From: Treponema sp.
GTDB taxonomy: Bacteria; Spirochaetota; Spirochaetia; Treponematales; Breznakiellaceae
Direction of reading: 5' to 3'
Assembly (NCBI GenBank): GCA_009785215.1
Contig: WQWU01000006.1
Coordinates: forward strand, 1 to 57,073
DNA: 57,073 bases
Made by a program: the position numbers and the translations under genes. Below, in pieces: positions 1 to 57,073 of the stretch. The notes beneath the pieces are model-generated. The model was not told the DNA's origin. It ran no database searches and was given only the letters and a program-made list of their open reading frames with translations. Numbering within the stretch: position 1 is the first letter of the stretch; each line of letters opens with the position of its first letter.

Positions 1-47
1 AGAATCTTTATTTTCTCTTCGGCAGTATACCTTTTTCTTTTGCCCAT
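1..47 (-). CDS. IS3-family transposase OrfA, N-terminal fragment
   Basis: Fifteen complete codons and part of a sixteenth are visible: MGKRKRYTAEEKIKI and the start of a Leu codon. This is the usual beginning of the helix-turn-helix protein OrfA of IS3-type elements, which binds the IS ends. A strong ribosome site (AGGAGG, seen as CCTCCT on the plus strand near 53-58) lies just upstream of the ATG at 47. The gene runs off the left edge of the window. The family call rests on a very short but characteristic N-terminus. Confidence 0.6.
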   Translation of the reverse strand, partial: MGKRKRYTAEEKIKI

Positions 48-109
48 CTTTCCCTCCTGAGCATTGGTAATACCACCTTATAAGCTTTGGTCTAATTCGG
101 CAAGTTCAG
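1..109 (-). mobile_element. End of an IS3-like insertion sequence (partial)
   Basis: The first 47 bases, read on the minus strand, encode the N-terminus of an IS3-family OrfA-type transposase. Upstream of its ATG, up to about position 109, is a short non-coding stretch whose outer end reads TGAACTTGCCGAATTAGAC on the minus strand. IS3-family termini typically begin with TG, so I place the IS end at about 109. The rest of the element lies outside the window, and the exact end and target duplication cannot be fixed from one end. The element interrupts a phage gene whose 3' part follows. Confidence 0.55.
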
Positions 110-287
110 CGTGGGCACAACATTAGGAGATGCACATATTGTACAGGCTGGAACACCAGTAAACGGTATTTATACTAGAATTAATAATGCTTTTGTAGAA
201 CAAGGTGTGCAATATACTGTAGTTTATTTAACTAGCCCTAGAGGTTCTGCATTAGATGCAACTCACGTTGTTACATTTCCAAACTAA
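110..287 (+). pseudogene. 3' fragment of a phage gene cut by the IS
   Basis: An open frame of about 58 codons, ending at TAA 285-287, enters directly from the IS end and has no start codon or ribosome site of its own. Its sequence ends in the residues THVVTFPN. The gene that follows starts 33 bases downstream in the same direction with its own ribosome site, so this was probably an upstream member of the same operon. The protein is not recognised; from context it may be a virion or tail-appendage protein. Confidence 0.5.
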
Positions 288-320
288 GGAATAAATTTTG
301 CTAAATAATAGGAGAAATAA

Positions 321-1046
321 ATGGCAATAATTACTGAAAATTGGGGACATAATTTTAGACATCATGGAGCTCCGCTCGATGAGAATACAATTTTTGAAAC
401 CCTTGAACAGATAGATAACCAAAATCCAAATATTGGAATTCCAAATAATGAGAGATTTAAAGGTCAAAAATTTATTGTAAAAACCGTCTATGAAAAAGAC
501 GAAAACGGCGTATATATAATTGATGAAGACATCGAGGGTGATGACAAACGAATTAATATTGGTCCGAAGGAATTCTGGTTCGATATAGATTATAAACCAG
601 CCGGTAATCCGGAGTATTTTTGGATTTACGATGATGATGAAAAATGGTTTACAGAAAATAATTTCGTTGGAAAGAACAGACATGATATAATTTCAAACGA
701 ACAAACACAAATAAGAAATCGTCTTGGCATTGTTGCTGTAGGTGTATTTAATTCTCAAGTCTGGAACGCTACTGGTAATACAACTTATTGGCTAACCGAG
801 CAAGAAGAAGAAATAATCCCCCAACCAGTTCTCTACACCCCCGATATTCCCGAAGTAAATTTGGATGATATTTGGAGCGCAATCAATACTCACGAGCATA
901 TATTCCGAGTAAGGAAGCCCGTCACTGCGTTGGAAGTCGGCGGAGTTAAGAAAGGGGATAGGTTGTTCGGGGATAGTTATAAGAAGATTTTTTATAAGAT
1001 GTTCTATCCAGATGTGGAGTTCGTGGAAGTGAAATTAGCCGCCTAA
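321..1046 (+). CDS. Phage tail-appendage-like protein
   Basis: This 241-aa soluble protein is preceded by AGGAG and spaced normally from ATG 321. No catalytic motif is visible. The last 40 residues contain EVGGVKKGDRLFGDSY followed by KMFYP. This resembles the 'VGG-x-x-x-G ... LLYP' segment common in phage tail-fibre and baseplate-appendage proteins, where it usually precedes Ig-like or receptor-binding repeats. Here the protein stops shortly after that segment, so a C-terminal domain may be missing. It lies far from the main tail module, next to an IS-truncated gene. The structural role is an inference from the motif. Confidence 0.45.
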   Translation: MAIITENWGHNFRHHGAPLDENTIFETLEQIDNQNPNIGIPNNERFKGQKFIVKTVYEKDENGVYIIDEDIEGDDKRINIGPKEFWFDIDYKPAGNPEYFWIYDDDEKWFTENNFVGKNRHDIISNEQTQIRNRLGIVAVGVFNSQVWNATGNTTYWLTEQEEEIIPQPVLYTPDIPEVNLDDIWSAINTHEHIFRVRKPVTALEVGGVKKGDRLFGDSYKKIFYKMFYPDVEFVEVKLAA

Positions 1047-1307
1047 AACAGCCTTTTTAATTCTTTTTTCCATTCTTTTTGCATACTCAAATAATTCGTT
1101 ATAAACAACATCAAGTTCAGTTTTTTCAAAATGCTGTTGCAAGCTTTTCTCAAGTATACTAATTGGCATAGTAGGTAGTTTTCCGCCAACTCTAGCGGAA
1201 ATAATGCCGTCTTCTTTTGTAACCCATAAATCAGTTCTTTTTAACCCTGCGGCTTCTTTATTAATACGGAAGCCAAGTTGTCTTAAATCATTTGAATTAT
1301 CTATCAT
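1035..1307 (-). CDS. Small phage protein under palindromic operator control
   Basis: This 90-aa protein of unknown family has a basic C-terminus (RMEKRIKKAVLGG). Its 3' end overlaps the convergent upstream gene by 12 bases. It has no ribosome site. Instead a promoter with TTGACA and TATAAT places the likely transcript start within a base or two of the ATG, so it is probably translated from a leaderless mRNA. A perfect palindrome fills the promoter spacer and a second copy lies upstream, so expression is probably tightly repressed. It may be a lysogeny-related or exclusion protein, but nothing in its sequence shows that. Confidence 0.5.
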   Translation of the reverse strand: MIDNSNDLRQLGFRINKEAAGLKRTDLWVTKEDGIISARVGGKLPTMPISILEKSLQQHFEKTELDVVYNELFEYAKRMEKRIKKAVLGG

Positions 1308-1312
1308 AATTT

Positions 1313-1371
1313 ATTATAAGCCGTTACCGGTAACGGTGTCAATAAATATTAAAATATTGTTACCGGTAACA
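1313..1371 (-). promoter_or_regulatory. Sigma70-type promoter with two palindromic operators
   Basis: On the minus strand TTGACA (1337-1342) and TATAAT (1313-1318) are separated by 18 bases. The 16-bp perfect palindrome CCGTTACCGGTAACGG (1321-1336) occupies that spacer. A second GTTACCGGTAAC, extended by one more pair, lies at 1358-1371, with its centre 36 bp from the first. The arrangement is that of a promoter closed by a dimeric repressor bound at two sites. The palindrome resembles LacI/GntR-type operators, but no such repressor gene is seen in the window. Confidence 0.7.
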
Positions 1372-1476
1372 AAAAATATTTTTTTTCATTTCGTTAATAT
1401 ATATGCATGAAGAAAAACATGAATATTTTAAATTCACTTACATTACCAATCCCTCCAATCCCCCCAATCATCAAAC

Positions 1477-1526
1477 CCATTGACTACGGTTAGCGCCCTA
1501 CCAGCTCAGCCATTGACTGCTACGGT
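1477..1526. repeat. Short direct repeat around a tRNA-like segment
   Basis: CCATTGACTACGGT (1477-1490) is partly repeated as CCATTGACT plus GCTACGGT (1510-1526). The bases between, read on the minus strand, resemble the D-arm of a tRNA (GGCTGAGCTGGTAGGGC). No anticodon stem or acceptor can be folded around it, so it is not a tRNA gene. It may be a remnant carried in by recombination. Confidence 0.25.
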
Positions 1527-1532
1527 CTGTAA

Positions 1533-1561
1533 AATTGTAACTTTGTAACAAAGTTACAATT
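1533..1561. promoter_or_regulatory. 13-bp inverted repeat upstream of the helicase gene
   Basis: AATTGTAACTTTG and CAAAGTTACAATT are perfect arms separated by TAA. The site contains GTAAC twice, 8 bp apart. It lies 37 bases before the helicase start codon and is followed by two copies of ACAATTCAAA. A related site with the same GTAAC spacing is found after the helicase gene (3020-3036). A role as operator or replication-related binding site is inferred. Confidence 0.5.
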
Positions 1562-1598
1562 CAAAACTACAATTCAAATTTAAAAATAAGGAAAAATT

Positions 1599-2942
1599 AT
1601 GAATAACGAATTAAATGAAAAAATCGAAGTATTTGTAAAAACGATGATTAAAGAAGGGTTCTACAAATACAAGCCACTTAAAGGCACATCGGTCATGTTT
1701 GACGGCGAGACATCTTGGTCTTACTTAGAATACGTCAAAACACGCCAATTTATAACAGGCTATAAAAGAGACGGCGCGCCTAAATATCTCGACTTGAATA
1801 TTATTGATATGAATAGGACGGACTTTCCACTGGTTACAAAAACTATTTACGATATCAACCGACCTTTTGGTAAAGTGAAAGACGAGCCAATTTTAAATAC
1901 GGCAAAACCGCTAAGCGTTAAATTTCCAATTGAAGGTTTTAATAATTCACAGGACACCTTAATATTTTGGAAACACCTAGAATATCTGTGCGGTGATGTT
2001 TCGGATGATATTAAAGAATGGGTCAAAGACTGGTTGTGCGATATTATCCAAGACCCTAATAATAAGAAAGGCACCGCCCTTATATTTATTGGAAGCCAAG
2101 GTTGCGGGAAAAGCATATTTTTCGATAAGCTGATGTTTGCTCTTTTGGGCGAATATTTCCACTACGATAATGGTAAGGAATACAGCGAAAAGTTCAATTT
2201 AAATTTAAAAGACAAATTGCTAGTGAACTTTGACGAAGGGTTTGCTACAAAATCCAAATCATCCGAAGCAAAATTAAAATCTTTCATAACTCAGCCAAAT
2301 ATGAAACTCGAAGGAAAGGGCACAAACTCCACTATTATTATTAATCCTGCAAGAGCAGTATTCACCACTAATTCAGGTTATGCTATGAACACCGCAGGTG
2401 ATGACCGGAGATTTGCAGTATTTAATACAGTAAAAAAAGATTTTATTACACCAGAATATTTTGACAGGTTTTTACAAGCTGTTGAAAATACAGAATTACT
2501 TCAAAAATTCATGTATGAATTAAAAACCCGAACCATTACTTCTAGATTAAATATTCCGCCAGTAACAGAAGCGAAAGAAGCCCAAAAGACTTATTCAGCC
2601 AGTAAAATCGCCGAATGGTTCGATTTCATAATTACTACAAAAAGCGATTATGAAATTCCATTAAAAGACAATTCCCAGTCTTCATATAATTTTACAGGTC
2701 GTTTATGGGATGAAAACACTGAAAATCAAAAAGTCATGTTCAAGGAAAATGCGTTTGCTTCGTTTTCCAGTTTTCAGGGTAAAAATGATTATATTGACTC
2801 TACAAACAAGCTTTTTAGCGCACTTAGAGAATATTTGAGCAATAAGGAATGGACTATATCAAACGAAACCAAAAGAATTACAGGTTTTGGGTTTACTTAT
2901 GGAAATAATAATATTCAAAGGGTCTGGGTCTTAAAAAAATAA
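1599..2942 (+). CDS. DUF5906/superfamily-3-like phage helicase
   Basis: This 447-aa ATPase probably unwinds DNA at phage replication initiation. Walker A is GSQGCGKS at residues 165-172. A Walker B-like NFDE lies at 210-213, and a sensor-like FTTNSG segment at about 255. This layout matches the DUF5906 family, related to virus D5/SF3 helicases. Family members are often fused to an N-terminal primase; none is seen in the first 120 residues, so this is a stand-alone helicase. The ribosome site is weak (AAGGAAAAATT). A terminator follows, so the gene forms its own transcript between two related palindromes. Confidence 0.75.
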   Translation: MNNELNEKIEVFVKTMIKEGFYKYKPLKGTSVMFDGETSWSYLEYVKTRQFITGYKRDGAPKYLDLNIIDMNRTDFPLVTKTIYDINRPFGKVKDEPILNTAKPLSVKFPIEGFNNSQDTLIFWKHLEYLCGDVSDDIKEWVKDWLCDIIQDPNNKKGTALIFIGSQGCGKSIFFDKLMFALLGEYFHYDNGKEYSEKFNLNLKDKLLVNFDEGFATKSKSSEAKLKSFITQPNMKLEGKGTNSTIIINPARAVFTTNSGYAMNTAGDDRRFAVFNTVKKDFITPEYFDRFLQAVENTELLQKFMYELKTRTITSRLNIPPVTEAKEAQKTYSASKIAEWFDFIITTKSDYEIPLKDNSQSSYNFTGRLWDENTENQKVMFKENAFASFSSFQGKNDYIDSTNKLFSALREYLSNKEWTISNETKRITGFGFTYGNNNIQRVWVLKK

Positions 2943-2959
2943 TACAATAATTATTAACA

Positions 2960-2996
2960 GGCTATCCGAGAATTTACCCTTGGATAGCCCTTTTTT
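2960..2996 (+). terminator. Rho-independent terminator after the helicase gene
   Basis: GGCTATCC (2960-2967) pairs with GGATAGCC (2982-2989) and is followed by C and a run of six T. It closes the helicase transcript. Confidence 0.8.
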
Positions 2997-3019
2997 ATTT
3001 CTGGCAACTCCTAAATTAT

Positions 3020-3036
3020 GTAACAATGTAACATTG
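3020..3036. promoter_or_regulatory. Second GTAAC palindrome, upstream of the 3147 gene
   Basis: CAATG-TAA-CATTG (3024-3036) is a palindrome with the same five-three-five layout as the core CTTTG-TAA-CAAAG of the 1533-1561 site. GTAAC occurs at 3020 and 3028, again 8 bp apart. The repetition of spacing suggests one regulator binding on both sides of the helicase gene. Confidence 0.45.
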
Positions 3037-3103
3037 AAACATACATTTTAAAAATAAAATAACTAATTATTAAATAGCAATACAGCTATTATAGCTTCTG
3101 CAT

Positions 3104-3131
3104 CTGCTAGCACCGGTGCTTTAGCTAGCAG
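3104..3131 (+). promoter_or_regulatory. Hairpin directly before a ribosome binding site
   Basis: CTGCTAGC (3104-3111) pairs with GCTAGCAG (3124-3131), and AGCACCGGTGCT inside it (3109-3120) is itself a perfect palindrome. The ribosome site AGGAG starts at 3132, the next base after the stem. Folding of this leader could limit translation of the gene at 3147. Alternatively the palindromes could be operators. Confidence 0.5.
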
Positions 3132-3146
3132 AGGAGAAGTTATTTT

Positions 3147-3947
3147 ATGAAAACAGAAAAAATCGAAAAAGAAAAATGGCGGCAAATACTTAAAGAAGCC
3201 TGTTATTTAAAAAACATTTCTATAAACAAAATAATCAAACAATTTAATATTCCTAATGACAAAGCCGAATTGGTATTACAATCCGTTCATTTTTCCAGAA
3301 ATAAAAAAAGAGATAAACAGAACTACGTCAGAACTATGAATTCCAAAAAAGCACAAGGTTTAATAGCAAGTCTTAGGGCGGATAAAGTAAAATGGAAAGA
3401 AATAGCAAAAATAGTCGGTTTATCGGAAAAGCATTGCATTAAGTTGCACAAAAAAACTAAAGATGTATTAATAATCGAAGAAGAATTAAGCCCTGCAAGA
3501 AAATGCTGGTTGGATTTAGTGTTAAAAGGCTATAGTTATACTACGAGAAGTTATAAGAATAGAAAGCCAAAAGAAAAAAGTTATATTTTGACAGAAAAAG
3601 AAAGAGAATATGTTCAAAATCAGCTTATAAATAATCCTGCTTACAACAATAAAAAACTATCTGATTTTTTATTATTATCTTTTGAGGCGTCAGCCTCTAT
3701 TAATCCAATTGCTATATCTAATTTTACAAATGATACCTTTTTTAAAATTGATTTTGATTGCGGTAATGGTTATAACACTGAGGAAAAATCAGCTTGGGAC
3801 ACCTATAGAATAGCCAAATCCTACGGATTTCCCGGCACTCCTAAAGATTTTTTTACAGAAATTAAAGAGAAGGGTACTATTTTAATATATCATCATACAA
3901 AATTGGCTCATATTGAAATATTTATGAAAACAGATAATTTACAATAA
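3147..3947 (+). CDS. Putative phage DNA-binding protein, unknown family
   Basis: This 266-aa protein is very rich in lysine. The N-terminal 110 residues contain two stretches that look like helix-turn-helix segments: residues about 24-40 (ISINKIIKQFNIPNDKAELV) and about 80-98 (WKEIAKIVGLSEKHC). The C-terminal half is not recognised. A role as transcription regulator or replication accessory fits its place after the helicase and its elaborate leader (GTAAC palindrome, hairpin, ribosome site). There is no recombinase or nuclease motif. The function remains unproven. Confidence 0.5.
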   Translation: MKTEKIEKEKWRQILKEACYLKNISINKIIKQFNIPNDKAELVLQSVHFSRNKKRDKQNYVRTMNSKKAQGLIASLRADKVKWKEIAKIVGLSEKHCIKLHKKTKDVLIIEEELSPARKCWLDLVLKGYSYTTRSYKNRKPKEKSYILTEKEREYVQNQLINNPAYNNKKLSDFLLLSFEASASINPIAISNFTNDTFFKIDFDCGNGYNTEEKSAWDTYRIAKSYGFPGTPKDFFTEIKEKGTILIYHHTKLAHIEIFMKTDNLQ

Positions 3948-4008
3948 GAATACTGTTTTTGCCTAACTATTCATTTTAGTAGAACTATATATCATAAGGA
4001 GAAATAAT

Positions 4009-4185
4009 ATGACATTTTTATCAGAACTAATCAAATCAGAGGAAACTGTAAAAAAGTTTGAAGAAGAATATTATATTAATATTCATGGCGGTATAAAAAA
4101 AGAAAAATATGAAATACGCTCTATGCCATTGGCTTTTCAATTCGGCGTAATATTAACGGAGGCAATAAATGAAAAAACTAATTAA
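4009..4185 (+). CDS. Small phage protein, 58 aa
   Basis: ATG 4009 follows AAGGAG with normal spacing. The protein is soluble and charged, beginning MTFLSELIKSEETVKKFEEE. Its end overlaps the next small gene by 17 bases, where GGAGG for that gene lies inside this one, so the pair is translationally coupled. The family is not recognised. Confidence 0.5.
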   Translation: MTFLSELIKSEETVKKFEEEYYINIHGGIKKEKYEIRSMPLAFQFGVILTEAINEKTN

Positions 4186-4297
4186 TAAAATAAAAATATA
4201 CAGACTTAGATTAAAACATCATATCAGATTGTTTATTCTAAAATTTCCAAAATTCTATATGTATACAACAGAGAACAATTGGAGAATTTGGAATTAG
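4169..4297 (+). CDS. Small basic phage protein, 42 aa
   Basis: ATG 4169 is preceded by GGAGG inside the previous gene. The 42-residue product is strongly basic in its first 20 residues (MKKLINKIKIYRLRLKHHIR) and aromatic afterwards. It could bind nucleic acid or a membrane surface. The family is not recognised; the good ribosome site and coupling support it as a real gene. Confidence 0.45.
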   Translation: MKKLINKIKIYRLRLKHHIRLFILKFPKFYMYTTENNWRIWN

Positions 4298-4525
4298 TGA
4301 ATAGCTGGGAGCAGTGAACTATAAAATATAAATAGAACAGAGAGGTAGATTATTAAGGATTTGCTACCACAAGCTAATTTATCCTTAAATAAGAAATTAT
4401 TTTAAAAGTTATCTAAAGTGATTTTTATTTATTTTTTACTAATTATAAAGACTCAGGTTGCTGAAAAGTAATCTATTTCTCCTTATATAGGGGTAGGCTT
4501 AAGACACCTACCCCGTTTTTTTTTT
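4298..4525 (+). ncRNA. Candidate phage small RNA ending in a terminator
   Basis: There is no reading frame between 4298 and 4530. The stretch contains an 8-bp stem, TTAAGGAT (4353-4360) with ATCCTTAA (4381-4388), around a 20-base loop, and ends in a strong intrinsic terminator. It could be an independent small RNA or the structured 3' untranslated region of the small-gene transcript. No known RNA family is recognised and no clear promoter was found. Confidence 0.35.
4490..4525 (+). terminator. Strong rho-independent terminator
   Basis: GGGGTAGG (4490-4497) pairs with CCTACCCC (4507-4514), followed by G and ten T. It ends transcription from the preceding small genes or small RNA. Confidence 0.85.
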
Positions 4526-4530
4526 AATCT

Positions 4531-4689
4531 ATGAACAATAAATCTATAAAAGATATAATAAAAGAATTAGAAAAATTAAATCTAAATACTGATGATATTT
4601 TAAAATTGTATATTTGGGCTTTCAATAAAAGATACCAAGTTTTACCTAATCAAAAGAAAATAGAAGATATTTACAATAAGAAACTATAA
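4531..4689 (+). CDS. Small phage protein, 52 aa
   Basis: An open frame of 52 codons starts at ATG 4531, directly after the terminator T-run, with no ribosome site. The predicted product is helical and charged (MNNKSIKDIIKELEKLNLNT at the start) and unrecognised. The lack of a ribosome site and of a promoter makes this the weakest of the small genes here. The following nuclease-like gene has its own AAGGAG. Confidence 0.35.
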   Translation: MNNKSIKDIIKELEKLNLNTDDILKLYIWAFNKRYQVLPNQKKIEDIYNKKL

Positions 4690-4741
4690 AAACCAAAGAT
4701 TTTGAAAATCATTTGACTATCTACATAAGGAGATAGATTAA

Positions 4742-5257
4742 ATGGTTGCACAATTTAATGAGTCAAACAAAGTAGGTAAAACGGCGGAAGCCTTTGCGGA
4801 GCAGTTTTTTAAAAAGTATAATATTAGTTATAGAAATATCAGTGATGATAAAAAACACCATGATTTTTTAACAGATAGGTTTGGGAAAGTAGAAGTAAAG
4901 AGAAATTATCATGACGCAATTTGGGGTAAAAAAGGATTATATTTCTGGGTCGAATTAGAGTTAGATTATAAAGAATTCACAGGCTGGTGGTATAAAACTA
5001 AGGCAGATTATTTTTTATTTTTTAATGAAAAAGGTTCTGCTATACTAATAAAGAACGATACAGTATTTAAGGATTATGTAAATCACAAAATCAAATACGG
5101 CGAACAAACACCTTACGGAGAAAACCGGATAGATTTCAAGAAAGACCAAAGATATAATCGCGTCATTGACGTAAAGAATATGCGTATTTATTTGGATAAC
5201 CTAAATGATACAGGTATTGATATAAAAAAATATGTAAAAAGAGAGAGGGTCAATTAA
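4742..5257 (+). CDS. PD-(D/E)XK-type nuclease-like phage protein
   Basis: This 171-aa protein has the spacing of a PD-(D/E)XK nuclease active site: Glu at 16 or 20 in the first helix (GKTAEAFAEQFF), Asp41 (HHDFL) and E51-V-K53 (GKVEVKRN). Such enzymes act as Holliday-junction resolvases, repair nucleases or restriction-like nucleases. The ribosome site is AAGGAG before ATG 4742. The stop codon overlaps the start of the next small gene by one base. Placement among early phage genes fits a replication or recombination nuclease. Family assignment is from motif spacing only. Confidence 0.5.
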   Translation: MVAQFNESNKVGKTAEAFAEQFFKKYNISYRNISDDKKHHDFLTDRFGKVEVKRNYHDAIWGKKGLYFWVELELDYKEFTGWWYKTKADYFLFFNEKGSAILIKNDTVFKDYVNHKIKYGEQTPYGENRIDFKKDQRYNRVIDVKNMRIYLDNLNDTGIDIKKYVKRERVN

Positions 5258-5346
5258 TGTTAGAGTATATTATTTTTGGAATTATTGGAATTGCTATTGG
5301 GTTATTATTGCAATTCACTCATTATAGAATAGAAAATGCGGGCTAA
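5257..5346 (+). CDS. Tiny membrane protein, 29 aa
   Basis: ATG 5257 shares its A with the stop codon of the nuclease-like gene. GAGAGAGGG lies upstream, giving coupled translation. The product is one hydrophobic helix, EYIIFGIIGIAIGLLLQF, with a short polar tail. It overlaps the HNH gene start by 11 bases. It is a probable single-pass membrane peptide of unknown function, perhaps holin-like or a membrane-active phage peptide. Confidence 0.5.
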   Translation: MLEYIIFGIIGIAIGLLLQFTHYRIENAG

Positions 5347-5695
5347 AATATGTAAAGAACCCGGTTGCAATATTCTAATACAACCGGATAAAACTTACTG
5401 CGACAAACATATAAAAGAAAAGAAAATGCCTTTTGAAAACGCAGTAAGGAATAACGCCTTATTATATAATACTACAGCGTGGAAGAAATTAAGGGCTCAA
5501 AAAATAAAGGAACAGTCATTTTGTAGTAAATGCGGAATAAATAAAAATCTGTCGGTTCATCATAAATTACCACCATTAGGCGATAGTGCAATATTTTATG
5601 ATTATAATAATTTAGACGTATTGTGCGATAAGTGCCATAGAATTGAAACTAACAGGGAAATATTAAATAGAAATATATTTACTTTTTCCGGTTAA
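5336..5695 (+). CDS. HNH endonuclease
   Basis: This 119-aa HNH nuclease has a zinc-binding frame C63-x2-C66 ... C97-x2-C100. The active-site signature is SVHH (His75-His76), Asn92 and His101, in the order expected for the family. An extra N-terminal Cys/His set (C6, C11, C22, H25) may bind a second zinc. In HK97-type phages a small HNH protein near the terminase stimulates large-terminase cleavage at cos ends. Here two small genes lie between it and TerS, which still fits that role. Confidence 0.85.
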   Translation: MRAKICKEPGCNILIQPDKTYCDKHIKEKKMPFENAVRNNALLYNTTAWKKLRAQKIKEQSFCSKCGINKNLSVHHKLPPLGDSAIFYDYNNLDVLCDKCHRIETNREILNRNIFTFSG

Positions 5696-5724
5696 TATAT
5701 TATTATATAATAAGGAGAAAAAGA

Positions 5725-5883
5725 GTGTTACATATACTATTAATATTGGCAGTCGTATTGTTATTGACTGGATTAATTAAACTTATTCCTTTTCTATTTT
5801 TGCTGGTATGCGGAATTATCGGCATTATAGCAAAAGGAATAAACAGCGTAATAAATAATATTAAATATAATTTTGGAAAATAA
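5725..5883 (+). CDS. Small membrane protein with GTG start, 52 aa
   Basis: GTG 5725 follows AAGGAG by seven bases. The 52-aa product is almost entirely hydrophobic (LLILAVVLLLTGLIKLIPFL then FLLVCGIIGIIA), consistent with two membrane helices and a short basic tail. Its stop is directly followed by the AAGGAG of the lipoprotein gene, so the two form a transcriptional pair. Together they may be a membrane and lipoprotein cargo unit. The family is not recognised. Confidence 0.55.
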   Translation: MLHILLILAVVLLLTGLIKLIPFLFLLVCGIIGIIAKGINSVINNIKYNFGK

Positions 5884-5892
5884 GGAGATACT

Positions 5893-6249
5893 ATGAAAAA
5901 AATAATATTTTGCCTTTTGGCTTGTATGTTTATCATGTTTACCAGTTGTGAAGATGATTATGCTGATTACTATTATGAAGTAACTGGAACTGCTACCCAC
6001 GTTGATATTACTATGAGTAATCTATTCGGCGGCACAATCCAGCATAATAATATTGAGACACCTTGGACTTCGCAAACCTTTAGAAATGACTCGCCAACCA
6101 ACAGTATACACGCCTATATTTCAGCACAGAACAGGCATAATACTGATACTACTGTAACTGTAAAGATTTACAGGAACGGAGCAGTAGTAAAAAATACTAC
6201 AAGTTCTGGTGGTTTTTGTATTGCTACAGCGTCATATACTAATAAATAA
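5893..6249 (+). CDS. Phage-encoded lipoprotein, MmpS-like fold suspected
   Basis: This 118-aa protein has a type II signal peptide: MKK, a hydrophobic run, then FTSC with the lipid-bearing Cys at about residue 19. The mature part contains VTGTATHVDITMSN, an ETPW segment and VTVKIYRNGAVV. This pattern resembles the small beta-sandwich MmpS-type transport-accessory domain, a resemblance I judge by eye. It sits between the HNH and terminase genes, where temperate phages often carry cargo. Surface lipoproteins made by prophages commonly block superinfection; that role is an inference. Confidence 0.55.
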   Translation: MKKIIFCLLACMFIMFTSCEDDYADYYYEVTGTATHVDITMSNLFGGTIQHNNIETPWTSQTFRNDSPTNSIHAYISAQNRHNTDTTVTVKIYRNGAVVKNTTSSGGFCIATASYTNK

Positions 6250-6376
6250 AAAAAATATTTAAACCCCATACCCCTATTAAAAAATATTATTAAAAAATTA
6301 TAAATCACACCCCGCAGTTCAGATTTTTATCTCAAGACATTTCTCCGATTATAACTAATTTAATATAGGAGAAAAA

Positions 6377-6700
6377 ATGCCAAGAGGCGGTAAATCAAAA
6401 CCAATAGAAGAACATATTTCCAGCGGCACAAACAGACAGGACAAGCAAGGAATAAATCCGTCAATTACGGATTACGACCGTTTAGAGGAAATGAAAAAAA
6501 CTTTATTCGATGCTTTCAATAAATCAAAAGTTAAATTAGAAAATGTGGATATAGATAAAAATCCAGAAAGTTATAAAGCAATTAATTCTGTAATGAGCGA
6601 CCAAATAAAAACATTTTTCGCAATATCAAAATATCAAGTAATTAAAAACGATGCCAAGAAAGAAGAAAACGGAAAACTTAATATCACAGATTTCAAGTAA
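6377..6700 (+). CDS. Small terminase subunit (P27-like)
   Basis: This 107-aa protein starts MPRGGKSKPIEEHISSGTNR, like P27-family small terminases, which recognise the packaging site and deliver DNA to the large subunit. The rest is charged and helical and ends in a polar tail. The ribosome site is AGGAG before ATG 6377. The gene overlaps the large terminase start by 50 bases, a common arrangement. The call rests on position and the N-terminal motif. Confidence 0.65.
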   Translation: MPRGGKSKPIEEHISSGTNRQDKQGINPSITDYDRLEEMKKTLFDAFNKSKVKLENVDIDKNPESYKAINSVMSDQIKTFFAISKYQVIKNDAKKEENGKLNITDFK

Positions 6701-8369
6701 CCATTTAAAAGAAGTTTTAGAATATTGCGACAATATAAAAAAGAAAAAAATACTTTCAGGGATATACACAAAAAAATCAATTGAAAGATTTTTGAAAGAT
6801 ATTGAACGCCAGAAAGACGAAGACTTTTTATATGAATTTCGCTCTGACTTAGCGGACAAAGTAATTGATTTTGCTGAGCAATTATATATACCTGATTTAA
6901 ATTCAAAATTAGTTTTATTGCCTTGGCATAAATTCATTTACTATAATTTATTCGGGTGGGTTCATAAACTTGACAATAACCGCAGACGTTTTAGAACAAG
7001 CTATTGCGAAGTAGCAAGAAAAAACTCAAAGACAACCAGTCTTCTTTTTCCAATTATTTTATATGATTTTATTACTACAAATTCGGCGGAGTCATTTTTT
7101 GTAAGCAAAGACGGAAACCAGTCAGCAAAGACTTATACGGAATTAAAGCAAATATTTATTGAAACATTTAATATTGATAAAAATACTTTTATTACAGACA
7201 GCGGAATTAGAATAGGAAGCAAGTTTATACAGTTTTTCTCATCGGAAACACGAGGGACTGACTCATATAAAAACAGTTGTTCCGTAATAGACGAGTTCCA
7301 CCATTACGATAATGACAAAGTAATTACTTCTTTTAAATACGGCGGTAGGGCAAGAATAAATAATTTAGTATTAATTATCACGTCAGCGGGAAATAATATA
7401 TCTAGCCCTTGTTACGCTGAAAATGAGAAAGCCAGAAAAGTATTAAACGGTTTATTAACTGATGAAACTTATTTTACAATAATTTTCGCATACGATGAGG
7501 GCGATGATTGGAAAGACAAAAAGAATTTTATTAAAGCAAATCCGTCATTGGGAACTATAATAAGACCTGAAATATTAGACATCGATTTGGCTGACGCACT
7601 AATAACGCCTAGCCATCAAGCGGATTTTAAAAGCAAAACTTGCGGCATTTGGCAAGCGTCAACAAGCAATTGGATTTCATTGCAAAAATGGGACACCGAA
7701 AAAAGAAATAGGGAAATAAATATAAAAGAGTTCAACGGTCAATTTTGCTGTGCCGGATTGGATTTATCTTCAATAAATGATTTTACAGCATATACAAAAT
7801 GTTTTGAAAGAGAAGGTCTTTATTATTTTTTCCACAAGTTTTATATTCCTGCGGAAACAATAAACGAAAGATACAGGTCGGAAAATATTAATATTAACGA
7901 ATGGATACACAGGGGAATAGTAACGGCAATTCCGGGCAACGTAATAGATTATGATTTTATTAAAGAAGATATAATAAGCGATGCTGGATATTTTAATATT
8001 ACAGAATTATGTTATGACAAATGGCAAAGCAATAAACTGATAGACAGTTTGGAAGAAAATCTACCGCATACTATGTTTATTCAATATGACCAATCATTAA
8101 AACAAATGACAAACCCAACCAAACAATTCGAGAAGTTTATTATGGAAGATAAAATAATCGACCCAAACCCTGTAATGAAATGGATGGTAACTAACGCAGT
8201 AATACGACCAGACGCTAACAATAATTATAAAGTAATGAAACAGTATAAATCATCAACACAGAGAGTAGACGGAGTTATTACAAGCATAATGGCTTTGGAT
8301 AGGTGTGTAATTAGCGATAACAAAACTCTGGTAAATAAAGACTTCAATTCAATTTTAAATTTATTTTAA
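6651..8369 (+). CDS. Terminase large subunit
   Basis: This 572-aa packaging motor ATPase and nuclease is of the Terminase_1 type used by HK97-like phages. The Walker A-like VARKNSKT is at residues 121-128. Walker B is SVIDE, ending at Glu215, followed by FHHY. The C-terminal RNase H-like nuclease begins near residue 366 with AGLDLSSINDF, whose Asp371 is a probable metal ligand. Full family length. The start lies inside the small-subunit gene with only a weak ribosome site, so coupling is likely. The portal gene follows after 48 bases. Confidence 0.9.
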   Translation: MPRKKKTENLISQISSNHLKEVLEYCDNIKKKKILSGIYTKKSIERFLKDIERQKDEDFLYEFRSDLADKVIDFAEQLYIPDLNSKLVLLPWHKFIYYNLFGWVHKLDNNRRRFRTSYCEVARKNSKTTSLLFPIILYDFITTNSAESFFVSKDGNQSAKTYTELKQIFIETFNIDKNTFITDSGIRIGSKFIQFFSSETRGTDSYKNSCSVIDEFHHYDNDKVITSFKYGGRARINNLVLIITSAGNNISSPCYAENEKARKVLNGLLTDETYFTIIFAYDEGDDWKDKKNFIKANPSLGTIIRPEILDIDLADALITPSHQADFKSKTCGIWQASTSNWISLQKWDTEKRNREINIKEFNGQFCCAGLDLSSINDFTAYTKCFEREGLYYFFHKFYIPAETINERYRSENININEWIHRGIVTAIPGNVIDYDFIKEDIISDAGYFNITELCYDKWQSNKLIDSLEENLPHTMFIQYDQSLKQMTNPTKQFEKFIMEDKIIDPNPVMKWMVTNAVIRPDANNNYKVMKQYKSSTQRVDGVITSIMALDRCVISDNKTLVNKDFNSILNLF

Positions 8370-8417
8370 TTAATAACTAAATAATATGAACCTCTTGTAT
8401 AAAAGGAAATACGAATA

Positions 8418-9659
8418 ATGGGATTATTTGATATATTTAAAAGAAAAACAAACAATACAACAAGATTTGACGCAAGATTTACAAGTTCAAGTGATGTTAT
8501 AACCTCGCATGACGCTACCAGTTTTGCAGCAGTTGATTTAATCGCTTCGTCATTGGCGAACCTATCCGGCTCGTTTTATAATACGCAAACAAGGCAGATA
8601 TTAAAAGACTATAATTTAAACACATTAATTAATTCACCGAATTATGACGAGACAAAATTCCAGTTTTTTTATTCTTCGGTAAAAGATTATTTTAACGGTA
8701 ACGTCTACTGGTATAAATACGACAATGACGAGGGAGATATAATCGCTCTCTTTAGATTAAATCCAAACCACATGAGAGTAGAAAGGGACTCATTTAATCA
8801 AAAAGTTTTTTACTACAACGGCAACGAGTATTATGGAAATAAAATATTGCATATTCCATCCCGATACGGTTATGACGGACTTACAGGAAAATCAATATTT
8901 TCCGAGTGCAATAGAATATTCTCAAATTCTTCCGAATTAGACTCATATATTAATAATTCATTTAATAACAACGTGGGAAACAGGTTAGTTATTGATATTA
9001 CAAAAGAATTCCCTAACGCCACCGAAGAACAGATACAGGCGTTAAGAAATAAATTTTTAAATAATTACACAGGAATTAAGAACGCCGGAAAGCCTTTAAT
9101 TAAATCAGGTAAAATCGAGTACGGAAAAATTGAAACGGAATATAAAGACAACAGGGCGAACCAGTTAATAGAAAACAGGCAGTTCCAAGAAAAAGAAGTA
9201 GCAAAATTATTCGGAGTTCCGTTAGCATTATTAACAGGCGGAGAAAAAGAAAAGGAAATAGAAAGCCTTTATATTTTATTTATAGAAAATTCTATACGCC
9301 CGATTGCTACAATTTTCGAGCAAAACATTAATAAATTAATACCTGTTTATGATAGGCATAAAATATTTTTTGAATACAGCTACAATTCATTATTAAAGAC
9401 TTCATTGCAAACAAGAATAGACACTTACGCAAAGCAATTGACTAACGGCATATTATCACCTAACGAAATTAGAAAGAAAGAAAATCTATCAGAAATAGAA
9501 GCCGGAGATACGCTGTTTGTTCAAGCTAATCTGCTTCCATTAAAACAGGAAATTATTAATAGCTATATGGCTAAATCAAAATTATTAATGCAGGAAATTA
9601 ATACAACATCGCCTAATACTTCTGGAGACCACGATAATAAAGGAGATGATAAATCATAA
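8418..9659 (+). CDS. Portal protein (HK97 type)
   Basis: This 413-aa protein forms the dodecameric ring through which DNA enters the head. It starts MGLFDIFKRK and contains typical Phage_portal elements: a conserved Ser-rich N-terminal region with FAAVDLIASSLANL, the segment GNVYWYKYDNDEGDI, and near residue 270 FGVPLALLTGG, the usual 'FGVPP-x-x-L' motif. The C-terminal 25 residues are polar. Position directly after the large terminase and full length support the call. Its TAA shares an A with the next ATG (9659). Confidence 0.88.
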   Translation: MGLFDIFKRKTNNTTRFDARFTSSSDVITSHDATSFAAVDLIASSLANLSGSFYNTQTRQILKDYNLNTLINSPNYDETKFQFFYSSVKDYFNGNVYWYKYDNDEGDIIALFRLNPNHMRVERDSFNQKVFYYNGNEYYGNKILHIPSRYGYDGLTGKSIFSECNRIFSNSSELDSYINNSFNNNVGNRLVIDITKEFPNATEEQIQALRNKFLNNYTGIKNAGKPLIKSGKIEYGKIETEYKDNRANQLIENRQFQEKEVAKLFGVPLALLTGGEKEKEIESLYILFIENSIRPIATIFEQNINKLIPVYDRHKIFFEYSYNSLLKTSLQTRIDTYAKQLTNGILSPNEIRKKENLSEIEAGDTLFVQANLLPLKQEIINSYMAKSKLLMQEINTTSPNTSGDHDNKGDDKS

Positions 9660-9859
9660 TGAAAAATAAATTTAAATCTATAAAAAATCTACTTTTAATT
9701 TGGATTGTGATAATTATAACCGCAATAGTATTTATGAATAAAGTTGATTGGCTTCCTTTAGTTCAAAATCTAGCATGGGCGGTATTAGGATATTTCGGCG
9801 CTAATGTGGCGCAGGATAAAATATTTGCCGACAAAGACAAATTAAATAATGGTTTATAG
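9659..9859 (+). CDS. Small phage membrane protein, 66 aa
   Basis: Translation is coupled to the portal stop (TAATG). The product has one clear membrane helix (LLLIWIVIIITAIVFM), an amphipathic or second hydrophobic stretch (LVQNLAWAVLGYFGANVA) and a charged tail. The size and layout could suit a holin, but no family is recognised. A holin between portal and protease would be unusual. Together with the next gene it opens a non-structural cassette within the head module. Confidence 0.5.
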   Translation: MKNKFKSIKNLLLIWIVIIITAIVFMNKVDWLPLVQNLAWAVLGYFGANVAQDKIFADKDKLNNGL

Positions 9860-9869
9860 GAGTTATTAA

Positions 9870-10355
9870 ATGGGAGAGTTTATTTGGTTGGGTGAAGCAT
9901 TAAAAGAACACCCTATATTATATTTAATATTTATTATTTTATTATTGTTAAGTCCTCTTATTCAAAAGATTTTAAACCACTGGTTAGGCAACTGGAATAA
10001 AAAAGAAACAAAAATAATTAATAGTTTTACTCAAGAACTACACGATATAAGAGATGATATAAAAATTACAAAAATGACTGCATTAAAGAATACGGTGTAT
10101 AACGAAGAAATGCACGACTACGATAGGTTAGAAGCATTATTAGAGTATATTTGGCATGGTGGAAATCATACTACATTAACTTACGGAATAGGAAATATAA
10201 TTTTAAAAAATAAAGAGATATGGTGGAGTTTGGTTCACAAAAGAGAGTCTGAACAAAATAACGCTCACACTTCATATAAACCGTCTTTGGACAAAATATA
10301 CAGGGCGTTAGGTTATCCGGCAGGGGCTGAACACACAGTCTATTATAACGCTTAA
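9870..10355 (+). CDS. Membrane-anchored phage protein, 161 aa
   Basis: An N-terminal hydrophobic segment (ILYLIFIILLLLSPLI, about residues 16-31) is followed by a charged helical region (residues 40-75) and a soluble domain rich in His, Trp and Tyr. The ribosome site is GGAG before ATG 9870. The family is not recognised. It pairs with the preceding small membrane protein. A lysis-control or exclusion function is possible but not shown. Confidence 0.5.
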   Translation: MGEFIWLGEALKEHPILYLIFIILLLLSPLIQKILNHWLGNWNKKETKIINSFTQELHDIRDDIKITKMTALKNTVYNEEMHDYDRLEALLEYIWHGGNHTTLTYGIGNIILKNKEIWWSLVHKRESEQNNAHTSYKPSLDKIYRALGYPAGAEHTVYYNA

Positions 10356-10374
10356 CTAATTAACAGGAATTAAA

Positions 10375-11463
10375 ATGATAGCAAGAATATTATTAAGAAG
10401 GGACACAACCGAAAATTGGAACGCGGTAAATCCCATACTCGACAATGGAGAAATGGGAATAGAAATAATTGGTAATGAAAGAAAAATTAAAATTGGAGAT
10501 GGGTCAAGTAATTGGAATAATTTGAGTTATGCGACACTAACCAAAGAAGAAATAATTAATTATATTTCTGATGAATTAGATAAAAGACCTACAGGAAGAT
10601 TTTTAAATTCATTTGCTACTTTTGCAGATATATATACACATACTAACCAATTTGATATTCAAGTAAATATTAATGATTTTATAACTGTAAGGGAAGACGA
10701 AAATAATGATAATTATTCAACAAGATATACAGTTCAACAAATAATTAACGGTCAAATAATTTGGATTTATGATTTTACTTTTTCAATGCCATTACCTGAT
10801 GGGACTGACAGTGCGACTAAGTTTTACTCTGCTGACAGCGGAGAAGATTATTTGGAAAATATATTTTTACCTGCAAGCGGAAGACAAAGAATTATATATA
10901 ATCCCGGTGAAACTGATAATACGCCAAGGCAAGTAACAGTAGCGCACGCTTCCCATTCAAGCAGTTCTGATGTGGCTGAAACTGCTAATTTTAGAACAGC
11001 AATGAGCCGTAATATTATACGAAATGCTAATGATACAACAAGGCTTGCAACTTGGGCTGATGTATATATGGCGATTATGTATAGTATGTTTGTTGAGCCA
11101 CCGCCTACACAGCCAACAGCAATATCAATTTTAAGAGTATCAGGTTCTAATTTAAGGTTTATTCCCGGAGATACACAAACATCTTTTTTTAGGGTAATGA
11201 TTAACCCTACGCCAAATTCAGCAATAGCGACATATAGTTGGAGCGTAGTAAGTAATAATCCAAATCATATTACAGTAACAACAAGAAATCCTTCCGAATT
11301 TACAAATGAAATAGATATAGGATATACTCCTGTAGCCGGAGCAAACTTTGATGATATTACAACAGTTGGATTAACTATAACCGCCAGAGCAACAAGTGTT
11401 ACCCCAAACTTAACAGCAACTTTGACTATTAATAATATTTCAAAATGGACGGGTGTATGTTAG
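10375..11463 (+). CDS. Tail-fibre-like protein with Mtd-type N-terminus and Ig-like C-terminus
   Basis: The first 50 residues (ILLRRDTTENWNAVNPILDN, then EMGIEI and KIKIGDGSSNWNNL) match the short repeat found at the N-terminus of phage Mtd-like and tail-fibre proteins. Such proteins fold as trimers and attach receptor-binding domains. The last 110 residues, starting near SILRVSGSN and rich in Thr and Val, look like a bacterial Ig-like domain. The gene sits between portal and protease, away from the tail module, which is unusual for a fibre. The next gene's ribosome site overlaps its end. Confidence 0.6.
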   Translation: MIARILLRRDTTENWNAVNPILDNGEMGIEIIGNERKIKIGDGSSNWNNLSYATLTKEEIINYISDELDKRPTGRFLNSFATFADIYTHTNQFDIQVNINDFITVREDENNDNYSTRYTVQQIINGQIIWIYDFTFSMPLPDGTDSATKFYSADSGEDYLENIFLPASGRQRIIYNPGETDNTPRQVTVAHASHSSSSDVAETANFRTAMSRNIIRNANDTTRLATWADVYMAIMYSMFVEPPPTQPTAISILRVSGSNLRFIPGDTQTSFFRVMINPTPNSAIATYSWSVVSNNPNHITVTTRNPSEFTNEIDIGYTPVAGANFDDITTVGLTITARATSVTPNLTATLTINNISKWTGVC

Positions 11464-11471
11464 GAGAGAAT

Positions 11472-12317
11472 ATGATTAGTTTAAGTGAAAAAAATAAAGA
11501 ATATGAGAAAATAATTGAAAAAACAAATACAAATATTTTAATAGGAACGCCCGATATAGGAGTTAATGGATTTTCCGTAAAACTTTATGAATGTATTGAT
11601 GATATATCGTCTGATTTTGAATTATATGTTTATTCTAAAGATAAAGTTATTTTATCTAAAGACGCTGTTACATTAATTATTGCGTCATTAATTCTAAAAA
11701 AATATAAAAGAATAAATATTGCTTATGACGTTGGGGAAAATACTTTAAAAGAAGTTGAATATCTGACAAAGGCTTTCGTAACTGCAAAATCAATTAGAGA
11801 AGACAATATCAGAATACCTAGAATAAATTGGTCGTTAAACTTTTCCGGCGGTATGGACTCTACGGCGTTAAGGTATTTATGCCCTGAATTGATAACTACT
11901 TCTACAAAGTTTTCAAACAAAGATTTTTTACCAGACGATATTTTTAAAGACAGTATAAGCAGTTTGAATATTGTAACCAACGCAAACGAGTTTTTATTGG
12001 CAAATTATTCTTATGGAATGTTTGCTTTAAGTTCTTTAGTTCATTCAGACTCATTAGGTATTAAATATATAATTAGCGGAAAAAATATGCTTGACGGCTG
12101 GACTGGATTTAATTTCTTAACAGGGAAAACAGATTTTATAAGCGAGAGTTGCAGTAATTACGATACAAAAGTTTTATATCCGATTATTGGATTAAATGCT
12201 ATAGCAACACAAAATATTTTATATAAATTATCTCCAGAAACTTATAATAATTATTTTAAATATAATGACGGAACACTGACAAAAAAATGGCTTTTAGAAT
12301 TCCAATACATGAAATAA
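11472..12317 (+). CDS. PP-loop (N-type) ATP pyrophosphatase, 5' part
   Basis: This 281-aa protein has the PP-loop NFSGGMDST (SGGMDS at 125-130), the pyrophosphate-binding signature of AANH/PP-loop enzymes. These adenylate a substrate and are found in asparagine synthetases, QueC and tRNA or DNA thiolation enzymes. A second conserved-looking segment, SGKNMLDGWTG, lies about 80 residues on. The CxxC zinc site of QueC is absent. I chose ATG 11472 because AGGAG lies just before it. The frame ends soon after an A-heptamer where a second frame (12287-12646) continues in -1 phase. The substrate is unknown. Confidence 0.65.
   Translation: MISLSEKNKEYEKIIEKTNTNILIGTPDIGVNGFSVKLYECIDDISSDFELYVYSKDKVILSKDAVTLIIASLILKKYKRINIAYDVGENTLKEVEYLTKAFVTAKSIREDNIRIPRINWSLNFSGGMDSTALRYLCPELITTSTKFSNKDFLPDDIFKDSISSLNIVTNANEFLLANYSYGMFALSSLVHSDSLGIKYIISGKNMLDGWTGFNFLTGKTDFISESCSNYDTKVLYPIIGLNAIATQNILYKLSPETYNNYFKYNDGTLTKKWLLEFQYMK
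12281..12287 (+). promoter_or_regulatory. Candidate -1 frameshift site A AAA AAA
   Basis: In the PP-loop frame the codons read ACA AAA AAA TGG, giving a perfect A_AAA_AAA slippery heptamer. A slip of -1 would join the PP-loop protein to the 119-aa downstream frame as one protein of about 391 aa. The same heptamer serves the tail-chaperone pair of this phage at 17136-17142. No clear stimulatory hairpin follows. A homopolymer sequencing error or internal initiation at ATG 12287 are alternatives. Confidence 0.5.
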
Positions 12318-12646
12318 TTACAGGTGAAGCTCAAGATTTAAAAGAATTGATAATTGATTATGATTATAATTTTAGCTGGAGATATTTATCAATGTATGTT
12401 GTAAAAAAATTAGGAATAGCAGGGGCGTCAAGATATATTAAATATATTCCTCTTGAAATTGAGAAATTTGTAGAACAATTTGATTTGGATTTCTATGAAA
12501 AATACGATATAAACGCTTTAAAAAATATACCGCTGGACTTTTCAGAATATTTTTTAAATTGTTTGGAGAAAGCAGGAGTACAACTTTATAATGACAAAGA
12601 TTATGAAGAAAGAAGTAAAGTTTTAGAATATTTAGGATATAAATAA
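12287..12646 (+). CDS. C-terminal part of the PP-loop protein (separate or frameshift product)
   Basis: This 119-codon frame overlaps the end of the PP-loop gene in -1 phase. It starts MAFRIPIHEIITGEAQDLKE, which looks like a continuation of an asparagine-synthetase-like domain more than an independent start. Its ATG lies at the end of the A-run and has only a weak upstream GACGGA. The length sum with the first frame (about 391 aa) would give a complete PP-loop enzyme with N- and C-terminal domains. It could be made by programmed frameshift, by internal start, or be split by an artefact. Confidence 0.55.
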   Translation: MAFRIPIHEIITGEAQDLKELIIDYDYNFSWRYLSMYVVKKLGIAGASRYIKYIPLEIEKFVEQFDLDFYEKYDINALKNIPLDFSEYFLNCLEKAGVQLYNDKDYEERSKVLEYLGYK

Positions 12647-12658
12647 AAGGAATAAATT

Positions 12659-13405
12659 ATGAAAAAAGAAAAAAGAAAATTATCATTTAAGGATATTGAA
12701 GTTCGTTCCAGCAATTCGGAAGGAAAAAAAATTATCGAAGGAATTATTCCATATAATTCAAAATCTCTGCCAATCTGGGGCACAACCGAAATAATCGGCA
12801 GAACAAGTTTTAATAAAACTCTATCCGACAAATTAGAAGTCAGGGCAATGTGGAACCATAATGACAATTATATTTTAGGCAACACAAAATCAGATACATT
12901 AATTTTAGAAAATTCTGACGCAGGATTAATTTGCCGTTGCGAATTACCAAACACAAGCTACGCTAATGACTTATACGAAATTATCGACAGGGGAGATGTA
13001 AAAACAATGAGTTTTGGTTTTACTCCTGTTAAATGGGAAGAAGATGACAAAGGGAAAACAAGGACTTTAAAAGAAGTGCAATTGCACGAGGTTTCTTTTG
13101 GAGTTCCATTCGCAGCCTACCCTGAAAGCACCTCATTAACTTATATGAGGGGTTTAGAAAAAATAAATGTGAATATAGAAAAATTAAATGAAGTGCTGGA
13201 AAAGCCAGACTTTAGCGATGATGATAAACTAATTATTAAACAAACTGTTGATTCATTAAGAAATCTTATTGGTGATGATAAAGAAGAAGCCGTCGAAAGT
13301 GAGCCAGTGAAAACTACTCAGGAAAAAATAGACACTCAAATTGAAGAACCAAAAGAGGATTTAACAAATATTCAACTTCAAGTTGAAGCGGAATTAGCGG
13401 TATAA
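12659..13405 (+). CDS. Prohead protease (HK97 family, peptidase S78-like)
   Basis: This 248-aa protein processes the capsid precursor during head maturation. The herpes-assemblin-like catalytic residues are visible: His67 in MWNHND and Ser118 in KTMSFGF. The family motif continues with LHEVSFGVPFAAYP. The C-terminal 80 residues are acidic and may serve as scaffold. The ribosome site AAAAGGA precedes ATG 12659. The major capsid gene follows. Confidence 0.88.
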   Translation: MKKEKRKLSFKDIEVRSSNSEGKKIIEGIIPYNSKSLPIWGTTEIIGRTSFNKTLSDKLEVRAMWNHNDNYILGNTKSDTLILENSDAGLICRCELPNTSYANDLYEIIDRGDVKTMSFGFTPVKWEEDDKGKTRTLKEVQLHEVSFGVPFAAYPESTSLTYMRGLEKINVNIEKLNEVLEKPDFSDDDKLIIKQTVDSLRNLIGDDKEEAVESEPVKTTQEKIDTQIEEPKEDLTNIQLQVEAELAV

Positions 13406-13429
13406 AATAAAAAAAGGATTTAAAAAAAA

Positions 13430-14473
13430 ATGAACGAAAAACTATTAGAAGTAAATATCGAACTTAGAAAACTAAGCGAAAAAATTAAAGACGGAAGCGT
13501 GAAAGCGGAAGACGCACAAAAAGAACTTGACACGCTTAAAACACAAAAAAGAGAAATTGAGCAAAAAATAGCCCAAGCAAATATTCCTACAGAAGAAAGA
13601 ACAACCTCTTTGGCGGATATTAAGAAAGCAATGATTGAAAAAAGAGCAATCACTCTTAATGGCACAGGAGCTATAAACCAAGTAAAAGAATTACAGAAAG
13701 AACTCTCAAGGAAAAAAGAAATTTTAAATTTGGTTAGATATTTTTACGGACCAAACGCAGCAACAAATATTCCTATTCTTTCCCCTGGACTTGCAACTCC
13801 GGCAACAGCCGCAGAAGGAGCAACCGGAATTAATGCTGATACACAAGCGGCATTAGGAAATAAATCTTTAACCCCTCATGCTTTTGTTTCTATTCTTCCA
13901 GTAAGTGCGGAAACTCTTTCATTAGGCAGTATTAATTTTGAAGCGGAATTGCCTGCTATTTTCGCAGACGCTTTCGCAGATGGTTTTGCAAAACAAGTTA
14001 TTGAAGGCGACGGCACAGGTTTAAATTTCAACGGATTATTCACAGGTCTTGTAAATAATGTAGAATGCTCAACAGTAGGCTCTCCAAAAATTGCTGACCT
14101 TGTTTCACTCGCATTAACAATGAAAGATTACACCGATGACGCTGTAATTGTAATGCACCCGACTGTTTATTCCGCAATTCAAGCGGATGCCACTGTTGGA
14201 GTAGCACAGCTTTACAAAGAAGAATTAATCAGGTCAAAAACAATCGAAGGCGTAAAAGTTATTTTGACAGGTTACGCACCGTCAGAAACAGCCACCGGCT
14301 CTACAGTAGCGGTAGCTGGAAGAATGAGTGATTACGGTTTAGGTTTAGCAAGTGAGATAACTATTGAACCAATTAAGAAAGTTGGCGATACTAACACTTA
14401 TTTCCAAGCGATAGTTTTCGCTAACGGTCATAAAATAATCGGCAAGAATTTCTACGGATTAAAAACGAAGTAA
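13430..14473 (+). CDS. Major capsid protein (HK97 fold)
   Basis: This 347-aa protein has an N-terminal charged coiled-coil of about 90 residues (the scaffold-like delta domain of HK97 capsids). A capsid domain with typical segments follows: ITEISVSAETL-like ILPVSAETLSLG, VMHPTVYSAIQ and EGVKVILTGYAP. The delta domain is probably removed by the preceding protease. The gene ends before a strong terminator, which fits high expression of capsid relative to downstream tail genes. Confidence 0.88.
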   Translation: MNEKLLEVNIELRKLSEKIKDGSVKAEDAQKELDTLKTQKREIEQKIAQANIPTEERTTSLADIKKAMIEKRAITLNGTGAINQVKELQKELSRKKEILNLVRYFYGPNAATNIPILSPGLATPATAAEGATGINADTQAALGNKSLTPHAFVSILPVSAETLSLGSINFEAELPAIFADAFADGFAKQVIEGDGTGLNFNGLFTGLVNNVECSTVGSPKIADLVSLALTMKDYTDDAVIVMHPTVYSAIQADATVGVAQLYKEELIRSKTIEGVKVILTGYAPSETATGSTVAVAGRMSDYGLGLASEITIEPIKKVGDTNTYFQAIVFANGHKIIGKNFYGLKTK

Positions 14474-14481
14474 AAACTTTT

Positions 14482-14548
14482 AAACGCCAAGCAACTTAAT
14501 CGCAACAGCCTCCTTGCTTTTCATTATTGCTTGGCGTTTTTATTTTAA
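14482..14548 (+). terminator. Terminator after the capsid gene
   Basis: AAACGCCAAGCAA (14482-14494) pairs perfectly with TTGCTTGGCGTTT (14527-14539) across a 32-base loop, followed by TTATTTTA. Partial read-through would still allow tail expression. The large loop is unusual. Confidence 0.7.
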
Positions 14549-14557
14549 CTAAATATT

Positions 14558-14914
14558 ATGATAGTAACAGTAGAACAATTTCAAAAATATTCAAATGTAT
14601 TTACAGATAATATTGAATTACAAGAGTCATACTTAAAATCATCTCAAATTATTGTAGCGGATTACTTAGGTTACAACCCCGAAGAATATCTATTTAACTC
14701 AAAGACCTGCCAACTGGAAAAAATAACTGAAATTCCCGAAATAATTAAAATCACGATTATGAGAATTGCTTCGCTATTACAAAGCGAGTCAGACTCCAAT
14801 ATTGGGGTTACTTCAAAATATTTTGGAGACAGTGGAAGCAGAACTTTTATTAATTATACGAATTTTGACAAATATTTACTTCAAGTAAGCAATTACAGGT
14901 TAATACGGATTTAA
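14558..14914 (+). CDS. Head-tail connector protein (gp6-like)
   Basis: This 118-aa helical protein starts MIVTVEQFQKYSNVF, with an ESYLKSSQIIVADYLGYNP segment. This is the pattern of gp6-like connector proteins that extend the portal ring. It follows the capsid gene, as in other HK97-type phages. There is no clear ribosome site, only TAACTAAATATT before the ATG. Assignment is mainly from position and helical pattern. Confidence 0.65.
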   Translation: MIVTVEQFQKYSNVFTDNIELQESYLKSSQIIVADYLGYNPEEYLFNSKTCQLEKITEIPEIIKITIMRIASLLQSESDSNIGVTSKYFGDSGSRTFINYTNFDKYLLQVSNYRLIRI

Positions 14915-14916
14915 TA

Positions 14917-15378
14917 ATGCTATCTGCACAAATAGACTCTAAAGCGTTTGAAAATAAATTGAGAGTTTTCTCATCAGGCTTGGGAAATATATTTACAGAA
15001 TTATTAAATACTGTTGGCGAAAAAATGACTCAAGAAGCGAAATCATCCGCACCCAGAAGAACGGGAAAATTGGCAAGTTCAATTAATTTTATTTTTTATG
15101 ACGATAACAAAGCGGCATTTACAACGAAAAAAAATATTAATAAATCAAATATTTGGTATTCAAATATCAGGGAGCATGGGGCAAATATTGAAGCAAAAAA
15201 CAAAGAATATTTGATTTTCAAAATTAACGGAGAATGGAAAAAAGTTAAATCAGTAAGAACACGCCCTCAGCCGTTTATGAAGCCTGTTTGGGAGAATTAT
15301 TTCGGCGGCGGAAATTCAAGAGGTTATAAAGAATTAGCAAACGCATTGTTGCAAAAAATGAATGAGGAATTAAAATAA
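14917..15378 (+). CDS. HK97 gp10-like neck/tail completion protein
   Basis: This 153-aa protein contains SSAPRRTGKLASSINF and, near the C-terminus, RTRPQPFMKPVWENY. Both are characteristic of the HK97-gp10_like family, which completes the head-tail joint. It follows the connector by two bases and its stop overlaps the next ATG, giving coupled translation. Confidence 0.8.
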   Translation: MLSAQIDSKAFENKLRVFSSGLGNIFTELLNTVGEKMTQEAKSSAPRRTGKLASSINFIFYDDNKAAFTTKKNINKSNIWYSNIREHGANIEAKNKEYLIFKINGEWKKVKSVRTRPQPFMKPVWENYFGGGNSRGYKELANALLQKMNEELK

Positions 15379-15812
15379 TGATTAATTTTAAAGAACAGCA
15401 AGATATAATCGTCAATTATATTAATGAAAATTACGAAAGTTATTTAAAACAATATAATATTAACCAGCCAAAAATTACTACGGATTATATAGACTTTGAC
15501 AAATATAAAAATGATTTTATTTGTTATGTGGAGTTTGATAACACTACTTTTCCCGCAACTGACAGATTTAATGATGATTGTTCAATTGTTGAAAAACTAT
15601 TAATAAATATATTTTTAGTATTCAGGAATGACACTCCAGCCAACTTAAATGAAAAAATGCTTAATGCTGCGTCTGCTTTTTTTGAAATGATTAGAGAAAA
15701 AAGAATAGTTTTGACAGTGAATATAAATAAAATTGATTTCTTCAAGTATATAGAGGGCACTAATAATATTGTTAGTTCTAAATTGAACTTAGAGTTAAGT
15801 TTGGAAATATAA
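15378..15812 (+). CDS. Tail terminator/neck protein candidate
   Basis: This 144-aa protein shares its ATG with the stop of the gp10-like gene. Order (connector, gp10-like, this gene, tail tube) matches the tail-terminator slot in siphovirus maps. Sequence features are a CYVEFDNTTFPATDRF segment and a C-terminal beta-rich stretch ending LNLELSLEI. No specific family motif is certain; the call is from gene order. Confidence 0.55.
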   Translation: MINFKEQQDIIVNYINENYESYLKQYNINQPKITTDYIDFDKYKNDFICYVEFDNTTFPATDRFNDDCSIVEKLLINIFLVFRNDTPANLNEKMLNAASAFFEMIREKRIVLTVNINKIDFFKYIEGTNNIVSSKLNLELSLEI

Positions 15813-15821
15813 CTAATTAAT

Positions 15822-15995
15822 ATGAATAGTAAAGGAAATATATTTTTTGCTACTGATTACGCAAAAAAGAATTATAAAGAAAAAAAGAAAATTAAGAAAA
15901 ATAATTGCCCGTCTTGTGAAATAAAAATCCCAAAAATTGTTGTGGAAAGCACTTATTTAGAAGATGAGATTAGAGATGAAGATTTAAAAAACTAA
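15822..15995 (+). CDS. Small phage protein with CxxC, 57 aa
   Basis: The 57-aa open frame starts at ATG 15822, which has no good ribosome site. It is basic in its first half, with NNCPSCEIKIPK in the middle, and acidic at the end. The single CPSC pair could bind metal with a partner or as a dimer. It lies in the ten-gene string of tail genes in the same direction, which supports it as real. The family is not recognised. Confidence 0.4.
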   Translation: MNSKGNIFFATDYAKKNYKEKKKIKKNNCPSCEIKIPKIVVESTYLEDEIRDEDLKN

Positions 15996-16007
15996 TAGGA
16001 GAGTTAA

Positions 16008-16685
16008 ATGAAAATTACAGGAAGTAAAGCTCAAGTATTTATTGACAGTTTCAATGATACTTCGATTGTTAATGGTACAGGAACAAATACTACGGAAGCC
16101 AGACAAAAATATTTTGTTATTGATAAAGCCGAAGAAAGTAATATTCCAGTTGTAAAAGGAACATTTTTTATTGCACCGCAAATTGGCGGTTCAGCAAATC
16201 AAATAATGTTGAAAGAAGGAGACAGGCTTTTCAAAATTAATGAGGAAAGATTTTGTAAAACAAATGCATCGTTTGAGTTCAGTTTTGGCTCTGTAGATGT
16301 AGGCGATGACTGCGACCCGGGAGCTACAATTTCAGATGGTATTTTATCGTTAACAGGAAGTTTGGCTGGTTTATTCAGATACGATGATGAAACCCAAGAC
16401 TTTGACTGTGTTACCGATATAATTGTTAACCGTTTCTTGGATATTGTTGAAGATAAAGGTGATGGTCAATATGAGTTATTCCCAAGAACAGATAACCAAA
16501 TCTACCTTTTAACGCTGCTTAATTCAGGCGGTAAAGCAGGGCAAACTGAAAATTGGCTTTTTGCTCCAATAAATATTAATTCTATGTCAATGAGTTTGGG
16601 AAACACTGACGCTCAAAACAAAGATTTAAGTTTTAGCAAAGGCGAAGGAAAACCAATAATTTATAAAATTCCAGTAGCAGCATAA
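16008..16685 (+). CDS. Major tail tube protein
   Basis: This 225-aa beta-rich protein sits directly before the tail-chaperone frameshift pair, the standard place for the siphovirus tail tube gene. It contains SFEFSFGSVDVGDDCDPGAT and an acidic, glycine-rich middle, in keeping with tube proteins. The ribosome site is AGGAG before ATG 16008. Family identity is inferred from order and length. Confidence 0.7.
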   Translation: MKITGSKAQVFIDSFNDTSIVNGTGTNTTEARQKYFVIDKAEESNIPVVKGTFFIAPQIGGSANQIMLKEGDRLFKINEERFCKTNASFEFSFGSVDVGDDCDPGATISDGILSLTGSLAGLFRYDDETQDFDCVTDIIVNRFLDIVEDKGDGQYELFPRTDNQIYLLTLLNSGGKAGQTENWLFAPININSMSMSLGNTDAQNKDLSFSKGEGKPIIYKIPVAA

Positions 16686-16704
16686 ATAATTCAGGAGGCA
16701 ATTT

Positions 16705-17148
16705 ATGGCAATATTAAGAAGTATTTATCAAAAAGATAAAGAATATATTTTTAAGTCTTTCGATAATAATAAAAATGAAAATCCGGCAAAAGTAATATTT
16801 AAAAGATTTCCGTTTTCGGATGAGTCTTTTCCAGTAGCAAATCAAAAAAGTATATTAGAGTCGCCTATAGCAAAAGGATTTGATAATTCTCAAAAATCAA
16901 GAGAGCAATTAGTAGAACATATTATCGGAGTAATGATAGATAATATTTCCGCAAATAGAATTAATTTTGAATTATTTATAAGAGAATGTATAGAAGGATT
17001 TGAACAGCTTGTTTATAACGATAAAGAAATAAAAACAGTTTCGGATTTTTTAGAATTACCCCAATCTGCGATACAAAAAATTGCGTTGGAATTATATTTA
17101 TATTCAAGAACAGAAGACGAGTTTACTACAGAAGAAAAAAAAATTTAA
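16705..17148 (+). CDS. Tail assembly chaperone (G-like)
   Basis: This 147-aa helical protein lies between tail tube and tape measure. Such chaperones coat the tape measure before tube assembly. A fraction of ribosomes should shift at A_AAA_AAA (17136-17142) to make a longer G-T form. The ribosome site is AGGAGG before ATG 16705. The zero-frame product ends EEKKI just after the slippery site, as expected of this gene pair. Confidence 0.8.
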   Translation: MAILRSIYQKDKEYIFKSFDNNKNENPAKVIFKRFPFSDESFPVANQKSILESPIAKGFDNSQKSREQLVEHIIGVMIDNISANRINFELFIRECIEGFEQLVYNDKEIKTVSDFLELPQSAIQKIALELYLYSRTEDEFTTEEKKI

Positions 17149-17196
17149 AAATAGCATATAAATTACACCTCATCGGGTACAGGAAACTCGATGAGG
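17136..17196 (+). promoter_or_regulatory. Programmed -1 frameshift site with hairpin
   Basis: Zero-frame codons GAA AAA AAA ATT TAA contain the slippery A_AAA_AAA (17136-17142), four bases before the zero-frame stop. CCTCATCG (17168-17175) pairs with CGATGAGG (17189-17196), forming a hairpin about 25 bases downstream. Position, frame and structure match tail-chaperone frameshifting in other long-tailed phages. Confidence 0.8.
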
Positions 17197-17459
17197 ATAA
17201 TATCCCATCAGGATATAAAGTAACTACGCCGTCAGACCCATATCCGGTTAAAATATTCGGCGAAGAAAAATCAATCCCAGATAATAAAATTGGAAAATAC
17301 TTAAATAAAGAATTTAATTATTATTTAAATATTTACGAAAACAATAAATTATTTGGATTACCTTATAAAAATTGGATTGATATGCCTAAATGGTTAATTG
17401 ACTTGCATAAAATGTTTTCAAAAATAGAAGTTGAATATGAAAATAATAAGAGTTATTAA
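17142..17459 (+). CDS. Tail assembly chaperone, T-like frameshift extension
   Basis: The -1 frame stays open from the slippery site to TAA 17457-17459 and adds about 105 residues (NLKIAYKLHLIGYRKLDED at the start). It has no ribosome site or good start codon of its own. The joined product would be about 251 aa. In the family the T part contacts the tail tube while the G part binds the tape measure. Confidence 0.75.
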   Translation, partial: NLKIAYKLHLIGYRKLDEDNIPSGYKVTTPSDPYPVKIFGEEKSIPDNKIGKYLNKEFNYYLNIYENNKLFGLPYKNWIDMPKWLIDLHKMFSKIEVEYENNKSY

Positions 17460-17481
17460 CTAATTTAAAAAAGGAATATTA

Positions 17482-20337
17482 ATGTCTGATTTAACATTGC
17501 GAATTAACGCAGATTACGAAAAAGCACAAAAAGCATTTACAGAATTAGCAAACACATCAGAGGAAACCCGACAGAAAATTGAAAAGTTTTCAGATAGTTT
17601 TCAAACTAAACAGGTTGACTCCTTTATAGATAAACAAAAATTATTACAAACTTCATTAACAGGAACTCGAGGCGAAACTGTTGCAATGCAACAGGCTTCT
17701 AATAATTATCAAAAAGAAATTGAAAGATTAATTAAATCCGGTTTATCTCCCCAATCGGAAGCCGTTCAACGGTTAGTGCAAGAACAGCAAAAACTAAAAG
17801 ATAAAATCAAAGAAGCTGTTGAAGCTCAAAAAAATCAAGAAAAAATTATGAAAGCGGCGGCTGAAGCCACTACTTTATGTTATCAGGCTATAGCCGCTTC
17901 TGCGGCGGCATTATTATTAATGACGCAAAGAACAGCAGAACTTGGAGATGAGCTTGCTAAAACCAGTAGAAGAATTGGAATATCGGTAGAAGGATTACAG
18001 GAATTAGATTATGCTGCCAAACAAAGCGGAGTTAAAGATTTTAGAACCCATTTAGACAGATTAAGCAAAACAATGGGCGATGTAAAAAACGATGCAGGCT
18101 CTCTAACAAAATATTTAAAAGAAAATGACAGGCAATTATTAGGACAGCTTAAAAATGTAAAATCAAATGAAGAAGCATTTATGCTGTTAATGGACTCTGT
18201 AGGCAGAGCACCTGATGAATTTACTAAAGCAAAATTAGCAACAGAATATTTTGGAAAATCCGGCAGGGATTTAATTTTAATGGCAAATGAAGGGGCTGGC
18301 GGTATTGCCGAATTAAGAGAGGAAGCGAGGAAATTCGGAGTAATGTCCGAAGAAGCAGCCCGAAAATCAGAGGAATTTTTAGACTCGCAAACAAGATTAA
18401 AATCCGCTTTAGGCGGTGTAGCGATAGAATTATCAGAAAAATTAATGCCCGGTCTTACAGATGTAATAAATAAAGTAGCGGATTTTATAGCCGGAGTTGA
18501 TGATTGGGAAACTGTTTTACTAATTGCAGGAACTGCTTTAGTTTCTCTTACCGCAGGACTTACAACATTTTTATTAGTATCAAAAGGACACGCAATAATT
18601 ACAGCGTTAGCCGGAGCTATTAAATTATTAATGACGGCTCTTACTGGTCCCGCTGGATTGGCTGGTTTAGCAATAACAGGACTTGTAGCTGGAATAACCG
18701 CTTTAGTCGCTATTGACGCTTCACAGGCTAAACAGGGAGAAAAAATAGCTGCTAACTTGGTTGACCAAAAAAATAAAGCGGACTCTTTAATGAGAAGCTA
18801 CGCCGGATTAAATGAAGATAAAATTGCTGACGCAAGACTTACAAAAGAATTAATTGGTTTATATCCAGAATTATCAGATGTAATAAAAGATAATGAATTA
18901 ACAATCAGAGAACTTAGACAGGCTTATGAACAGGCACAAGGCGAAAGAGTAAAAGGAGAAGCCCAAGTTTTCATTGACAGGATGAAAGCAGAATATGACG
19001 TTATTCAAAACGCAATGAATGCTTTTAACAGAGAAAGAGCAAACGCAGGATTAGCCGCTGTTGATTGGGAAACTTTTGCTGCAAACAGTGGCAGGGTTAC
19101 TCGTGAATTAAGAAATTTTGAAAGGTTTAGGAATAACGCAAACGATATATTGGCAACAATTGGTTTGGAAGTTGACGTATCAAATAATTTTGGATTTATG
19201 GAAACCTTTGAAAGAAGGTCAGAAAATTTAAACTCTGAATTGCAAAGACAAATAATTGAAAGCAATAAAACAATATCGCAAAGATTATCTGAAATTGAAC
19301 TTACCGCCACTCAAAAAATGAATGACAGAATTAACCAAACAAAATCATTTTTAAAATCAAGGGCTGATTTAGAAAGAACAGAAGGCGAAGCAAGAATACA
19401 ATCAATACAAAATGAATATCAAAGAATATTAGCCAGCGGAAAATTACATGGTGATGATTTAATCGCTTTAGAAAGGGCGGTATCTGAAAGTATAAAAGAA
19501 ATCAGAGAAGATTTAGCAAAACAGGAAATAATAGATAATGAAGAATTAGAAAAACTTTTGAGCGAAAGAGTAACACTATTTAAAAATTCATTAAATAATA
19601 TTGAATTATCAGAAAATCAAGCGCAAAGCGAATTAATAAATCAGGCTGTTTCATACTTTCAACAAAGAGCAGAATTAGAGTCAGAAAACCTAGACGAAAG
19701 AATAGCATTTATTCAACAGCAAAAAGAAGAATTATTAGCATTATATGAAGAAGGCTCTTTAGAAAGAATTGCTATTGAAAAAGCGGCTGACGAAGCGATA
19801 TTAAAAAATAAAAGAGATTTTGCCAACAGTGAAAGACAATTATTAGAAGCAAGATTAAACGCATTTATGGATTTTACAGGTGGTATAGGAGCATTATTAG
19901 CATTAGGCGCTGAAAAAAATAAGGCTGCTGCTATTGCAGGAAGGGCAATCGCTTCTTTTGAAGCAGGAATTAATTCTTATTTGGCATTTACAAAAGCCCT
20001 CAATGACCCGACTCCAATGCCTACAGCGTTGAGGGCTGCACAAGCCACTGGTATTTTAATGTCAGGTTTGGCACAACAAATAAAAATTAATTCTGCTCCG
20101 TTGCCTTCCGCTGAAACTGGCGGCAGATTTATAGTCCCTAATTCTACTGGTGTTGACGGAACTTTAATGAAATTAAATAAAGGAGAAGTTGCGGAAATTA
20201 CTCCAAGAGGAATGACAGGACAATCTGAAAGTTTTAATTTTAATTTATTAGTTGACGGCAAAGTATTTTCTGAAATCATAAATAAACAAGCAAGAGCCGG
20301 AGAGCTTCACACATTGCAATTAGCGGGGAATTTATAA
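17482..20337 (+). CDS. Tape measure protein
   Basis: This 951-aa protein is the longest in the phage; its length sets tail length. Residues 1-130 are coiled-coil and Gln/Lys rich. Residues about 130-300 contain RRIGISVEGLQELDYAAKQ, a phrase common in tape measures. Hydrophobic segments lie around residues 350-410 (LIAGTALVSLTAGLTTFLL, then GLAGLAITGLVAGITALVA). Long helices follow. The C-terminus is rich in small residues and contains a PSAETGGRFIVPNSTG segment typical of the family's end. It follows the chaperone pair. Confidence 0.9.
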   Translation: MSDLTLRINADYEKAQKAFTELANTSEETRQKIEKFSDSFQTKQVDSFIDKQKLLQTSLTGTRGETVAMQQASNNYQKEIERLIKSGLSPQSEAVQRLVQEQQKLKDKIKEAVEAQKNQEKIMKAAAEATTLCYQAIAASAAALLLMTQRTAELGDELAKTSRRIGISVEGLQELDYAAKQSGVKDFRTHLDRLSKTMGDVKNDAGSLTKYLKENDRQLLGQLKNVKSNEEAFMLLMDSVGRAPDEFTKAKLATEYFGKSGRDLILMANEGAGGIAELREEARKFGVMSEEAARKSEEFLDSQTRLKSALGGVAIELSEKLMPGLTDVINKVADFIAGVDDWETVLLIAGTALVSLTAGLTTFLLVSKGHAIITALAGAIKLLMTALTGPAGLAGLAITGLVAGITALVAIDASQAKQGEKIAANLVDQKNKADSLMRSYAGLNEDKIADARLTKELIGLYPELSDVIKDNELTIRELRQAYEQAQGERVKGEAQVFIDRMKAEYDVIQNAMNAFNRERANAGLAAVDWETFAANSGRVTRELRNFERFRNNANDILATIGLEVDVSNNFGFMETFERRSENLNSELQRQIIESNKTISQRLSEIELTATQKMNDRINQTKSFLKSRADLERTEGEARIQSIQNEYQRILASGKLHGDDLIALERAVSESIKEIREDLAKQEIIDNEELEKLLSERVTLFKNSLNNIELSENQAQSELINQAVSYFQQRAELESENLDERIAFIQQQKEELLALYEEGSLERIAIEKAADEAILKNKRDFANSERQLLEARLNAFMDFTGGIGALLALGAEKNKAAAIAGRAIASFEAGINSYLAFTKALNDPTPMPTALRAAQATGILMSGLAQQIKINSAPLPSAETGGRFIVPNSTGVDGTLMKLNKGEVAEITPRGMTGQSESFNFNLLVDGKVFSEIINKQARAGELHTLQLAGNL

Positions 20338-20981
20338 TGAGAATTATTTTTAACGATATAATACAGTTTTCTAATGCGAATGAAAATTTAAAAACACCAA
20401 TGCTGTCGGATGTATTTAATAATCAAATAACTTTTACAATTTCACTGGATAAAATCAGGGAAATAGACTCTATAGGAATTGGTAATACTAACGGAACGTA
20501 TTTTATAATTAATGGTATAAATATAGATTTTACCGAAAACGGTTTATATTATTTAAATACAAAATTAAATACTTCTGAATTAATTATTAACACTAACGCC
20601 ACTTATATAGGAAGATTAGCCGCAGGTATTGGAGTTAAAATACCTACATCAATAGCGAAAGAACCAGCGTTTTGTTCTACAGCAGAACCTAGAGTTACAT
20701 TATCAGGGCAAATAATTTCAGGAATAGGCGGTTATAATTATAAAACAATTTCTTTAGACAGCAGATATAAAATTAATGAATATATAATGAACGAAATTAA
20801 ATACGGTTATAAATATATCGGATTAGGATATCCGTTTTTTATTGATTTATCAGACGAAAGTTATAAACTGCCTTTTGTTAAATTATATGCAACGGAAGCA
20901 AATCAAAGAAGAATGAGTTTTGAAAGCGGAATAAGAAAATATTTATTTTCAAGACGCTGGCAATTTGAGGAGAGATTTTAG
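20337..20981 (+). CDS. Distal tail protein candidate
   Basis: This 214-aa beta-rich protein starts at ATG 20337, overlapping the tape-measure stop. In siphoviruses the gene after the tape measure usually encodes the distal tail protein that joins tube and baseplate. The C-terminal part (YKYIGLGYPFFIDLSDE) fits a beta-sandwich. No named motif is certain; the assignment is from order. The stop TAG shares its G with the next GTG start. Confidence 0.55.
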   Translation: MRIIFNDIIQFSNANENLKTPMLSDVFNNQITFTISLDKIREIDSIGIGNTNGTYFIINGINIDFTENGLYYLNTKLNTSELIINTNATYIGRLAAGIGVKIPTSIAKEPAFCSTAEPRVTLSGQIISGIGGYNYKTISLDSRYKINEYIMNEIKYGYKYIGLGYPFFIDLSDESYKLPFVKLYATEANQRRMSFESGIRKYLFSRRWQFEERF

Positions 20982-22780
20982 TGTATAATTTTTTAGCGGA
21001 AATTTCTAAAAAAATCGACAAAGAAATACTGCCAACTCCATATAATTATTATGATAAAACGTCTAATTTATATTATATTGATATGGCTGAACACCCTAAA
21101 TCTACTTATTGGAGAAATTGGGGTGGTTGGTACGATTATTTTGTAGGAACACAACTTTCAATATATTATGACGGAAGATTTTTACTGCCTGTTAATTCTT
21201 TAGAAGATGTAGCAAGGACAAATTATTCTATATATATAAAAGATAAAGAAGTTCAACTAATTGACGGCGGTTCTGTTTCAGGAACAAATATAAATATAAT
21301 AGATAATGGAAATGCTTTCACTGTTTATTTTGAAAATGTTTTTGATGGAGATGAAGCGTATATAAACACAAATAAACTTGCAATATTTAATATTCCAAAT
21401 CATCCTTGGTTAGTGCCTTATGAAAAATTAGAATATAATGAATTACTGCCGTTTTTAACCACTACTTTAAATCCAAATAATCCATCTAATAATATTCTGA
21501 GAAAGGTAAACAGCAAAATTAGATTTGACGCTCCTAATTTTAATATTAAACTATCAGATAATATTGCCGGAATTACTTTAAATCAGGAGTTTTCTGTAAT
21601 AATGTATAATGATGACGGATATTTTGATGATGAGATAGATTGGAATTTATTTAATACGCCAATTTATATTAGAAAATCAATTGTTCCAAATCCAAAATAC
21701 TATAATTTTAAATTAATAAATACAGGAATAATCAGCAACTTAAGCATTTCATTTGATAGAATTCAAATAAACGCTAGCGACAAATTGCGTGCAATGAATA
21801 TGCCTGTTTGCGAATTAATTACAAATGGTAATGAAAAACTTCAATATATTGATATTAGTGATAAATCTTACGGAAAAAATATACCTATCATTTATGGAAA
21901 GAAAAATATTAAATTGCAGGAATTAAACGAACTGGAAGATGACAGGGCTTTATTTGTTGGAGTAGAATATATTAATCAAATATCAAATATTAAAGACAAA
22001 GACGAAAATATTATTTCTAATTCTGATGTTTATATTGAAAATAATATTATTATATCAGCCCCTAGTATCGTAGAAACCGCTGATATTAATGGTTATCTAA
22101 ATAATAAAATCGGTGAAATAATAATAGATTTAATATTTAAAAAAGCGGAAATACCTTTTAATTCCACGTTTTGGAATATTGAAGAAGTAAACAGATATAT
22201 TTCTTCTTGTGCTAGAATAAATACAATTATTTCCGGCGGAGATGTTAGAAAAACTATACAGGATATTTTGAAAAATGATTTAGCGTATTTTATACAGCAG
22301 TCTGACGGTAGATTTACAATTAGGAAATATGGCTGGCATTATAAAACTCATCATATTAAACCAGAAATGATAACAAAACGACCTGAAAAGAATTGGGATA
22401 ATTCTCATAATAATTTTTTCACTTCCTGTATTATTAATTATATTGACGATAATTTAATAAATCAATTATTTCTATATAATGAAAACGAAAGAGAATTAGA
22501 AAATAAATATAGGAAAACAGTGCAAAAAACTTTTGATACGGAATTAAGAACCGTTACTGACGCAAAAAATCTTGCTGTATTACTATCTAAAAGATTTTCC
22601 GCAATGCCACAAACTCTAAAAGTATCAGTAGGCGTTGACACTTCGCAATTTGAATTATTAGATACAGTTGAATTAAACGCAGAAATAAATAATAGGAAGT
22701 TTAATAATACAAGCACTTATTTTATAAAAGAAATAAATCCTGCACAGGATGTTTTAGTTTTAGAACAAATAAAATACTAA
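20981..22780 (+). CDS. Baseplate/tail hub protein candidate
   Basis: This 599-aa protein has a GTG start at 20981 and a GAGGAG ribosome site inside the previous gene. It is beta-rich and Asn/Ile rich, without a recognised enzymatic motif. Its order after the distal-tail gene and its size fit a tail-associated hub protein. The C-terminal third contains RRTVTDAKNLAVLLSKRF-like helical text followed by beta strands, as in Tal/hub proteins. No peptidase motif for cell-wall penetration was seen. Confidence 0.5.
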   Translation: MYNFLAEISKKIDKEILPTPYNYYDKTSNLYYIDMAEHPKSTYWRNWGGWYDYFVGTQLSIYYDGRFLLPVNSLEDVARTNYSIYIKDKEVQLIDGGSVSGTNINIIDNGNAFTVYFENVFDGDEAYINTNKLAIFNIPNHPWLVPYEKLEYNELLPFLTTTLNPNNPSNNILRKVNSKIRFDAPNFNIKLSDNIAGITLNQEFSVIMYNDDGYFDDEIDWNLFNTPIYIRKSIVPNPKYYNFKLINTGIISNLSISFDRIQINASDKLRAMNMPVCELITNGNEKLQYIDISDKSYGKNIPIIYGKKNIKLQELNELEDDRALFVGVEYINQISNIKDKDENIISNSDVYIENNIIISAPSIVETADINGYLNNKIGEIIIDLIFKKAEIPFNSTFWNIEEVNRYISSCARINTIISGGDVRKTIQDILKNDLAYFIQQSDGRFTIRKYGWHYKTHHIKPEMITKRPEKNWDNSHNNFFTSCIINYIDDNLINQLFLYNENERELENKYRKTVQKTFDTELRTVTDAKNLAVLLSKRFSAMPQTLKVSVGVDTSQFELLDTVELNAEINNRKFNNTSTYFIKEINPAQDVLVLEQIKY

Positions 22781-22798
22781 ATTTAAAAAGGATAAAAA

Positions 22799-23866
22799 AT
22801 GGGATTAATAAGAGTACCAAATCCTGATAATATACCGGAAGCGGTTACTACAGGATATCAAAGACAAAATACAAATATATTTGTAATACAAACCGGATTA
22901 GATACAACTTCGCCTTATGAAAACGGAAATAATATTATTATTCCTGCTGGCGGAATTATAGAAACAAATGGCGTAATGTATAAAATTGAAACGCCTGTTA
23001 CATTAACACGAAACTCATCTCAAATTAATATCGCTCTTTGGATAGAAGTAGAAGCCAGTATAGACGGCTCAACCGCTAATTTAATATTAGTAACCAGACC
23101 CGGAATATGGAATTATGCGAAAAATGGTTTTTACAGAAATAATAATAGAAGAACGTTAAATTGGGTTTCAACTGGAGATTTAGCGTCAGCTCCTACTATT
23201 GGTGCAGTTTATCAAAGTCCTACTTCAAAAAATATATATCAAGTAAGTTTACAAAAAGGGTGGTATTATGCCAGAATGTCTTCGGGAGCCGGAGGCGGCA
23301 ACGGCGGAAATACAACAGCCGTAATTCCGGCGGCGGTTGGAGCAGGTGGCGTTGTAAGTGCAGCACCAGAAGAACAATTTGTTTTTTTTAATATTAATGA
23401 TGAGCCTATAAAAATTAAAATCGGCGGAAGCGGACAAAACGGACAGGCTGGTGAAAATTCTACTTCAAACCAAGTTTTACGAGGTGGAGGCGGTGCTGGT
23501 GGCGGTGGCGAAGAAACAATTCTCGAATTAAGAAATAAATTATTTTCTACAAAAAGAATTCCGGGCGGAATAGGCGGTAAAGGGCACTCTAGCACTAATC
23601 CAAATAGTGGTGGAAATGGTGGGTGTGATGGAACGCCTGTACAAGATGGAATGAGTTTTTTTGGTCATCAAAGCGGTACAAATTATTCTGCACAAGGCGG
23701 AAGGGGCGGTTTGAATAATGGCGGGGGCGGTGGTTCTGGTAATTTATTTATACAGAATGGAACTGCAAGAGATGGTACTGCTGGCGGTAACGGTGGAACA
23801 AACGGCTGGAATATGCCAAATGGTTCTAACGGCGGTTATTGCAATATTTTTTCAATTACAAATTAA
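22799..23866 (+). CDS. Glycine-rich tail tip / receptor-binding protein candidate
   Basis: This 355-aa protein has an ordinary beta-rich N-terminus (residues 1-155). From about residue 160 to the end it holds repeated glycine tracts: SGAGGGNGGN, RGGGGAGGGGEE, GGIGGKGHSS and NNGGGGGSGN. Polyglycine-rich lattices of this kind form the receptor-binding tips of some phage fibres, for example the gp38-type adhesins of T4-like phages. It is the last large tail gene, as expected for an adhesin. Homology to gp38 is not claimed, only similarity in composition. Confidence 0.6.
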   Translation: MGLIRVPNPDNIPEAVTTGYQRQNTNIFVIQTGLDTTSPYENGNNIIIPAGGIIETNGVMYKIETPVTLTRNSSQINIALWIEVEASIDGSTANLILVTRPGIWNYAKNGFYRNNNRRTLNWVSTGDLASAPTIGAVYQSPTSKNIYQVSLQKGWYYARMSSGAGGGNGGNTTAVIPAAVGAGGVVSAAPEEQFVFFNINDEPIKIKIGGSGQNGQAGENSTSNQVLRGGGGAGGGGEETILELRNKLFSTKRIPGGIGGKGHSSTNPNSGGNGGCDGTPVQDGMSFFGHQSGTNYSAQGGRGGLNNGGGGGSGNLFIQNGTARDGTAGGNGGTNGWNMPNGSNGGYCNIFSITN

Positions 23867-23876
23867 GGAAATATTT

Positions 23877-24032
23877 ATGAAATTTATGTATAATAAAAAA
23901 ACACTTGAAGGAAAATATTTTTATGATAGTGAAAATTATGAAGGTTTTACAGAAAAATATCCAATAGACTCGGAGCATATATTTAATGAAGAATTAGATG
24001 ATTGGGTATTACCGGAAATTAATCTTGATTAA
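23877..24032 (+). CDS. Small acidic phage protein, 51 aa
   Basis: ATG 23877 follows AAGGAAA just after the adhesin stop. The 51-aa product is acidic and aromatic (ENYEGFTEKYPIDSEHIF in the middle). It could be a tail-fibre accessory or chaperone, given its place after the tip gene. Its last 14 bases overlap the convergent RadC-like gene. An open frame extends upstream to 23718 inside the adhesin gene, but the ribosome site supports the start used here. Confidence 0.55.
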   Translation: MKFMYNKKTLEGKYFYDSENYEGFTEKYPIDSEHIFNEELDDWVLPEINLD

Positions 24033-24441
24033 AATATCCGTTTTCTCTCATACTTAAGAAACTTTTTTTATTAAATATTAAATGGTCAATAATATGAAAA
24101 CCCATTATTTTACCGGCTGACTTTAATCTATCAGTAATTTCCTCATCAGGTGGAGAAATTGCTAATTGACCAGATGGGTGATTGTGGGCGAATATTAAAG
24201 CACAGGCGTTATCTTTTATTGCGTGATAATATACCTCTCTTGGGTGTACTATAGTTTGATTTGCTATTCCAATACTTACAATATGTATTCCAATTACTTT
24301 ATGCTCTCCGTCTAATGTAATTGTAAAAAATTGTTCTTTTCTGTTTTTTGCGTATCTTTGAAGAAAAAAATAAATATCTATAGGCTGCCTTATTTTAATT
24401 TCTTTTTTCAATTTTCTAGTAGAAATAATATTGTATGTCAT
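24019..24441 (-). CDS. RadC-family JAMM/MPN+ protein
   Basis: This 140-aa protein carries the JAMM metal site H86-x-H88-x7-S96-x2-D99 (HNHPSGQLAISPPD) and the upstream Glu46. RadC-like proteins are often carried by mobile elements; their biochemical role is unsettled, and the old link to DNA repair is doubtful. This copy holds only the JAMM domain and lacks the N-terminal helix-hairpin-helix region of full RadC (about 225 aa). It is the last gene of the minus-strand accessory operon and overlaps the convergent tail gene. Confidence 0.85.
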   Translation of the reverse strand: MTYNIISTRKLKKEIKIRQPIDIYFFLQRYAKNRKEQFFTITLDGEHKVIGIHIVSIGIANQTIVHPREVYYHAIKDNACALIFAHNHPSGQLAISPPDEEITDRLKSAGKIMGFHIIDHLIFNKKSFLSMRENGYFNQD

Positions 24442-24458
24442 ATAAACTCCAAAATAAA

Positions 24459-24484
24459 AAGGGTTGTCTTTTTTGACAACCCTT
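24459..24484 (-). terminator. Intergenic terminator hairpin
   Basis: GGGTTGTC (24461-24468) pairs with GACAACCC (24475-24482). On the minus strand the stem is followed by TTTTTATTTT, so it can stop the accessory-operon transcript before RadC, at least in part. Confidence 0.65.
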
Positions 24485-24495
24485 AATAATTAAAA

Positions 24496-24771
24496 TTACT
24501 TCAACTCATCATGTCTGCGAACGATTACAAGTTTATTATCAGAGAGAATAAATACAATTAAATTCTGCTGATAATTTGTTTTTCCGTCTTTCATAATTGC
24601 TTTTGTTGACGCAATTCTTTCTTTGAATTCTAATGTTCTGCCTTTTCCATTGATTATGTCTTCAATGGAATTGCAAAAGGTTATTTTATTAGAACCCGCT
24701 TTGCTGTACCAACTTAAATTGGTATTGTCGAGGGCTTTCACCTCTGCCGCTGTTATTTCTTTCTTTGCCAT
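24496..24771 (-). CDS. Hypothetical phage protein, 91 aa
   Basis: The ribosome site AGGAGG lies eight bases before ATG 24771. The product starts MAKKEITAAEVKALDNTNLS and has a beta-rich C-terminal half ending VRRHDELK. There is no signal peptide, membrane helix or metal motif. It precedes RadC in the accessory operon, separated by a hairpin. The family is not recognised. Confidence 0.6.
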   Translation of the reverse strand: MAKKEITAAEVKALDNTNLSWYSKAGSNKITFCNSIEDIINGKGRTLEFKERIASTKAIMKDGKTNYQQNLIVFILSDNKLVIVRRHDELK

Positions 24772-24816
24772 AAATAGCCTCCTAAAATATTATTACTTCA
24801 TACGAAGCAATTTTAA

Positions 24817-25200
24817 TTATGTTAATTGCTGATATTCAATATTTAACATCCAAATATCCGCAAACTCCGCTTGTTCTTTTTGCCGTTCTTTATTTGTAAT
24901 TATAAGTTCATAGTCAATAATTTCCCCGGAAAATTGTTCAAACCCTACCCAATCATTTCGGAAATAATACGGAAAATAATCTCCATTATCATTTTTCCAA
25001 AAAACCATTTCTGGGTCTCTCATTGCGTCTCCGTTTAATTTTCCATAATGGCAAAGTGATATTTCATTACGAACTATTATCTCAATAGTTAATGGAATAA
25101 AAGTTTCGTCATTATTTAATTTAAAATGATTTTTGTTTTTATACGCCATTTCCCAAAGTTTATCCAATATTATTTTGGATTTATTATTTACTGCTTTCAT
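24817..25200 (-). CDS. DUF6908-like phage/plasmid accessory protein
   Basis: This 127-aa protein contains IPLTIEIIV, LCHYGKLNGDAMRDPEMVFW and YFPYYFRNDWVGFEQF. The DPEMVFW and Tyr-rich pattern resembles the DUF6908 family of mobile-element proteins of unknown function; I judge this from memory. I chose ATG 25200, which has AAAGGAG just upstream, instead of the longer frame to 25236. Its 5' end overlaps the SSB-like gene by 17 bases, so they are coupled. Confidence 0.55.
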   Translation of the reverse strand: MKAVNNKSKIILDKLWEMAYKNKNHFKLNNDETFIPLTIEIIVRNEISLCHYGKLNGDAMRDPEMVFWKNDNGDYFPYYFRNDWVGFEQFSGEIIDYELIITNKERQKEQAEFADIWMLNIEYQQLT

Positions 25201-25474
25201 TTTTTCTCCTTTGTTTAATTTCAATATGCTCCGCATTGATTACAATGTTTTTACCAATGCTTTTTAATTTTCCAACAATTCTTAATTCAGAGCCTTTGTT
25301 TAATTTGTTATAAACCGAGTTTAATAAATTATTAAAATAAACTTCAATATAAATATTTTCTTCCTCTGGTTCATTCTCTTTGGTAAACGACTCTAAAACG
25401 AATTTTTTAGCAACATTAAATGTTGGTTCTCTATACACAATACCTTCGATTAAAACACTGTTTAAATGGTTCAT
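25184..25474 (-). CDS. SSB-like OB-fold protein
   Basis: This 96-aa protein starts MNHLNSVLIEGIVYREPTF, then has YIEVYFNNLLNSVYNKLNKG and ELRIVGKLKS. The order (N-V-x-L-x-G-x-V near the start, later 'KG-x-x-x-x-V-x-G-x-L') is that of a single-stranded DNA-binding OB fold. It is shorter than SSB (about 150-180 aa) and lacks the acidic C-terminal tail that recruits partners. The start 25474 is set by AAGGAG. It probably protects ssDNA in phage replication or recombination. Confidence 0.6.
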   Translation of the reverse strand: MNHLNSVLIEGIVYREPTFNVAKKFVLESFTKENEPEEENIYIEVYFNNLLNSVYNKLNKGSELRIVGKLKSIGKNIVINAEHIEIKQRRKNESSK

Positions 25475-25508
25475 TTTATTTCTCCTTATTCTTTCCAATA
25501 TTTTTTAA

Positions 25509-25530
25509 ATGGGAGTTTTTACACTCCCAT
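25509..25530. promoter_or_regulatory. Intergenic hairpin between minus-strand genes
   Basis: ATGGGAGT (25509-25516) pairs with ACTCCCAT (25523-25530) around a T-rich loop. No T-run follows on the minus strand, so it is not a classical terminator for this operon. It resembles the hairpin at 26035-26060 in place and GGGAG core. Confidence 0.5.
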
Positions 25531-25538
25531 TATTTTAA

Positions 25539-25790
25539 TTATTCAACTTCAACATCTGAGTCAGAATAATCTTCGTGTGATAATTGATTGGACTCTAAAG
25601 CGTGATTAATTAAAGCATTATCATCAATATTAATTTCAACATTCTTAGTTGCTGACCAATTAATATTATTTCCATCAATGTCGATTTCTATTTCCCAATC
25701 ATCATCAATTCCGTTTTCTTCTCTGATTAAATCTAAAACAGTTTCCATTTCAATATCACCGTTTCTTTTAAGTATTAAACTATAATCCAT
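25539..25790 (-). CDS. Acidic phage protein, 83 aa
   Basis: This strongly acidic protein is rich in Asp, Glu, Asn and Ile (DDDWEIEIDIDGNNIN in the middle, SDSDVEVE at the end). The ribosome site GGGAG precedes ATG 25790, and the start overlaps the upstream gene by 11 bases. Acidic small phage proteins sometimes mimic DNA or block host nucleases, but there is no specific motif here to show that. Confidence 0.55.
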   Translation of the reverse strand: MDYSLILKRNGDIEMETVLDLIREENGIDDDWEIEIDIDGNNINWSATKNVEINIDDNALINHALESNQLSHEDYSDSDVEVE

Positions 25791-26013
25791 AATTACTCCC
25801 TAATGCTTTAATAGCATCTTCATATTCCCACGCATAACACTTATTTAAAATATTTGCTGCTTGTGCTTGGTTAATTTTATTTTGCCTATAGGCATTTATA
25901 ATTGTTTTGTCTTTTAATGGCATTCTTTTCCAAAGTCCACAAAATTTCCAATCATCTGAATTAGACCAAGGTGTTTTATCATTAACTTCCGAAACTCTAC
26001 GATTATTATTCAT
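25780..26013 (-). CDS. Hypothetical phage protein, 77 aa
   Basis: The start 26013 is chosen for its AAGGAG, instead of a longer frame to 26052. The product begins MNNNRRVSEVNDKTPWSNSD and has a helical C-terminal half with NAYRQNKINQAQAANILNKC, which could be a helix-turn-helix. It may be a small DNA-binding regulator. The family is not recognised. Confidence 0.55.
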   Translation of the reverse strand: MNNNRRVSEVNDKTPWSNSDDWKFCGLWKRMPLKDKTIINAYRQNKINQAQAANILNKCYAWEYEDAIKALGSNYGL

Positions 26014-26034
26014 AATATTCTCCTTGTATTTTTT

Positions 26035-26060
26035 AAGCGGGAGATTTTTCACTCCCGCTT
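26035..26060. promoter_or_regulatory. Intergenic hairpin with T-run on the plus strand
   Basis: AAGCGGGAG (26035-26043) pairs with CTCCCGCTT (26052-26060), followed on the plus strand by TTTTGTTT. On the plus strand it would be a terminator, guarding the operon against antisense transcription. On the minus strand it stands between two genes just before a ribosome site. Confidence 0.55.
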
Positions 26061-26066
26061 TTTTGT

Positions 26067-26267
26067 TTATTCTACTTCGCAGTAGTCCATCATAATTTGC
26101 AATGCCTCATCATAAGACTTTGCCGTTGTTGTGATTTTGTCATACATTTCTTTTGCTAATTCTGGCTGACCAAAATCCCTTAATGCTTTCGAACAAATTG
26201 CCATAAGGTTGTAGACGTTTCCGTTTTGTCCGACCAATTTAACAATTGGCTTTTTTCGATTTTCCAT
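26067..26267 (-). CDS. Hypothetical phage protein, 66 aa
   Basis: The start 26267 is set by AGGAGAGA just upstream; a longer frame to 26315 lacks that support. The product starts MENRKKPIVKLVGQNGNVYN and continues as helices (ALRDFGQPELAKEMYDKI). The pattern of a short beta strand followed by two helices is known from small phage and plasmid proteins of unknown function. It is the first gene of the minus-strand accessory operon. Confidence 0.6.
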   Translation of the reverse strand: MENRKKPIVKLVGQNGNVYNLMAICSKALRDFGQPELAKEMYDKITTTAKSYDEALQIMMDYCEVE

Positions 26268-26309
26268 AATTCTCTCTCCTAAAAATTGTATTTCGTTAAG
26301 TATAAAATG

Positions 26310-26356
26310 TTGCACCTAACGTTTGATATATAAAATATAATATACGTTAGGTGCAA
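26310..26356. promoter_or_regulatory. 13-bp inverted repeat upstream of the accessory operon
   Basis: TTGCACCTAACGT (26310-26322) and ACGTTAGGTGCAA (26344-26356) are perfect arms spaced by 21 AT-rich bases. The spacer holds a plus-strand TATAAT (26336-26341), and a minus-strand TATACT lies just downstream (26299-26304). The centre-to-centre distance of 34 bp would put two regulator subunits on nearly the same face of DNA. Apart from this site and the promoter at 26605, I see nothing in the 386-base gap to 26653. Confidence 0.55.
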
Positions 26357-26604
26357 TGTAAATAGTAAAGATAAAAATAATTTTAAAATAATTACTGTTA
26401 ATTTTAATTGTTTGAGGTTATCACAGGTTTAACTATCTGGCGAATTCTATATTTGGAATAATCTATTTAAAAGAAATTAAACTACAGGCTTCTGCACGCT
26501 TCTAAGACCTTAATTTTAACGAGTTTGGAACTATGGATTAAAGAGAAATGAAAAAAAAGTAAAAATAATTTATTTTTTTTTAAAAAAATCAGTAAAAATA
26601 GGTC

Positions 26605-26634
26605 TTGACAATAATTTAAAATTACTTTTATAAT
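26605..26634 (+). promoter_or_regulatory. Strong sigma70-type promoter
   Basis: TTGACA (26605-26610), an 18-base spacer and TATAAT (26629-26634) are perfect matches to the consensus. The expected transcript start near 26641 leaves a very short leader with AGGAG before ATG 26654. Confidence 0.8.
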
Positions 26635-26653
26635 TGTATTACAGGAGATTTTT

Positions 26654-26824
26654 ATGGTAGTTGATAAATCGACAGAATATTATTTAACCCATTCTATGGG
26701 GCTAACAAAAAAGCAAATTAAAGAAATGCTCCCCGGCGAAGTTGACAAACACTGCGAAGAAATAATCCGCAATAGAATTGACGCCCGGGGAATGGTTGCT
26801 CCAGAAGAAGAAGATAAAAATTAA
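26654..26824 (+). CDS. Small strongly promoted phage protein, 56 aa
   Basis: The 56-aa product starts MVVDKSTEYYLTHSMGLTKK, is helical and ends acidic. It has the best promoter of the prophage region and an AGGAG site. It lies between the accessory operon and the recombinase gene, overlapping the recombinase stop by four bases head-on. Read-through would make antisense RNA to the recombinase. Small genes beside large serine integrases can be directionality factors or immunity genes; this one has no recognised motif. Confidence 0.6.
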   Translation: MVVDKSTEYYLTHSMGLTKKQIKEMLPGEVDKHCEEIIRNRIDARGMVAPEEEDKN

Positions 26825-28764
26825 ATATCATCAATAAACGATATTACTTTATTAATATCTTTCAACAAATAATCAATTCCTAATTTTTGCAATCTTTTTT
26901 CCATAATTATTTTATCTTTAGTTTTTAAAAAATATTCTTTTATTCTGCGTTCTCCAATTCGCCGAGTAATTTCTCGGAGTATTAGTTTGTTTTCAATATC
27001 AAGGATTTCTATTTCAATATCATTTAATTCTTTTTGCGTATAATCTTTTGTTTTTGAAATCGGAGTATTAATAAACTTCTTAATATTGCTTTGATATTCT
27101 CCATCTTCATTTAACAGAGTATTTGAATTTAAAAAGTTTTTCATAAAATGCTCATCGTTTTTTAATTCCTCTATAAATAATTCCGGTAGTTTGTAATTTT
27201 CTTTAATATTAAAAATAAATAATAAATATCCTGTATCAATTAAAAGATAATAACCGAACAATTGGCATTTTTTTATTATTTTTAAGAGTGCGGTTCTTTT
27301 ATTTTCAATGCTTAATTTTTCAAAAAAACTGAGTATTAATTCTTTTGTATTGTAATAAGTTAATTCCATCTCATCTCTGGTCAATTCTTCTTTTAATTTG
27401 TTTAATTCAATATTTAATTTTGTGATAACAGAATTATTCACTTCAAGTTTTTGTTTTAATTCATTTTCTTTTATTAATGTAAGTTTTAACAAATCTTTAT
27501 CGCTAGAGTTTTCTTCATAAATATTCTGAAAATTGTTTATTTGTTTTTCAATTTTCCTGTTATTACTTTCAACAGAATTTATATTATCTTTAATTTTTGT
27601 TAAATTTAAATTATTTAATTTTTGATTTTCTTTCAGCAATTCTTTTGTATCATCAAAAACCAAATAATAATAAAAATAAAACGCTTCTACAAGATTATTA
27701 ATTATTTCCCTTCTGATAGATTTTGGTTTTTGCAAACAAGTTCTGGTCGGATTATGCGTATAATATTTATAATCATCTTTATCATTTACAGTATAATAAT
27801 GCTTGTTACAATACGGGCAATTAGTAATACCTGAGAAAATATCAGAACTTGCATTGCGTTTGTTTTTTTTATATACTTGCTTATTTTCAACAAGCATTTT
27901 AACGGAATTTATATAATCTTCAATTGAGATTATATTTACTGGATAATTTATAGAGGGCAGATAGTATTTTGGCTTTCCATTTTCCTGTTCATATAAAAAA
28001 TCAAAATTATTGATTTCTGATTTTTTAAATTTATTGCATAATTCTGCACCTTCGGTTGTTAATGAAAAACCAGTGTAATCAAAACTTGATAATATATTAC
28101 GATAATTTTTAAAAAGAACGCTTAACCGAGCATCTGTTTCATCATTGTGTAATTCCTTAACAATATTATTAATAGGTCTGCCTTTTAAAAAATATTCGAA
28201 AATATATTTTATATTTTCAATTTCTGATTGAACAGGCTCCCAGATAATAAATCTATCGTCTTTTCCTATCTGTTTATATCCATATTTTTTATGATATGAA
28301 CGCCTGCCTGTATTTATAGTTGATTTTATACCTCTTGTTGTTCTCCTTACAATTTTATTGCGTTCGTATTTTGACCATAAGTTTTTCATATCTTGGAAAA
28401 GTTCCGACTCAGGGTCGTTTAAATCAATTTCTTTTCCGCTATCATATAAAATTGCTTTATTTTCTATTAAAGTGAATTTTAATAAAAACCAAAAATCATT
28501 GCGGGACATTCGAGAATGCTCCCAAACCCATAATCTATCAATTCTTTTTTGTTCAATATCATCGAGTAGTTTTGTTAGACCTTGTAAATGTTTAAATGGA
28601 TTTTTTCTGTCATGAATTTTGTAACCAGATTTACCAATATCTTCATATACTTGGTATTGAAAACCTTGTGCATTACAAAACTTAATTCCTAACTCTTTTT
28701 GCTGTTCAATTGAAGTACCGTCTGTTTCAGCAGAAGTCCTAGCGTAAATTCCGCAAATTCCCAT
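26821..28764 (-). CDS. Large serine recombinase (phage integrase)
   Basis: This 647-aa integrase has an N-terminal resolvase domain (YARTS with nucleophile Ser11; DRLWVWEHSRMSRN), a recombinase domain, a zinc-ribbon region near residue 315 (CPYCNKHYY, later a Cys in RTCLQ) and a long Leu/Asn/Lys coiled-coil (about residues 370-450) that controls synapsis. Length and order match large serine integrases. It is the last gene before the host junction at about 28,840, the usual integrase position. The ribosome site is GGGAG. It is likely to cut within the VWEWCWD codons of the FGE-type target. Confidence 0.9.
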   Translation of the reverse strand: MGICGIYARTSAETDGTSIEQQKELGIKFCNAQGFQYQVYEDIGKSGYKIHDRKNPFKHLQGLTKLLDDIEQKRIDRLWVWEHSRMSRNDFWFLLKFTLIENKAILYDSGKEIDLNDPESELFQDMKNLWSKYERNKIVRRTTRGIKSTINTGRRSYHKKYGYKQIGKDDRFIIWEPVQSEIENIKYIFEYFLKGRPINNIVKELHNDETDARLSVLFKNYRNILSSFDYTGFSLTTEGAELCNKFKKSEINNFDFLYEQENGKPKYYLPSINYPVNIISIEDYINSVKMLVENKQVYKKNKRNASSDIFSGITNCPYCNKHYYTVNDKDDYKYYTHNPTRTCLQKPKSIRREIINNLVEAFYFYYYLVFDDTKELLKENQKLNNLNLTKIKDNINSVESNNRKIEKQINNFQNIYEENSSDKDLLKLTLIKENELKQKLEVNNSVITKLNIELNKLKEELTRDEMELTYYNTKELILSFFEKLSIENKRTALLKIIKKCQLFGYYLLIDTGYLLFIFNIKENYKLPELFIEELKNDEHFMKNFLNSNTLLNEDGEYQSNIKKFINTPISKTKDYTQKELNDIEIEILDIENKLILREITRRIGERRIKEYFLKTKDKIIMEKRLQKLGIDYLLKDINKVISFIDDI

Positions 28765-28779
28765 AAAAATCTCCCTGTT

Positions 28780-28794
28780 TCGTATTATATACGA
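28780..28794. promoter_or_regulatory. Palindrome upstream of the recombinase gene
   Basis: TCGTAT-TAT-ATACGA lies 16 bases upstream of the recombinase ATG, in its promoter/leader region. It could be an operator for the recombinase or part of the attachment region. Confidence 0.4.
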
Positions 28795-28834
28795 TTTGTT
28801 AATTTAAGTAAAGAAATTATATAATAGAGAGAAA

Positions 28835-28856
28835 AGCACCGTATGGGAGTGGTGCT
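28835..28856. other. Candidate attachment junction (attR)
   Basis: AGCACC (28835-28840) and GGTGCT (28851-28856) are inverted arms around ten bases. The left part is AT-rich phage DNA; the right part reads in frame as the VWEWCWD codons of a host gene. Large serine integrases act on short imperfect inverted repeats with a two-base core, so this is the best crossover candidate. The left junction is not in the window. Confidence 0.6.
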
Positions 28857-29044
28857 GGGATAGATATGGAGATTATCCGGTAGGAGCGCAAGCAAATCCA
28901 ACGGGGGCGGTCTCCGGCGAAGATCGCGTGGTACGTGGCGGATCATGGCTCAGTGGCGGTCAGGGTCTTCGTTCTGCTAATCGGGATGGGGTCGGTCCGT
29001 CGTACAAGACCGAATTTCTCGGCTTTCGGCTTGTTCGCCCTTGA
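28841..29044 (+). pseudogene. 3' end of a formylglycine-generating-enzyme/SUMF1-family gene
   Basis: Sixty-seven codons from GTA 28841 to TGA 29042-29044 encode VWEWCWDRYGDYP at the start, RVVRGGSWLSGG in the middle and FLGFRLVRP at the end. This is the conserved C-terminus of the FGE/SUMF1 family, whose fold resembles C-type lectins; many members are not true sulfatase-activating enzymes. The frame runs without start or ribosome site into phage DNA. The 5' part should lie beyond the left end of the prophage, so the gene is interrupted while the phage is resident. Confidence 0.85.
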
Positions 29045-29090
29045 TCTGACTACTTGATCCATGTTAGGTGCAATGCTACATGTCCACCGG

Positions 29091-29323
29091 TTTCAGAAAT
29101 GTATGCCTAGTGATATTCTTGAGGGGCGCACAAGGCTGCACGCGTATGCGTGTGGATAAATAAAAGCTGCAGTGTGTGGCGCAAAAAGAAAGTTTATGAG
29201 ATAAAGGTTTCGCTAGGGATTTATCCCTAGCGCGCGCCGGCAGAGAAAAAAGTGCCGCCTCCGCGCGGTGCTTTTTTCTCTGACAGGACCCCAAGTAAGA
29301 TCTTTAGGCATACATTTCTGAAA
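29091..29323. repeat. MITE-like element with 19-bp inverted ends
   Basis: TTTCAGAAATGTATGCCTA (29091-29109) returns perfectly inverted at 29305-29323. Inside are a 10-bp-arm hairpin, CGCTAGGGAT-TT-ATCCCTAGCG, and a long stem of AGAGAAAAAAG type with GC-rich loop followed by T6, which can stop plus-strand transcription. No gene is present. The 233-bp length, perfect ends and inner palindromes are those of a non-autonomous mobile element. No flanking duplication is obvious. The element lies between the interrupted SUMF1 gene and pstS1; the rest of 29045-29414 holds the Pho box and leader. Confidence 0.6.
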
Positions 29324-29331
29324 TGCCGCTT

Positions 29332-29370
29332 TAAACCAAACTTTAACAATTCATTTATTGTCTCTTAACA
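29332..29370 (+). promoter_or_regulatory. Pho-box-like repeats upstream of pstS1
   Basis: TAAACC, TTAACA, TTTATT and TTAACA are spaced exactly 11 bp apart (29332, 29343, 29354, 29365), one turn of DNA. This is the pattern of PhoB/PhoP binding sites. The matching block before pstS2 strengthens the call. A -10-like TATTAAT follows at about 18 bp from the last repeat. Confidence 0.7.
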
Positions 29371-29414
29371 CGGTAAAAATACGCTTTTATTAATATTTTA
29401 CCAAGGAGAAGATT

Positions 29415-30224
29415 ATGAAGATTAAAGTTATTTCTGTTTTAATGGCAGTGCTTGTCATTACAAATGCGTTTGCCGGCGGCGGTAGTGATAATAGTTCCGC
29501 ATCGTACACAATTGAGGTGGGCGGATCAACATCAGTATCCCCGCTGATGGAATTGTTTGCTGAAAGTTATCAGAAGGCAAAACCAAACATTAAGGTAAAC
29601 ATTAACGGAACAGGTTCCGGAGACGGTATCAACAATGCCGGTGTGCTTTATCAGGTTGGTATGTCAAGCCGTGAGCTTACACCTGCGGAACAGGGCAAAG
29701 GTCTTAGAGAAACAATTGTCGCGATTGATGGTATTGCTGTTATCGTGAACAGCAGCAATCCTGTATCAAACCTTACAGTTGATCAAATACGAAACATTTA
29801 CACCGGAGCAATCACAGACTGGAGCCAGGTTGGCGGCAGAGCAGGCAGAATTGCGGTAGTTAGCCGCGAAGAAGGTTCAGGAACAAGGGGCGCTTTTGAA
29901 GAAATCGTCCGCTTCCAGGGCAGGTTGCTTGCAGGAGCAAATGAATCAACAAGTACCGGAGCAATCAAAGCAGGTATTGCTCAGAACCCAAATGCAATTG
30001 GTTATATTTCGCTCGGATCTGTCGATGACACAATTAAAGCCATCTCTGTTGACGGAGTTACTCCGGCAACCGCAAATGTTGTAAGCGGCGCATATAAAAT
30101 CGCGCGTCCTTTTATTGTTCTTACAGGAAACAATCTGCATGCAGAAAGCGCGGCTTTTGTTCAATGGATGCTTGGCTCTGAAGGTCAGGCGATTGTTAGC
30201 AGAAGCTGGATTCGCGTTCGCTAA
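29415..30224 (+). CDS. pstS: Phosphate-binding protein PstS, copy 1 (no lipobox)
   Basis: This 269-aa periplasmic phosphate-binding protein feeds the PstCAB transporter. The mature part starts YTIEVGGSTSVSPLMELFAE and has the PstS phosphate-loop phrases GTGSGDGINNAG and SREEGSGTRGAFEE. The signal peptide (KVISVLMAVLVITNAFA) ends in an AFA-G site and has no lipid-attachment Cys, unlike copy 2. So this copy is probably soluble in the periplasm. The two mature proteins differ at only about 16 positions by my count. The ribosome site is AAGGAG; a Pho-box-like block lies upstream. Three envelope genes separate it from copy 2. Confidence 0.9.
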   Translation: MKIKVISVLMAVLVITNAFAGGGSDNSSASYTIEVGGSTSVSPLMELFAESYQKAKPNIKVNINGTGSGDGINNAGVLYQVGMSSRELTPAEQGKGLRETIVAIDGIAVIVNSSNPVSNLTVDQIRNIYTGAITDWSQVGGRAGRIAVVSREEGSGTRGAFEEIVRFQGRLLAGANESTSTGAIKAGIAQNPNAIGYISLGSVDDTIKAISVDGVTPATANVVSGAYKIARPFIVLTGNNLHAESAAFVQWMLGSEGQAIVSRSWIRVR

Positions 30225-30361
30225 TACATTCCCCCGTTTTCGTGAACCTGCCGGCTGCGCAGGTTCACGTGCTTCATGGTTAGATTTTCATCTTGAGGCA
30301 TCGCCCCCTCCCCCCTTTTTTTTGGTTAGATTTTACGTGAGGCATTGCGCTGCACGTTTGG

Positions 30362-30390
30362 TTGACAAAAAAATCATTATGACACATTAT
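30362..30390 (+). promoter_or_regulatory. Candidate promoter for the lipoprotein gene
   Basis: TTGACA (30362-30367), 17 bases, then CATTAT (30385-30390). It lies 44 bases before ATG 30434, after a GTGAACCTGC/GCAGGTTCAC hairpin (30242-30268) that separates it from pstS1. It matches sigma70 well at -35, moderately at -10. Confidence 0.5.
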
Positions 30391-30433
30391 TAATATAACA
30401 AGGACTTTTTGGTTCAGATGTACGGAGTTAAAC

Positions 30434-31123
30434 ATGACAAGATTAGCATTTATTGTTCTCGCTTTTTCCTCTATTCTTGTTTTCGCAGGATGTGCAGGCA
30501 AGGCAACAATCGTAATTAAGGGCAATCAGTCGGTCGGCGATGCGTGGAGCTGCACTTCCATTTCCCCCGAAGGTGTAGTCAGCGAAGTGTCAAATAAATA
30601 CAGAATTTCTTTTCCCGCTGCCGGTTCGCCCGGAACATTTATTTTTACATTCAAAGCAATAGCCCAGGGAGAAGCAGAAGTCGTTTTAACTCATTATTTC
30701 AGAGGCGAACCGGCAGGCAGCAATATCTACAATGCAGTTGTTGATAAACGCAAAAAGCTAACGCTGACTAAATATATGCTGGAAAGTTATAATACCGTAG
30801 AAGACGCGCTTTATAAAATAAGCGGAATCTGGTATAACCGTAACAATAAAACGGCGATTAGGTTTCTTGAAAATACTGTGCAAATTGCGAAAAATACAGA
30901 AGAACCTGAAGATGCGGACTTTATTGACTATGCGGCATACACGATAGAAATAAAAACGGAACAGCGTGAAAGATTCTCCGTGCAAAGTTATTATTTAATT
31001 ATAAATAAGATACCGGAGAATGAAAACGAGGAATTAAGAATCGCTATTTACCATTCTCCGGCTAGTCTTAGATTCTACACCGGTTCAAGATGGCTTGAAG
31101 AAACATATTACAGGAACAGGTAA
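30434..31123 (+). CDS. Lipoprotein with chagasin-like N-terminal domain
   Basis: This 229-aa protein has a type II signal peptide ending VFAGC, with lipid Cys at about residue 20. Residues about 25-95 (GNQSVGDAWSCTS, later FIFTFKAIAQGEAEVVLTHYFRG) resemble the chagasin/I42 inhibitor pattern of small beta-sandwich inhibitors of cysteine peptidases. The rest is unrecognised. It is the first of three envelope genes lying between two nearly identical pstS genes. The inhibitor role is a suggestion from pattern alone. Confidence 0.5.
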   Translation: MTRLAFIVLAFSSILVFAGCAGKATIVIKGNQSVGDAWSCTSISPEGVVSEVSNKYRISFPAAGSPGTFIFTFKAIAQGEAEVVLTHYFRGEPAGSNIYNAVVDKRKKLTLTKYMLESYNTVEDALYKISGIWYNRNNKTAIRFLENTVQIAKNTEEPEDADFIDYAAYTIEIKTEQRERFSVQSYYLIINKIPENENEELRIAIYHSPASLRFYTGSRWLEETYYRNR

Positions 31124-31132
31124 TTAAATTAC

Positions 31133-31609
31133 ATGAAAAAAATAATTCTTGTAATAGTTGTAGTGTTTTCTGTTTCTGCTGTCTGCTTTGCCCAAAATAA
31201 AGCGGAAATCGGCTTTGCGCTGGTAAGAAATCCGGTGTTTTTTCCAGACAATGCGGTGGTTCCCGGAGTCAGCCTTGCATTTTACCCAAGTATTACAAGC
31301 TTTTTTGGCATTGGAATACTTGCTAATTTTGGTATAGGAGAAAATGCAGCGCATTTAGATTTTTTGGCTGGACCATACTTTGCGGTTCATATTAAAGAAA
31401 AATTTACATTATTGGGTTCGGCAGGTTTTTATATTGGCATGATATTTTTTGGGTTCGGCGGGCAGTTGTCTGCACAATATGCCGTGCATCCGAACATAGC
31501 TATTTTTGTGAGAGTACAGGGTAATTTTGCTGTCTTTATGGCACCGGGAATTGACAGCATAAAATCTTATGTTATAACTCCCGTTGTCGGAGTGGGATTC
31601 AGATTTTAA
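31133..31609 (+). CDS. Outer-membrane beta-barrel-like protein
   Basis: This 158-aa protein has a clear signal peptide (MKKIILVIVVVFSVSAVCFA, cleavage near AQNK) and a glycine- and aromatic-rich mature part of alternating hydrophobic residues. It ends in Phe (GVGFRF), the typical end of an outer-membrane barrel. With about 138 mature residues it could form an eight-stranded barrel. The start follows the lipoprotein stop by ten bases. The function is unknown. Confidence 0.55.
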   Translation: MKKIILVIVVVFSVSAVCFAQNKAEIGFALVRNPVFFPDNAVVPGVSLAFYPSITSFFGIGILANFGIGENAAHLDFLAGPYFAVHIKEKFTLLGSAGFYIGMIFFGFGGQLSAQYAVHPNIAIFVRVQGNFAVFMAPGIDSIKSYVITPVVGVGFRF

Positions 31610-31627
31610 TTAGCGCAGGAGAAACTA

Positions 31628-32038
31628 ATGAAAAAAATAATTTTTTTGGTTGTTATTTTATTTGTAATAATTTTTACAAACAGCTGTGATCCCGGCGGCA
31701 AATCCACAACAGAAATAATCAATAATTCTTCTTTTGATTTAAGCGTTAGCTTTGAATCAAATTCCAGAGGAACTGATGACGATATTAGCATATTAAAAGG
31801 AAAATCGGCTTTATTGGAATTATACAGTCTCGGCGGTTATCCAAGTCCAAACTATCAATTGGATAAAATAATAATTACGGATATAAATACCGCAGAAATC
31901 ATTAAAATTTTTGAAACAGACAAAGATGCCGATACTGATTTATTTGAATTATTAAGCGTAGAGCGTAAAAAACGCTTTTGGTTTTACCAATTCCATGCCA
32001 GTTTTTCATTAACAATAACTGATGAGTTATTGCAGTGA
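31628..32038 (+). CDS. Small lipoprotein, unknown
   Basis: This 136-aa protein has a type II signal peptide with FTNSC, lipid Cys at about residue 20. The mature domain is beta-rich (TEIINNSSFDLSVSFESNS), ending LTITDELLQ. The ribosome site is AGGAG before ATG 31628. It is the third envelope gene between the pstS copies and ends before the second Pho box. The family is not recognised. Confidence 0.6.
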   Translation: MKKIIFLVVILFVIIFTNSCDPGGKSTTEIINNSSFDLSVSFESNSRGTDDDISILKGKSALLELYSLGGYPSPNYQLDKIIITDINTAEIIKIFETDKDADTDLFELLSVERKKRFWFYQFHASFSLTITDELLQ

Positions 32039-32075
32039 GGAGTGGTAGCTGCTACCCTTCTGGAGAGCCCCGTAT

Positions 32076-32114
32076 TTAACCAAACTTTAACAATTCACTC
32101 ACACCCCTCTAACA
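32076..32114 (+). promoter_or_regulatory. Pho-box-like repeats upstream of pstS2
   Basis: TTAACC, TTAACA, CTCACA and CTAACA start at 32076, 32087, 32098 and 32109, again every 11 bp. The first two repeats and the linker AAACT are shared with the pstS1 block, and GTAAAAATACGCT follows in both. A TATAAC-like -10 lies downstream. Confidence 0.75.
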
Positions 32115-32158
32115 CTGTAAAAATACGCTAAATATAACTTTTTCTTAAGGAGAGAATT

Positions 32159-32962
32159 ATGAAAATAAAAATCATTGCAATTTTGCTGGCAGCCGTTGTT
32201 TTGGCAGGCGCCTGCACAAGAGGCAGCGGAACAGCCGCGCCCTACACCATTGAGGTTGGGGGGTCAACATCAGTGTCGCCATTAATGGAATTGTTTGCTG
32301 AAAGTTATCAGAATGCAAAACCAAACATCAAGGTGAACATTAACGGTACAGGGTCCGGCGACGGAATTAACAATGCCGGCGTGCTTTATCAAATTGGTAT
32401 GTCTAGCCGTGAGCTTACGCCTGCGGAACAGGGCAAGGGGCTTAGAGAGATAATAGTAGCGATAGACGGAATAGCGGTTATTGTTAACAGCAACAATCCT
32501 GTTTCAAACCTTTCAGTTGATCAGATACGGGACATCTACACCGGAGTTATTACTGATTGGAGCCAGGTTGGCGGCAGAGCGGGCAGAATTGCGGTTATCA
32601 GCCGTGAAGAAGGTTCGGGGACAAGAGGCGCTTTTGAAGAAATCGTTCGTTTCCAGGGCAGACTGCTTGCGGGAGCAAATGAATCCACGAGTACGGGAGC
32701 AATCAAGGCTGGTATTGTCCAGAACCCAAATGCAATCGGTTATATTTCGCTCGGTTCCGTTGATGCTACAATTAAAGCTATTTCTGTTGACGGAGTTGCT
32801 CCGGCAACCGCAAATGTTGTAGGAGGCGCTTATAAAATCGCGCGTCCGTTTATTGTTTTAACAGGAAACAATCTGCATGCGGAAAGTTCAGCGTTTGTTG
32901 ACTGGATGCTTGGCTCTGATGGACAGGCTATTGTCAGCAGAAGCTGGATTAGTGTACGTTAA
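32159..32962 (+). CDS. pstS: Phosphate-binding lipoprotein PstS, copy 2
   Basis: This 267-aa phosphate-binding protein is almost identical in its mature part to copy 1 but has a lipobox (LAGAC, lipid Cys at about residue 19), so it is tethered to a membrane. It retains GTGSGDGINNAG and SREEGSGTRGAFEE. The ribosome site is AAGGAG; a Pho-box-like block lies upstream. pstC follows after 21 bases, so this is the copy in the transporter operon. Confidence 0.93.
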   Translation: MKIKIIAILLAAVVLAGACTRGSGTAAPYTIEVGGSTSVSPLMELFAESYQNAKPNIKVNINGTGSGDGINNAGVLYQIGMSSRELTPAEQGKGLREIIVAIDGIAVIVNSNNPVSNLSVDQIRDIYTGVITDWSQVGGRAGRIAVISREEGSGTRGAFEEIVRFQGRLLAGANESTSTGAIKAGIVQNPNAIGYISLGSVDATIKAISVDGVAPATANVVGGAYKIARPFIVLTGNNLHAESSAFVDWMLGSDGQAIVSRSWISVR

Positions 32963-32983
32963 ACCGGCACAGCAGCACAGTAT

Positions 32984-34216
32984 ATGATGCGTAAATTAAC
33001 AGATGTTTTTTTTAAACATCTGTTCAGCATGGTAGCCCTCTTTTCCGTATTGGCATTGGGGGCTATTTTGCTGTTTGTTTTTTTTCAGGGTACAAAGCCG
33101 TTTCTTTTCGCTACCAGTTCGTATATCAAACTGGTGGTTCGTAATATTGACGAATTAACCGTTAATGGCGTTCTTTATAAAGACAGATTAGAAGCAATAG
33201 ATATTCCGGAAACTGCAGAAGTAATATCGATCCGTTTTCCGGTGATTAATGGCGAGGGGGTCCACTCCCAAACACTTGATATTAAAATTGATAAAAATGA
33301 AAAAGATCCTGCAAAAAGATTGATTTTTACATACAGCGGAAATGCAGTTACATCATATCCTTACCGGGGTGAAGCTTTTGTACATTCTGTAAGCTGGCCT
33401 CATGCCGAAGGTCTGACTGCTTTCGCTGCGCTGGATAAAAGAATTAATATAATTTTACCGGAACCAGCATACAATTTGGGAAAATTTCTTTCCGGTCTTA
33501 GATGGAATCCTACTACAGATAAAGTTTATGGGATTCTCCCGATGATTATCGGAACATTGATAGCAAGTTTTGGAGCAATTCTTTTGGGAGTTCCGATAGC
33601 GCTTGTTTGCGCTCTTTTTATGGCTGAATTTTTAAAACCTAAAGCGGCTTCAATTATACGCGCCGGTGTAGAGCTGCTTGCGGGGATTCCTTCTGTGGTG
33701 TACGGGTTTTTCGGTCTTATGGTAATTGTTCCGTTTGTAAGAAAAACTTTTAATATACCTTCCGGTAACACGCTTCTTTCTGCAATCATTGTACTTGCCC
33801 TGATGATACTGCCGACTATAATCACTATTGCGGAAACTTCGCTTAGAGCCGTGCCTCTTGCGGTTAGGGAAGCGAGCTTGTCGCTTGGCGCAAGCAAGAT
33901 GCAGACAGCATGGAGCGTAGTGCTGCCCCATGCCAATTCCGGGGTAATTGCAGGAATCATACTTGGGATTTCCCGCGCTGTTGGTGAAACGATGGCAGTA
34001 ATTCTTGTTGCGGGAAATTCGCCGCAGTTAACATTTAATCCGCTGGAGAGCGTAAGGACGCTTACTTCTACAATTGCGATGGAAATGGGTTATGCTTCGC
34101 ATAACAGTCTGCATAACGAAATGCTTTTTTCGATAGGGGTGGTGCTGTTTGCGATCATTTTAATACTTAATAGTTTTATTTTATGGTTCCGCCGCAGAAT
34201 GGAGCAGGAATTATGA
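32984..34216 (+). CDS. pstC: Phosphate ABC transporter permease PstC with extended periplasmic loop
   Basis: This 410-aa inner-membrane subunit is longer than the common PstC of about 320 aa. One helix lies at residues about 13-35. A soluble stretch of about 145 residues follows. The permease core starts near residue 185 (IGTLIASFGAILLGVPIALV) and has the expected EAA loop (REASLSLGASKMQTAWSVVLP). The extra loop would face the periplasm and might contact the PstS proteins. It overlaps pstA by four bases (ATGA). Confidence 0.92.
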   Translation: MMRKLTDVFFKHLFSMVALFSVLALGAILLFVFFQGTKPFLFATSSYIKLVVRNIDELTVNGVLYKDRLEAIDIPETAEVISIRFPVINGEGVHSQTLDIKIDKNEKDPAKRLIFTYSGNAVTSYPYRGEAFVHSVSWPHAEGLTAFAALDKRINIILPEPAYNLGKFLSGLRWNPTTDKVYGILPMIIGTLIASFGAILLGVPIALVCALFMAEFLKPKAASIIRAGVELLAGIPSVVYGFFGLMVIVPFVRKTFNIPSGNTLLSAIIVLALMILPTIITIAETSLRAVPLAVREASLSLGASKMQTAWSVVLPHANSGVIAGIILGISRAVGETMAVILVAGNSPQLTFNPLESVRTLTSTIAMEMGYASHNSLHNEMLFSIGVVLFAIILILNSFILWFRRRMEQEL

Positions 34217-35064
34217 CAATGAACAGACAGTTAAAAAAGCGTAAAATCCTTGATAATTTGGTGTATATCATCATGGGGGCAGCGATGGTGCTGGTTATTG
34301 CTGCTTTGTTTTTTATTATTATTTATATATTTAGATCGCAGGCAGGTTATTTAAATTTTTCTTTTATTCTTAGCGCGGAAAAAGGCATACTGCCGATGAT
34401 TGTAACCACTGTTTATGTGGTGCTTGTTTCCATCGCCATTGCTTTGCCTGTTGGATTGGCAAGCGCTATATTCCTGAACGAATACGCAGGCAATTCTTCG
34501 CTAACAAGGATTCTGCGGCTTGCTATCGAAACACTTGCGGGCATTCCTTCGATTATCTATGGTCTTTTTGGGCTTCTTGTATTTTGCCGTATTTTGAATT
34601 TCGGACAGTCCATTATCGCAGGGGCATTAACTTTAAGTATTATGATTTTGCCTGTAATTATCAGAACTACGGAAGAATCCCTAAAAGCAATTCCTGACAG
34701 TTTCAGGGAAGGGTCTCTTGCGTTAGGTGCAACCAAGCTGCAGACTATTATCTTTGTTGTCCTGCCTTCTGCGCTTCCGGGTATTGTTACTTCTGTTATT
34801 CTTGCCATAGGCAGGGTTGTAGGCGAATCGGCGCCTGTGCTGCTTACTGTCGGGCTTGCCAGAAATATGCCGCGCAGCATTTTTGAATCGGGACGAACCC
34901 TTACCATTCACCTGTACGAGCTGACAAAAGAAGCCATAAACCCCGAAGATTTTGCCATTTCGTTTGCGACTGCGTCTGTTTTAATTATACTTGTAGTGAT
35001 TATAAATACAGCAACTAAAATTATTACAGAAAACTTCAGAAAACAATTGGGAGAAACTCTATGA
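34213..35064 (+). CDS. pstA: Phosphate ABC transporter permease PstA
   Basis: This 283-aa permease with six predicted helices has the family signatures [28 protein letters not shown] and the EAA loop [15 protein letters not shown]. The start 34213 overlaps the pstC stop and has GGAGCAGGA upstream; a frame extending to 34183 is inside pstC. Its ATG/TGA overlap with pstB continues the coupled operon. Confidence 0.93.
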
Positions 35065-35816
35065 TACCTGATAAAATAAATGTTACAAACCTTGACCTTT
35101 TTTACGGAGATTTTCAGGCATTAAAAAATATCAATTTTAAGCTGGAGAAAAGGGAAGTAGCCGCGCTTATCGGACCTTCAGGCTGCGGTAAATCGACATT
35201 TATCCGTATTCTTAACCGTATGAACGATCTGATTCCTTCATGCCGCATAACCGGAAATGTATTGATTGACGGTGAAAATATTTTCGGCTCTATGGATGTG
35301 ACAGAACTTCGCAGCCGGGTAGGAATGGTTTTTCAGAAGCCCAATCCGTTTAACATGACGGTATTTGACAATGTCGCTTACGGCAAGAAAATGCAGGGTA
35401 TTAGGGATAAACGCGTTCTTGCGGACATTGTGGAAACATCGCTTAAAAAAGCGGCTCTTTGGAATGAAGTTAAAGACAGGCTTAAAAAGCCCGCAACAGC
35501 CCTTTCCGGAGGGCAGCAGCAGCGGCTTTGTATTGCAAGAAGTATTGCAATGGAGCCGGAAATCATCTTAATGGATGAACCCACAAGCGCTCTTGATCCT
35601 ATTGCTACAGGCCGTATTGAGGAGCTTATCGGAGACCTAAAAAAAGATTATACTATAGTTCTGGTAACTCATGCGATGCATCAGGCATCCAGGGTTAGCA
35701 CAAAAACAGCTTTTTTCCTGCTTGGGGAAATAATAGAGTATAATGATACAAGAGAGGTTTTTACAAACCCCAGGGATAAAAGAACGGAAGATTATATTTC
35801 CGGAAGATTTGGATAA
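35061..35816 (+). CDS. pstB: Phosphate transport ATP-binding protein PstB
   Basis: This 251-aa ABC ATPase drives phosphate import. Walker A is GPSGCGKST (residues 38-46), the Q-loop is in [10 protein letters not shown], the signature is LSGGQQQR, Walker B is [13 protein letters not shown], and the switch His is in [10 protein letters not shown]. It is full length and colinear with PstB. Overlap with pstA by four bases shows coupled translation. Confidence 0.96.
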
Positions 35817-35875
35817 TATAGGCTGAAACAGCCAGCTGAAACAGCAGGCTGCTTACAGCCAGGAGGCATGATAAA

Positions 35876-36541
35876 ATGGGTTCCAGAACTTTTTTTGCAG
35901 AAGAATTAAGCCGCTTAAGGCAGGATGTCCTGGCAATGGCGACCAGAGTAGAAGAAAATATAGGAAAAGCCCTTACCGCGCTGCGTACCGGCAACAAGGA
36001 ACTTGCCAAAGAAGTACGCGCCGATGACGCTGAGGTGGATGCTCTTCAATTAAAAATCGAGGATAACGCCGCTATGCTTATTGCTACCCAGCAGCCGGTG
36101 GCGCGCGATCTGCGTGAGATGGTAACGATTTTTAAGCTTACCAGCAATATCGAAAGGGTAGGCGATCATGCTGTCCATCTTGCGCGCGCAGCAAAGAAAC
36201 TTATTAAGGCAGGAGATTCGCCTTTTAGGGCTCAAATGCATTTGGAGAAAATGGCAGAGATTGGGCAGGCGATGCTGCGCGCAGCCATTTCCGCTTTTAT
36301 GTCGCAGGATGCAGCGGCAGCCCGCGCTGCGGCAGCGATAGATCATGAAATTGATGCAGAGCATGAAGCGCTTACAGAAGATATTGTAAAAGTAATCAAA
36401 AAAAATCCTTCTCTTATCAAGGGCGGTTTGCAGGTTCTGCATACATCGAACCAGCTGGAACGTCTTGGAGATCATATTACAAATATTTGCGAAGCAATTG
36501 TATACATGATCGAAGGTAAGCATGAGGAGCTAAATGGATAA
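35876..36541 (+). CDS. phoU: Phosphate regulatory protein PhoU
   Basis: This 221-aa all-helical protein has two PhoU repeats, each with an E/D-x-x-x-D-type metal-binding pattern (ADDAEVDALQLKIED; then AAAIDHEIDAEHEAL). PhoU couples the Pst transporter to PhoR, keeping the regulon off when phosphate is plentiful. AGGAGG lies ten bases before ATG 35876. The TAA is inside the overlap with phoB, so all regulators follow the transporter in one operon. Confidence 0.93.
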   Translation: MGSRTFFAEELSRLRQDVLAMATRVEENIGKALTALRTGNKELAKEVRADDAEVDALQLKIEDNAAMLIATQQPVARDLREMVTIFKLTSNIERVGDHAVHLARAAKKLIKAGDSPFRAQMHLEKMAEIGQAMLRAAISAFMSQDAAAARAAAAIDHEIDAEHEALTEDIVKVIKKNPSLIKGGLQVLHTSNQLERLGDHITNICEAIVYMIEGKHEELNG

Positions 36542-37226
36542 AGCGGTAATCCTCATTATTGAAGATGACCCGGAAATTCAGGAATTGCTGTCTCATTCAA
36601 TGTCCAGGGAAAACTGGAAGCTTGTGCAGGTAAAAACCGGAGAAGAGGGCTTAAAGTTTTTAAAATCCAAAAAAGCAAACTGTATACTTTTGGATATTAT
36701 GCTGCCCGGTATGGATGGCTTAAAAGTAATAAAAAAAATAAAAGAAATGGATCATTGCGCCGGTATTCCTGTGATTATGACAACTGCCAAAGGTGAGGAC
36801 TCTGATATCATTACCGGGCTTGAGCTGGGAGCAGATGATTATGTTGTTAAACCCTACAGCCCCAAAGTGCTGATTGCCCGCGTCAGGGCAGGTTTGCGGC
36901 GGCAGGAAGAAAGCCCCAATGTCAATGTTTCTGTTTGGCAGCAGGGCGAGCTTAAGCTTGATGCTTCCCGTCATGTTGCTTTTTACGGCGATCAGCAGCT
37001 TGAATTGTTTGCTACTGAATTTGCCCTGTTAAAACATTTTTTGTCCAATCCGGAAATTGTTTTTTCGCGCAACCAGATTATCGCTGCTATCCGCGGACCT
37101 GACTATCCTGTGACCGACCGTTCCGTTGATGTGCAGATTCTGGGTTTACGCAAGAAGCTGGGAAAAGCAGGGGATATGATCGAAACAATTCGCGGTGTCG
37201 GCTACCGGTTCAGGACAGAAAATTAA
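36534..37226 (+). CDS. phoB: Response regulator PhoB
   Basis: This 230-aa regulator of the OmpR/PhoB family has phosphoacceptor Asp54 (LLDIMLPG) in the receiver domain and the winged-helix DNA-binding domain ending GVGYRFRTEN. It probably binds the 11-bp repeats before both pstS genes and activates them when PhoR phosphorylates it. It overlaps phoU by eight bases and precedes phoR. Confidence 0.92.
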   Translation: MDKAVILIIEDDPEIQELLSHSMSRENWKLVQVKTGEEGLKFLKSKKANCILLDIMLPGMDGLKVIKKIKEMDHCAGIPVIMTTAKGEDSDIITGLELGADDYVVKPYSPKVLIARVRAGLRRQEESPNVNVSVWQQGELKLDASRHVAFYGDQQLELFATEFALLKHFLSNPEIVFSRNQIIAAIRGPDYPVTDRSVDVQILGLRKKLGKAGDMIETIRGVGYRFRTEN

Positions 37227-37241
37227 AAGCGGAGGTTTATC

Positions 37242-39089
37242 GTGACAATATTTAAAAAAAGTTTGCTAACCCTTGGATTAGCCTCATTGATTTTTTTCGC
37301 AGTGCTCTTTGTGTCGATACTGGTTTTTATGAATGCTCTTTACAATGAAATAAGAACAACGGGTCTTGGGAATACCGCAAAAACGCTTATGGCTGCCATT
37401 GGAGAAGATCGTATTGCGGAAATTTTTTCTGCGGAACCTGCTGATATTGATTTGCCTGTCAGTGAAGACGGAGCTTACCGGTTAACTCTGGTTGCTCCAT
37501 CCGGCTATGTGTTGTGGGATTCCCATGTAAAGGACAGGCTTGTTAATCATATAGACCGTGAAGAAATAAGAGCAGCCCTGGAAGGCAGGGAAGGTTATTC
37601 ACGGCGGATTTCCATCAGTACCGGAATGAATCGTCTTTATTATGCGCTTCCGGTTTTTAAAGATAACACTCTTGCCGGTGTATTCAGGCTTTCTTATTCA
37701 ATACAAAGGTTTGAAATTTTAATTTCTTCGATTATTTTTCCGTTTTTGTTTTTTGCATTGGCTATGGTTGTTATTGCTTTTTGGGCGATATTTGCATTTT
37801 CGCGTTCGCTTTCCGGTTCTCTCTGCCGCCTTGTTTCCATTACTCAGGCAGGTACATCGCTATTAACACATTCCGAGGATTTGGAAGAAATAGCGCCTGA
37901 ATTCAGAAGCCTGGAAAGAGCCCTGCGCGCTATGACAGAAGAACTTAATGTTCGTTTTGAACAGGCAAAGGCGGAAGGCAGCCGCCTGGAAGCAATATTG
38001 AACGGAATGTCAGAAGCGGTTTTTGCAATGGATGCTTCCCTAAAACTTCATCTTGTTAATCCAAAAGCCAGAGAGATTTTTAATCTTGAAAATACCGGAG
38101 CCGGGGTTGACCCTATGTCGCTTTTGGAAGCAACCCGTTCTACAGAACTTGTGGAAATTGCAAAAAAAGCGATTTCCTGCGGTTCATCCCTTGAAAAGGA
38201 ATTAACCTTTCACACCGGTAAAGAACAATTTTTCCAGGTTTATGCTTCGCCTCTCAATACCATTGGTGAAACCAGAGGCGCTGTTCTTGTGCTTCAGGAA
38301 GTTACGCAGCTTGTAAAGCTGGAAAGGGTACGCAGGGATTTTGTCGCAAATGTATCACATGAACTTCGTACTCCAATTCAGATTATCAAAGGTTTTTCTG
38401 AAACCCTGCTTGATACAGAAATAAAAAAAGAGAATGAAAAACAAATAATTCATTTTATAGAGCTTATTTGCAAGAATGCAGCCGGAATGGAACATCTTAC
38501 CAATAATTTGCTTACGCTTGCCAGCCTGGAAAACAGTGATAACAAAGCGCAAGACCGGGAAGAACAAGCTGTTTCTTTATTAATAGAAGAAGCTGTAGTT
38601 TCTGTTGATCAGCAGGCAAAAAACAAACAGATAGAAATTATCGTAAAATGCCGGGAAGATTTATGCGTTAAGCTTTACGGTTCATTGATTATTCAGGCAT
38701 TGATTAATTTGATAGACAACAGTATTAAATATTCTCCGCCTAATTCCAAAATTTGGGTAAGCGCATTTGTTGATAATACTGCAGAAAACGAAGAATTGAT
38801 TTTTGAGGTACGCGATAAAGGAATAGGGATTCCCTGCGAACACCTTGAACGGATATTTGAAAGATTTTATCGTGTAGATCGCGCAAGAAGCCGTGCGGGG
38901 GATCCCCATGCGCAAACTTTGTCTGCCAGAGGCACCGGCCTTGGACTTTCCATCGTCCGGCATATCGCCCTGCTTCACAGGGGAAAAGCCGAAGCGGAAA
39001 GTCATGCCGGCGAAGGGTCAACTTTCAGGATTAAGCTTCCTCTTCATCATCAGGATCATCCTGGACAATTTCAAGCAGCTCAACTGTAA
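37242..39089 (+). CDS. phoR: Sensor histidine kinase PhoR
   Basis: This 615-aa kinase has one N-terminal membrane helix (residues about 8-30), a periplasmic domain of about 130 residues, a second helix (about 163-188), a HAMP-like linker, a PAS-like region (about 250-360), the HisKA H-box with His373 (VSHELRTP) and an HATPase domain with NLIDNSIKYS and GTGLGLSIV. The GTG start has AGCGGAGG upstream. The last 59 bases overlap the convergent FKBP gene, so the final 19 codons may be an extension beyond the catalytic domain. Confidence 0.93.
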   Translation: MTIFKKSLLTLGLASLIFFAVLFVSILVFMNALYNEIRTTGLGNTAKTLMAAIGEDRIAEIFSAEPADIDLPVSEDGAYRLTLVAPSGYVLWDSHVKDRLVNHIDREEIRAALEGREGYSRRISISTGMNRLYYALPVFKDNTLAGVFRLSYSIQRFEILISSIIFPFLFFALAMVVIAFWAIFAFSRSLSGSLCRLVSITQAGTSLLTHSEDLEEIAPEFRSLERALRAMTEELNVRFEQAKAEGSRLEAILNGMSEAVFAMDASLKLHLVNPKAREIFNLENTGAGVDPMSLLEATRSTELVEIAKKAISCGSSLEKELTFHTGKEQFFQVYASPLNTIGETRGAVLVLQEVTQLVKLERVRRDFVANVSHELRTPIQIIKGFSETLLDTEIKKENEKQIIHFIELICKNAAGMEHLTNNLLTLASLENSDNKAQDREEQAVSLLIEEAVVSVDQQAKNKQIEIIVKCREDLCVKLYGSLIIQALINLIDNSIKYSPPNSKIWVSAFVDNTAENEELIFEVRDKGIGIPCEHLERIFERFYRVDRARSRAGDPHAQTLSARGTGLGLSIVRHIALLHRGKAEAESHAGEGSTFRIKLPLHHQDHPGQFQAAQL

Positions 39090-39738
39090 AAATTAAAGTT
39101 GAATACGGCGGAATTATTCCCTGAATGCCGTCGCTGCCGTATGCAAGGTTTGAAGGTATGTATAAACGGTAATGGCTTCCGGGGCTCATAAGCATTAAGC
39201 CTTCTGTCCAGCCGCGAATAACAAGATCCAGCGGAATAAATGCGCCGTCCTCTTCTGTGGAACTGTCAAACGGACTTCCGTCTATAAAGGTGCCGACATA
39301 ATTTACCCTGACAACTGATTTGGCATCCGGTTTTTCGCCTTTTGCATCTTTGATTATTTCATATTGAAGACCGCTCGCTGTAACCTGTACTGCAGGCCGC
39401 TGGCTGTTCATGGCAAGAAACTCTTCTTCCATTGTTCTGTTTTGTACGGATCTTTTTTCCATCGCGTTTTGCAAAGCAGTTTCAATTATTTCCATTGCTT
39501 CCTGCTCGCTGAACAAGGTTGGCTCATTTTCAACCATTGCCTTTAAGCCGTCCGCAAAAGCATTATAATCAAAATCTATACCCATTGAACCTAAATTAAA
39601 ATTTGATCCAACAGCCATGCCAAAGGCATAACTTACGCGGGCTTTTTCATCGGCTCTTCTGTGATCGTCATGAATGGCTTTTGCATTTAAAGCCAGTACC
39701 GCAAAAAACAGGCATAAAAAAATCGTTAGTTTTTTCAT
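39031..39738 (-). CDS. FKBP-type peptidyl-prolyl isomerase, secreted
   Basis: This 235-aa periplasmic isomerase has a signal peptide (KKLTIFLCLFFAVLALNAKA), an FKBP_N-type helical dimerisation region (about 30-120) and an FKBP domain with VRVNYVGTFIDGSPFDSS, RGWTEGLMLMSPGS and IPPYSTLIF. It is organised like FkpA/Mip proteins, which help fold envelope proteins. The C-terminus is acidic (DDPDDEEEA). Its 3' end overlaps phoR by 59 bases. The next gene upstream is a paralogue with the same layout. Confidence 0.9.
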   Translation of the reverse strand: MKKLTIFLCLFFAVLALNAKAIHDDHRRADEKARVSYAFGMAVGSNFNLGSMGIDFDYNAFADGLKAMVENEPTLFSEQEAMEIIETALQNAMEKRSVQNRTMEEEFLAMNSQRPAVQVTASGLQYEIIKDAKGEKPDAKSVVRVNYVGTFIDGSPFDSSTEEDGAFIPLDLVIRGWTEGLMLMSPGSHYRLYIPSNLAYGSDGIQGIIPPYSTLIFTVELLEIVQDDPDDEEEA

Positions 39739-39760
39739 GTTTTCTCCTTGATTTGTAAAC

Positions 39761-40456
39761 CTATCTTACAATGTCGATAAGTTCAACATCAAAAATTAAT
39801 GTTGAATACGGAGGTATCATGGACTGTAAACCGTCTTTGCCGTACCCGAGTTCTGATGGAATGTAAAATTTGTATGAACTGCCAACGCCCATTAACTGCA
39901 ATCCTTCTGCCCAGCCGGGAATTATCCAGTTAAGGTCAAATTCCTCAGGATATCCGCGGGCTTTGGAGCTGTCAAAAACAGTGTCGTTTGTAAATCTGCC
40001 CTCGTAGTGAACCCTTACTTTGTCCTGCGCTGTGGGTTTCGGTCCGTCTCCCTCGTTGATAACTTCGTATTGAAGACCGCTTGCTGTTGTTATTATGCCG
40101 GGTTTCCTGGCGTTTTCCGCAAGATATGAATTTTCCGTCTGTACCAAGCCGGCATTTCTTTCTTCGACAAGATTATCAAATGCCGTTTCAATCATATCTC
40201 TGGCTTCGGCTACATCAAACCTGCCCTGTTTGCCCGATATGCCGGCCCTCATGCCTTTGATAAATTCTTCGATATTAGGATAAGCGCCGTCTGCAAGTAA
40301 ACCTTCTCTTAAGCTTGACCCAACGCTTAACCCAATGGCATAAGACGTATTTTTGTCAAAAGTTACTTCCGATGCGGATGAACCGCCGTTTTTCTTGCAG
40401 CTTCCCAAAGAAATGGCGGCAAGAATCATTAAAATTAACCATAATTTGTTTTTCAT
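39761..40456 (-). CDS. FKBP-type peptidyl-prolyl isomerase lipoprotein
   Basis: This 231-aa protein has a lipobox (ISLGSC, lipid Cys at about residue 20), an FKBP_N-type region and an FKBP domain (VRVHYEGRFTNDTVFDSS, PGWAEGLQLMGVGS, IPPYSTLIF). The start 40456 is chosen because it opens the signal peptide; a frame to 40612 would add a non-signal extension overlapping the next gene's leader. There is no ribosome site. A TATACT box lies six bases upstream of the ATG, so the mRNA may be leaderless. It is probably a membrane-tethered partner of the adjacent isomerase. Confidence 0.88.
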   Translation of the reverse strand: MKNKLWLILMILAAISLGSCKKNGGSSASEVTFDKNTSYAIGLSVGSSLREGLLADGAYPNIEEFIKGMRAGISGKQGRFDVAEARDMIETAFDNLVEERNAGLVQTENSYLAENARKPGIITTASGLQYEVINEGDGPKPTAQDKVRVHYEGRFTNDTVFDSSKARGYPEEFDLNWIIPGWAEGLQLMGVGSSYKFYIPSELGYGKDGLQSMIPPYSTLIFDVELIDIVR

Positions 40457-40556
40457 TGTAACAGTATAGACTAAATGACAATTAGTGGCTAGTAGCAGGC
40501 TTTTTTTTGTTGCCAAAATACTGCTTTTGGGTCGATAATATACCAAGGAGGAATAT

Positions 40557-40928
40557 ATGAAGAAGATTCTCTTGGTAGATGACAATGAAATGCAGCTAAC
40601 CATTGTTAGCAATGTTTTAAATCAAAAATATGAAATAACTACCGCTGAATCCGGAAAAGAAGCAGTTGGGTATTTGTCCAAGGGCTATATTCCAAACCTT
40701 ATTTTGCTGGATATTTTAATGCCGGAAATGGACGGCTGGGAAACCTACAGTTTAATTAAGGGTTTAAGCCTTTTACGGGATGTCCCGATTGTCTTTTTTA
40801 CATCGCTGGATACCGAGAAGGATAAAGAGCGGGCATCCAGATTGGGTGCGGCTGGTTTTATTACCAAGCCTTTTGATGCAAAAGAACTGATGTATAATGT
40901 AGACTCAATTATCGAAAAACGGGCTTAG
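40557..40928 (+). CDS. Single-domain response regulator (CheY-like)
   Basis: This 123-aa protein consists only of a receiver domain, with acidic DDNE near the start, phosphoacceptor Asp52 (LLDILMPEMDG), a switch Thr/Ser region (FFTSLD) and Lys in TKPFDAKEL. The ribosome site is AAGGAGG. It is divergent from the isomerase genes. No kinase is adjacent, so its partner is unknown; it may signal to an unlinked phosphorelay. Confidence 0.9.
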   Translation: MKKILLVDDNEMQLTIVSNVLNQKYEITTAESGKEAVGYLSKGYIPNLILLDILMPEMDGWETYSLIKGLSLLRDVPIVFFTSLDTEKDKERASRLGAAGFITKPFDAKELMYNVDSIIEKRA

Positions 40929-40974
40929 TTGACTTTTTTAACCCTGTATGATAGTTTAAAAGTGAGGTTACCCT

Positions 40975-41619
40975 ATGGAAGACAACGCTTTTTACGTTTC
41001 GCTTGCTAAAAATCCAAAAATTGCCATAAAACTAATACCCGGTCATTTTTCTACCAGCAATGCGCATAGCAATAACTATCTAGATTTTAGCGAATTAAAA
41101 TGCAATTCACTGGTTGCAAGGGATGTTGCCAAAGAACTGGCAATTCCGTATTTGTCTACAACCATTATTGATACCATTGTGTGCATGGAAAAAACATCGG
41201 CTATCGGCGCATATATTGCAGAAGAACTTGTACAGGAAGGAACATCTGTAATAAATTCCGGCGGAATGATATATGTGGTATCTCCAATGAACAATGCGCA
41301 TGGAAACTGGGTTTTCCCCAGCAACAGGACAGAATGGATAAACGGAAAAAACATCCTGCTGCTTACCGCTACAGTGTCAAGCGGGCGGGCTCTGAACAGC
41401 GTGCTGGAGTGTATTTCGTATTACGGCGGAAAATTGGCGGGAATATCCGCCTTGTACATTGCTTCGCCGGAAACGCACCGGCAGGATATTAATTCGCTGT
41501 TTACATCTGATGATGTTACCGGTTATAAGCTTTACAGCCCCGTTGATTGTGAAATGTGCAAGAACGGACAAAAACTGGATGCAATTATCAGCAGCGAAGG
41601 TTATACAAAGATCGGATAA
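40975..41619 (+). CDS. Phosphoribosyltransferase-like protein (OPRT-like)
   Basis: This 214-aa protein is probably related to orotate phosphoribosyltransferases. The segment LLLTATVSSGRAL at about residue 125-137 takes the place of the PRPP-binding loop (usually V-D-D-V-x-T-T-G), but the acidic pair is missing. A Cys pair (CEMCKNGQ) lies near the C-terminus. It may bind a nucleotide without being a classical pyrE enzyme. It follows the CheY-like gene by 46 bases and precedes oadB. Confidence 0.5.
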   Translation: MEDNAFYVSLAKNPKIAIKLIPGHFSTSNAHSNNYLDFSELKCNSLVARDVAKELAIPYLSTTIIDTIVCMEKTSAIGAYIAEELVQEGTSVINSGGMIYVVSPMNNAHGNWVFPSNRTEWINGKNILLLTATVSSGRALNSVLECISYYGGKLAGISALYIASPETHRQDINSLFTSDDVTGYKLYSPVDCEMCKNGQKLDAIISSEGYTKIG

Positions 41620-41643
41620 AAATAAAAAAGGAGATCGGAATTT

Positions 41644-42867
41644 ATGTCACTCGGACAAAGTTTAATTGCAAGTTTTGGCATTCTGGAAATGACAATAGGT
41701 CAGGGAATAATGATGCTGCTTGCCCTTGTTTTTATGTTTTTGGCAATAGTAAAAAAATATGAGCCTTTACTGCTGCTTCCTCTGGCTTTTGGTATCTTGA
41801 TTGCAAACCTTCCTGTTGTAGGTCTTAATGCATATCACGAGTATCCGAATAATTTTGATGAACTAAGCGGTTTGTTCCACAAGGATACGCCTGAATTTTT
41901 GGGCTTTACCCTGCCCGGTCTTATGAACTTTTTATACAGCGGAATCCGGATGGTAATTTATCCGCCGCTGATTTTTTTATGCCTTGGCACCATGACAGAT
42001 TTCAGCCCGCTGATTGCTTCTCCAAAAAGCGCGCTTATCGGTCTTGGCGGTCAGCTTGGTATTTTTGTAGCTCTTGTAGTTTCCTATTTTGTAGGAAATC
42101 TCCTTGCTCCGTATATTCCCGGATTTGACGGTTTCACCCTTAAGGAAGCCGCTGCTATCGGTATAATCGGCAGTTCAGACGGACCTACATCGATATTTAC
42201 CGCAACGCGTCTGGCTCCCGATCTGCTGCCGGCAATCGCTATTGCGGCATTTTCATACATGGCGCTGGTTCCTTTTATTCAGCCTCCGATAATGAAACTG
42301 CTTGTCACTCCTAAAGAACGCGTTATTGTTATGCCGGAGCCGAAAAGGGTAACGCATAGACAAAAAGTTCTTTTTCCCATTATTATGACGATTGTCACTT
42401 TGCTTTTGGTTCCCGCAGCCGGAGCATTAATCGCGATGTTAATGCTTGGCAATTTAATAAGGGAAAGCGGAGTAGCAGACAGATATATCCGCGCTTTTCA
42501 GAATGATCTGTTAAGCATATTAACTTTTTTGGTTGCCTTAAGCATTGGGTCTTCTGCAACAGCGCAGCGCTTTTTAACCCCGCAGACATTAATCATCATT
42601 TTCTGCGGTCTTTTGGCTTTTGCTTTTGGTACAGTAGGCGGCATTCTTGTCGCAAAACTTCTCTGTAAAATAACCGGCGGAAAGGTAAATCCGCTGATCG
42701 GAAATTCCGGCGTTTCGGCAATGCCGATGGCTGCGCGTATTTCCCAGAGAATGGGGCAGCAGTATAATCCGGACAATCATCTTTTGATGCATGCAATGGG
42801 TCCGATTGTTTCCAGTACTATCGGCTCTGCCATTGTAGCAGGTATTTTTATATCGTATTTTGGATAG
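41644..42867 (+). CDS. oadB: Sodium-pumping decarboxylase beta subunit
   Basis: This 407-aa integral membrane protein has the hallmarks of the OadB/MmdB/GcdB family: an N-terminal amphipathic helix, GSSDGPTSIFT with the sodium-site Asp, and the C-terminal GNSGVSAMPMAAR. The family couples decarboxylation of biotin-bound carboxyl groups to sodium export. No alpha or gamma subunit gene lies in the window, so partners must be elsewhere. The ribosome site is GGAG before ATG 41644. Confidence 0.9.
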   Translation: MSLGQSLIASFGILEMTIGQGIMMLLALVFMFLAIVKKYEPLLLLPLAFGILIANLPVVGLNAYHEYPNNFDELSGLFHKDTPEFLGFTLPGLMNFLYSGIRMVIYPPLIFLCLGTMTDFSPLIASPKSALIGLGGQLGIFVALVVSYFVGNLLAPYIPGFDGFTLKEAAAIGIIGSSDGPTSIFTATRLAPDLLPAIAIAAFSYMALVPFIQPPIMKLLVTPKERVIVMPEPKRVTHRQKVLFPIIMTIVTLLLVPAAGALIAMLMLGNLIRESGVADRYIRAFQNDLLSILTFLVALSIGSSATAQRFLTPQTLIIIFCGLLAFAFGTVGGILVAKLLCKITGGKVNPLIGNSGVSAMPMAARISQRMGQQYNPDNHLLMHAMGPIVSSTIGSAIVAGIFISYFG

Positions 42868-42877
42868 CTGATTTTGT

Positions 42878-43564
42878 ATGTTTAAAAGCTTTGGCTTGCG
42901 TATACTGCTCTTGTTAATTGTCCTTGCTCTGCTTCCCCTGGGGTCAGTTTTTGGAAATAGCTATAGCTGGTCGGTACTCGGCAGTATTTTCCATTTTGCC
43001 GCCAATAACGGCGTGGATTCCGATCCCGCTCCAATACTTCCTTCCGCCGGATTTTCCTTTTCGCTGCAGTTAATGCGTTTTCTAAGAGTTGAATTTACCG
43101 AAGATATTTATTTTACCAATTACGAATATAATTCGAAGCTGGGCTATCCTATGGCTTGCAATCCGGAAAACCGCTCTGCTTTTGTAATGGGCTTTTTGAC
43201 AGGGGCGCAATTAACGGGATATCTTCCTCTTGGCAGAAGTGCCTTGCGTATCTACGGAGGACCTGCGGCAGACTTGCGCCTTGTTGTGCTTGCCTTTGGA
43301 TTAAATCATCCTGCAGATTTTACCGGCAATATAGAAACCGATGCCCAAATGCAGACAGATGCTATCTTAAAATATTTCTGGGAAAAAGGGCGCTGGTTTA
43401 TGCCTGTTGCAGGAGCGGGTTTCGATTTCCCGTTAAACGAAAAATATTTACTGGGTTTTGATTTCCGCGTATGGTTTCCTGTTTATAAACTATGGACCAA
43501 TGATAATGTTCCCGCTGTTGACGGCTGGCGTTTCGGCGCCGGTTTGCGAATTACTCCGCGCTGA
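42878..43564 (+). CDS. Outer-membrane beta-barrel protein candidate
   Basis: This 228-aa protein has a signal peptide (LRILLLLIVLALLPLGSVFG, cleavage near GNSYS) and a mature part rich in aromatic and glycine residues with alternating hydrophobicity. It ends RITPR, without the usual terminal Phe. Treponemes carry small OmpW/OprG-like barrels; this may be one, but no clear family motif is visible. It lies in a run with oadB and radA, with only ten bases to the former. Confidence 0.55.
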   Translation: MFKSFGLRILLLLIVLALLPLGSVFGNSYSWSVLGSIFHFAANNGVDSDPAPILPSAGFSFSLQLMRFLRVEFTEDIYFTNYEYNSKLGYPMACNPENRSAFVMGFLTGAQLTGYLPLGRSALRIYGGPAADLRLVVLAFGLNHPADFTGNIETDAQMQTDAILKYFWEKGRWFMPVAGAGFDFPLNEKYLLGFDFRVWFPVYKLWTNDNVPAVDGWRFGAGLRITPR

Positions 43565-43572
43565 GGATATTA

Positions 43573-44934
43573 TTGAAAAAGCAGAAAACACTTATTTATA
43601 AATGTTCCTCATGCAGCCGTGAAGAGCCGAAATGGCTGGGGCGCTGTCCCGAATGCGGTGAATGGAATACCTTTGCCGAAACAATTATAAAAAACGAAAC
43701 TTCCGGCTCCAAAAACAGAGGAAGCCCCGGTTTACCTCAAACCCTGCCTCTTAATGCTGTTGATCCAATAGAGGGCAGCCGTATCGGCAGCGGGATTGGC
43801 GAATTGGATCGTGTGCTTGGCGGCGGCATTATGAAACATTCTGCTGTGCTTGTTGGGGGAGAGCCCGGCATCGGTAAATCAACCCTGATGCTGCAGCTGG
43901 CTGCGGCAGCGGTTACAAAGGGGCGCATTTTATATGTTTCCGGCGAAGAGTCTGCTGGTCAGCTGCGGTTAAGAGCGGACAGGTTAGGCATTGCCAAAGA
44001 TAAAATGGAAAGGATTGAAATTCTCTGTTCGGGAAACCTTGAAGAAATAGAAGCGGTTTTAAAAAATATCAATCCTGTTCTTGTGCTGGTGGATTCCGCG
44101 CAGACGCTTTTTTATGAAGAACGTTCTTCGGCAGGTTCGGTAAATCAGATGAAATTATGTTCGTTTGAGCTGATAACCTGGGTAAAGGAACATGATGCCG
44201 CGCTGTTTTTAACCGCGCATGTTACAAAGGAAGGATTGATTTCCGGTCCTAAAGCTTTGGAACATATGGTAGATACCGTCCTTTATTTTGAACAGAATGA
44301 CAGAACTTCCGGGGCTGATGACTGCCGCTTTTTGCGCGCGGCAAAAAACCGGTTTGGTTCTGTCGATGAAATTGGAATTTTTACAATGGGAGAGCGCGGT
44401 CTTTCCTCTGTCGAAGATACCGGCAGAATGTTCCTTGTGCGGCGCGAAGGTCTTGAATTGCCGCCGGGAGTGGCGACAGCGGCAGTTCTTGAAGGTTCCC
44501 GGACCATACTTGTGGAAATACAGGCTCTCACCATCCCTGCAAAGGGGTCTATGAGCCGTGTCTTTTCCGATAAGATTGATTCCGGCAGGGTTTCGCGGGT
44601 TTCCGCCGCCCTGGAGAAGCATTTAGGGCTGCAAGGCAAACCGGGACTGAGGCTTTCTGATCACGACCTGTACGTAAACGCTGCAGGAGGTATCCGTATC
44701 ACTGAAGTGGGGGTAGAACTTGCGCTTGCCTGCGCCCTGTACTCGGCGCGAACCGGTCTTGCCCTGCCCGCGGATTTGGCAATAGCAGGGGAACTATCCC
44801 TCACCGGCGAGATTCGCCCGGTACGCCGCCTTTCCAGCCGTGTAAAAACCGCCTCTAACCTTGGATTTTCTGCATTTCTTGGTCCAGAGGCGAAAGATAT
44901 AAAATCAGCAATAAAATTGGCTTATGGCTCTTGA
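43573..44934 (+). CDS. radA: DNA repair protein RadA
   Basis: This 453-aa RecA-like ATPase and branch-migration protein has an N-terminal zinc finger (C11, C14, C25, C28), Walker A GEPGIGKST (about 96-104), the RadA-specific KNRFG at 258-262 and a Lon-protease-like C-terminal domain. It acts in homologous recombination, processing intermediates. A TTG start at 43573 has GAGG five bases upstream. The stop overlaps the -35 of the next promoter. Confidence 0.95.
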   Translation: MKKQKTLIYKCSSCSREEPKWLGRCPECGEWNTFAETIIKNETSGSKNRGSPGLPQTLPLNAVDPIEGSRIGSGIGELDRVLGGGIMKHSAVLVGGEPGIGKSTLMLQLAAAAVTKGRILYVSGEESAGQLRLRADRLGIAKDKMERIEILCSGNLEEIEAVLKNINPVLVLVDSAQTLFYEERSSAGSVNQMKLCSFELITWVKEHDAALFLTAHVTKEGLISGPKALEHMVDTVLYFEQNDRTSGADDCRFLRAAKNRFGSVDEIGIFTMGERGLSSVEDTGRMFLVRREGLELPPGVATAAVLEGSRTILVEIQALTIPAKGSMSRVFSDKIDSGRVSRVSAALEKHLGLQGKPGLRLSDHDLYVNAAGGIRITEVGVELALACALYSARTGLALPADLAIAGELSLTGEIRPVRRLSSRVKTASNLGFSAFLGPEAKDIKSAIKLAYGS

Positions 44935-44959
44935 CATATTTTTAAATTTCCACTATCTT
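44931..44959 (+). promoter_or_regulatory. Promoter for the RRM gene
   Basis: TTGACA (44931-44936), 17 bases, TATCTT (44954-44959). It overlaps the radA stop codon. Transcription from near 44966 would leave a leader of about 258 bases, which also holds a small upstream frame. Confidence 0.7.
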
Positions 44960-45121
44960 TTTCTTAATTGGATTATTTTAGTTTGAGTAGAGATTATTTT
45001 TGCGGTTTTTGTATTATACCGCGTGGTTTAGGGGTTGGTTCTGTTCTCGTTGATCACCTGTCATTTTTCTCCCTTAACAATTATGCATCTTTTCTCTTTG
45101 GCGTTTTGCGCGAAGGAGTTA

Positions 45122-45148
45122 ATGAGTCACTCGCTTGTGCGGGTGTGA
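45122..45148 (+). CDS. Upstream leader peptide candidate, 8 aa
   Basis: ATG AGT CAC TCG CTT GTG CGG GTG TGA lies in the RRM leader, preceded by GAAGGAG (45112-45118) at good spacing. The peptide would be MSHSLVRV. The ribosome site is stronger than that of the main gene. It may be a translated regulator of the leader or a chance frame. Confidence 0.3.
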   Translation: MSHSLVRV

Positions 45149-45223
45149 ATATTTAGGCGTGCCTGGACGCAGTCGCAAAATAGCATTGTCTGCTGCTTTG
45201 TTCCGGGTGAAGGATTTTTCTCA

Positions 45224-45508
45224 ATGGCTAAGAAACTGTATGTCGGTAACCTCTCTTACAACACAACCGAAGATGGTCTGCGTAACCTTTTTTCAGGGTT
45301 TGGCAGTGTCGCCTCAGCAAAGATCATTTTTGATCGTGAAACCGGCAATTCCAAAGGATTTGGATTTATCGAGATGGGCAGCGATGAAGAAGCAGCCGCG
45401 GCAATCGCCGGCACAAACGGCCGCGAAATGGAAGGACGCCAGTTGCGCGTAAACGAAGCGATGGATAAACCTCGCCGCGAACGCTCAGACAGGGGCGGTA
45501 ACTGGTAA
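45224..45508 (+). CDS. RRM-type RNA-binding protein
   Basis: This 94-aa protein consists of one RNA-recognition motif: RNP2 LYVGNL (5-10), RNP1 KGFGFIEM (44-51), and a basic glycine-rich tail (PRRERSDRGGNW). Single-RRM proteins of this kind occur in cyanobacteria, Bacteroidetes and spirochaetes and are often cold-regulated. A leader of about 258 bases precedes it and a strong terminator follows, so it is a single-gene transcript. The ribosome site is GAAGGA with nine-base spacing. Confidence 0.93.
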   Translation: MAKKLYVGNLSYNTTEDGLRNLFSGFGSVASAKIIFDRETGNSKGFGFIEMGSDEEAAAAIAGTNGREMEGRQLRVNEAMDKPRRERSDRGGNW

Positions 45509-45523
45509 AAAAACCGGTTGTGG

Positions 45524-45551
45524 GAACGGCGTATTAAAAGATACGCCGTTC
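45524..45551 (+). terminator. Terminator after the RRM gene
   Basis: GAACGGCGTAT (45524-45534) pairs perfectly with ATACGCCGTTC (45541-45551), followed by GTATTCTTT. It stands between convergent genes and may serve both, but the T-rich side is on the plus strand. Confidence 0.75.
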
Positions 45552-45558
45552 GTATTCT

Positions 45559-46431
45559 TTAGAGTAATTTTAATCTCTTTTCTTCTGCAGCAACGTGCAT
45601 CTTTTCGAGCTCGTTCATGATCCCGTCTGCAACCGCCTGCTTTTTATCCGCTTCTTCAGGCAGTCCTGCCAAAACACTATTACGGAATTCTTCGCAGGAA
45701 GTTACAGGACCTACCGTAACACGGACAATATCCTTGCTTACAGCGTCATTCATCATGTCGGTTTGCTGAACGTGCAGAACTTCGCCGTTTAAAGCGACAA
45801 AGCATAAATAATCAAAAGACCGGATATACGAATCGATGTCGCGTACTCCTTTTTTGGAATCGGGTTCCCAGGGACGGTAACGGGTTCCGGACGGGAAAAC
45901 AAGAATAAGGCTGCCTTTGTATTTGTGCCTGATGATCGATTTCATTGCCGCGCGGTTGATAGCATTGCCGCGCAGGATTTCATCTTTGTCTTTTTCCGGA
46001 TCCAGATCCTGCAGCGAACGGCTTGGGCAAATTACAATTTTTGAATAGGCTCCGGTAAAAGCGGCAACAACAGGATTATCTTCGTTTAATTTCATGCCGG
46101 AAATAGCAATTAAAGAATCGCTTATTTCCCTGCCTCCCGCTTTTCGCGTTAACAGGGATACAATTGAAAGATCCATGTTGCTGTAATGTTCAACAAGGAG
46201 CAGGCAGGATTTTCCGGATTTGGCTTTTTCAAAGAGTTCATTAAGATTATCAAACCCGTCAAGACCGCTGCCGGGAAGGAGCAAATGTTCAACCATTTCA
46301 TCCAGAATTGAAAGAACATCAGGATCTCCCGCCTGATACACATTTTCTTCGGTGATAACAGTCGGAGTTTTGGATGTTTTTATCACTCTTTTTATCTGAT
46401 CACCAAAAGCAGTTGTTAATGTTTCTACCAT
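45559..46431 (-). CDS. Glycerolipid acyltransferase-like protein
   Basis: This 290-aa protein carries the acyltransferase HX4D motif, H82-YSNM-D87 (VEHYSNMD), and a later FPSGTRYRPW segment in the place of the EGTR-type substrate motif. These are the active-site blocks of GPAT/AGPAT-type enzymes that add acyl groups to glycerol phosphates. The usual membrane helix is not obvious. It is separated by four bases from the pepT stop in the same direction. Confidence 0.75.
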   Translation of the reverse strand: MVETLTTAFGDQIKRVIKTSKTPTVITEENVYQAGDPDVLSILDEMVEHLLLPGSGLDGFDNLNELFEKAKSGKSCLLLVEHYSNMDLSIVSLLTRKAGGREISDSLIAISGMKLNEDNPVVAAFTGAYSKIVICPSRSLQDLDPEKDKDEILRGNAINRAAMKSIIRHKYKGSLILVFPSGTRYRPWEPDSKKGVRDIDSYIRSFDYLCFVALNGEVLHVQQTDMMNDAVSKDIVRVTVGPVTSCEEFRNSVLAGLPEEADKKQAVADGIMNELEKMHVAAEEKRLKLL

Positions 46432-46435
46432 AAGA

Positions 46436-47668
46436 TTATTCTCCCCTTATTAATCCGATGATCACCCTGCAGGCAGCGCACATTTCATTTACGCTGACCC
46501 ATTCCATACGGCTGTGAAAGTTGCGGCCTCCGGTAAAAATATTCGGCGTTGGGATGCCAAGCTCCGTTAACCGCGAGCCGTCCGTTCCGCCTCTGACAGA
46601 CTTTAGCCGGCATTCAATGCCTGCGTTATGTGACGCCTGAATCAGCCGTTTCAGCACATCAGGTTTTTCATCTATCTTTGCTTTCATATTATAATACTGT
46701 ACTTGAGTTTTAACAATGACCCTGCCGCCAGGAAACTGCGCTTCTGTTGTTTTGGCAAATGTTTCCAATGCGCTGATGCGGCGTTCCATGCCATGAATGT
46801 CAAAATCACGGAGAAAAATTTCCAGAGAGGCTTTTTCCAGATTGCCGGAAATTTCCATGGGGCAATAATAGCCGTAATAGCCGTCGGTTGCTTCGGGGCT
46901 TTCGCTTCGCGGAAGCATGGCGGCAAAGGTTGATGCCATAAGCGTTGCGTTGGCAAGAATACCCCTGGCATGCCCGACATGTATTACTTTGCCCAAAAAC
47001 TCAATTTCCGCCTTATAAGCGTTAAAACATTCGCTTTCAATTTCGCCTATGGCTCCGCCGTCTACAGTGTAGCAATAAGCGGATTTTATCTCGCTCATGG
47101 GAAATTCCGGCAGCCCTTTGCCGGTTTCCTCATCAGGAGTGAAAATTATCTCGATTTCTCCGTGGGAAATCTGCGGATTGGAAACAAGATACTCAACCGC
47201 AGCCATTATTTCTGCAATTCCTGCCTTGTTGTCGGCGCCCAGCAATGTTGTGCCGTCGCTATGGATTATCGTTTTCCCTTTTTGCGCCGCCAAATCCGGC
47301 TCTTTTTCCGGATCCAGGCAAATGCCGTCTGCCAGCTCGATTTTACTGCCGTTATAATTTTTTACAAGCTGAGGTTTTACGTCTTTTCCTGACACATCGC
47401 CTGCTGTATCAAGATGGGCAAGAAACCCGATACAGGGCTCTTTTTCCCTTCCGGGGCTTGGCGGCAATCGGGCTATCACATAACAATGCCCGGTTATTTT
47501 AACATCTTTTATCCCAAGATCTAAAAGCTCTTTATATAAAACCTTTGCCAATTCCCATTGTCCGGGTGTCGAGGGAGTTTCCGCAATATGGCTGTTACTT
47601 TGGGTGTCATAACGGACATAATTCAGAAAACGCGGAAGAAGCAGGTTTTCCAGTTGCTGATCGTTCAT
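46436..47668 (-). CDS. pepT: Peptidase T (tripeptide aminopeptidase)
   Basis: This 410-aa metallopeptidase of the M20 family releases N-terminal residues from tripeptides. Zinc ligands and motifs are in place: FLAHLDTAGD, GADNKAGIAEI, TPDEETGKG, YTVDGG and GGTDGSRL. The ATG at 47668 is chosen because TATAAT (47675-47680) lies seven bases upstream, which would start a leaderless mRNA exactly there. The alternative ATG 47683 would be upstream of that box. It is divergent from nuoE. Confidence 0.9.
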   Translation of the reverse strand: MNDQQLENLLLPRFLNYVRYDTQSNSHIAETPSTPGQWELAKVLYKELLDLGIKDVKITGHCYVIARLPPSPGREKEPCIGFLAHLDTAGDVSGKDVKPQLVKNYNGSKIELADGICLDPEKEPDLAAQKGKTIIHSDGTTLLGADNKAGIAEIMAAVEYLVSNPQISHGEIEIIFTPDEETGKGLPEFPMSEIKSAYCYTVDGGAIGEIESECFNAYKAEIEFLGKVIHVGHARGILANATLMASTFAAMLPRSESPEATDGYYGYYCPMEISGNLEKASLEIFLRDFDIHGMERRISALETFAKTTEAQFPGGRVIVKTQVQYYNMKAKIDEKPDVLKRLIQASHNAGIECRLKSVRGGTDGSRLTELGIPTPNIFTGGRNFHSRMEWVSVNEMCAACRVIIGLIRGE

Positions 47669-47674
47669 AGGGCT

Positions 47675-47702
47675 ATTATACATGAAAAAGCCGCAGCGGC
47701 AA
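47675..47702 (-). promoter_or_regulatory. Promoter for pepT, probably leaderless
   Basis: On the minus strand TTGCCG (47697-47702), 16 bases, TATAAT (47675-47680). The predicted start falls at or within a base of ATG 47668. On the plus strand TTGAAT, 15 bases and TATAAA similarly put nuoE transcription near its own ATG 47742. Confidence 0.5.
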
Positions 47703-47741
47703 CTACTTGAATTATATTACAAAATCTTATAAACTGAGACC

Positions 47742-48248
47742 ATGTTAGACTTATCAAAAAATCAAGTTATAGAAATTATGGAACGTTATCAAAACGATCC
47801 TCAGCAGCTCATAGCGGTTTTGCTTGATATTCAGGCAGCATCGGGTAAAAACTGCGTAGAAAAACAATGGGCTGAGCTTGCTTCGGAAGTTTTAAAGGTT
47901 CCGCTTTCCAAGATTTACGATGTTCTCACCTTTTATGCCATGTTCAGCACAACGCCGCGCGGTGAGTTTGTAGTCGAAATCTGCGGCAGTACGCCGTGCT
48001 GTTTTACCCGCGCTGAAGAACTCGTTAAATGGTTCGAAGCTGCCTCTGGCGTTAAAATGGGCGAAACCACAGCGGATGGTAAAATTACGCTAATTTACAC
48101 AAGCTGTGTGGGTATGTGCGAAATTGGTCCGGTTGTGAAAATCGGCAATGATGTGTTTGGCAATCTTTCCGAAGAAAAAGTTAAAACACTTGTAAAATGC
48201 TGCCGGCAGGGCAATAGACAGGAGCTGTTATCGCTATGTCAAAATTAG
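47742..48248 (+). CDS. NuoE/HydC-like 2Fe-2S subunit
   Basis: This 168-aa thioredoxin-like ferredoxin has four cluster ligands, C81 and C86 (CGSTPC) and C122 and C126 (CVGMC). It passes electrons between the flavin subunit and the remaining clusters in NADH-linked hydrogenases and complex I. It is full length for NuoE. There is no clear ribosome site; a TATAAA box lies just upstream. It is coupled to the next gene by a 13-base overlap. Confidence 0.93.
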   Translation: MLDLSKNQVIEIMERYQNDPQQLIAVLLDIQAASGKNCVEKQWAELASEVLKVPLSKIYDVLTFYAMFSTTPRGEFVVEICGSTPCCFTRAEELVKWFEAASGVKMGETTADGKITLIYTSCVGMCEIGPVVKIGNDVFGNLSEEKVKTLVKCCRQGNRQELLSLCQN

Positions 48249-49489
48249 TTAATATGCTTACGGAAGGAGCAGCTTCTTCCATTTCGATTTCCGAATACGA
48301 AAAAATCGGCGGTTTTTCTGCTTTAAAAAAAGCTGCAGCAAGCACACCTCAGGAAATAATAGGCGAAGTATTAAAAGCAAAACTTCTTGGTCGCGGCGGA
48401 GCGGCGTTTCCGGCAGGCAAAAAATGGGAACATCTTTTGCGCATTCCCGAATTTCCAAAGTACATTGTATGCAATGCCGATGAGGGCGAGCCCGGTACTT
48501 TTAAAGACCGGCTCATTATCGACAAACTGTCTCTTAAATTACTGGAAGGCATAATCATCGCAGGTTTGGTTTTCCGCGCAGAAGCCGTTTACATTTATGT
48601 ACGCGGCGAATACCGCAAACTGCAGAAAAAGCTGCTTGATGCAATTAAAAATTTACATGATGCCGGGTACCTTGGCAAAAATATTGCAGGCAGCGGACTG
48701 GATTACGACATCCACATTATCTCCGGCGCCGGCGCTTATGTCTGCGGCGAAAATTCCGCGCTTCTTAATTCTACCGAAGGCAAAGTGGGAAGACCCCGTA
48801 TCAAGCCGCCGCGTCTTGCAGAAGTGGGATTGTTCCTGCAGCCAACCCTTGTTAACAATGTAGAGTCTTTTGCAAACATTCCGCTTATCGTCAACATGGG
48901 CGGCGATGCGTATCTGGAAGCCGGTCATCCCGATTCGGGCGGCAGCAAACTTATCTGTCTTTCCGGTCATTGCAAAAACAGGGGTGTTTACGAAATACCG
49001 CTTGGCAAGGTAACTTTACGCGATGCTATCTATGATCTGGAAATCGGCGGCGGCATGGCAAATAATAAAAAATTAAAGTTCTTCCATTTGGGAGGTCAGA
49101 GCGGACCCATAGGCTGTCCCGATCAGCTTGATACAATTTACAGTTACACAGATCTTAAAAAAGCCGGATTGGCTGTAGGCTCCGGCGCTGTTGTCGTAAT
49201 GGATGAAAGCGTTTCCATTATTGAGTATTTAAAAGGCATTACAGAATTTTTCATTCATGAATCATGCGGCAAGTGCGTACCATGCCGTGAAGGAAATTAT
49301 CAGATTTTAAAAATACTCAAAAAACTTTTGGTTCCCGGTACGGCAAATGCAGATGATTTAAAACTCCTGCGCCGCGTTGTCCGCACCATGACAGAAGCAT
49401 CATTCTGCGGTCTTGGACAAAGCGCCGCTGTTGCCCTGGATACCGCATGGAAACACTTCCCTGCAGAATTTGAAGGAGCTATTAAATGA
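48236..49489 (+). CDS. NuoF/HydB-like NADH-binding flavoprotein
   Basis: This 417-aa subunit has the FMN-NADH site GRGGAAFPAGKKW (52-64), CNADEGEPGTFKDR, the AYVCGENSALLNSTEG loop and a 4Fe-4S site ESCGKCVPCREG near residue 343 with a further Cys in FCGLG. It lacks the N-terminal thioredoxin-like and C-terminal ferredoxin domains of large HydB (about 600 aa), so it matches plain NuoF. It links NAD(H) to the Fe-S chain of the adjoining subunits. ATGA overlap with the next gene. Confidence 0.93.
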   Translation: MSKLVNMLTEGAASSISISEYEKIGGFSALKKAAASTPQEIIGEVLKAKLLGRGGAAFPAGKKWEHLLRIPEFPKYIVCNADEGEPGTFKDRLIIDKLSLKLLEGIIIAGLVFRAEAVYIYVRGEYRKLQKKLLDAIKNLHDAGYLGKNIAGSGLDYDIHIISGAGAYVCGENSALLNSTEGKVGRPRIKPPRLAEVGLFLQPTLVNNVESFANIPLIVNMGGDAYLEAGHPDSGGSKLICLSGHCKNRGVYEIPLGKVTLRDAIYDLEIGGGMANNKKLKFFHLGGQSGPIGCPDQLDTIYSYTDLKKAGLAVGSGAVVVMDESVSIIEYLKGITEFFIHESCGKCVPCREGNYQILKILKKLLVPGTANADDLKLLRRVVRTMTEASFCGLGQSAAVALDTAWKHFPAEFEGAIK

Positions 49490-50841
49490 GCTATAAACCA
49501 GACCCCAATAAAAATGTTAATTTAACGGTTAACGGAATTCCCGTAACAGTTCCGGAAGGAACAAGAATCCTGGAAGCCGCAAAAAAAGTAAATGTCAGCA
49601 TTCCCGTTCTTTGCGATCATCCCGAATTGTGCAAGCGCGCTTTATGCCGCATTTGCATGGTAGAGTACGACAGCCGCGGCAAGCCGGTTACAGCCTGCGG
49701 AAACGATGTATGGGAAGGCGTAAACATTGTCACAAACAGTGAACGCCTGTTCCAGATTCGCAAAACCATACTGGAAATGATTTTGGCAGTTCATCCGCAG
49801 GATTGTCTTACCTGCGTACGCAATACAAACTGCGAACTGCAGAAACTGGCAGCAGAATATGATATTTCCTCTGCATCGTTTGAGAACGAAGCAAAGAAGA
49901 ATCCCAAAATAATCGAAAACGATACTATCGTCCGCGATATGGACAAGTGTGTAAAATGCAATCGTTGTGTGGAAGTTTGCCAGGAAATACAGACAATCAG
50001 GGCAATTAATACTTCCCACCGAAGCCATGAATACGAAATTTGCACAGCTTACAAGCAGACTCTTTCGGATACGCCATGCGTATTCTGCGGCGGATGCGCG
50101 GCAATTTGCCCGGTCGGCGCAATTTGCGGGCACGACCAAACCGATGAAATCAGGTCAGTTTTTGATGATAGCAGCATTAAAAAAATAGCGCAGGTAACAC
50201 CTGCTCTTGTTTCCGCATTGCAGCGGGAATTTCCTGCCGTTACAATGGGTAAAATAATCAGCGCAATAAGGATGCTGGGTTTTGATAAAGTTTACGACGC
50301 TATGGCAGCAATTAACGCTATCGGTTCGGAACTTGGCGAAGAAGTGCAGGCGCGCAAAAAGAGCGGGAAAAAATTGCCCATTATTTGCGGTTGTACCGAG
50401 GGCGCGTCCCGCTTCATTAAACATTCGTACCCTGAATTGGCAGATAACCTTTCTGTCGGCAAAAGTTTTAAGCAGCAGTTTGCGTCTTTAACCGGGGAAA
50501 AGCAGGCGGTTTATATTTCCTTTGTACTCTGTATTGCGCAGAAATATAAAGCATCCTCGGCTAATGCCGGTGACAAAATGAACTTTGCTCTAAGCACAAA
50601 AGAATTTGTTCGCATGATTAAACTTGCGGGAATCATGATAGAGACATTGCCGGAAGGGCAGTTTGATTCTGTTAATGTACCGAAGGGGAGTGCGCACCCC
50701 GTGCGGGCGTTCAAAAAAGAGACAGTGCATGGTTATGCGCAGGCGCGCAAGGTAATGGAAACAATACTTGCAGGCAAATGCGACGCAGATGTAGTGGAGA
50801 TTATGAGCTGCCCCGCAGGGAAAGGCTGCTCAACCCCCTGA
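49486..50841 (+). CDS. [FeFe]-hydrogenase-like subunit with degenerate H-cluster domain
   Basis: This 451-aa protein has an intact relay: 2Fe-2S (C43, C54, C57, C71), His-ligated cluster (H103, C107, C110, C116) and two 4Fe-4S sites (C155-165; C198-208). The H-cluster domain (from about 225) is only about 225 aa, against about 350 in real HydA. Its motifs are altered: TSCCPxW is CGCTEGA (301-307), MPCxxK is VLCIAQK, and the last CxxxC is CPAGK, so at least two H-cluster ligand positions are lost. Hydrogen turnover is unlikely. It probably carries electrons between NuoEF and another partner. Confidence 0.85.
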   Translation: MSYKPDPNKNVNLTVNGIPVTVPEGTRILEAAKKVNVSIPVLCDHPELCKRALCRICMVEYDSRGKPVTACGNDVWEGVNIVTNSERLFQIRKTILEMILAVHPQDCLTCVRNTNCELQKLAAEYDISSASFENEAKKNPKIIENDTIVRDMDKCVKCNRCVEVCQEIQTIRAINTSHRSHEYEICTAYKQTLSDTPCVFCGGCAAICPVGAICGHDQTDEIRSVFDDSSIKKIAQVTPALVSALQREFPAVTMGKIISAIRMLGFDKVYDAMAAINAIGSELGEEVQARKKSGKKLPIICGCTEGASRFIKHSYPELADNLSVGKSFKQQFASLTGEKQAVYISFVLCIAQKYKASSANAGDKMNFALSTKEFVRMIKLAGIMIETLPEGQFDSVNVPKGSAHPVRAFKKETVHGYAQARKVMETILAGKCDADVVEIMSCPAGKGCSTP

Positions 50842-52947
50842 TTGTTTCTTTAGCGTATCTTTAAATATTTGATCCGCATCCAGTTTTTCATCTACGCCGA
50901 ACATGGGAGAAATTCCCTCATCTCTGATACTTCTGAAAAGCGGTCCCGGGCGGCTTCCGTAAGCCCAGCTGTTTTCATTGTTAATAAGATAATCAAGTAT
51001 CGTAACTGCCGACAGCGAGAAAAATATCAATGTCGCGTTTATTCTTCTTTCCTGCGGCAGCATCATGTCCAGGCGTTTTGAAATCGGGTTTGGTACCTGA
51101 AAATTATATGCTTCCCATGGATTGTTTATTCCGGGGCACGGAGCTTTGGCGGAGGATCCCCCGGCCCGTATTCCCTGTTCAATGCCTTTTGCCACCGCTG
51201 TTAAATATTTGCGTATTTTTCTTACTTCGCTGTAAATGGGAACAATATCCTTTTTTGGAAAAGGAGGCGGACCTATTGATTCAAATTTGTAGTACGGCAG
51301 GAAATAAAGCCGCTTTATCCAATGAAGTTCATTTAAAGTTTTCTTTGCATAAGGCGTTGACCTTGCATCCGCCGAGTTTTCCAGCATACGGCAATATTCT
51401 GTTAATCGCGGAAGATAGTCTCTGGAAAAACTGTCTTCTATATAGCCGCGCCAGCTATTGATAATTTCTCCAAGTTCATCGCTTACCCTTACAGGATTTC
51501 CATCCGCTCCCGTTATTGCGCCGAAATTCACATAACGCAGCCCAATAAACAGATCTTCCAGTATATTAAGCAGGACAGAAACCTGCTGAACCGGATCGGT
51601 TTTTGCGACTAATTCGTATCCATGTCTCATGCTGTAAACTTTGGCAAAATACGGATAAAGATCCGGGAATTCTTCGAGTTTTTCCCAGCCTGCTTTTGGA
51701 AAAAGAGCTTCCATTGCTGTTCTGCTTTGATCCAGTGATTTTAGCTGCGCTTTTTCGGCTTCTTCTTTTGCTTTACGCTCAATTACTTTTGGATCGTTAG
51801 CATCTTCTTCATCGGCTTTTTCTTCATTATCTTTGTTTTCATCTGCTTCACTTTCGCTGTCATCTTCACTTTCGTCATCTTCACCCGCATTTTTCTGGAG
51901 CGCTTCCATATCAAGAGTTTCAATTTGCTGCGCATTTATATCTTCTGCATTTAATTGTTCGGTTTCTGTAACATTTAAAAATGCCATGTAGCGTCTGCGT
52001 CTTTCTATAAAAAAGCGTTCATAGGCAATGTAGCGATCAGATATTAATTTCATTAATAACGGATATAAACCAAAATGAACATTCCGCCTGAGATCGCCAA
52101 GGTATGAGATTATATTGCGGATAATATCCTGATATTTATCTTTTGCTTCCATTGGGCTTTCAAGATACAGTATTTTATAAATAAGTTTAAAAGCAGATTT
52201 TATATTTTCTGTATTCAAATTATCAAGGAGGAACAAGGGTTTATAAATACCGCGCAGAATTTCCGCAAAATCGGTAACTTTTACAGAGCGCGGCTGAGCC
52301 TGCAATTCCGCAATGGCGCGCGCGATGCTTTCAATATCCCAGCTGCGCAGGATATCCAGCACTTTATAAACAAACGGGGACGCCCTTTTTAACTGGTTGT
52401 TTCGTTTTTTGTTCTTTTTTGGAAAAAGATTTCTTGTAGATGTTACCAGCCTTTCTACCTTGTGGTAGTATTCATTCATGCGTACGGTAACAAAACGGGG
52501 ATTTACATAATCAATTGGTTCCTTAAAAAAAGAAAAAATTGAAGTAAGAATCTGCATCGGGCTTTTTATCTCGAATATTACCTGACCTGCATACTGATCA
52601 ATTTTGACTCTTTCGGAATAACTTAATGTTGCCGGAACAGAAGGGTCATCTCCCGGATACGGACCTGTTTGTTTGGATCTAAAAAATCCGCCTTTTTCAT
52701 CTTCATCTTCCGGGGCAAGATCTATGCGGCGGCGTTTTTTGCCTTTAATAAGGACATCCACCGTTTCGCGTCTTGTTTTTTTGGGATCCGGTTCCTTGTC
52801 CCGTTCTGTGCCTACTTCTCCGCCAAGAAGCTGAGCCATTCTTTTTGCTTCCACTTCATCTGTTACGCCAAGTTTTTCACGGACACGGCTAAGTTCGCCG
52901 GGCGCGTAAATTGCATTTTTGGAACCTGCATTGTTTTTCTTTGCCAT
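50830..52947 (-). CDS. Large conserved hypothetical protein (spirochaete-type)
   Basis: This 705-aa soluble protein is very highly charged. The N-terminal 100 residues are Lys/Glu rich (MAKKNNAGSKNAIYAPGELS at the start). A central acidic stretch of Asp/Glu/Ser (about residues 358-380, EDDESEDDSESEADENKDNE) splits two helical halves. No transmembrane segment, signal peptide or enzyme motif is seen. It looks like a cytoplasmic scaffold or structural protein of spirochaetes; the lineage link is from memory. It overlaps the hydrogenase-like gene by 12 bases at the 3' end. Confidence 0.65.
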   Translation of the reverse strand: MAKKNNAGSKNAIYAPGELSRVREKLGVTDEVEAKRMAQLLGGEVGTERDKEPDPKKTRRETVDVLIKGKKRRRIDLAPEDEDEKGGFFRSKQTGPYPGDDPSVPATLSYSERVKIDQYAGQVIFEIKSPMQILTSIFSFFKEPIDYVNPRFVTVRMNEYYHKVERLVTSTRNLFPKKNKKRNNQLKRASPFVYKVLDILRSWDIESIARAIAELQAQPRSVKVTDFAEILRGIYKPLFLLDNLNTENIKSAFKLIYKILYLESPMEAKDKYQDIIRNIISYLGDLRRNVHFGLYPLLMKLISDRYIAYERFFIERRRRYMAFLNVTETEQLNAEDINAQQIETLDMEALQKNAGEDDESEDDSESEADENKDNEEKADEEDANDPKVIERKAKEEAEKAQLKSLDQSRTAMEALFPKAGWEKLEEFPDLYPYFAKVYSMRHGYELVAKTDPVQQVSVLLNILEDLFIGLRYVNFGAITGADGNPVRVSDELGEIINSWRGYIEDSFSRDYLPRLTEYCRMLENSADARSTPYAKKTLNELHWIKRLYFLPYYKFESIGPPPFPKKDIVPIYSEVRKIRKYLTAVAKGIEQGIRAGGSSAKAPCPGINNPWEAYNFQVPNPISKRLDMMLPQERRINATLIFFSLSAVTILDYLINNENSWAYGSRPGPLFRSIRDEGISPMFGVDEKLDADQIFKDTLKKQSGG

Positions 52948-52949
52948 AC

Positions 52950-54008
52950 CTACACCCTTAAAAAGAGTTTTTCTCCTACCCCAAATAGATTTTTGAATTG
53001 CACTTTTTCTCCGTCAGAATTAACCAGCGTTCCGCTGTAAAAACCCAAAGGAGCGTTAAAATCGGCTTGTGTAAAAAGCAGATTTGTTCCGCATCTGTTC
53101 GGTTCTTTGGGAGTAAAAGTTAAATCAACCATTCCCTCGACATCCTGAATAACCCAGGTTGAATCCGGTCCGTTTGGCATTGTGATACGCACCGGCGGCA
53201 GCGGGGTTAATTCTCCGTTTATCCAAAATACATTTTCGTTGTTCTTGTTTGTTTCCCTTGTTTGATTTTCGGCAATATGAAAGCCAAAACGGCGCCCGCC
53301 CGCCCGGGGGTATTCTTCATCAAAACCCATTGCGCTGCACATTTTTGTATGTATTTGATGCGGAAAGAAACCTTTGTAATCGCCGAAAAAGCCTGTGCAG
53401 GTATTTGATTTAAAACTGAAATGATGGCCTTCAAAAACCATGTCCCCCTGAACCGGCGCAAGCGCTTTGTACGCATACATTGAACGCATATCGGGCATTC
53501 CCAGAGAAACCACCATCGGGGTTATTTCATGCCTGTTAAGATTGTACGAAAGATGAGCGGTTAGCGACGGGTGTCTGCGCGTTGCCTCGATATTTATATC
53601 AAGGCTGATGGTATCGGCATCAAGCCAGCTATGGATCATGAAGAAAAAGCCTGATGACCCGCTGTCAACCGAAGAGTTTGCAAGACTGTTGGGGAGATGC
53701 CATCCTGTACCCGGTTTTATCTTTCTAAAAACAAACTTCTTTTTGTTTTCTTTATCGTAGAGTACTACCTGAGCCATTCTGTATAATTTTAAATTACAGA
53801 AAATCGCCTCCATAAAGAAAGTTTCGTTCTGGACAAGAAAACACTGCCATTCCTTTATCCTGTAGTTTTTGAGCCAGCGCGGCAGGGGATTGGGTTTGCG
53901 TATTTCCAGCAAATCCACCTTTTCAAAAGCCTTGTTCCACGTTCCAATGACAGGCTCGCCGTCTTTTACAGGTGTGGCTATTGGGGGTAATATTTCTCTT
54001 GTGTACAT
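52950..54008 (-). CDS. DUF2804-like protein
   Basis: This 352-aa protein resembles the DUF2804 family: MYTREILPPIATPVKDGEPV at the start, RIKEWQCFLVQNETFFMEA, and a final FYSGTLVNSDGEKVQFKNLF. The function of the family is not known; the fold may be a lipocalin/calycin-like beta-barrel pair, as in carotenoid hydratase relatives. The open frame reaches 54383 but would cover the divergent thioesterase start, so I begin at 54008 (alternative 54029). It ends two bases before the next gene, in one operon. Confidence 0.7.
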   Translation of the reverse strand: MYTREILPPIATPVKDGEPVIGTWNKAFEKVDLLEIRKPNPLPRWLKNYRIKEWQCFLVQNETFFMEAIFCNLKLYRMAQVVLYDKENKKKFVFRKIKPGTGWHLPNSLANSSVDSGSSGFFFMIHSWLDADTISLDINIEATRRHPSLTAHLSYNLNRHEITPMVVSLGMPDMRSMYAYKALAPVQGDMVFEGHHFSFKSNTCTGFFGDYKGFFPHQIHTKMCSAMGFDEEYPRAGGRRFGFHIAENQTRETNKNNENVFWINGELTPLPPVRITMPNGPDSTWVIQDVEGMVDLTFTPKEPNRCGTNLLFTQADFNAPLGFYSGTLVNSDGEKVQFKNLFGVGEKLFLRV

Positions 54009-54065
54009 ACCTATCTTGAATTTTAGCATATTTTTACTTACAATACCATCTAATTGAGGTATTTT

Positions 54066-54830
54066 ATGAATTGTGATGCGGCAAATCCAAAAGCAAACGG
54101 AATTGTTGATGTTTGGCAGGAAATTCTCCCGGTACGTTTCGGCGTTATTGATAAATCTGACCGGCTGACACTGAATGCAGTGTTTCAGTTTTTTCAGGAA
54201 GCGGCTATCAGTCATGCAGAAAATCTGGGGGTAGGGCGGGAAGATATGGCGCGAACCGGACAGGTATGGATCCTTTCGCGGATGTCTGTTCAGGTGGACA
54301 GGCGCCCAAAATACCGGGAAACTATCACTGTTTGCAGCTGGCCGCGCGGGTTCGAAAAATTGTTTGCAATTCGCGATTATCAAATTAAAGACAAAAATGA
54401 GGCGGTGGCTGTTTCTGCAAGAAGCGCATGGATAATCGTTGATATTGAAAAACGCCGTCCGTTAAGACCGCAGGTTGTAATGGATTATCTGCCCTTAAAC
54501 GAGGGGCTGGAAGCGCTGTCTTCGGTTACCGGGCTTGCTGTACAGGAAAATCTGGTAAAAATAGCAGATCGCACAGCCTGTTACACAGACCTTGATTATA
54601 ACGGACATGTTAACAACGGCAGTTACATTAAATGGATAGAGGATGCTCTGGACAGGCAGCTTCTGGAAAAAGCGGATAAAATACGTTTTGACATAAATTA
54701 CATTAATGAAATTCTCGGCGGCGAAACCATCGAAATTTTTTCTGCCCCGATTGATGCTGCCGCTTTTGCTTTTGAAGGCAGAAAAAACGGACAAGCGGCG
54801 TTTAGGGCAGAATTGAGAATATTGGAGTAA
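54066..54830 (+). CDS. Acyl-ACP thioesterase (FAT family)
   Basis: This 254-aa double hot-dog enzyme releases fatty acids from acyl-carrier protein. The first domain has SHAENLGVGREDMARTGQVWILSR-type text; the second has DLDYNGHVNNGSYIKWIEDAL, the canonical N-G-H-V-N-N active-site segment. ATG 54066 has GAGG six bases upstream; a TTG at 54054 is possible but less likely. It is divergent from the DUF2804-like gene across about 57 bases. Confidence 0.88.
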   Translation: MNCDAANPKANGIVDVWQEILPVRFGVIDKSDRLTLNAVFQFFQEAAISHAENLGVGREDMARTGQVWILSRMSVQVDRRPKYRETITVCSWPRGFEKLFAIRDYQIKDKNEAVAVSARSAWIIVDIEKRRPLRPQVVMDYLPLNEGLEALSSVTGLAVQENLVKIADRTACYTDLDYNGHVNNGSYIKWIEDALDRQLLEKADKIRFDINYINEILGGETIEIFSAPIDAAAFAFEGRKNGQAAFRAELRILE

Positions 54831-54834
54831 AATT

Positions 54835-55236
54835 ATGAATGCTGACGGCCACAACCTCAATTACCTTGAAATGCTGCCGTTGAGCGGTATAACGAAATAT
54901 AATAAAGGGCAGCCGAGCGACGGTGTTCCGTTTGCCGGTTATCCAAGGGTGCACCCTTCAGATAAAACCAAGATTATTCTTGTAATTGATCCCTTGGGCA
55001 GCGAACCGACAGTTTTGGAATTCAGGCTGGAAGATATTTTATTTGCAGAGGAAATCCCTTCTGCTGTTACCGAAGCAGGCGAAGGAGTGCCGCTGGTAAA
55101 ACTCTGGATAAAACGCTGCTCTATAGGAATAATACTTGAACCGTTCGAGGTTAATGATCCCCTGCATTTTGCAGAAAAGGTGCAGGCTGTTAAAAAACGT
55201 CTTCTGCAGTATCGGGAGGCATCCCCTGCAGATTAG
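54835..55236 (+). CDS. Conserved hypothetical protein, 133 aa
   Basis: This 133-aa soluble protein follows the thioesterase by four bases with GGAG before ATG 54835. It contains FAGYPRVHPSDKTKIILVI and an LEFRLEDILFAEEIPSAV segment. There is no signal peptide or metal site. Its place between a thioesterase and a CreD-like gene suggests shared regulation, but no family is recognised. I believe similar small proteins occur in other treponemes, from memory only. Confidence 0.6.
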   Translation: MNADGHNLNYLEMLPLSGITKYNKGQPSDGVPFAGYPRVHPSDKTKIILVIDPLGSEPTVLEFRLEDILFAEEIPSAVTEAGEGVPLVKLWIKRCSIGIILEPFEVNDPLHFAEKVQAVKKRLLQYREASPAD

Positions 55237-55244
55237 GAGGCTGT

Positions 55245-56471
55245 ATGTCCATTAAAAAAATCGTTGCAATTGTATTAATTTTTGTTTTTGCCACAGTAGC
55301 CTGGATGATTTTAGGCGCAACAAATTCTGTAAGAACAAATACATTGTTTAATTCCCTAAAAACCCAGGTTGCAAATTCCTACGGCGGCAGGCTGAACATT
55401 GAATCGCCTAAATGTTATTCCAAAACAGTAAAACACAGGGAAGAAACTTCCAACAACACTACAAGAATCGTAGAATATTTTGAATATAAAAATTACGAGC
55501 TTATAAAATCCGATATCGCAATAAAAGTATATCTGGATCAGCGTAAAAAAGGCAATTTATGGTTTCCTACTTTTAAAGCCAATTTTACAGGAACATATAT
55601 TTTCCAGATAGATGATTCGCCCGATAATATTTTTGTTTACTCCACGCTGAATTCCGCAAATTCCATTTATAATAATCTAAATTTAAAAATAAATAATGAA
55701 GATATCAGCAATGTCCTGCCCTTAATCAACAAACAGGAAATCCCCGTTGCCGCGCTTGCTGACAACACCGTTCAATTAACCGTATCCTACGACGGCACCG
55801 GCATGGAAGATCTGCATTATCTGATTACTCCGGACAGAAACGCAATTGCCCAAATAAACGATTTTAATCTTGTTATCTCGACAGATTTTGATTTATACGA
55901 TATTCCGTCCAACATGATGTCTCCTACCCATAAAAGCAAAACAGATAAAGGCCATGATTTAACCTGGGAATTAAACAAAACAATTACAGGAAAAAACATC
56001 GGCATAATTATTCCAAACAAATTAAATCCCGGCGACATCATAACAAGAGTATCATTTTTTGCTCCTGTTTCTCTGTTGTTTTTCTTTGTAGTGCTTTTAA
56101 TGTTCACAGTCGTACTAAAAATAAAAATCCATCCAATGCACTTTTTCTTTCTGGCAGCAACCTTTTTCTCTTTTCATTTAATGTTCTCCTATTTTTCCGA
56201 CCAGCTGGACATTTACTTAAGTTTTGCAATCTCCGCAATTGTCTCTTTAATTCTTACAATCACATACATGAGACTAATCTCCCCCAAAAAAATGGCGTTC
56301 CTGTATACCCCTGTTATACAAATTATTTATCTGGTAATTTTTTCATTTTCCTTCTTCTTTGAAGGTATTACCGGCATCATTGTAACAATCTGCGCGGTAA
56401 TCACCTTGTTCATCCTTATGCAGGTAACAGGCAGAATCAACTGGGACGAAGAGTTTAAGGCAAAGGTTTGA
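55245..56471 (+). CDS. CreD-like inner-membrane protein
   Basis: This 408-aa protein starts with one hydrophobic helix (IVAIVLIFVFATVAWMILGA), then a periplasmic beta-rich domain of about 230 residues. Five or so helices follow from about residue 270, including an HPMHFFFLAATFF segment reminiscent of the HP-x-H motif in CreD. CreD is an inner-membrane protein of unknown mechanism linked to envelope stress. The ribosome site is GGAGG. No creBC genes are seen in the window. Confidence 0.65.
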   Translation: MSIKKIVAIVLIFVFATVAWMILGATNSVRTNTLFNSLKTQVANSYGGRLNIESPKCYSKTVKHREETSNNTTRIVEYFEYKNYELIKSDIAIKVYLDQRKKGNLWFPTFKANFTGTYIFQIDDSPDNIFVYSTLNSANSIYNNLNLKINNEDISNVLPLINKQEIPVAALADNTVQLTVSYDGTGMEDLHYLITPDRNAIAQINDFNLVISTDFDLYDIPSNMMSPTHKSKTDKGHDLTWELNKTITGKNIGIIIPNKLNPGDIITRVSFFAPVSLLFFFVVLLMFTVVLKIKIHPMHFFFLAATFFSFHLMFSYFSDQLDIYLSFAISAIVSLILTITYMRLISPKKMAFLYTPVIQIIYLVIFSFSFFFEGITGIIVTICAVITLFILMQVTGRINWDEEFKAKV

Positions 56472-56518
56472 AAGAGGACGCGGAGAGGAATTAGAAAAAA
56501 TATAAATATAACTTTTAT

Positions 56519-56629
56519 TTATGCATGTTTTTCGTTGTATTTTTCTCGAAAATGAAGAAACAATCCAACAACCATAAATGGGAGACCAAATAAAAATGCA
56601 CCGACTACCAATACAATTTCCATTTCCAT
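56519..56629 (-). CDS. Tiny membrane protein, 36 aa
   Basis: ATG 56629 is preceded on the minus strand by AAGGAGTT at good spacing. The product is MEMEIVLVVGAFLFGLPFMV followed by one more hydrophobic turn and a basic tail ending EKHA. It is a single-helix membrane peptide. It follows the 71-aa gene by 12 bases, so the two form a small operon. Confidence 0.55.
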   Translation of the reverse strand: MEMEIVLVVGAFLFGLPFMVVGLFLHFREKYNEKHA

Positions 56630-56641
56630 ACAATAACTCCT

Positions 56642-56857
56642 TTAATCGTTGCTTGAACCATTTTTTGTTTCTCTTATCCCAAGAATAAGACCTACTATAC
56701 AAAATACAATACCTATTGCAAAACCAGTAATGATCAAAAAAAGGTGGGAAAAATCCCCTCGCAAAATACCGCCAATAAAAATACCGCCAAATAATAATTT
56801 ACCCAAATCTAAAAGTAATTTTCCAATGTCTTGTTTTACAGTTGTCTGTTTTTTCAC
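56642..56857 (-). CDS. Small two-helix membrane protein (DUF6722-like)
   Basis: A GTG start at 56857 lies eight bases from AGGAG; the in-frame ATG upstream is absent. The 71-aa product has KQDIGKLLLDLGKLLFGGIF, a first hydrophobic helix, and a second (LFLIITGFAIGIVFCIVGLI). The 'K-x-x-G-K-x-L-L-D' pattern resembles small DUF6722-type membrane proteins. This is from memory and untested. It is more AT-rich than the neighbouring host genes. Beyond 56857 to the poly-C end of the window I see no gene. Confidence 0.55.
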   Translation of the reverse strand: MKKQTTVKQDIGKLLLDLGKLLFGGIFIGGILRGDFSHLFLIITGFAIGIVFCIVGLILGIRETKNGSSND

Positions 56858-57073
56858 TTCATTACTCCTGTTTATAATATACTATATTTTGCCTCATTTT
56901 AATAGTCCATTTTTCAATTTATCTCCAAAATGCCTCCAAATAGCAACTTTAACCCCACAAAAACATGCAGAATTACCTAAACAATTTTAAAGCTTGAAAT
57001 ATTGATATATTAATGCTACATTAATCCCGATGGCAATAAAAACAGGTATAAAAATCAAAAATACCCCCCCCCC

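Follow-up and report, generated by a model that had tools for sequence, protein, structure and literature searches.

A treponemal prophage that ends inside an FGE/SUMF1-family gene, and the repeated modules beside relatives of its serine integrase

In this work we have confirmed that a siphovirus-like prophage in a Treponema sp. genome stops exactly where the 3' part of an FGE/SUMF1 gene starts (Table 1). The window, meaning the whole stretch of 57,073 nucleotides that was analysed, is the complete contig C6, one of 54 in an assembly of 1.90 Mb at 75% completeness. It is probable that a temperate tailed phage was integrated here by its large serine integrase, into an attB lying within the G-N-V-W-E-W-C-W-D codons of the FGE gene. 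Judging from its sequence, the gene that was cut probably belongs to a family of variable proteins served by diversity-generating retroelements (DGRs). Moreover, the clade of the integrase mostly occupies targets built of repeated modules, namely FGE domains, BspA leucine-rich repeats (LRR) and integron attC-like repeats.

Table 1. Coordinates of the features in the window
Feature	Position	Strand	Basis
Prophage, left side incomplete	1..28840	.	Phage gene order with PHROG/Pfam matches, low GC
Probable insertion-sequence transposase gene start	1..95	-	Read by eye
Primase/helicase-like replication protein	1599..2942	+	PF19263, PF05272; phrog_1156
Terminase large subunit	6651..8369	+	PF20441/PF03354, phrog_9; 82% aa identity to sister phage
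Portal protein	8418..9659	+	PF04860, phrog_12
Head maturation protease	12659..13405	+	phrog_80
Major head protein	13430..14473	+	phrog_10
Tail tape measure protein	17482..20337	+	phrog_8125
Large serine integrase, 647 aa	26821..28764	-	PF00239 Resolvase 75 bits; phrog_95 integrase 154 bits
Phage arm of attachment site and integrase promoter region	28765..28841	.	Junctions compared by eye
FGE/SUMF1-domain gene, 3' part, start codon absent	28841..29044	+	PF03781 185-255
Probable crossover dinucleotide TA	28842..28843	.	Analogy with G013:C52 and other junctions
Probable DGR variable region of FGE fragment	28904..29040	+	Gapless alignment to foreign G012 template repeat

The prophage and its junction with the FGE gene

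The GC content per kb is 0.225-0.388 over 1-28,000, 0.337 in 28,001-29,000 and 0.33-0.48 beyond, and in addition to the genes of Table 1 the region from 1 to ~28,840 encodes an HNH endonuclease and a DNA-repair protein. A phage tail-type protein (10375-11463) carries an Mtd N-terminal domain (PF18454), and the ORF at 11445-12317, which has no Pfam match, contains an SGGMDS motif that we take to recall a PP-loop ATP pyrophosphatase. In the integrase the N-terminal resolvase domain PF00239 spans residues 6-154 and no further Pfam model was matched; Y7, R9 and S11 are invariant in an alignment with two relatives from the sister genome G013, S11 being the predicted catalytic serine. When IMG/VR was searched with the terminase, primase and capsid, relatives were found; a search with ORF 321-1046 and one with the exact attachment-arm pattern gave no match there. 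A sister phage, V19 (IMG/VR 3300002450_000019), is collinear in pieces with window positions 6268-28752 at 67-85% DNA identity. Its protease is 79%, its major head protein 74%, its portal 69%, its integrase 45% and one tail protein (20981-22780) 30% identical to those of the window phage, so that by these identities the integrase is less conserved than most of the proteins compared, though not the least. Among known phages the terminase matched 2710 records, every one below 60% identity, and the integrase weakly matched 39, the best at ~26% over half its length.

The FGE codons run in frame from GTA TGG at 28841 to the stop at 29044, with 28841-29041 translating as VWEWCWDRYGDYPVGAQANPTGAVSGEDRVVRGGSWLSGGQGLRSANRDGVGPSYKTEFLGFRLVRP followed by the stop codon. 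The PF03781 FGE-sulfatase match scores 43.7 bits, over a cut-off of 23.3, and takes in only positions 185-255 of the 255-position profile; the fragment was recovered as well by a six-frame search of the genome (39.7 bits). Going upstream in this frame, a stop is reached whose end is 33 bp away from the junction, and from there to VWEW no ATG, GTG or TTG occurs. The closest sister gene found, on contig C41 of genome G012, is 84% identical to the fragment as DNA over 143 bp; downstream of 28841 the two share 56 of 63 bases, against 13 of 60 on the upstream side, a value close to chance expectation. By analogy with other junctions, crossover probably took place at the TA of 28842-28843, within a formal range of 28840 to ~28852. 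The phage arm holds a TATATAATT-type motif that was found also at the integrase-side end of an element in G013:C52 (see below). As the integrase starts 79 bp from the junction, and as this distance lies between 54 and 85 bp across six junctions (the window and five relatives, the value for L043, where no TA was seen, being approximate), the position is that of an attachment site and not of a chance neighbour. The sequence-only reading is partly supported: the prophage with a large serine integrase and an attachment site in conserved FGE codons that it had proposed is borne out by the junction, the domain and the integrase matches. It had also pointed to AGCACC and GGTGCT flanking the switch point. 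Both are present, at 28835-28840 and 28851-28856, but a functional role was rejected, since GGTGCT belongs to the FGE gene's own TGG-TGC-TGG codons (it occurs in 16 of the 20 sites listed) and AGCACC is absent from the junctions of the relatives; on these sequences the pair is probably coincidental.

A fragmented assembly of 54 contigs at 75% completeness, and a gene family present in many copies, where assemblers err, might suggest a faulty join, within a repeated gene, of a phage contig and a chromosomal one. We regard such a chimera as very improbable, as the junction falls where an attachment site would be expected, the layout recurs at other targets in relatives from other assemblies, the sister phage included, and no other copy in the window's own genome matches the FGE side as DNA at E 1e-8.

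The left end of the prophage lies outside the contig. The reverse strand of 1..95 reads MGKRKRYTAEEKIKIL after a ribosome-binding-like stretch, which we take to resemble an IS3-type OrfA, and this probable transposase start is a likely reason for the contig break within the phage. A second copy of it was not found in the assembly, and the first 220 bases matched only themselves in the own genome, with no overlap. No orphan FGE 5' half was found in the 75%-complete assembly. Among the phage relatives, L071 (all ORFs), L159 and L164 (the first 6.5 kb of each, with the right end of L164 as well) showed no FGE gene at a left end; L160 entered this comparison as DNA only, L163 was left out, and coverage of L164 began 3.5 kb into its contig.

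In the mechanism that we propose, the serine integrase would recombine the phage attP with an attB in a treponemal FGE/C-type-lectin-fold gene, leaving the 3' part with its variable region beside the integrase and, presumably, the matching 5' half at the absent left end. Insertion should inactivate the target copy. The promoter, the start and most of the FGE domain would lie apart from the variable region, and excision would, by analogy, rejoin the gene in frame. One could argue instead that the phage merely came to lie beside a pseudogene fragment, one that had decayed beforehand or was produced by a later deletion, and that excision would restore nothing. The own genome does have another broken copy, C23:28796 (L002 1474-1824, G000:C23), truncated at both ends, apparently by deletion, which indicates that FGE copies decay in this genome, and the missing 5' half could be read in the same way. 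Nevertheless, the FGE homology begins exactly at the integrase-proximal junction (56/63 against 13/60 bases), the junction lies as far from the integrase start as in the relatives, and the FGE 3' end stays open to its stop, so that we hold this explanation to be improbable. An FGE fragment lacking an adjoining phage was not found in related strains.

Beyond the FGE fragment the region is chromosomal, its first gene coding for a substrate-binding protein (PF12849). Two such genes (29415-30224 and 32159-32962, both PF12849) are 88% identical and less than 3 kb apart, and a third, 74% identical, lies on C9. A search of 38 sister genomes provided 29 sibling pstS-like loci, and a scan of these for GNVWEW- or RGGSW-type motifs (up to 1.5 kb upstream, three being short) found none, so an empty site was not found by synteny. 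Isolated GFRL, GFRI or GFRV tetrapeptides occur in several of these loci, the other FGE motifs being absent.

The FGE family and its link to diversity-generating retroelements

FGE matches were found in 38 of 39 genomes of the genus, with up to 53 in one, in agreement with the earlier suggestion of a many-copy target family. Across 46 FGE domains the 20-bp segment at the junction is the 7th most conserved of 589, and a degenerate form of the 20-mer is present in 17 of these 46. The pattern GTATGGGARTGGTGYTGGGA occurs at 55 places in 23 of 39 genomes, never more than six per genome, and the reversed control gave none; some sister genomes thus have several near-identical sites, in line with the several insertion sites per genome that had been thought possible. 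The own assembly has a single exact copy of the 20-mer, the one at the junction; variants of it stand in its three remaining FGE matches.

Treponema denticola has DGRs, and their targets can be remote from the retroelement core (PMC4891356). In the closest FGE relative, G012:C41, a variable region (VR; L156 1237-1373) is followed 349 bp further by a template-like copy (TR; 1586-1722) rich in AAC codons. All 18 differences between the two fall at template adenines, of which there are 35 in 137 positions (Fisher p ~3e-13), and the gene looks like a DGR target. When window positions 28904-29040 were compared with this foreign template, they differed at 24 of 35 adenines and at 19 of 102 other positions (p ~1e-7), the pattern that a DGR variable region would be expected to give. 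With a nearest relative of this kind, the gene cut by the prophage is probably one for a hypervariable protein, its variable region lying ~60 bp downstream of the cut. The connection with variable lectin-fold proteins, which the sequence-only reading had raised, is now stronger, the nearest relative having a VR/TR pair.

The retroelement itself was looked for as well. An Asn-rich template repeat was not found in the window or in the stretches of the own genome that were scanned. A three-motif scan for reverse transcriptase, applied to the window and to a first set of loci, gave none; C23 (1-20000 and 22000-37562) and C30 (1-32000) hold four YxDD ORFs, none of them reverse transcriptase-like by eye, and reading the initial 5 kb of G012:C41 by eye showed no reverse transcriptase.

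Relatives of the integrase and their targets

Single-sequence scans of GTDB contigs and IMG/VR gave no relatives of the integrase; these were found with a three-row alignment of the window integrase and the two from G013, to which it is 44% (C82) and 36% (C52) identical. Members of the clade were found in spirochaete genomes, on a single IMG/VR phage contig and in a bin labelled Tannerella (L044), the last of which reflects either a cross-phylum transfer or a mis-binned contig. The N-terminal flank is readable in nine clade integrases, a count that leaves out L011 and L074, which are integrase fragments without an N-terminus, as well as 24 further loci (L046-L069) matching at 20-30% identity. 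Six of the nine abut a repeated module: an FGE gene in the window, an LRR gene in C52 and C82, and an attC-like repeat in V19, L042 and L043. Two are ambiguous, L044 having an apparently truncated D5-like primase gene ~390 bp away and L045 an integron-integrase-like gene (TIGR02249 at 208 bits, below its cut-off of 265; NF040815 at 222 against 220), and beside L073 nothing was recognised. Ends of the attC-like type were not found in L044, L045 (3.8 kb) or L073. As a rough contrast, the ORF lists around three more distant serine integrases (L007, L008 and L010) were read by eye and showed neither FGE nor LRR proteins; attC-like ends were absent there. Judged from these flanks, sister phages with diverged integrases occupy different repeated targets, and elements of the clade may favour multi-copy targets.

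The most complete case is found in G013:C52, where an 8.1 kb element (L031 ~4848-12952), with the serine integrase at one end, splits a BspA-type LRR gene into a 5' half (12948-14456) and a 3' half (4338-4871), both matching PF13306. The element ends read ...GTAACGA-TA-AGTTAAAG and ...CCGTAACC-TA-CCCGACAGC, and the uninterrupted repeats of the gene read ACGATACCCGACAGC. The two ends have only TA in common, which fits the expectation for a serine integrase, and the reading frames of the gene halves agree when read off the two ends. Among the genes of the element are a tyrosine-recombinase-like one and one for an HTH regulator; a phage structural gene was not seen in its ORF list (six proteins or flanks were searched), and it is a different kind of element from the window phage. 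Its architecture shows only that gene restoration is compatible with it. A split gene that could be rejoined, as the sequence-only reading had envisaged for the window, was in this way seen for the C52 relative and not for the window phage. A sibling of this element appears to be carried by L042. The second G013 integrase, that of C82, has its start 54 bp away from the 3' part of another LRR gene (PF13306, 33 bits against 27.7); there is no other LRR motif across the 11.7 kb contig and the 5' half is missing, so the insertion looks decayed or rearranged. We also considered the LRR target as a genome-wide multi-copy site and rejected it, as the 20-mer has five places in G013 at two mismatches or fewer, all within the interrupted gene; the copies of this target are thus repeats inside a single gene.

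The third kind of target consists of repeats whose ends are conserved (GCACATAAC / GTTATGC type), which form a strong hairpin and lie beside cassette-like ORFs. One intact repeat (L070:360-540) was folded and gave a hairpin z of -11.5. Rfam gave no match on L070 or L043, so attC is here a call from motif and fold, and the repeats of L043 and G437 were assigned as attC-like from their letters alone. In L070, L042 and L043 the repeats flank cassette-like ORFs (APH-like, SIR2-like and DUF4238) and are interrupted by serine-integrase elements, and the V19 integrase sits inside such a repeat. The L042 target repeat has five matches in its own genome (G437), the target included; the C2 copy is uninterrupted across the L042 site, and the C9 and C128 copies diverge before it. 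Read against the C2 copy and the intact repeat of the V19 contig, the junctions of L042 and V19 fall at one and the same short motif, CGC-TA-C.

It could be proposed that these integrases are simply of low specificity, and that FGE, LRR and attC-like targets reflect what is abundant in treponemes. Multi-targeting serine recombinases are known (PMC10083194); the recognised targets are very different in sequence, with little in common beyond TA, and the C82 and V19 integrases, 56% identical, use LRR and attC-like DNA respectively. Against this, the L042 and L043 integrases (65% identical) lie in the same attC-like repeat, at different points, and the CGCTAC shared by the V19 and L042 junctions suggests some real sequence preference. 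We consider low specificity possible, though on the whole somewhat unlikely. Returning to a clade that mostly occupies repeated modules, a plausible benefit would be that an attB is always at hand and that the loss of one copy is cheap for the host. The fuller reading, in which the clade is specialised in repeated modules and the window prophage works reversibly as a switch for a surface-protein gene diversified by a DGR, is offered tentatively and we deem it unlikely. If it were true, the integrated prophage would silence one variant, and excision would return the gene to expression and diversification.

Comparison with known systems

Prophages usually occupy single-copy conserved sites, and known examples of active lysogeny include sporulation or competence genes. 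If the present clade does use repeated modules, there would be several landing sites per genome with insertion cheap for the host, and lysogeny would meet the machinery that varies surface proteins; its integrases would be natural candidates for defined multi-copy integration tools. Insertion sequences of the IS1111-attC group and group IIC introns insert at integron attC sites. The present elements share with them the use of attC as a repeated landing site, here by large serine integrases, of which one belongs to a tailed phage.

Integration of prophages within genes by large serine recombinases is known (PMC10083194; see also PMC10747680). The window prophage resembles these in having a serine integrase beside the attachment site, a probable short crossover and a host gene that is probably split, but differs in its target, a many-copy lectin-fold gene that is probably DGR-diversified, and in that excision would here be assumed by analogy. 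As with the multi-targeting large serine recombinases (PMC10083194), related integrases use several unrelated target genes; unlike there, most of the recognised targets are repeated modules, with one site known per integrase. A search of the open-licence literature found no report of such a prophage target or of the repeated-module pattern. The TvpA-type variable proteins of the T. denticola DGR likewise combine a lectin-fold-type protein with a 3' variable region; there, no association of the DGR locus with known phage genes is reported (PMC4891356), whereas the window prophage interrupts what is probably a gene of this type. What appears to be new, therefore, is the use as target of a many-copy, probably DGR-diversified lectin-fold gene by a prophage whose integrase has relatives that use LRR and attC-like repeats.
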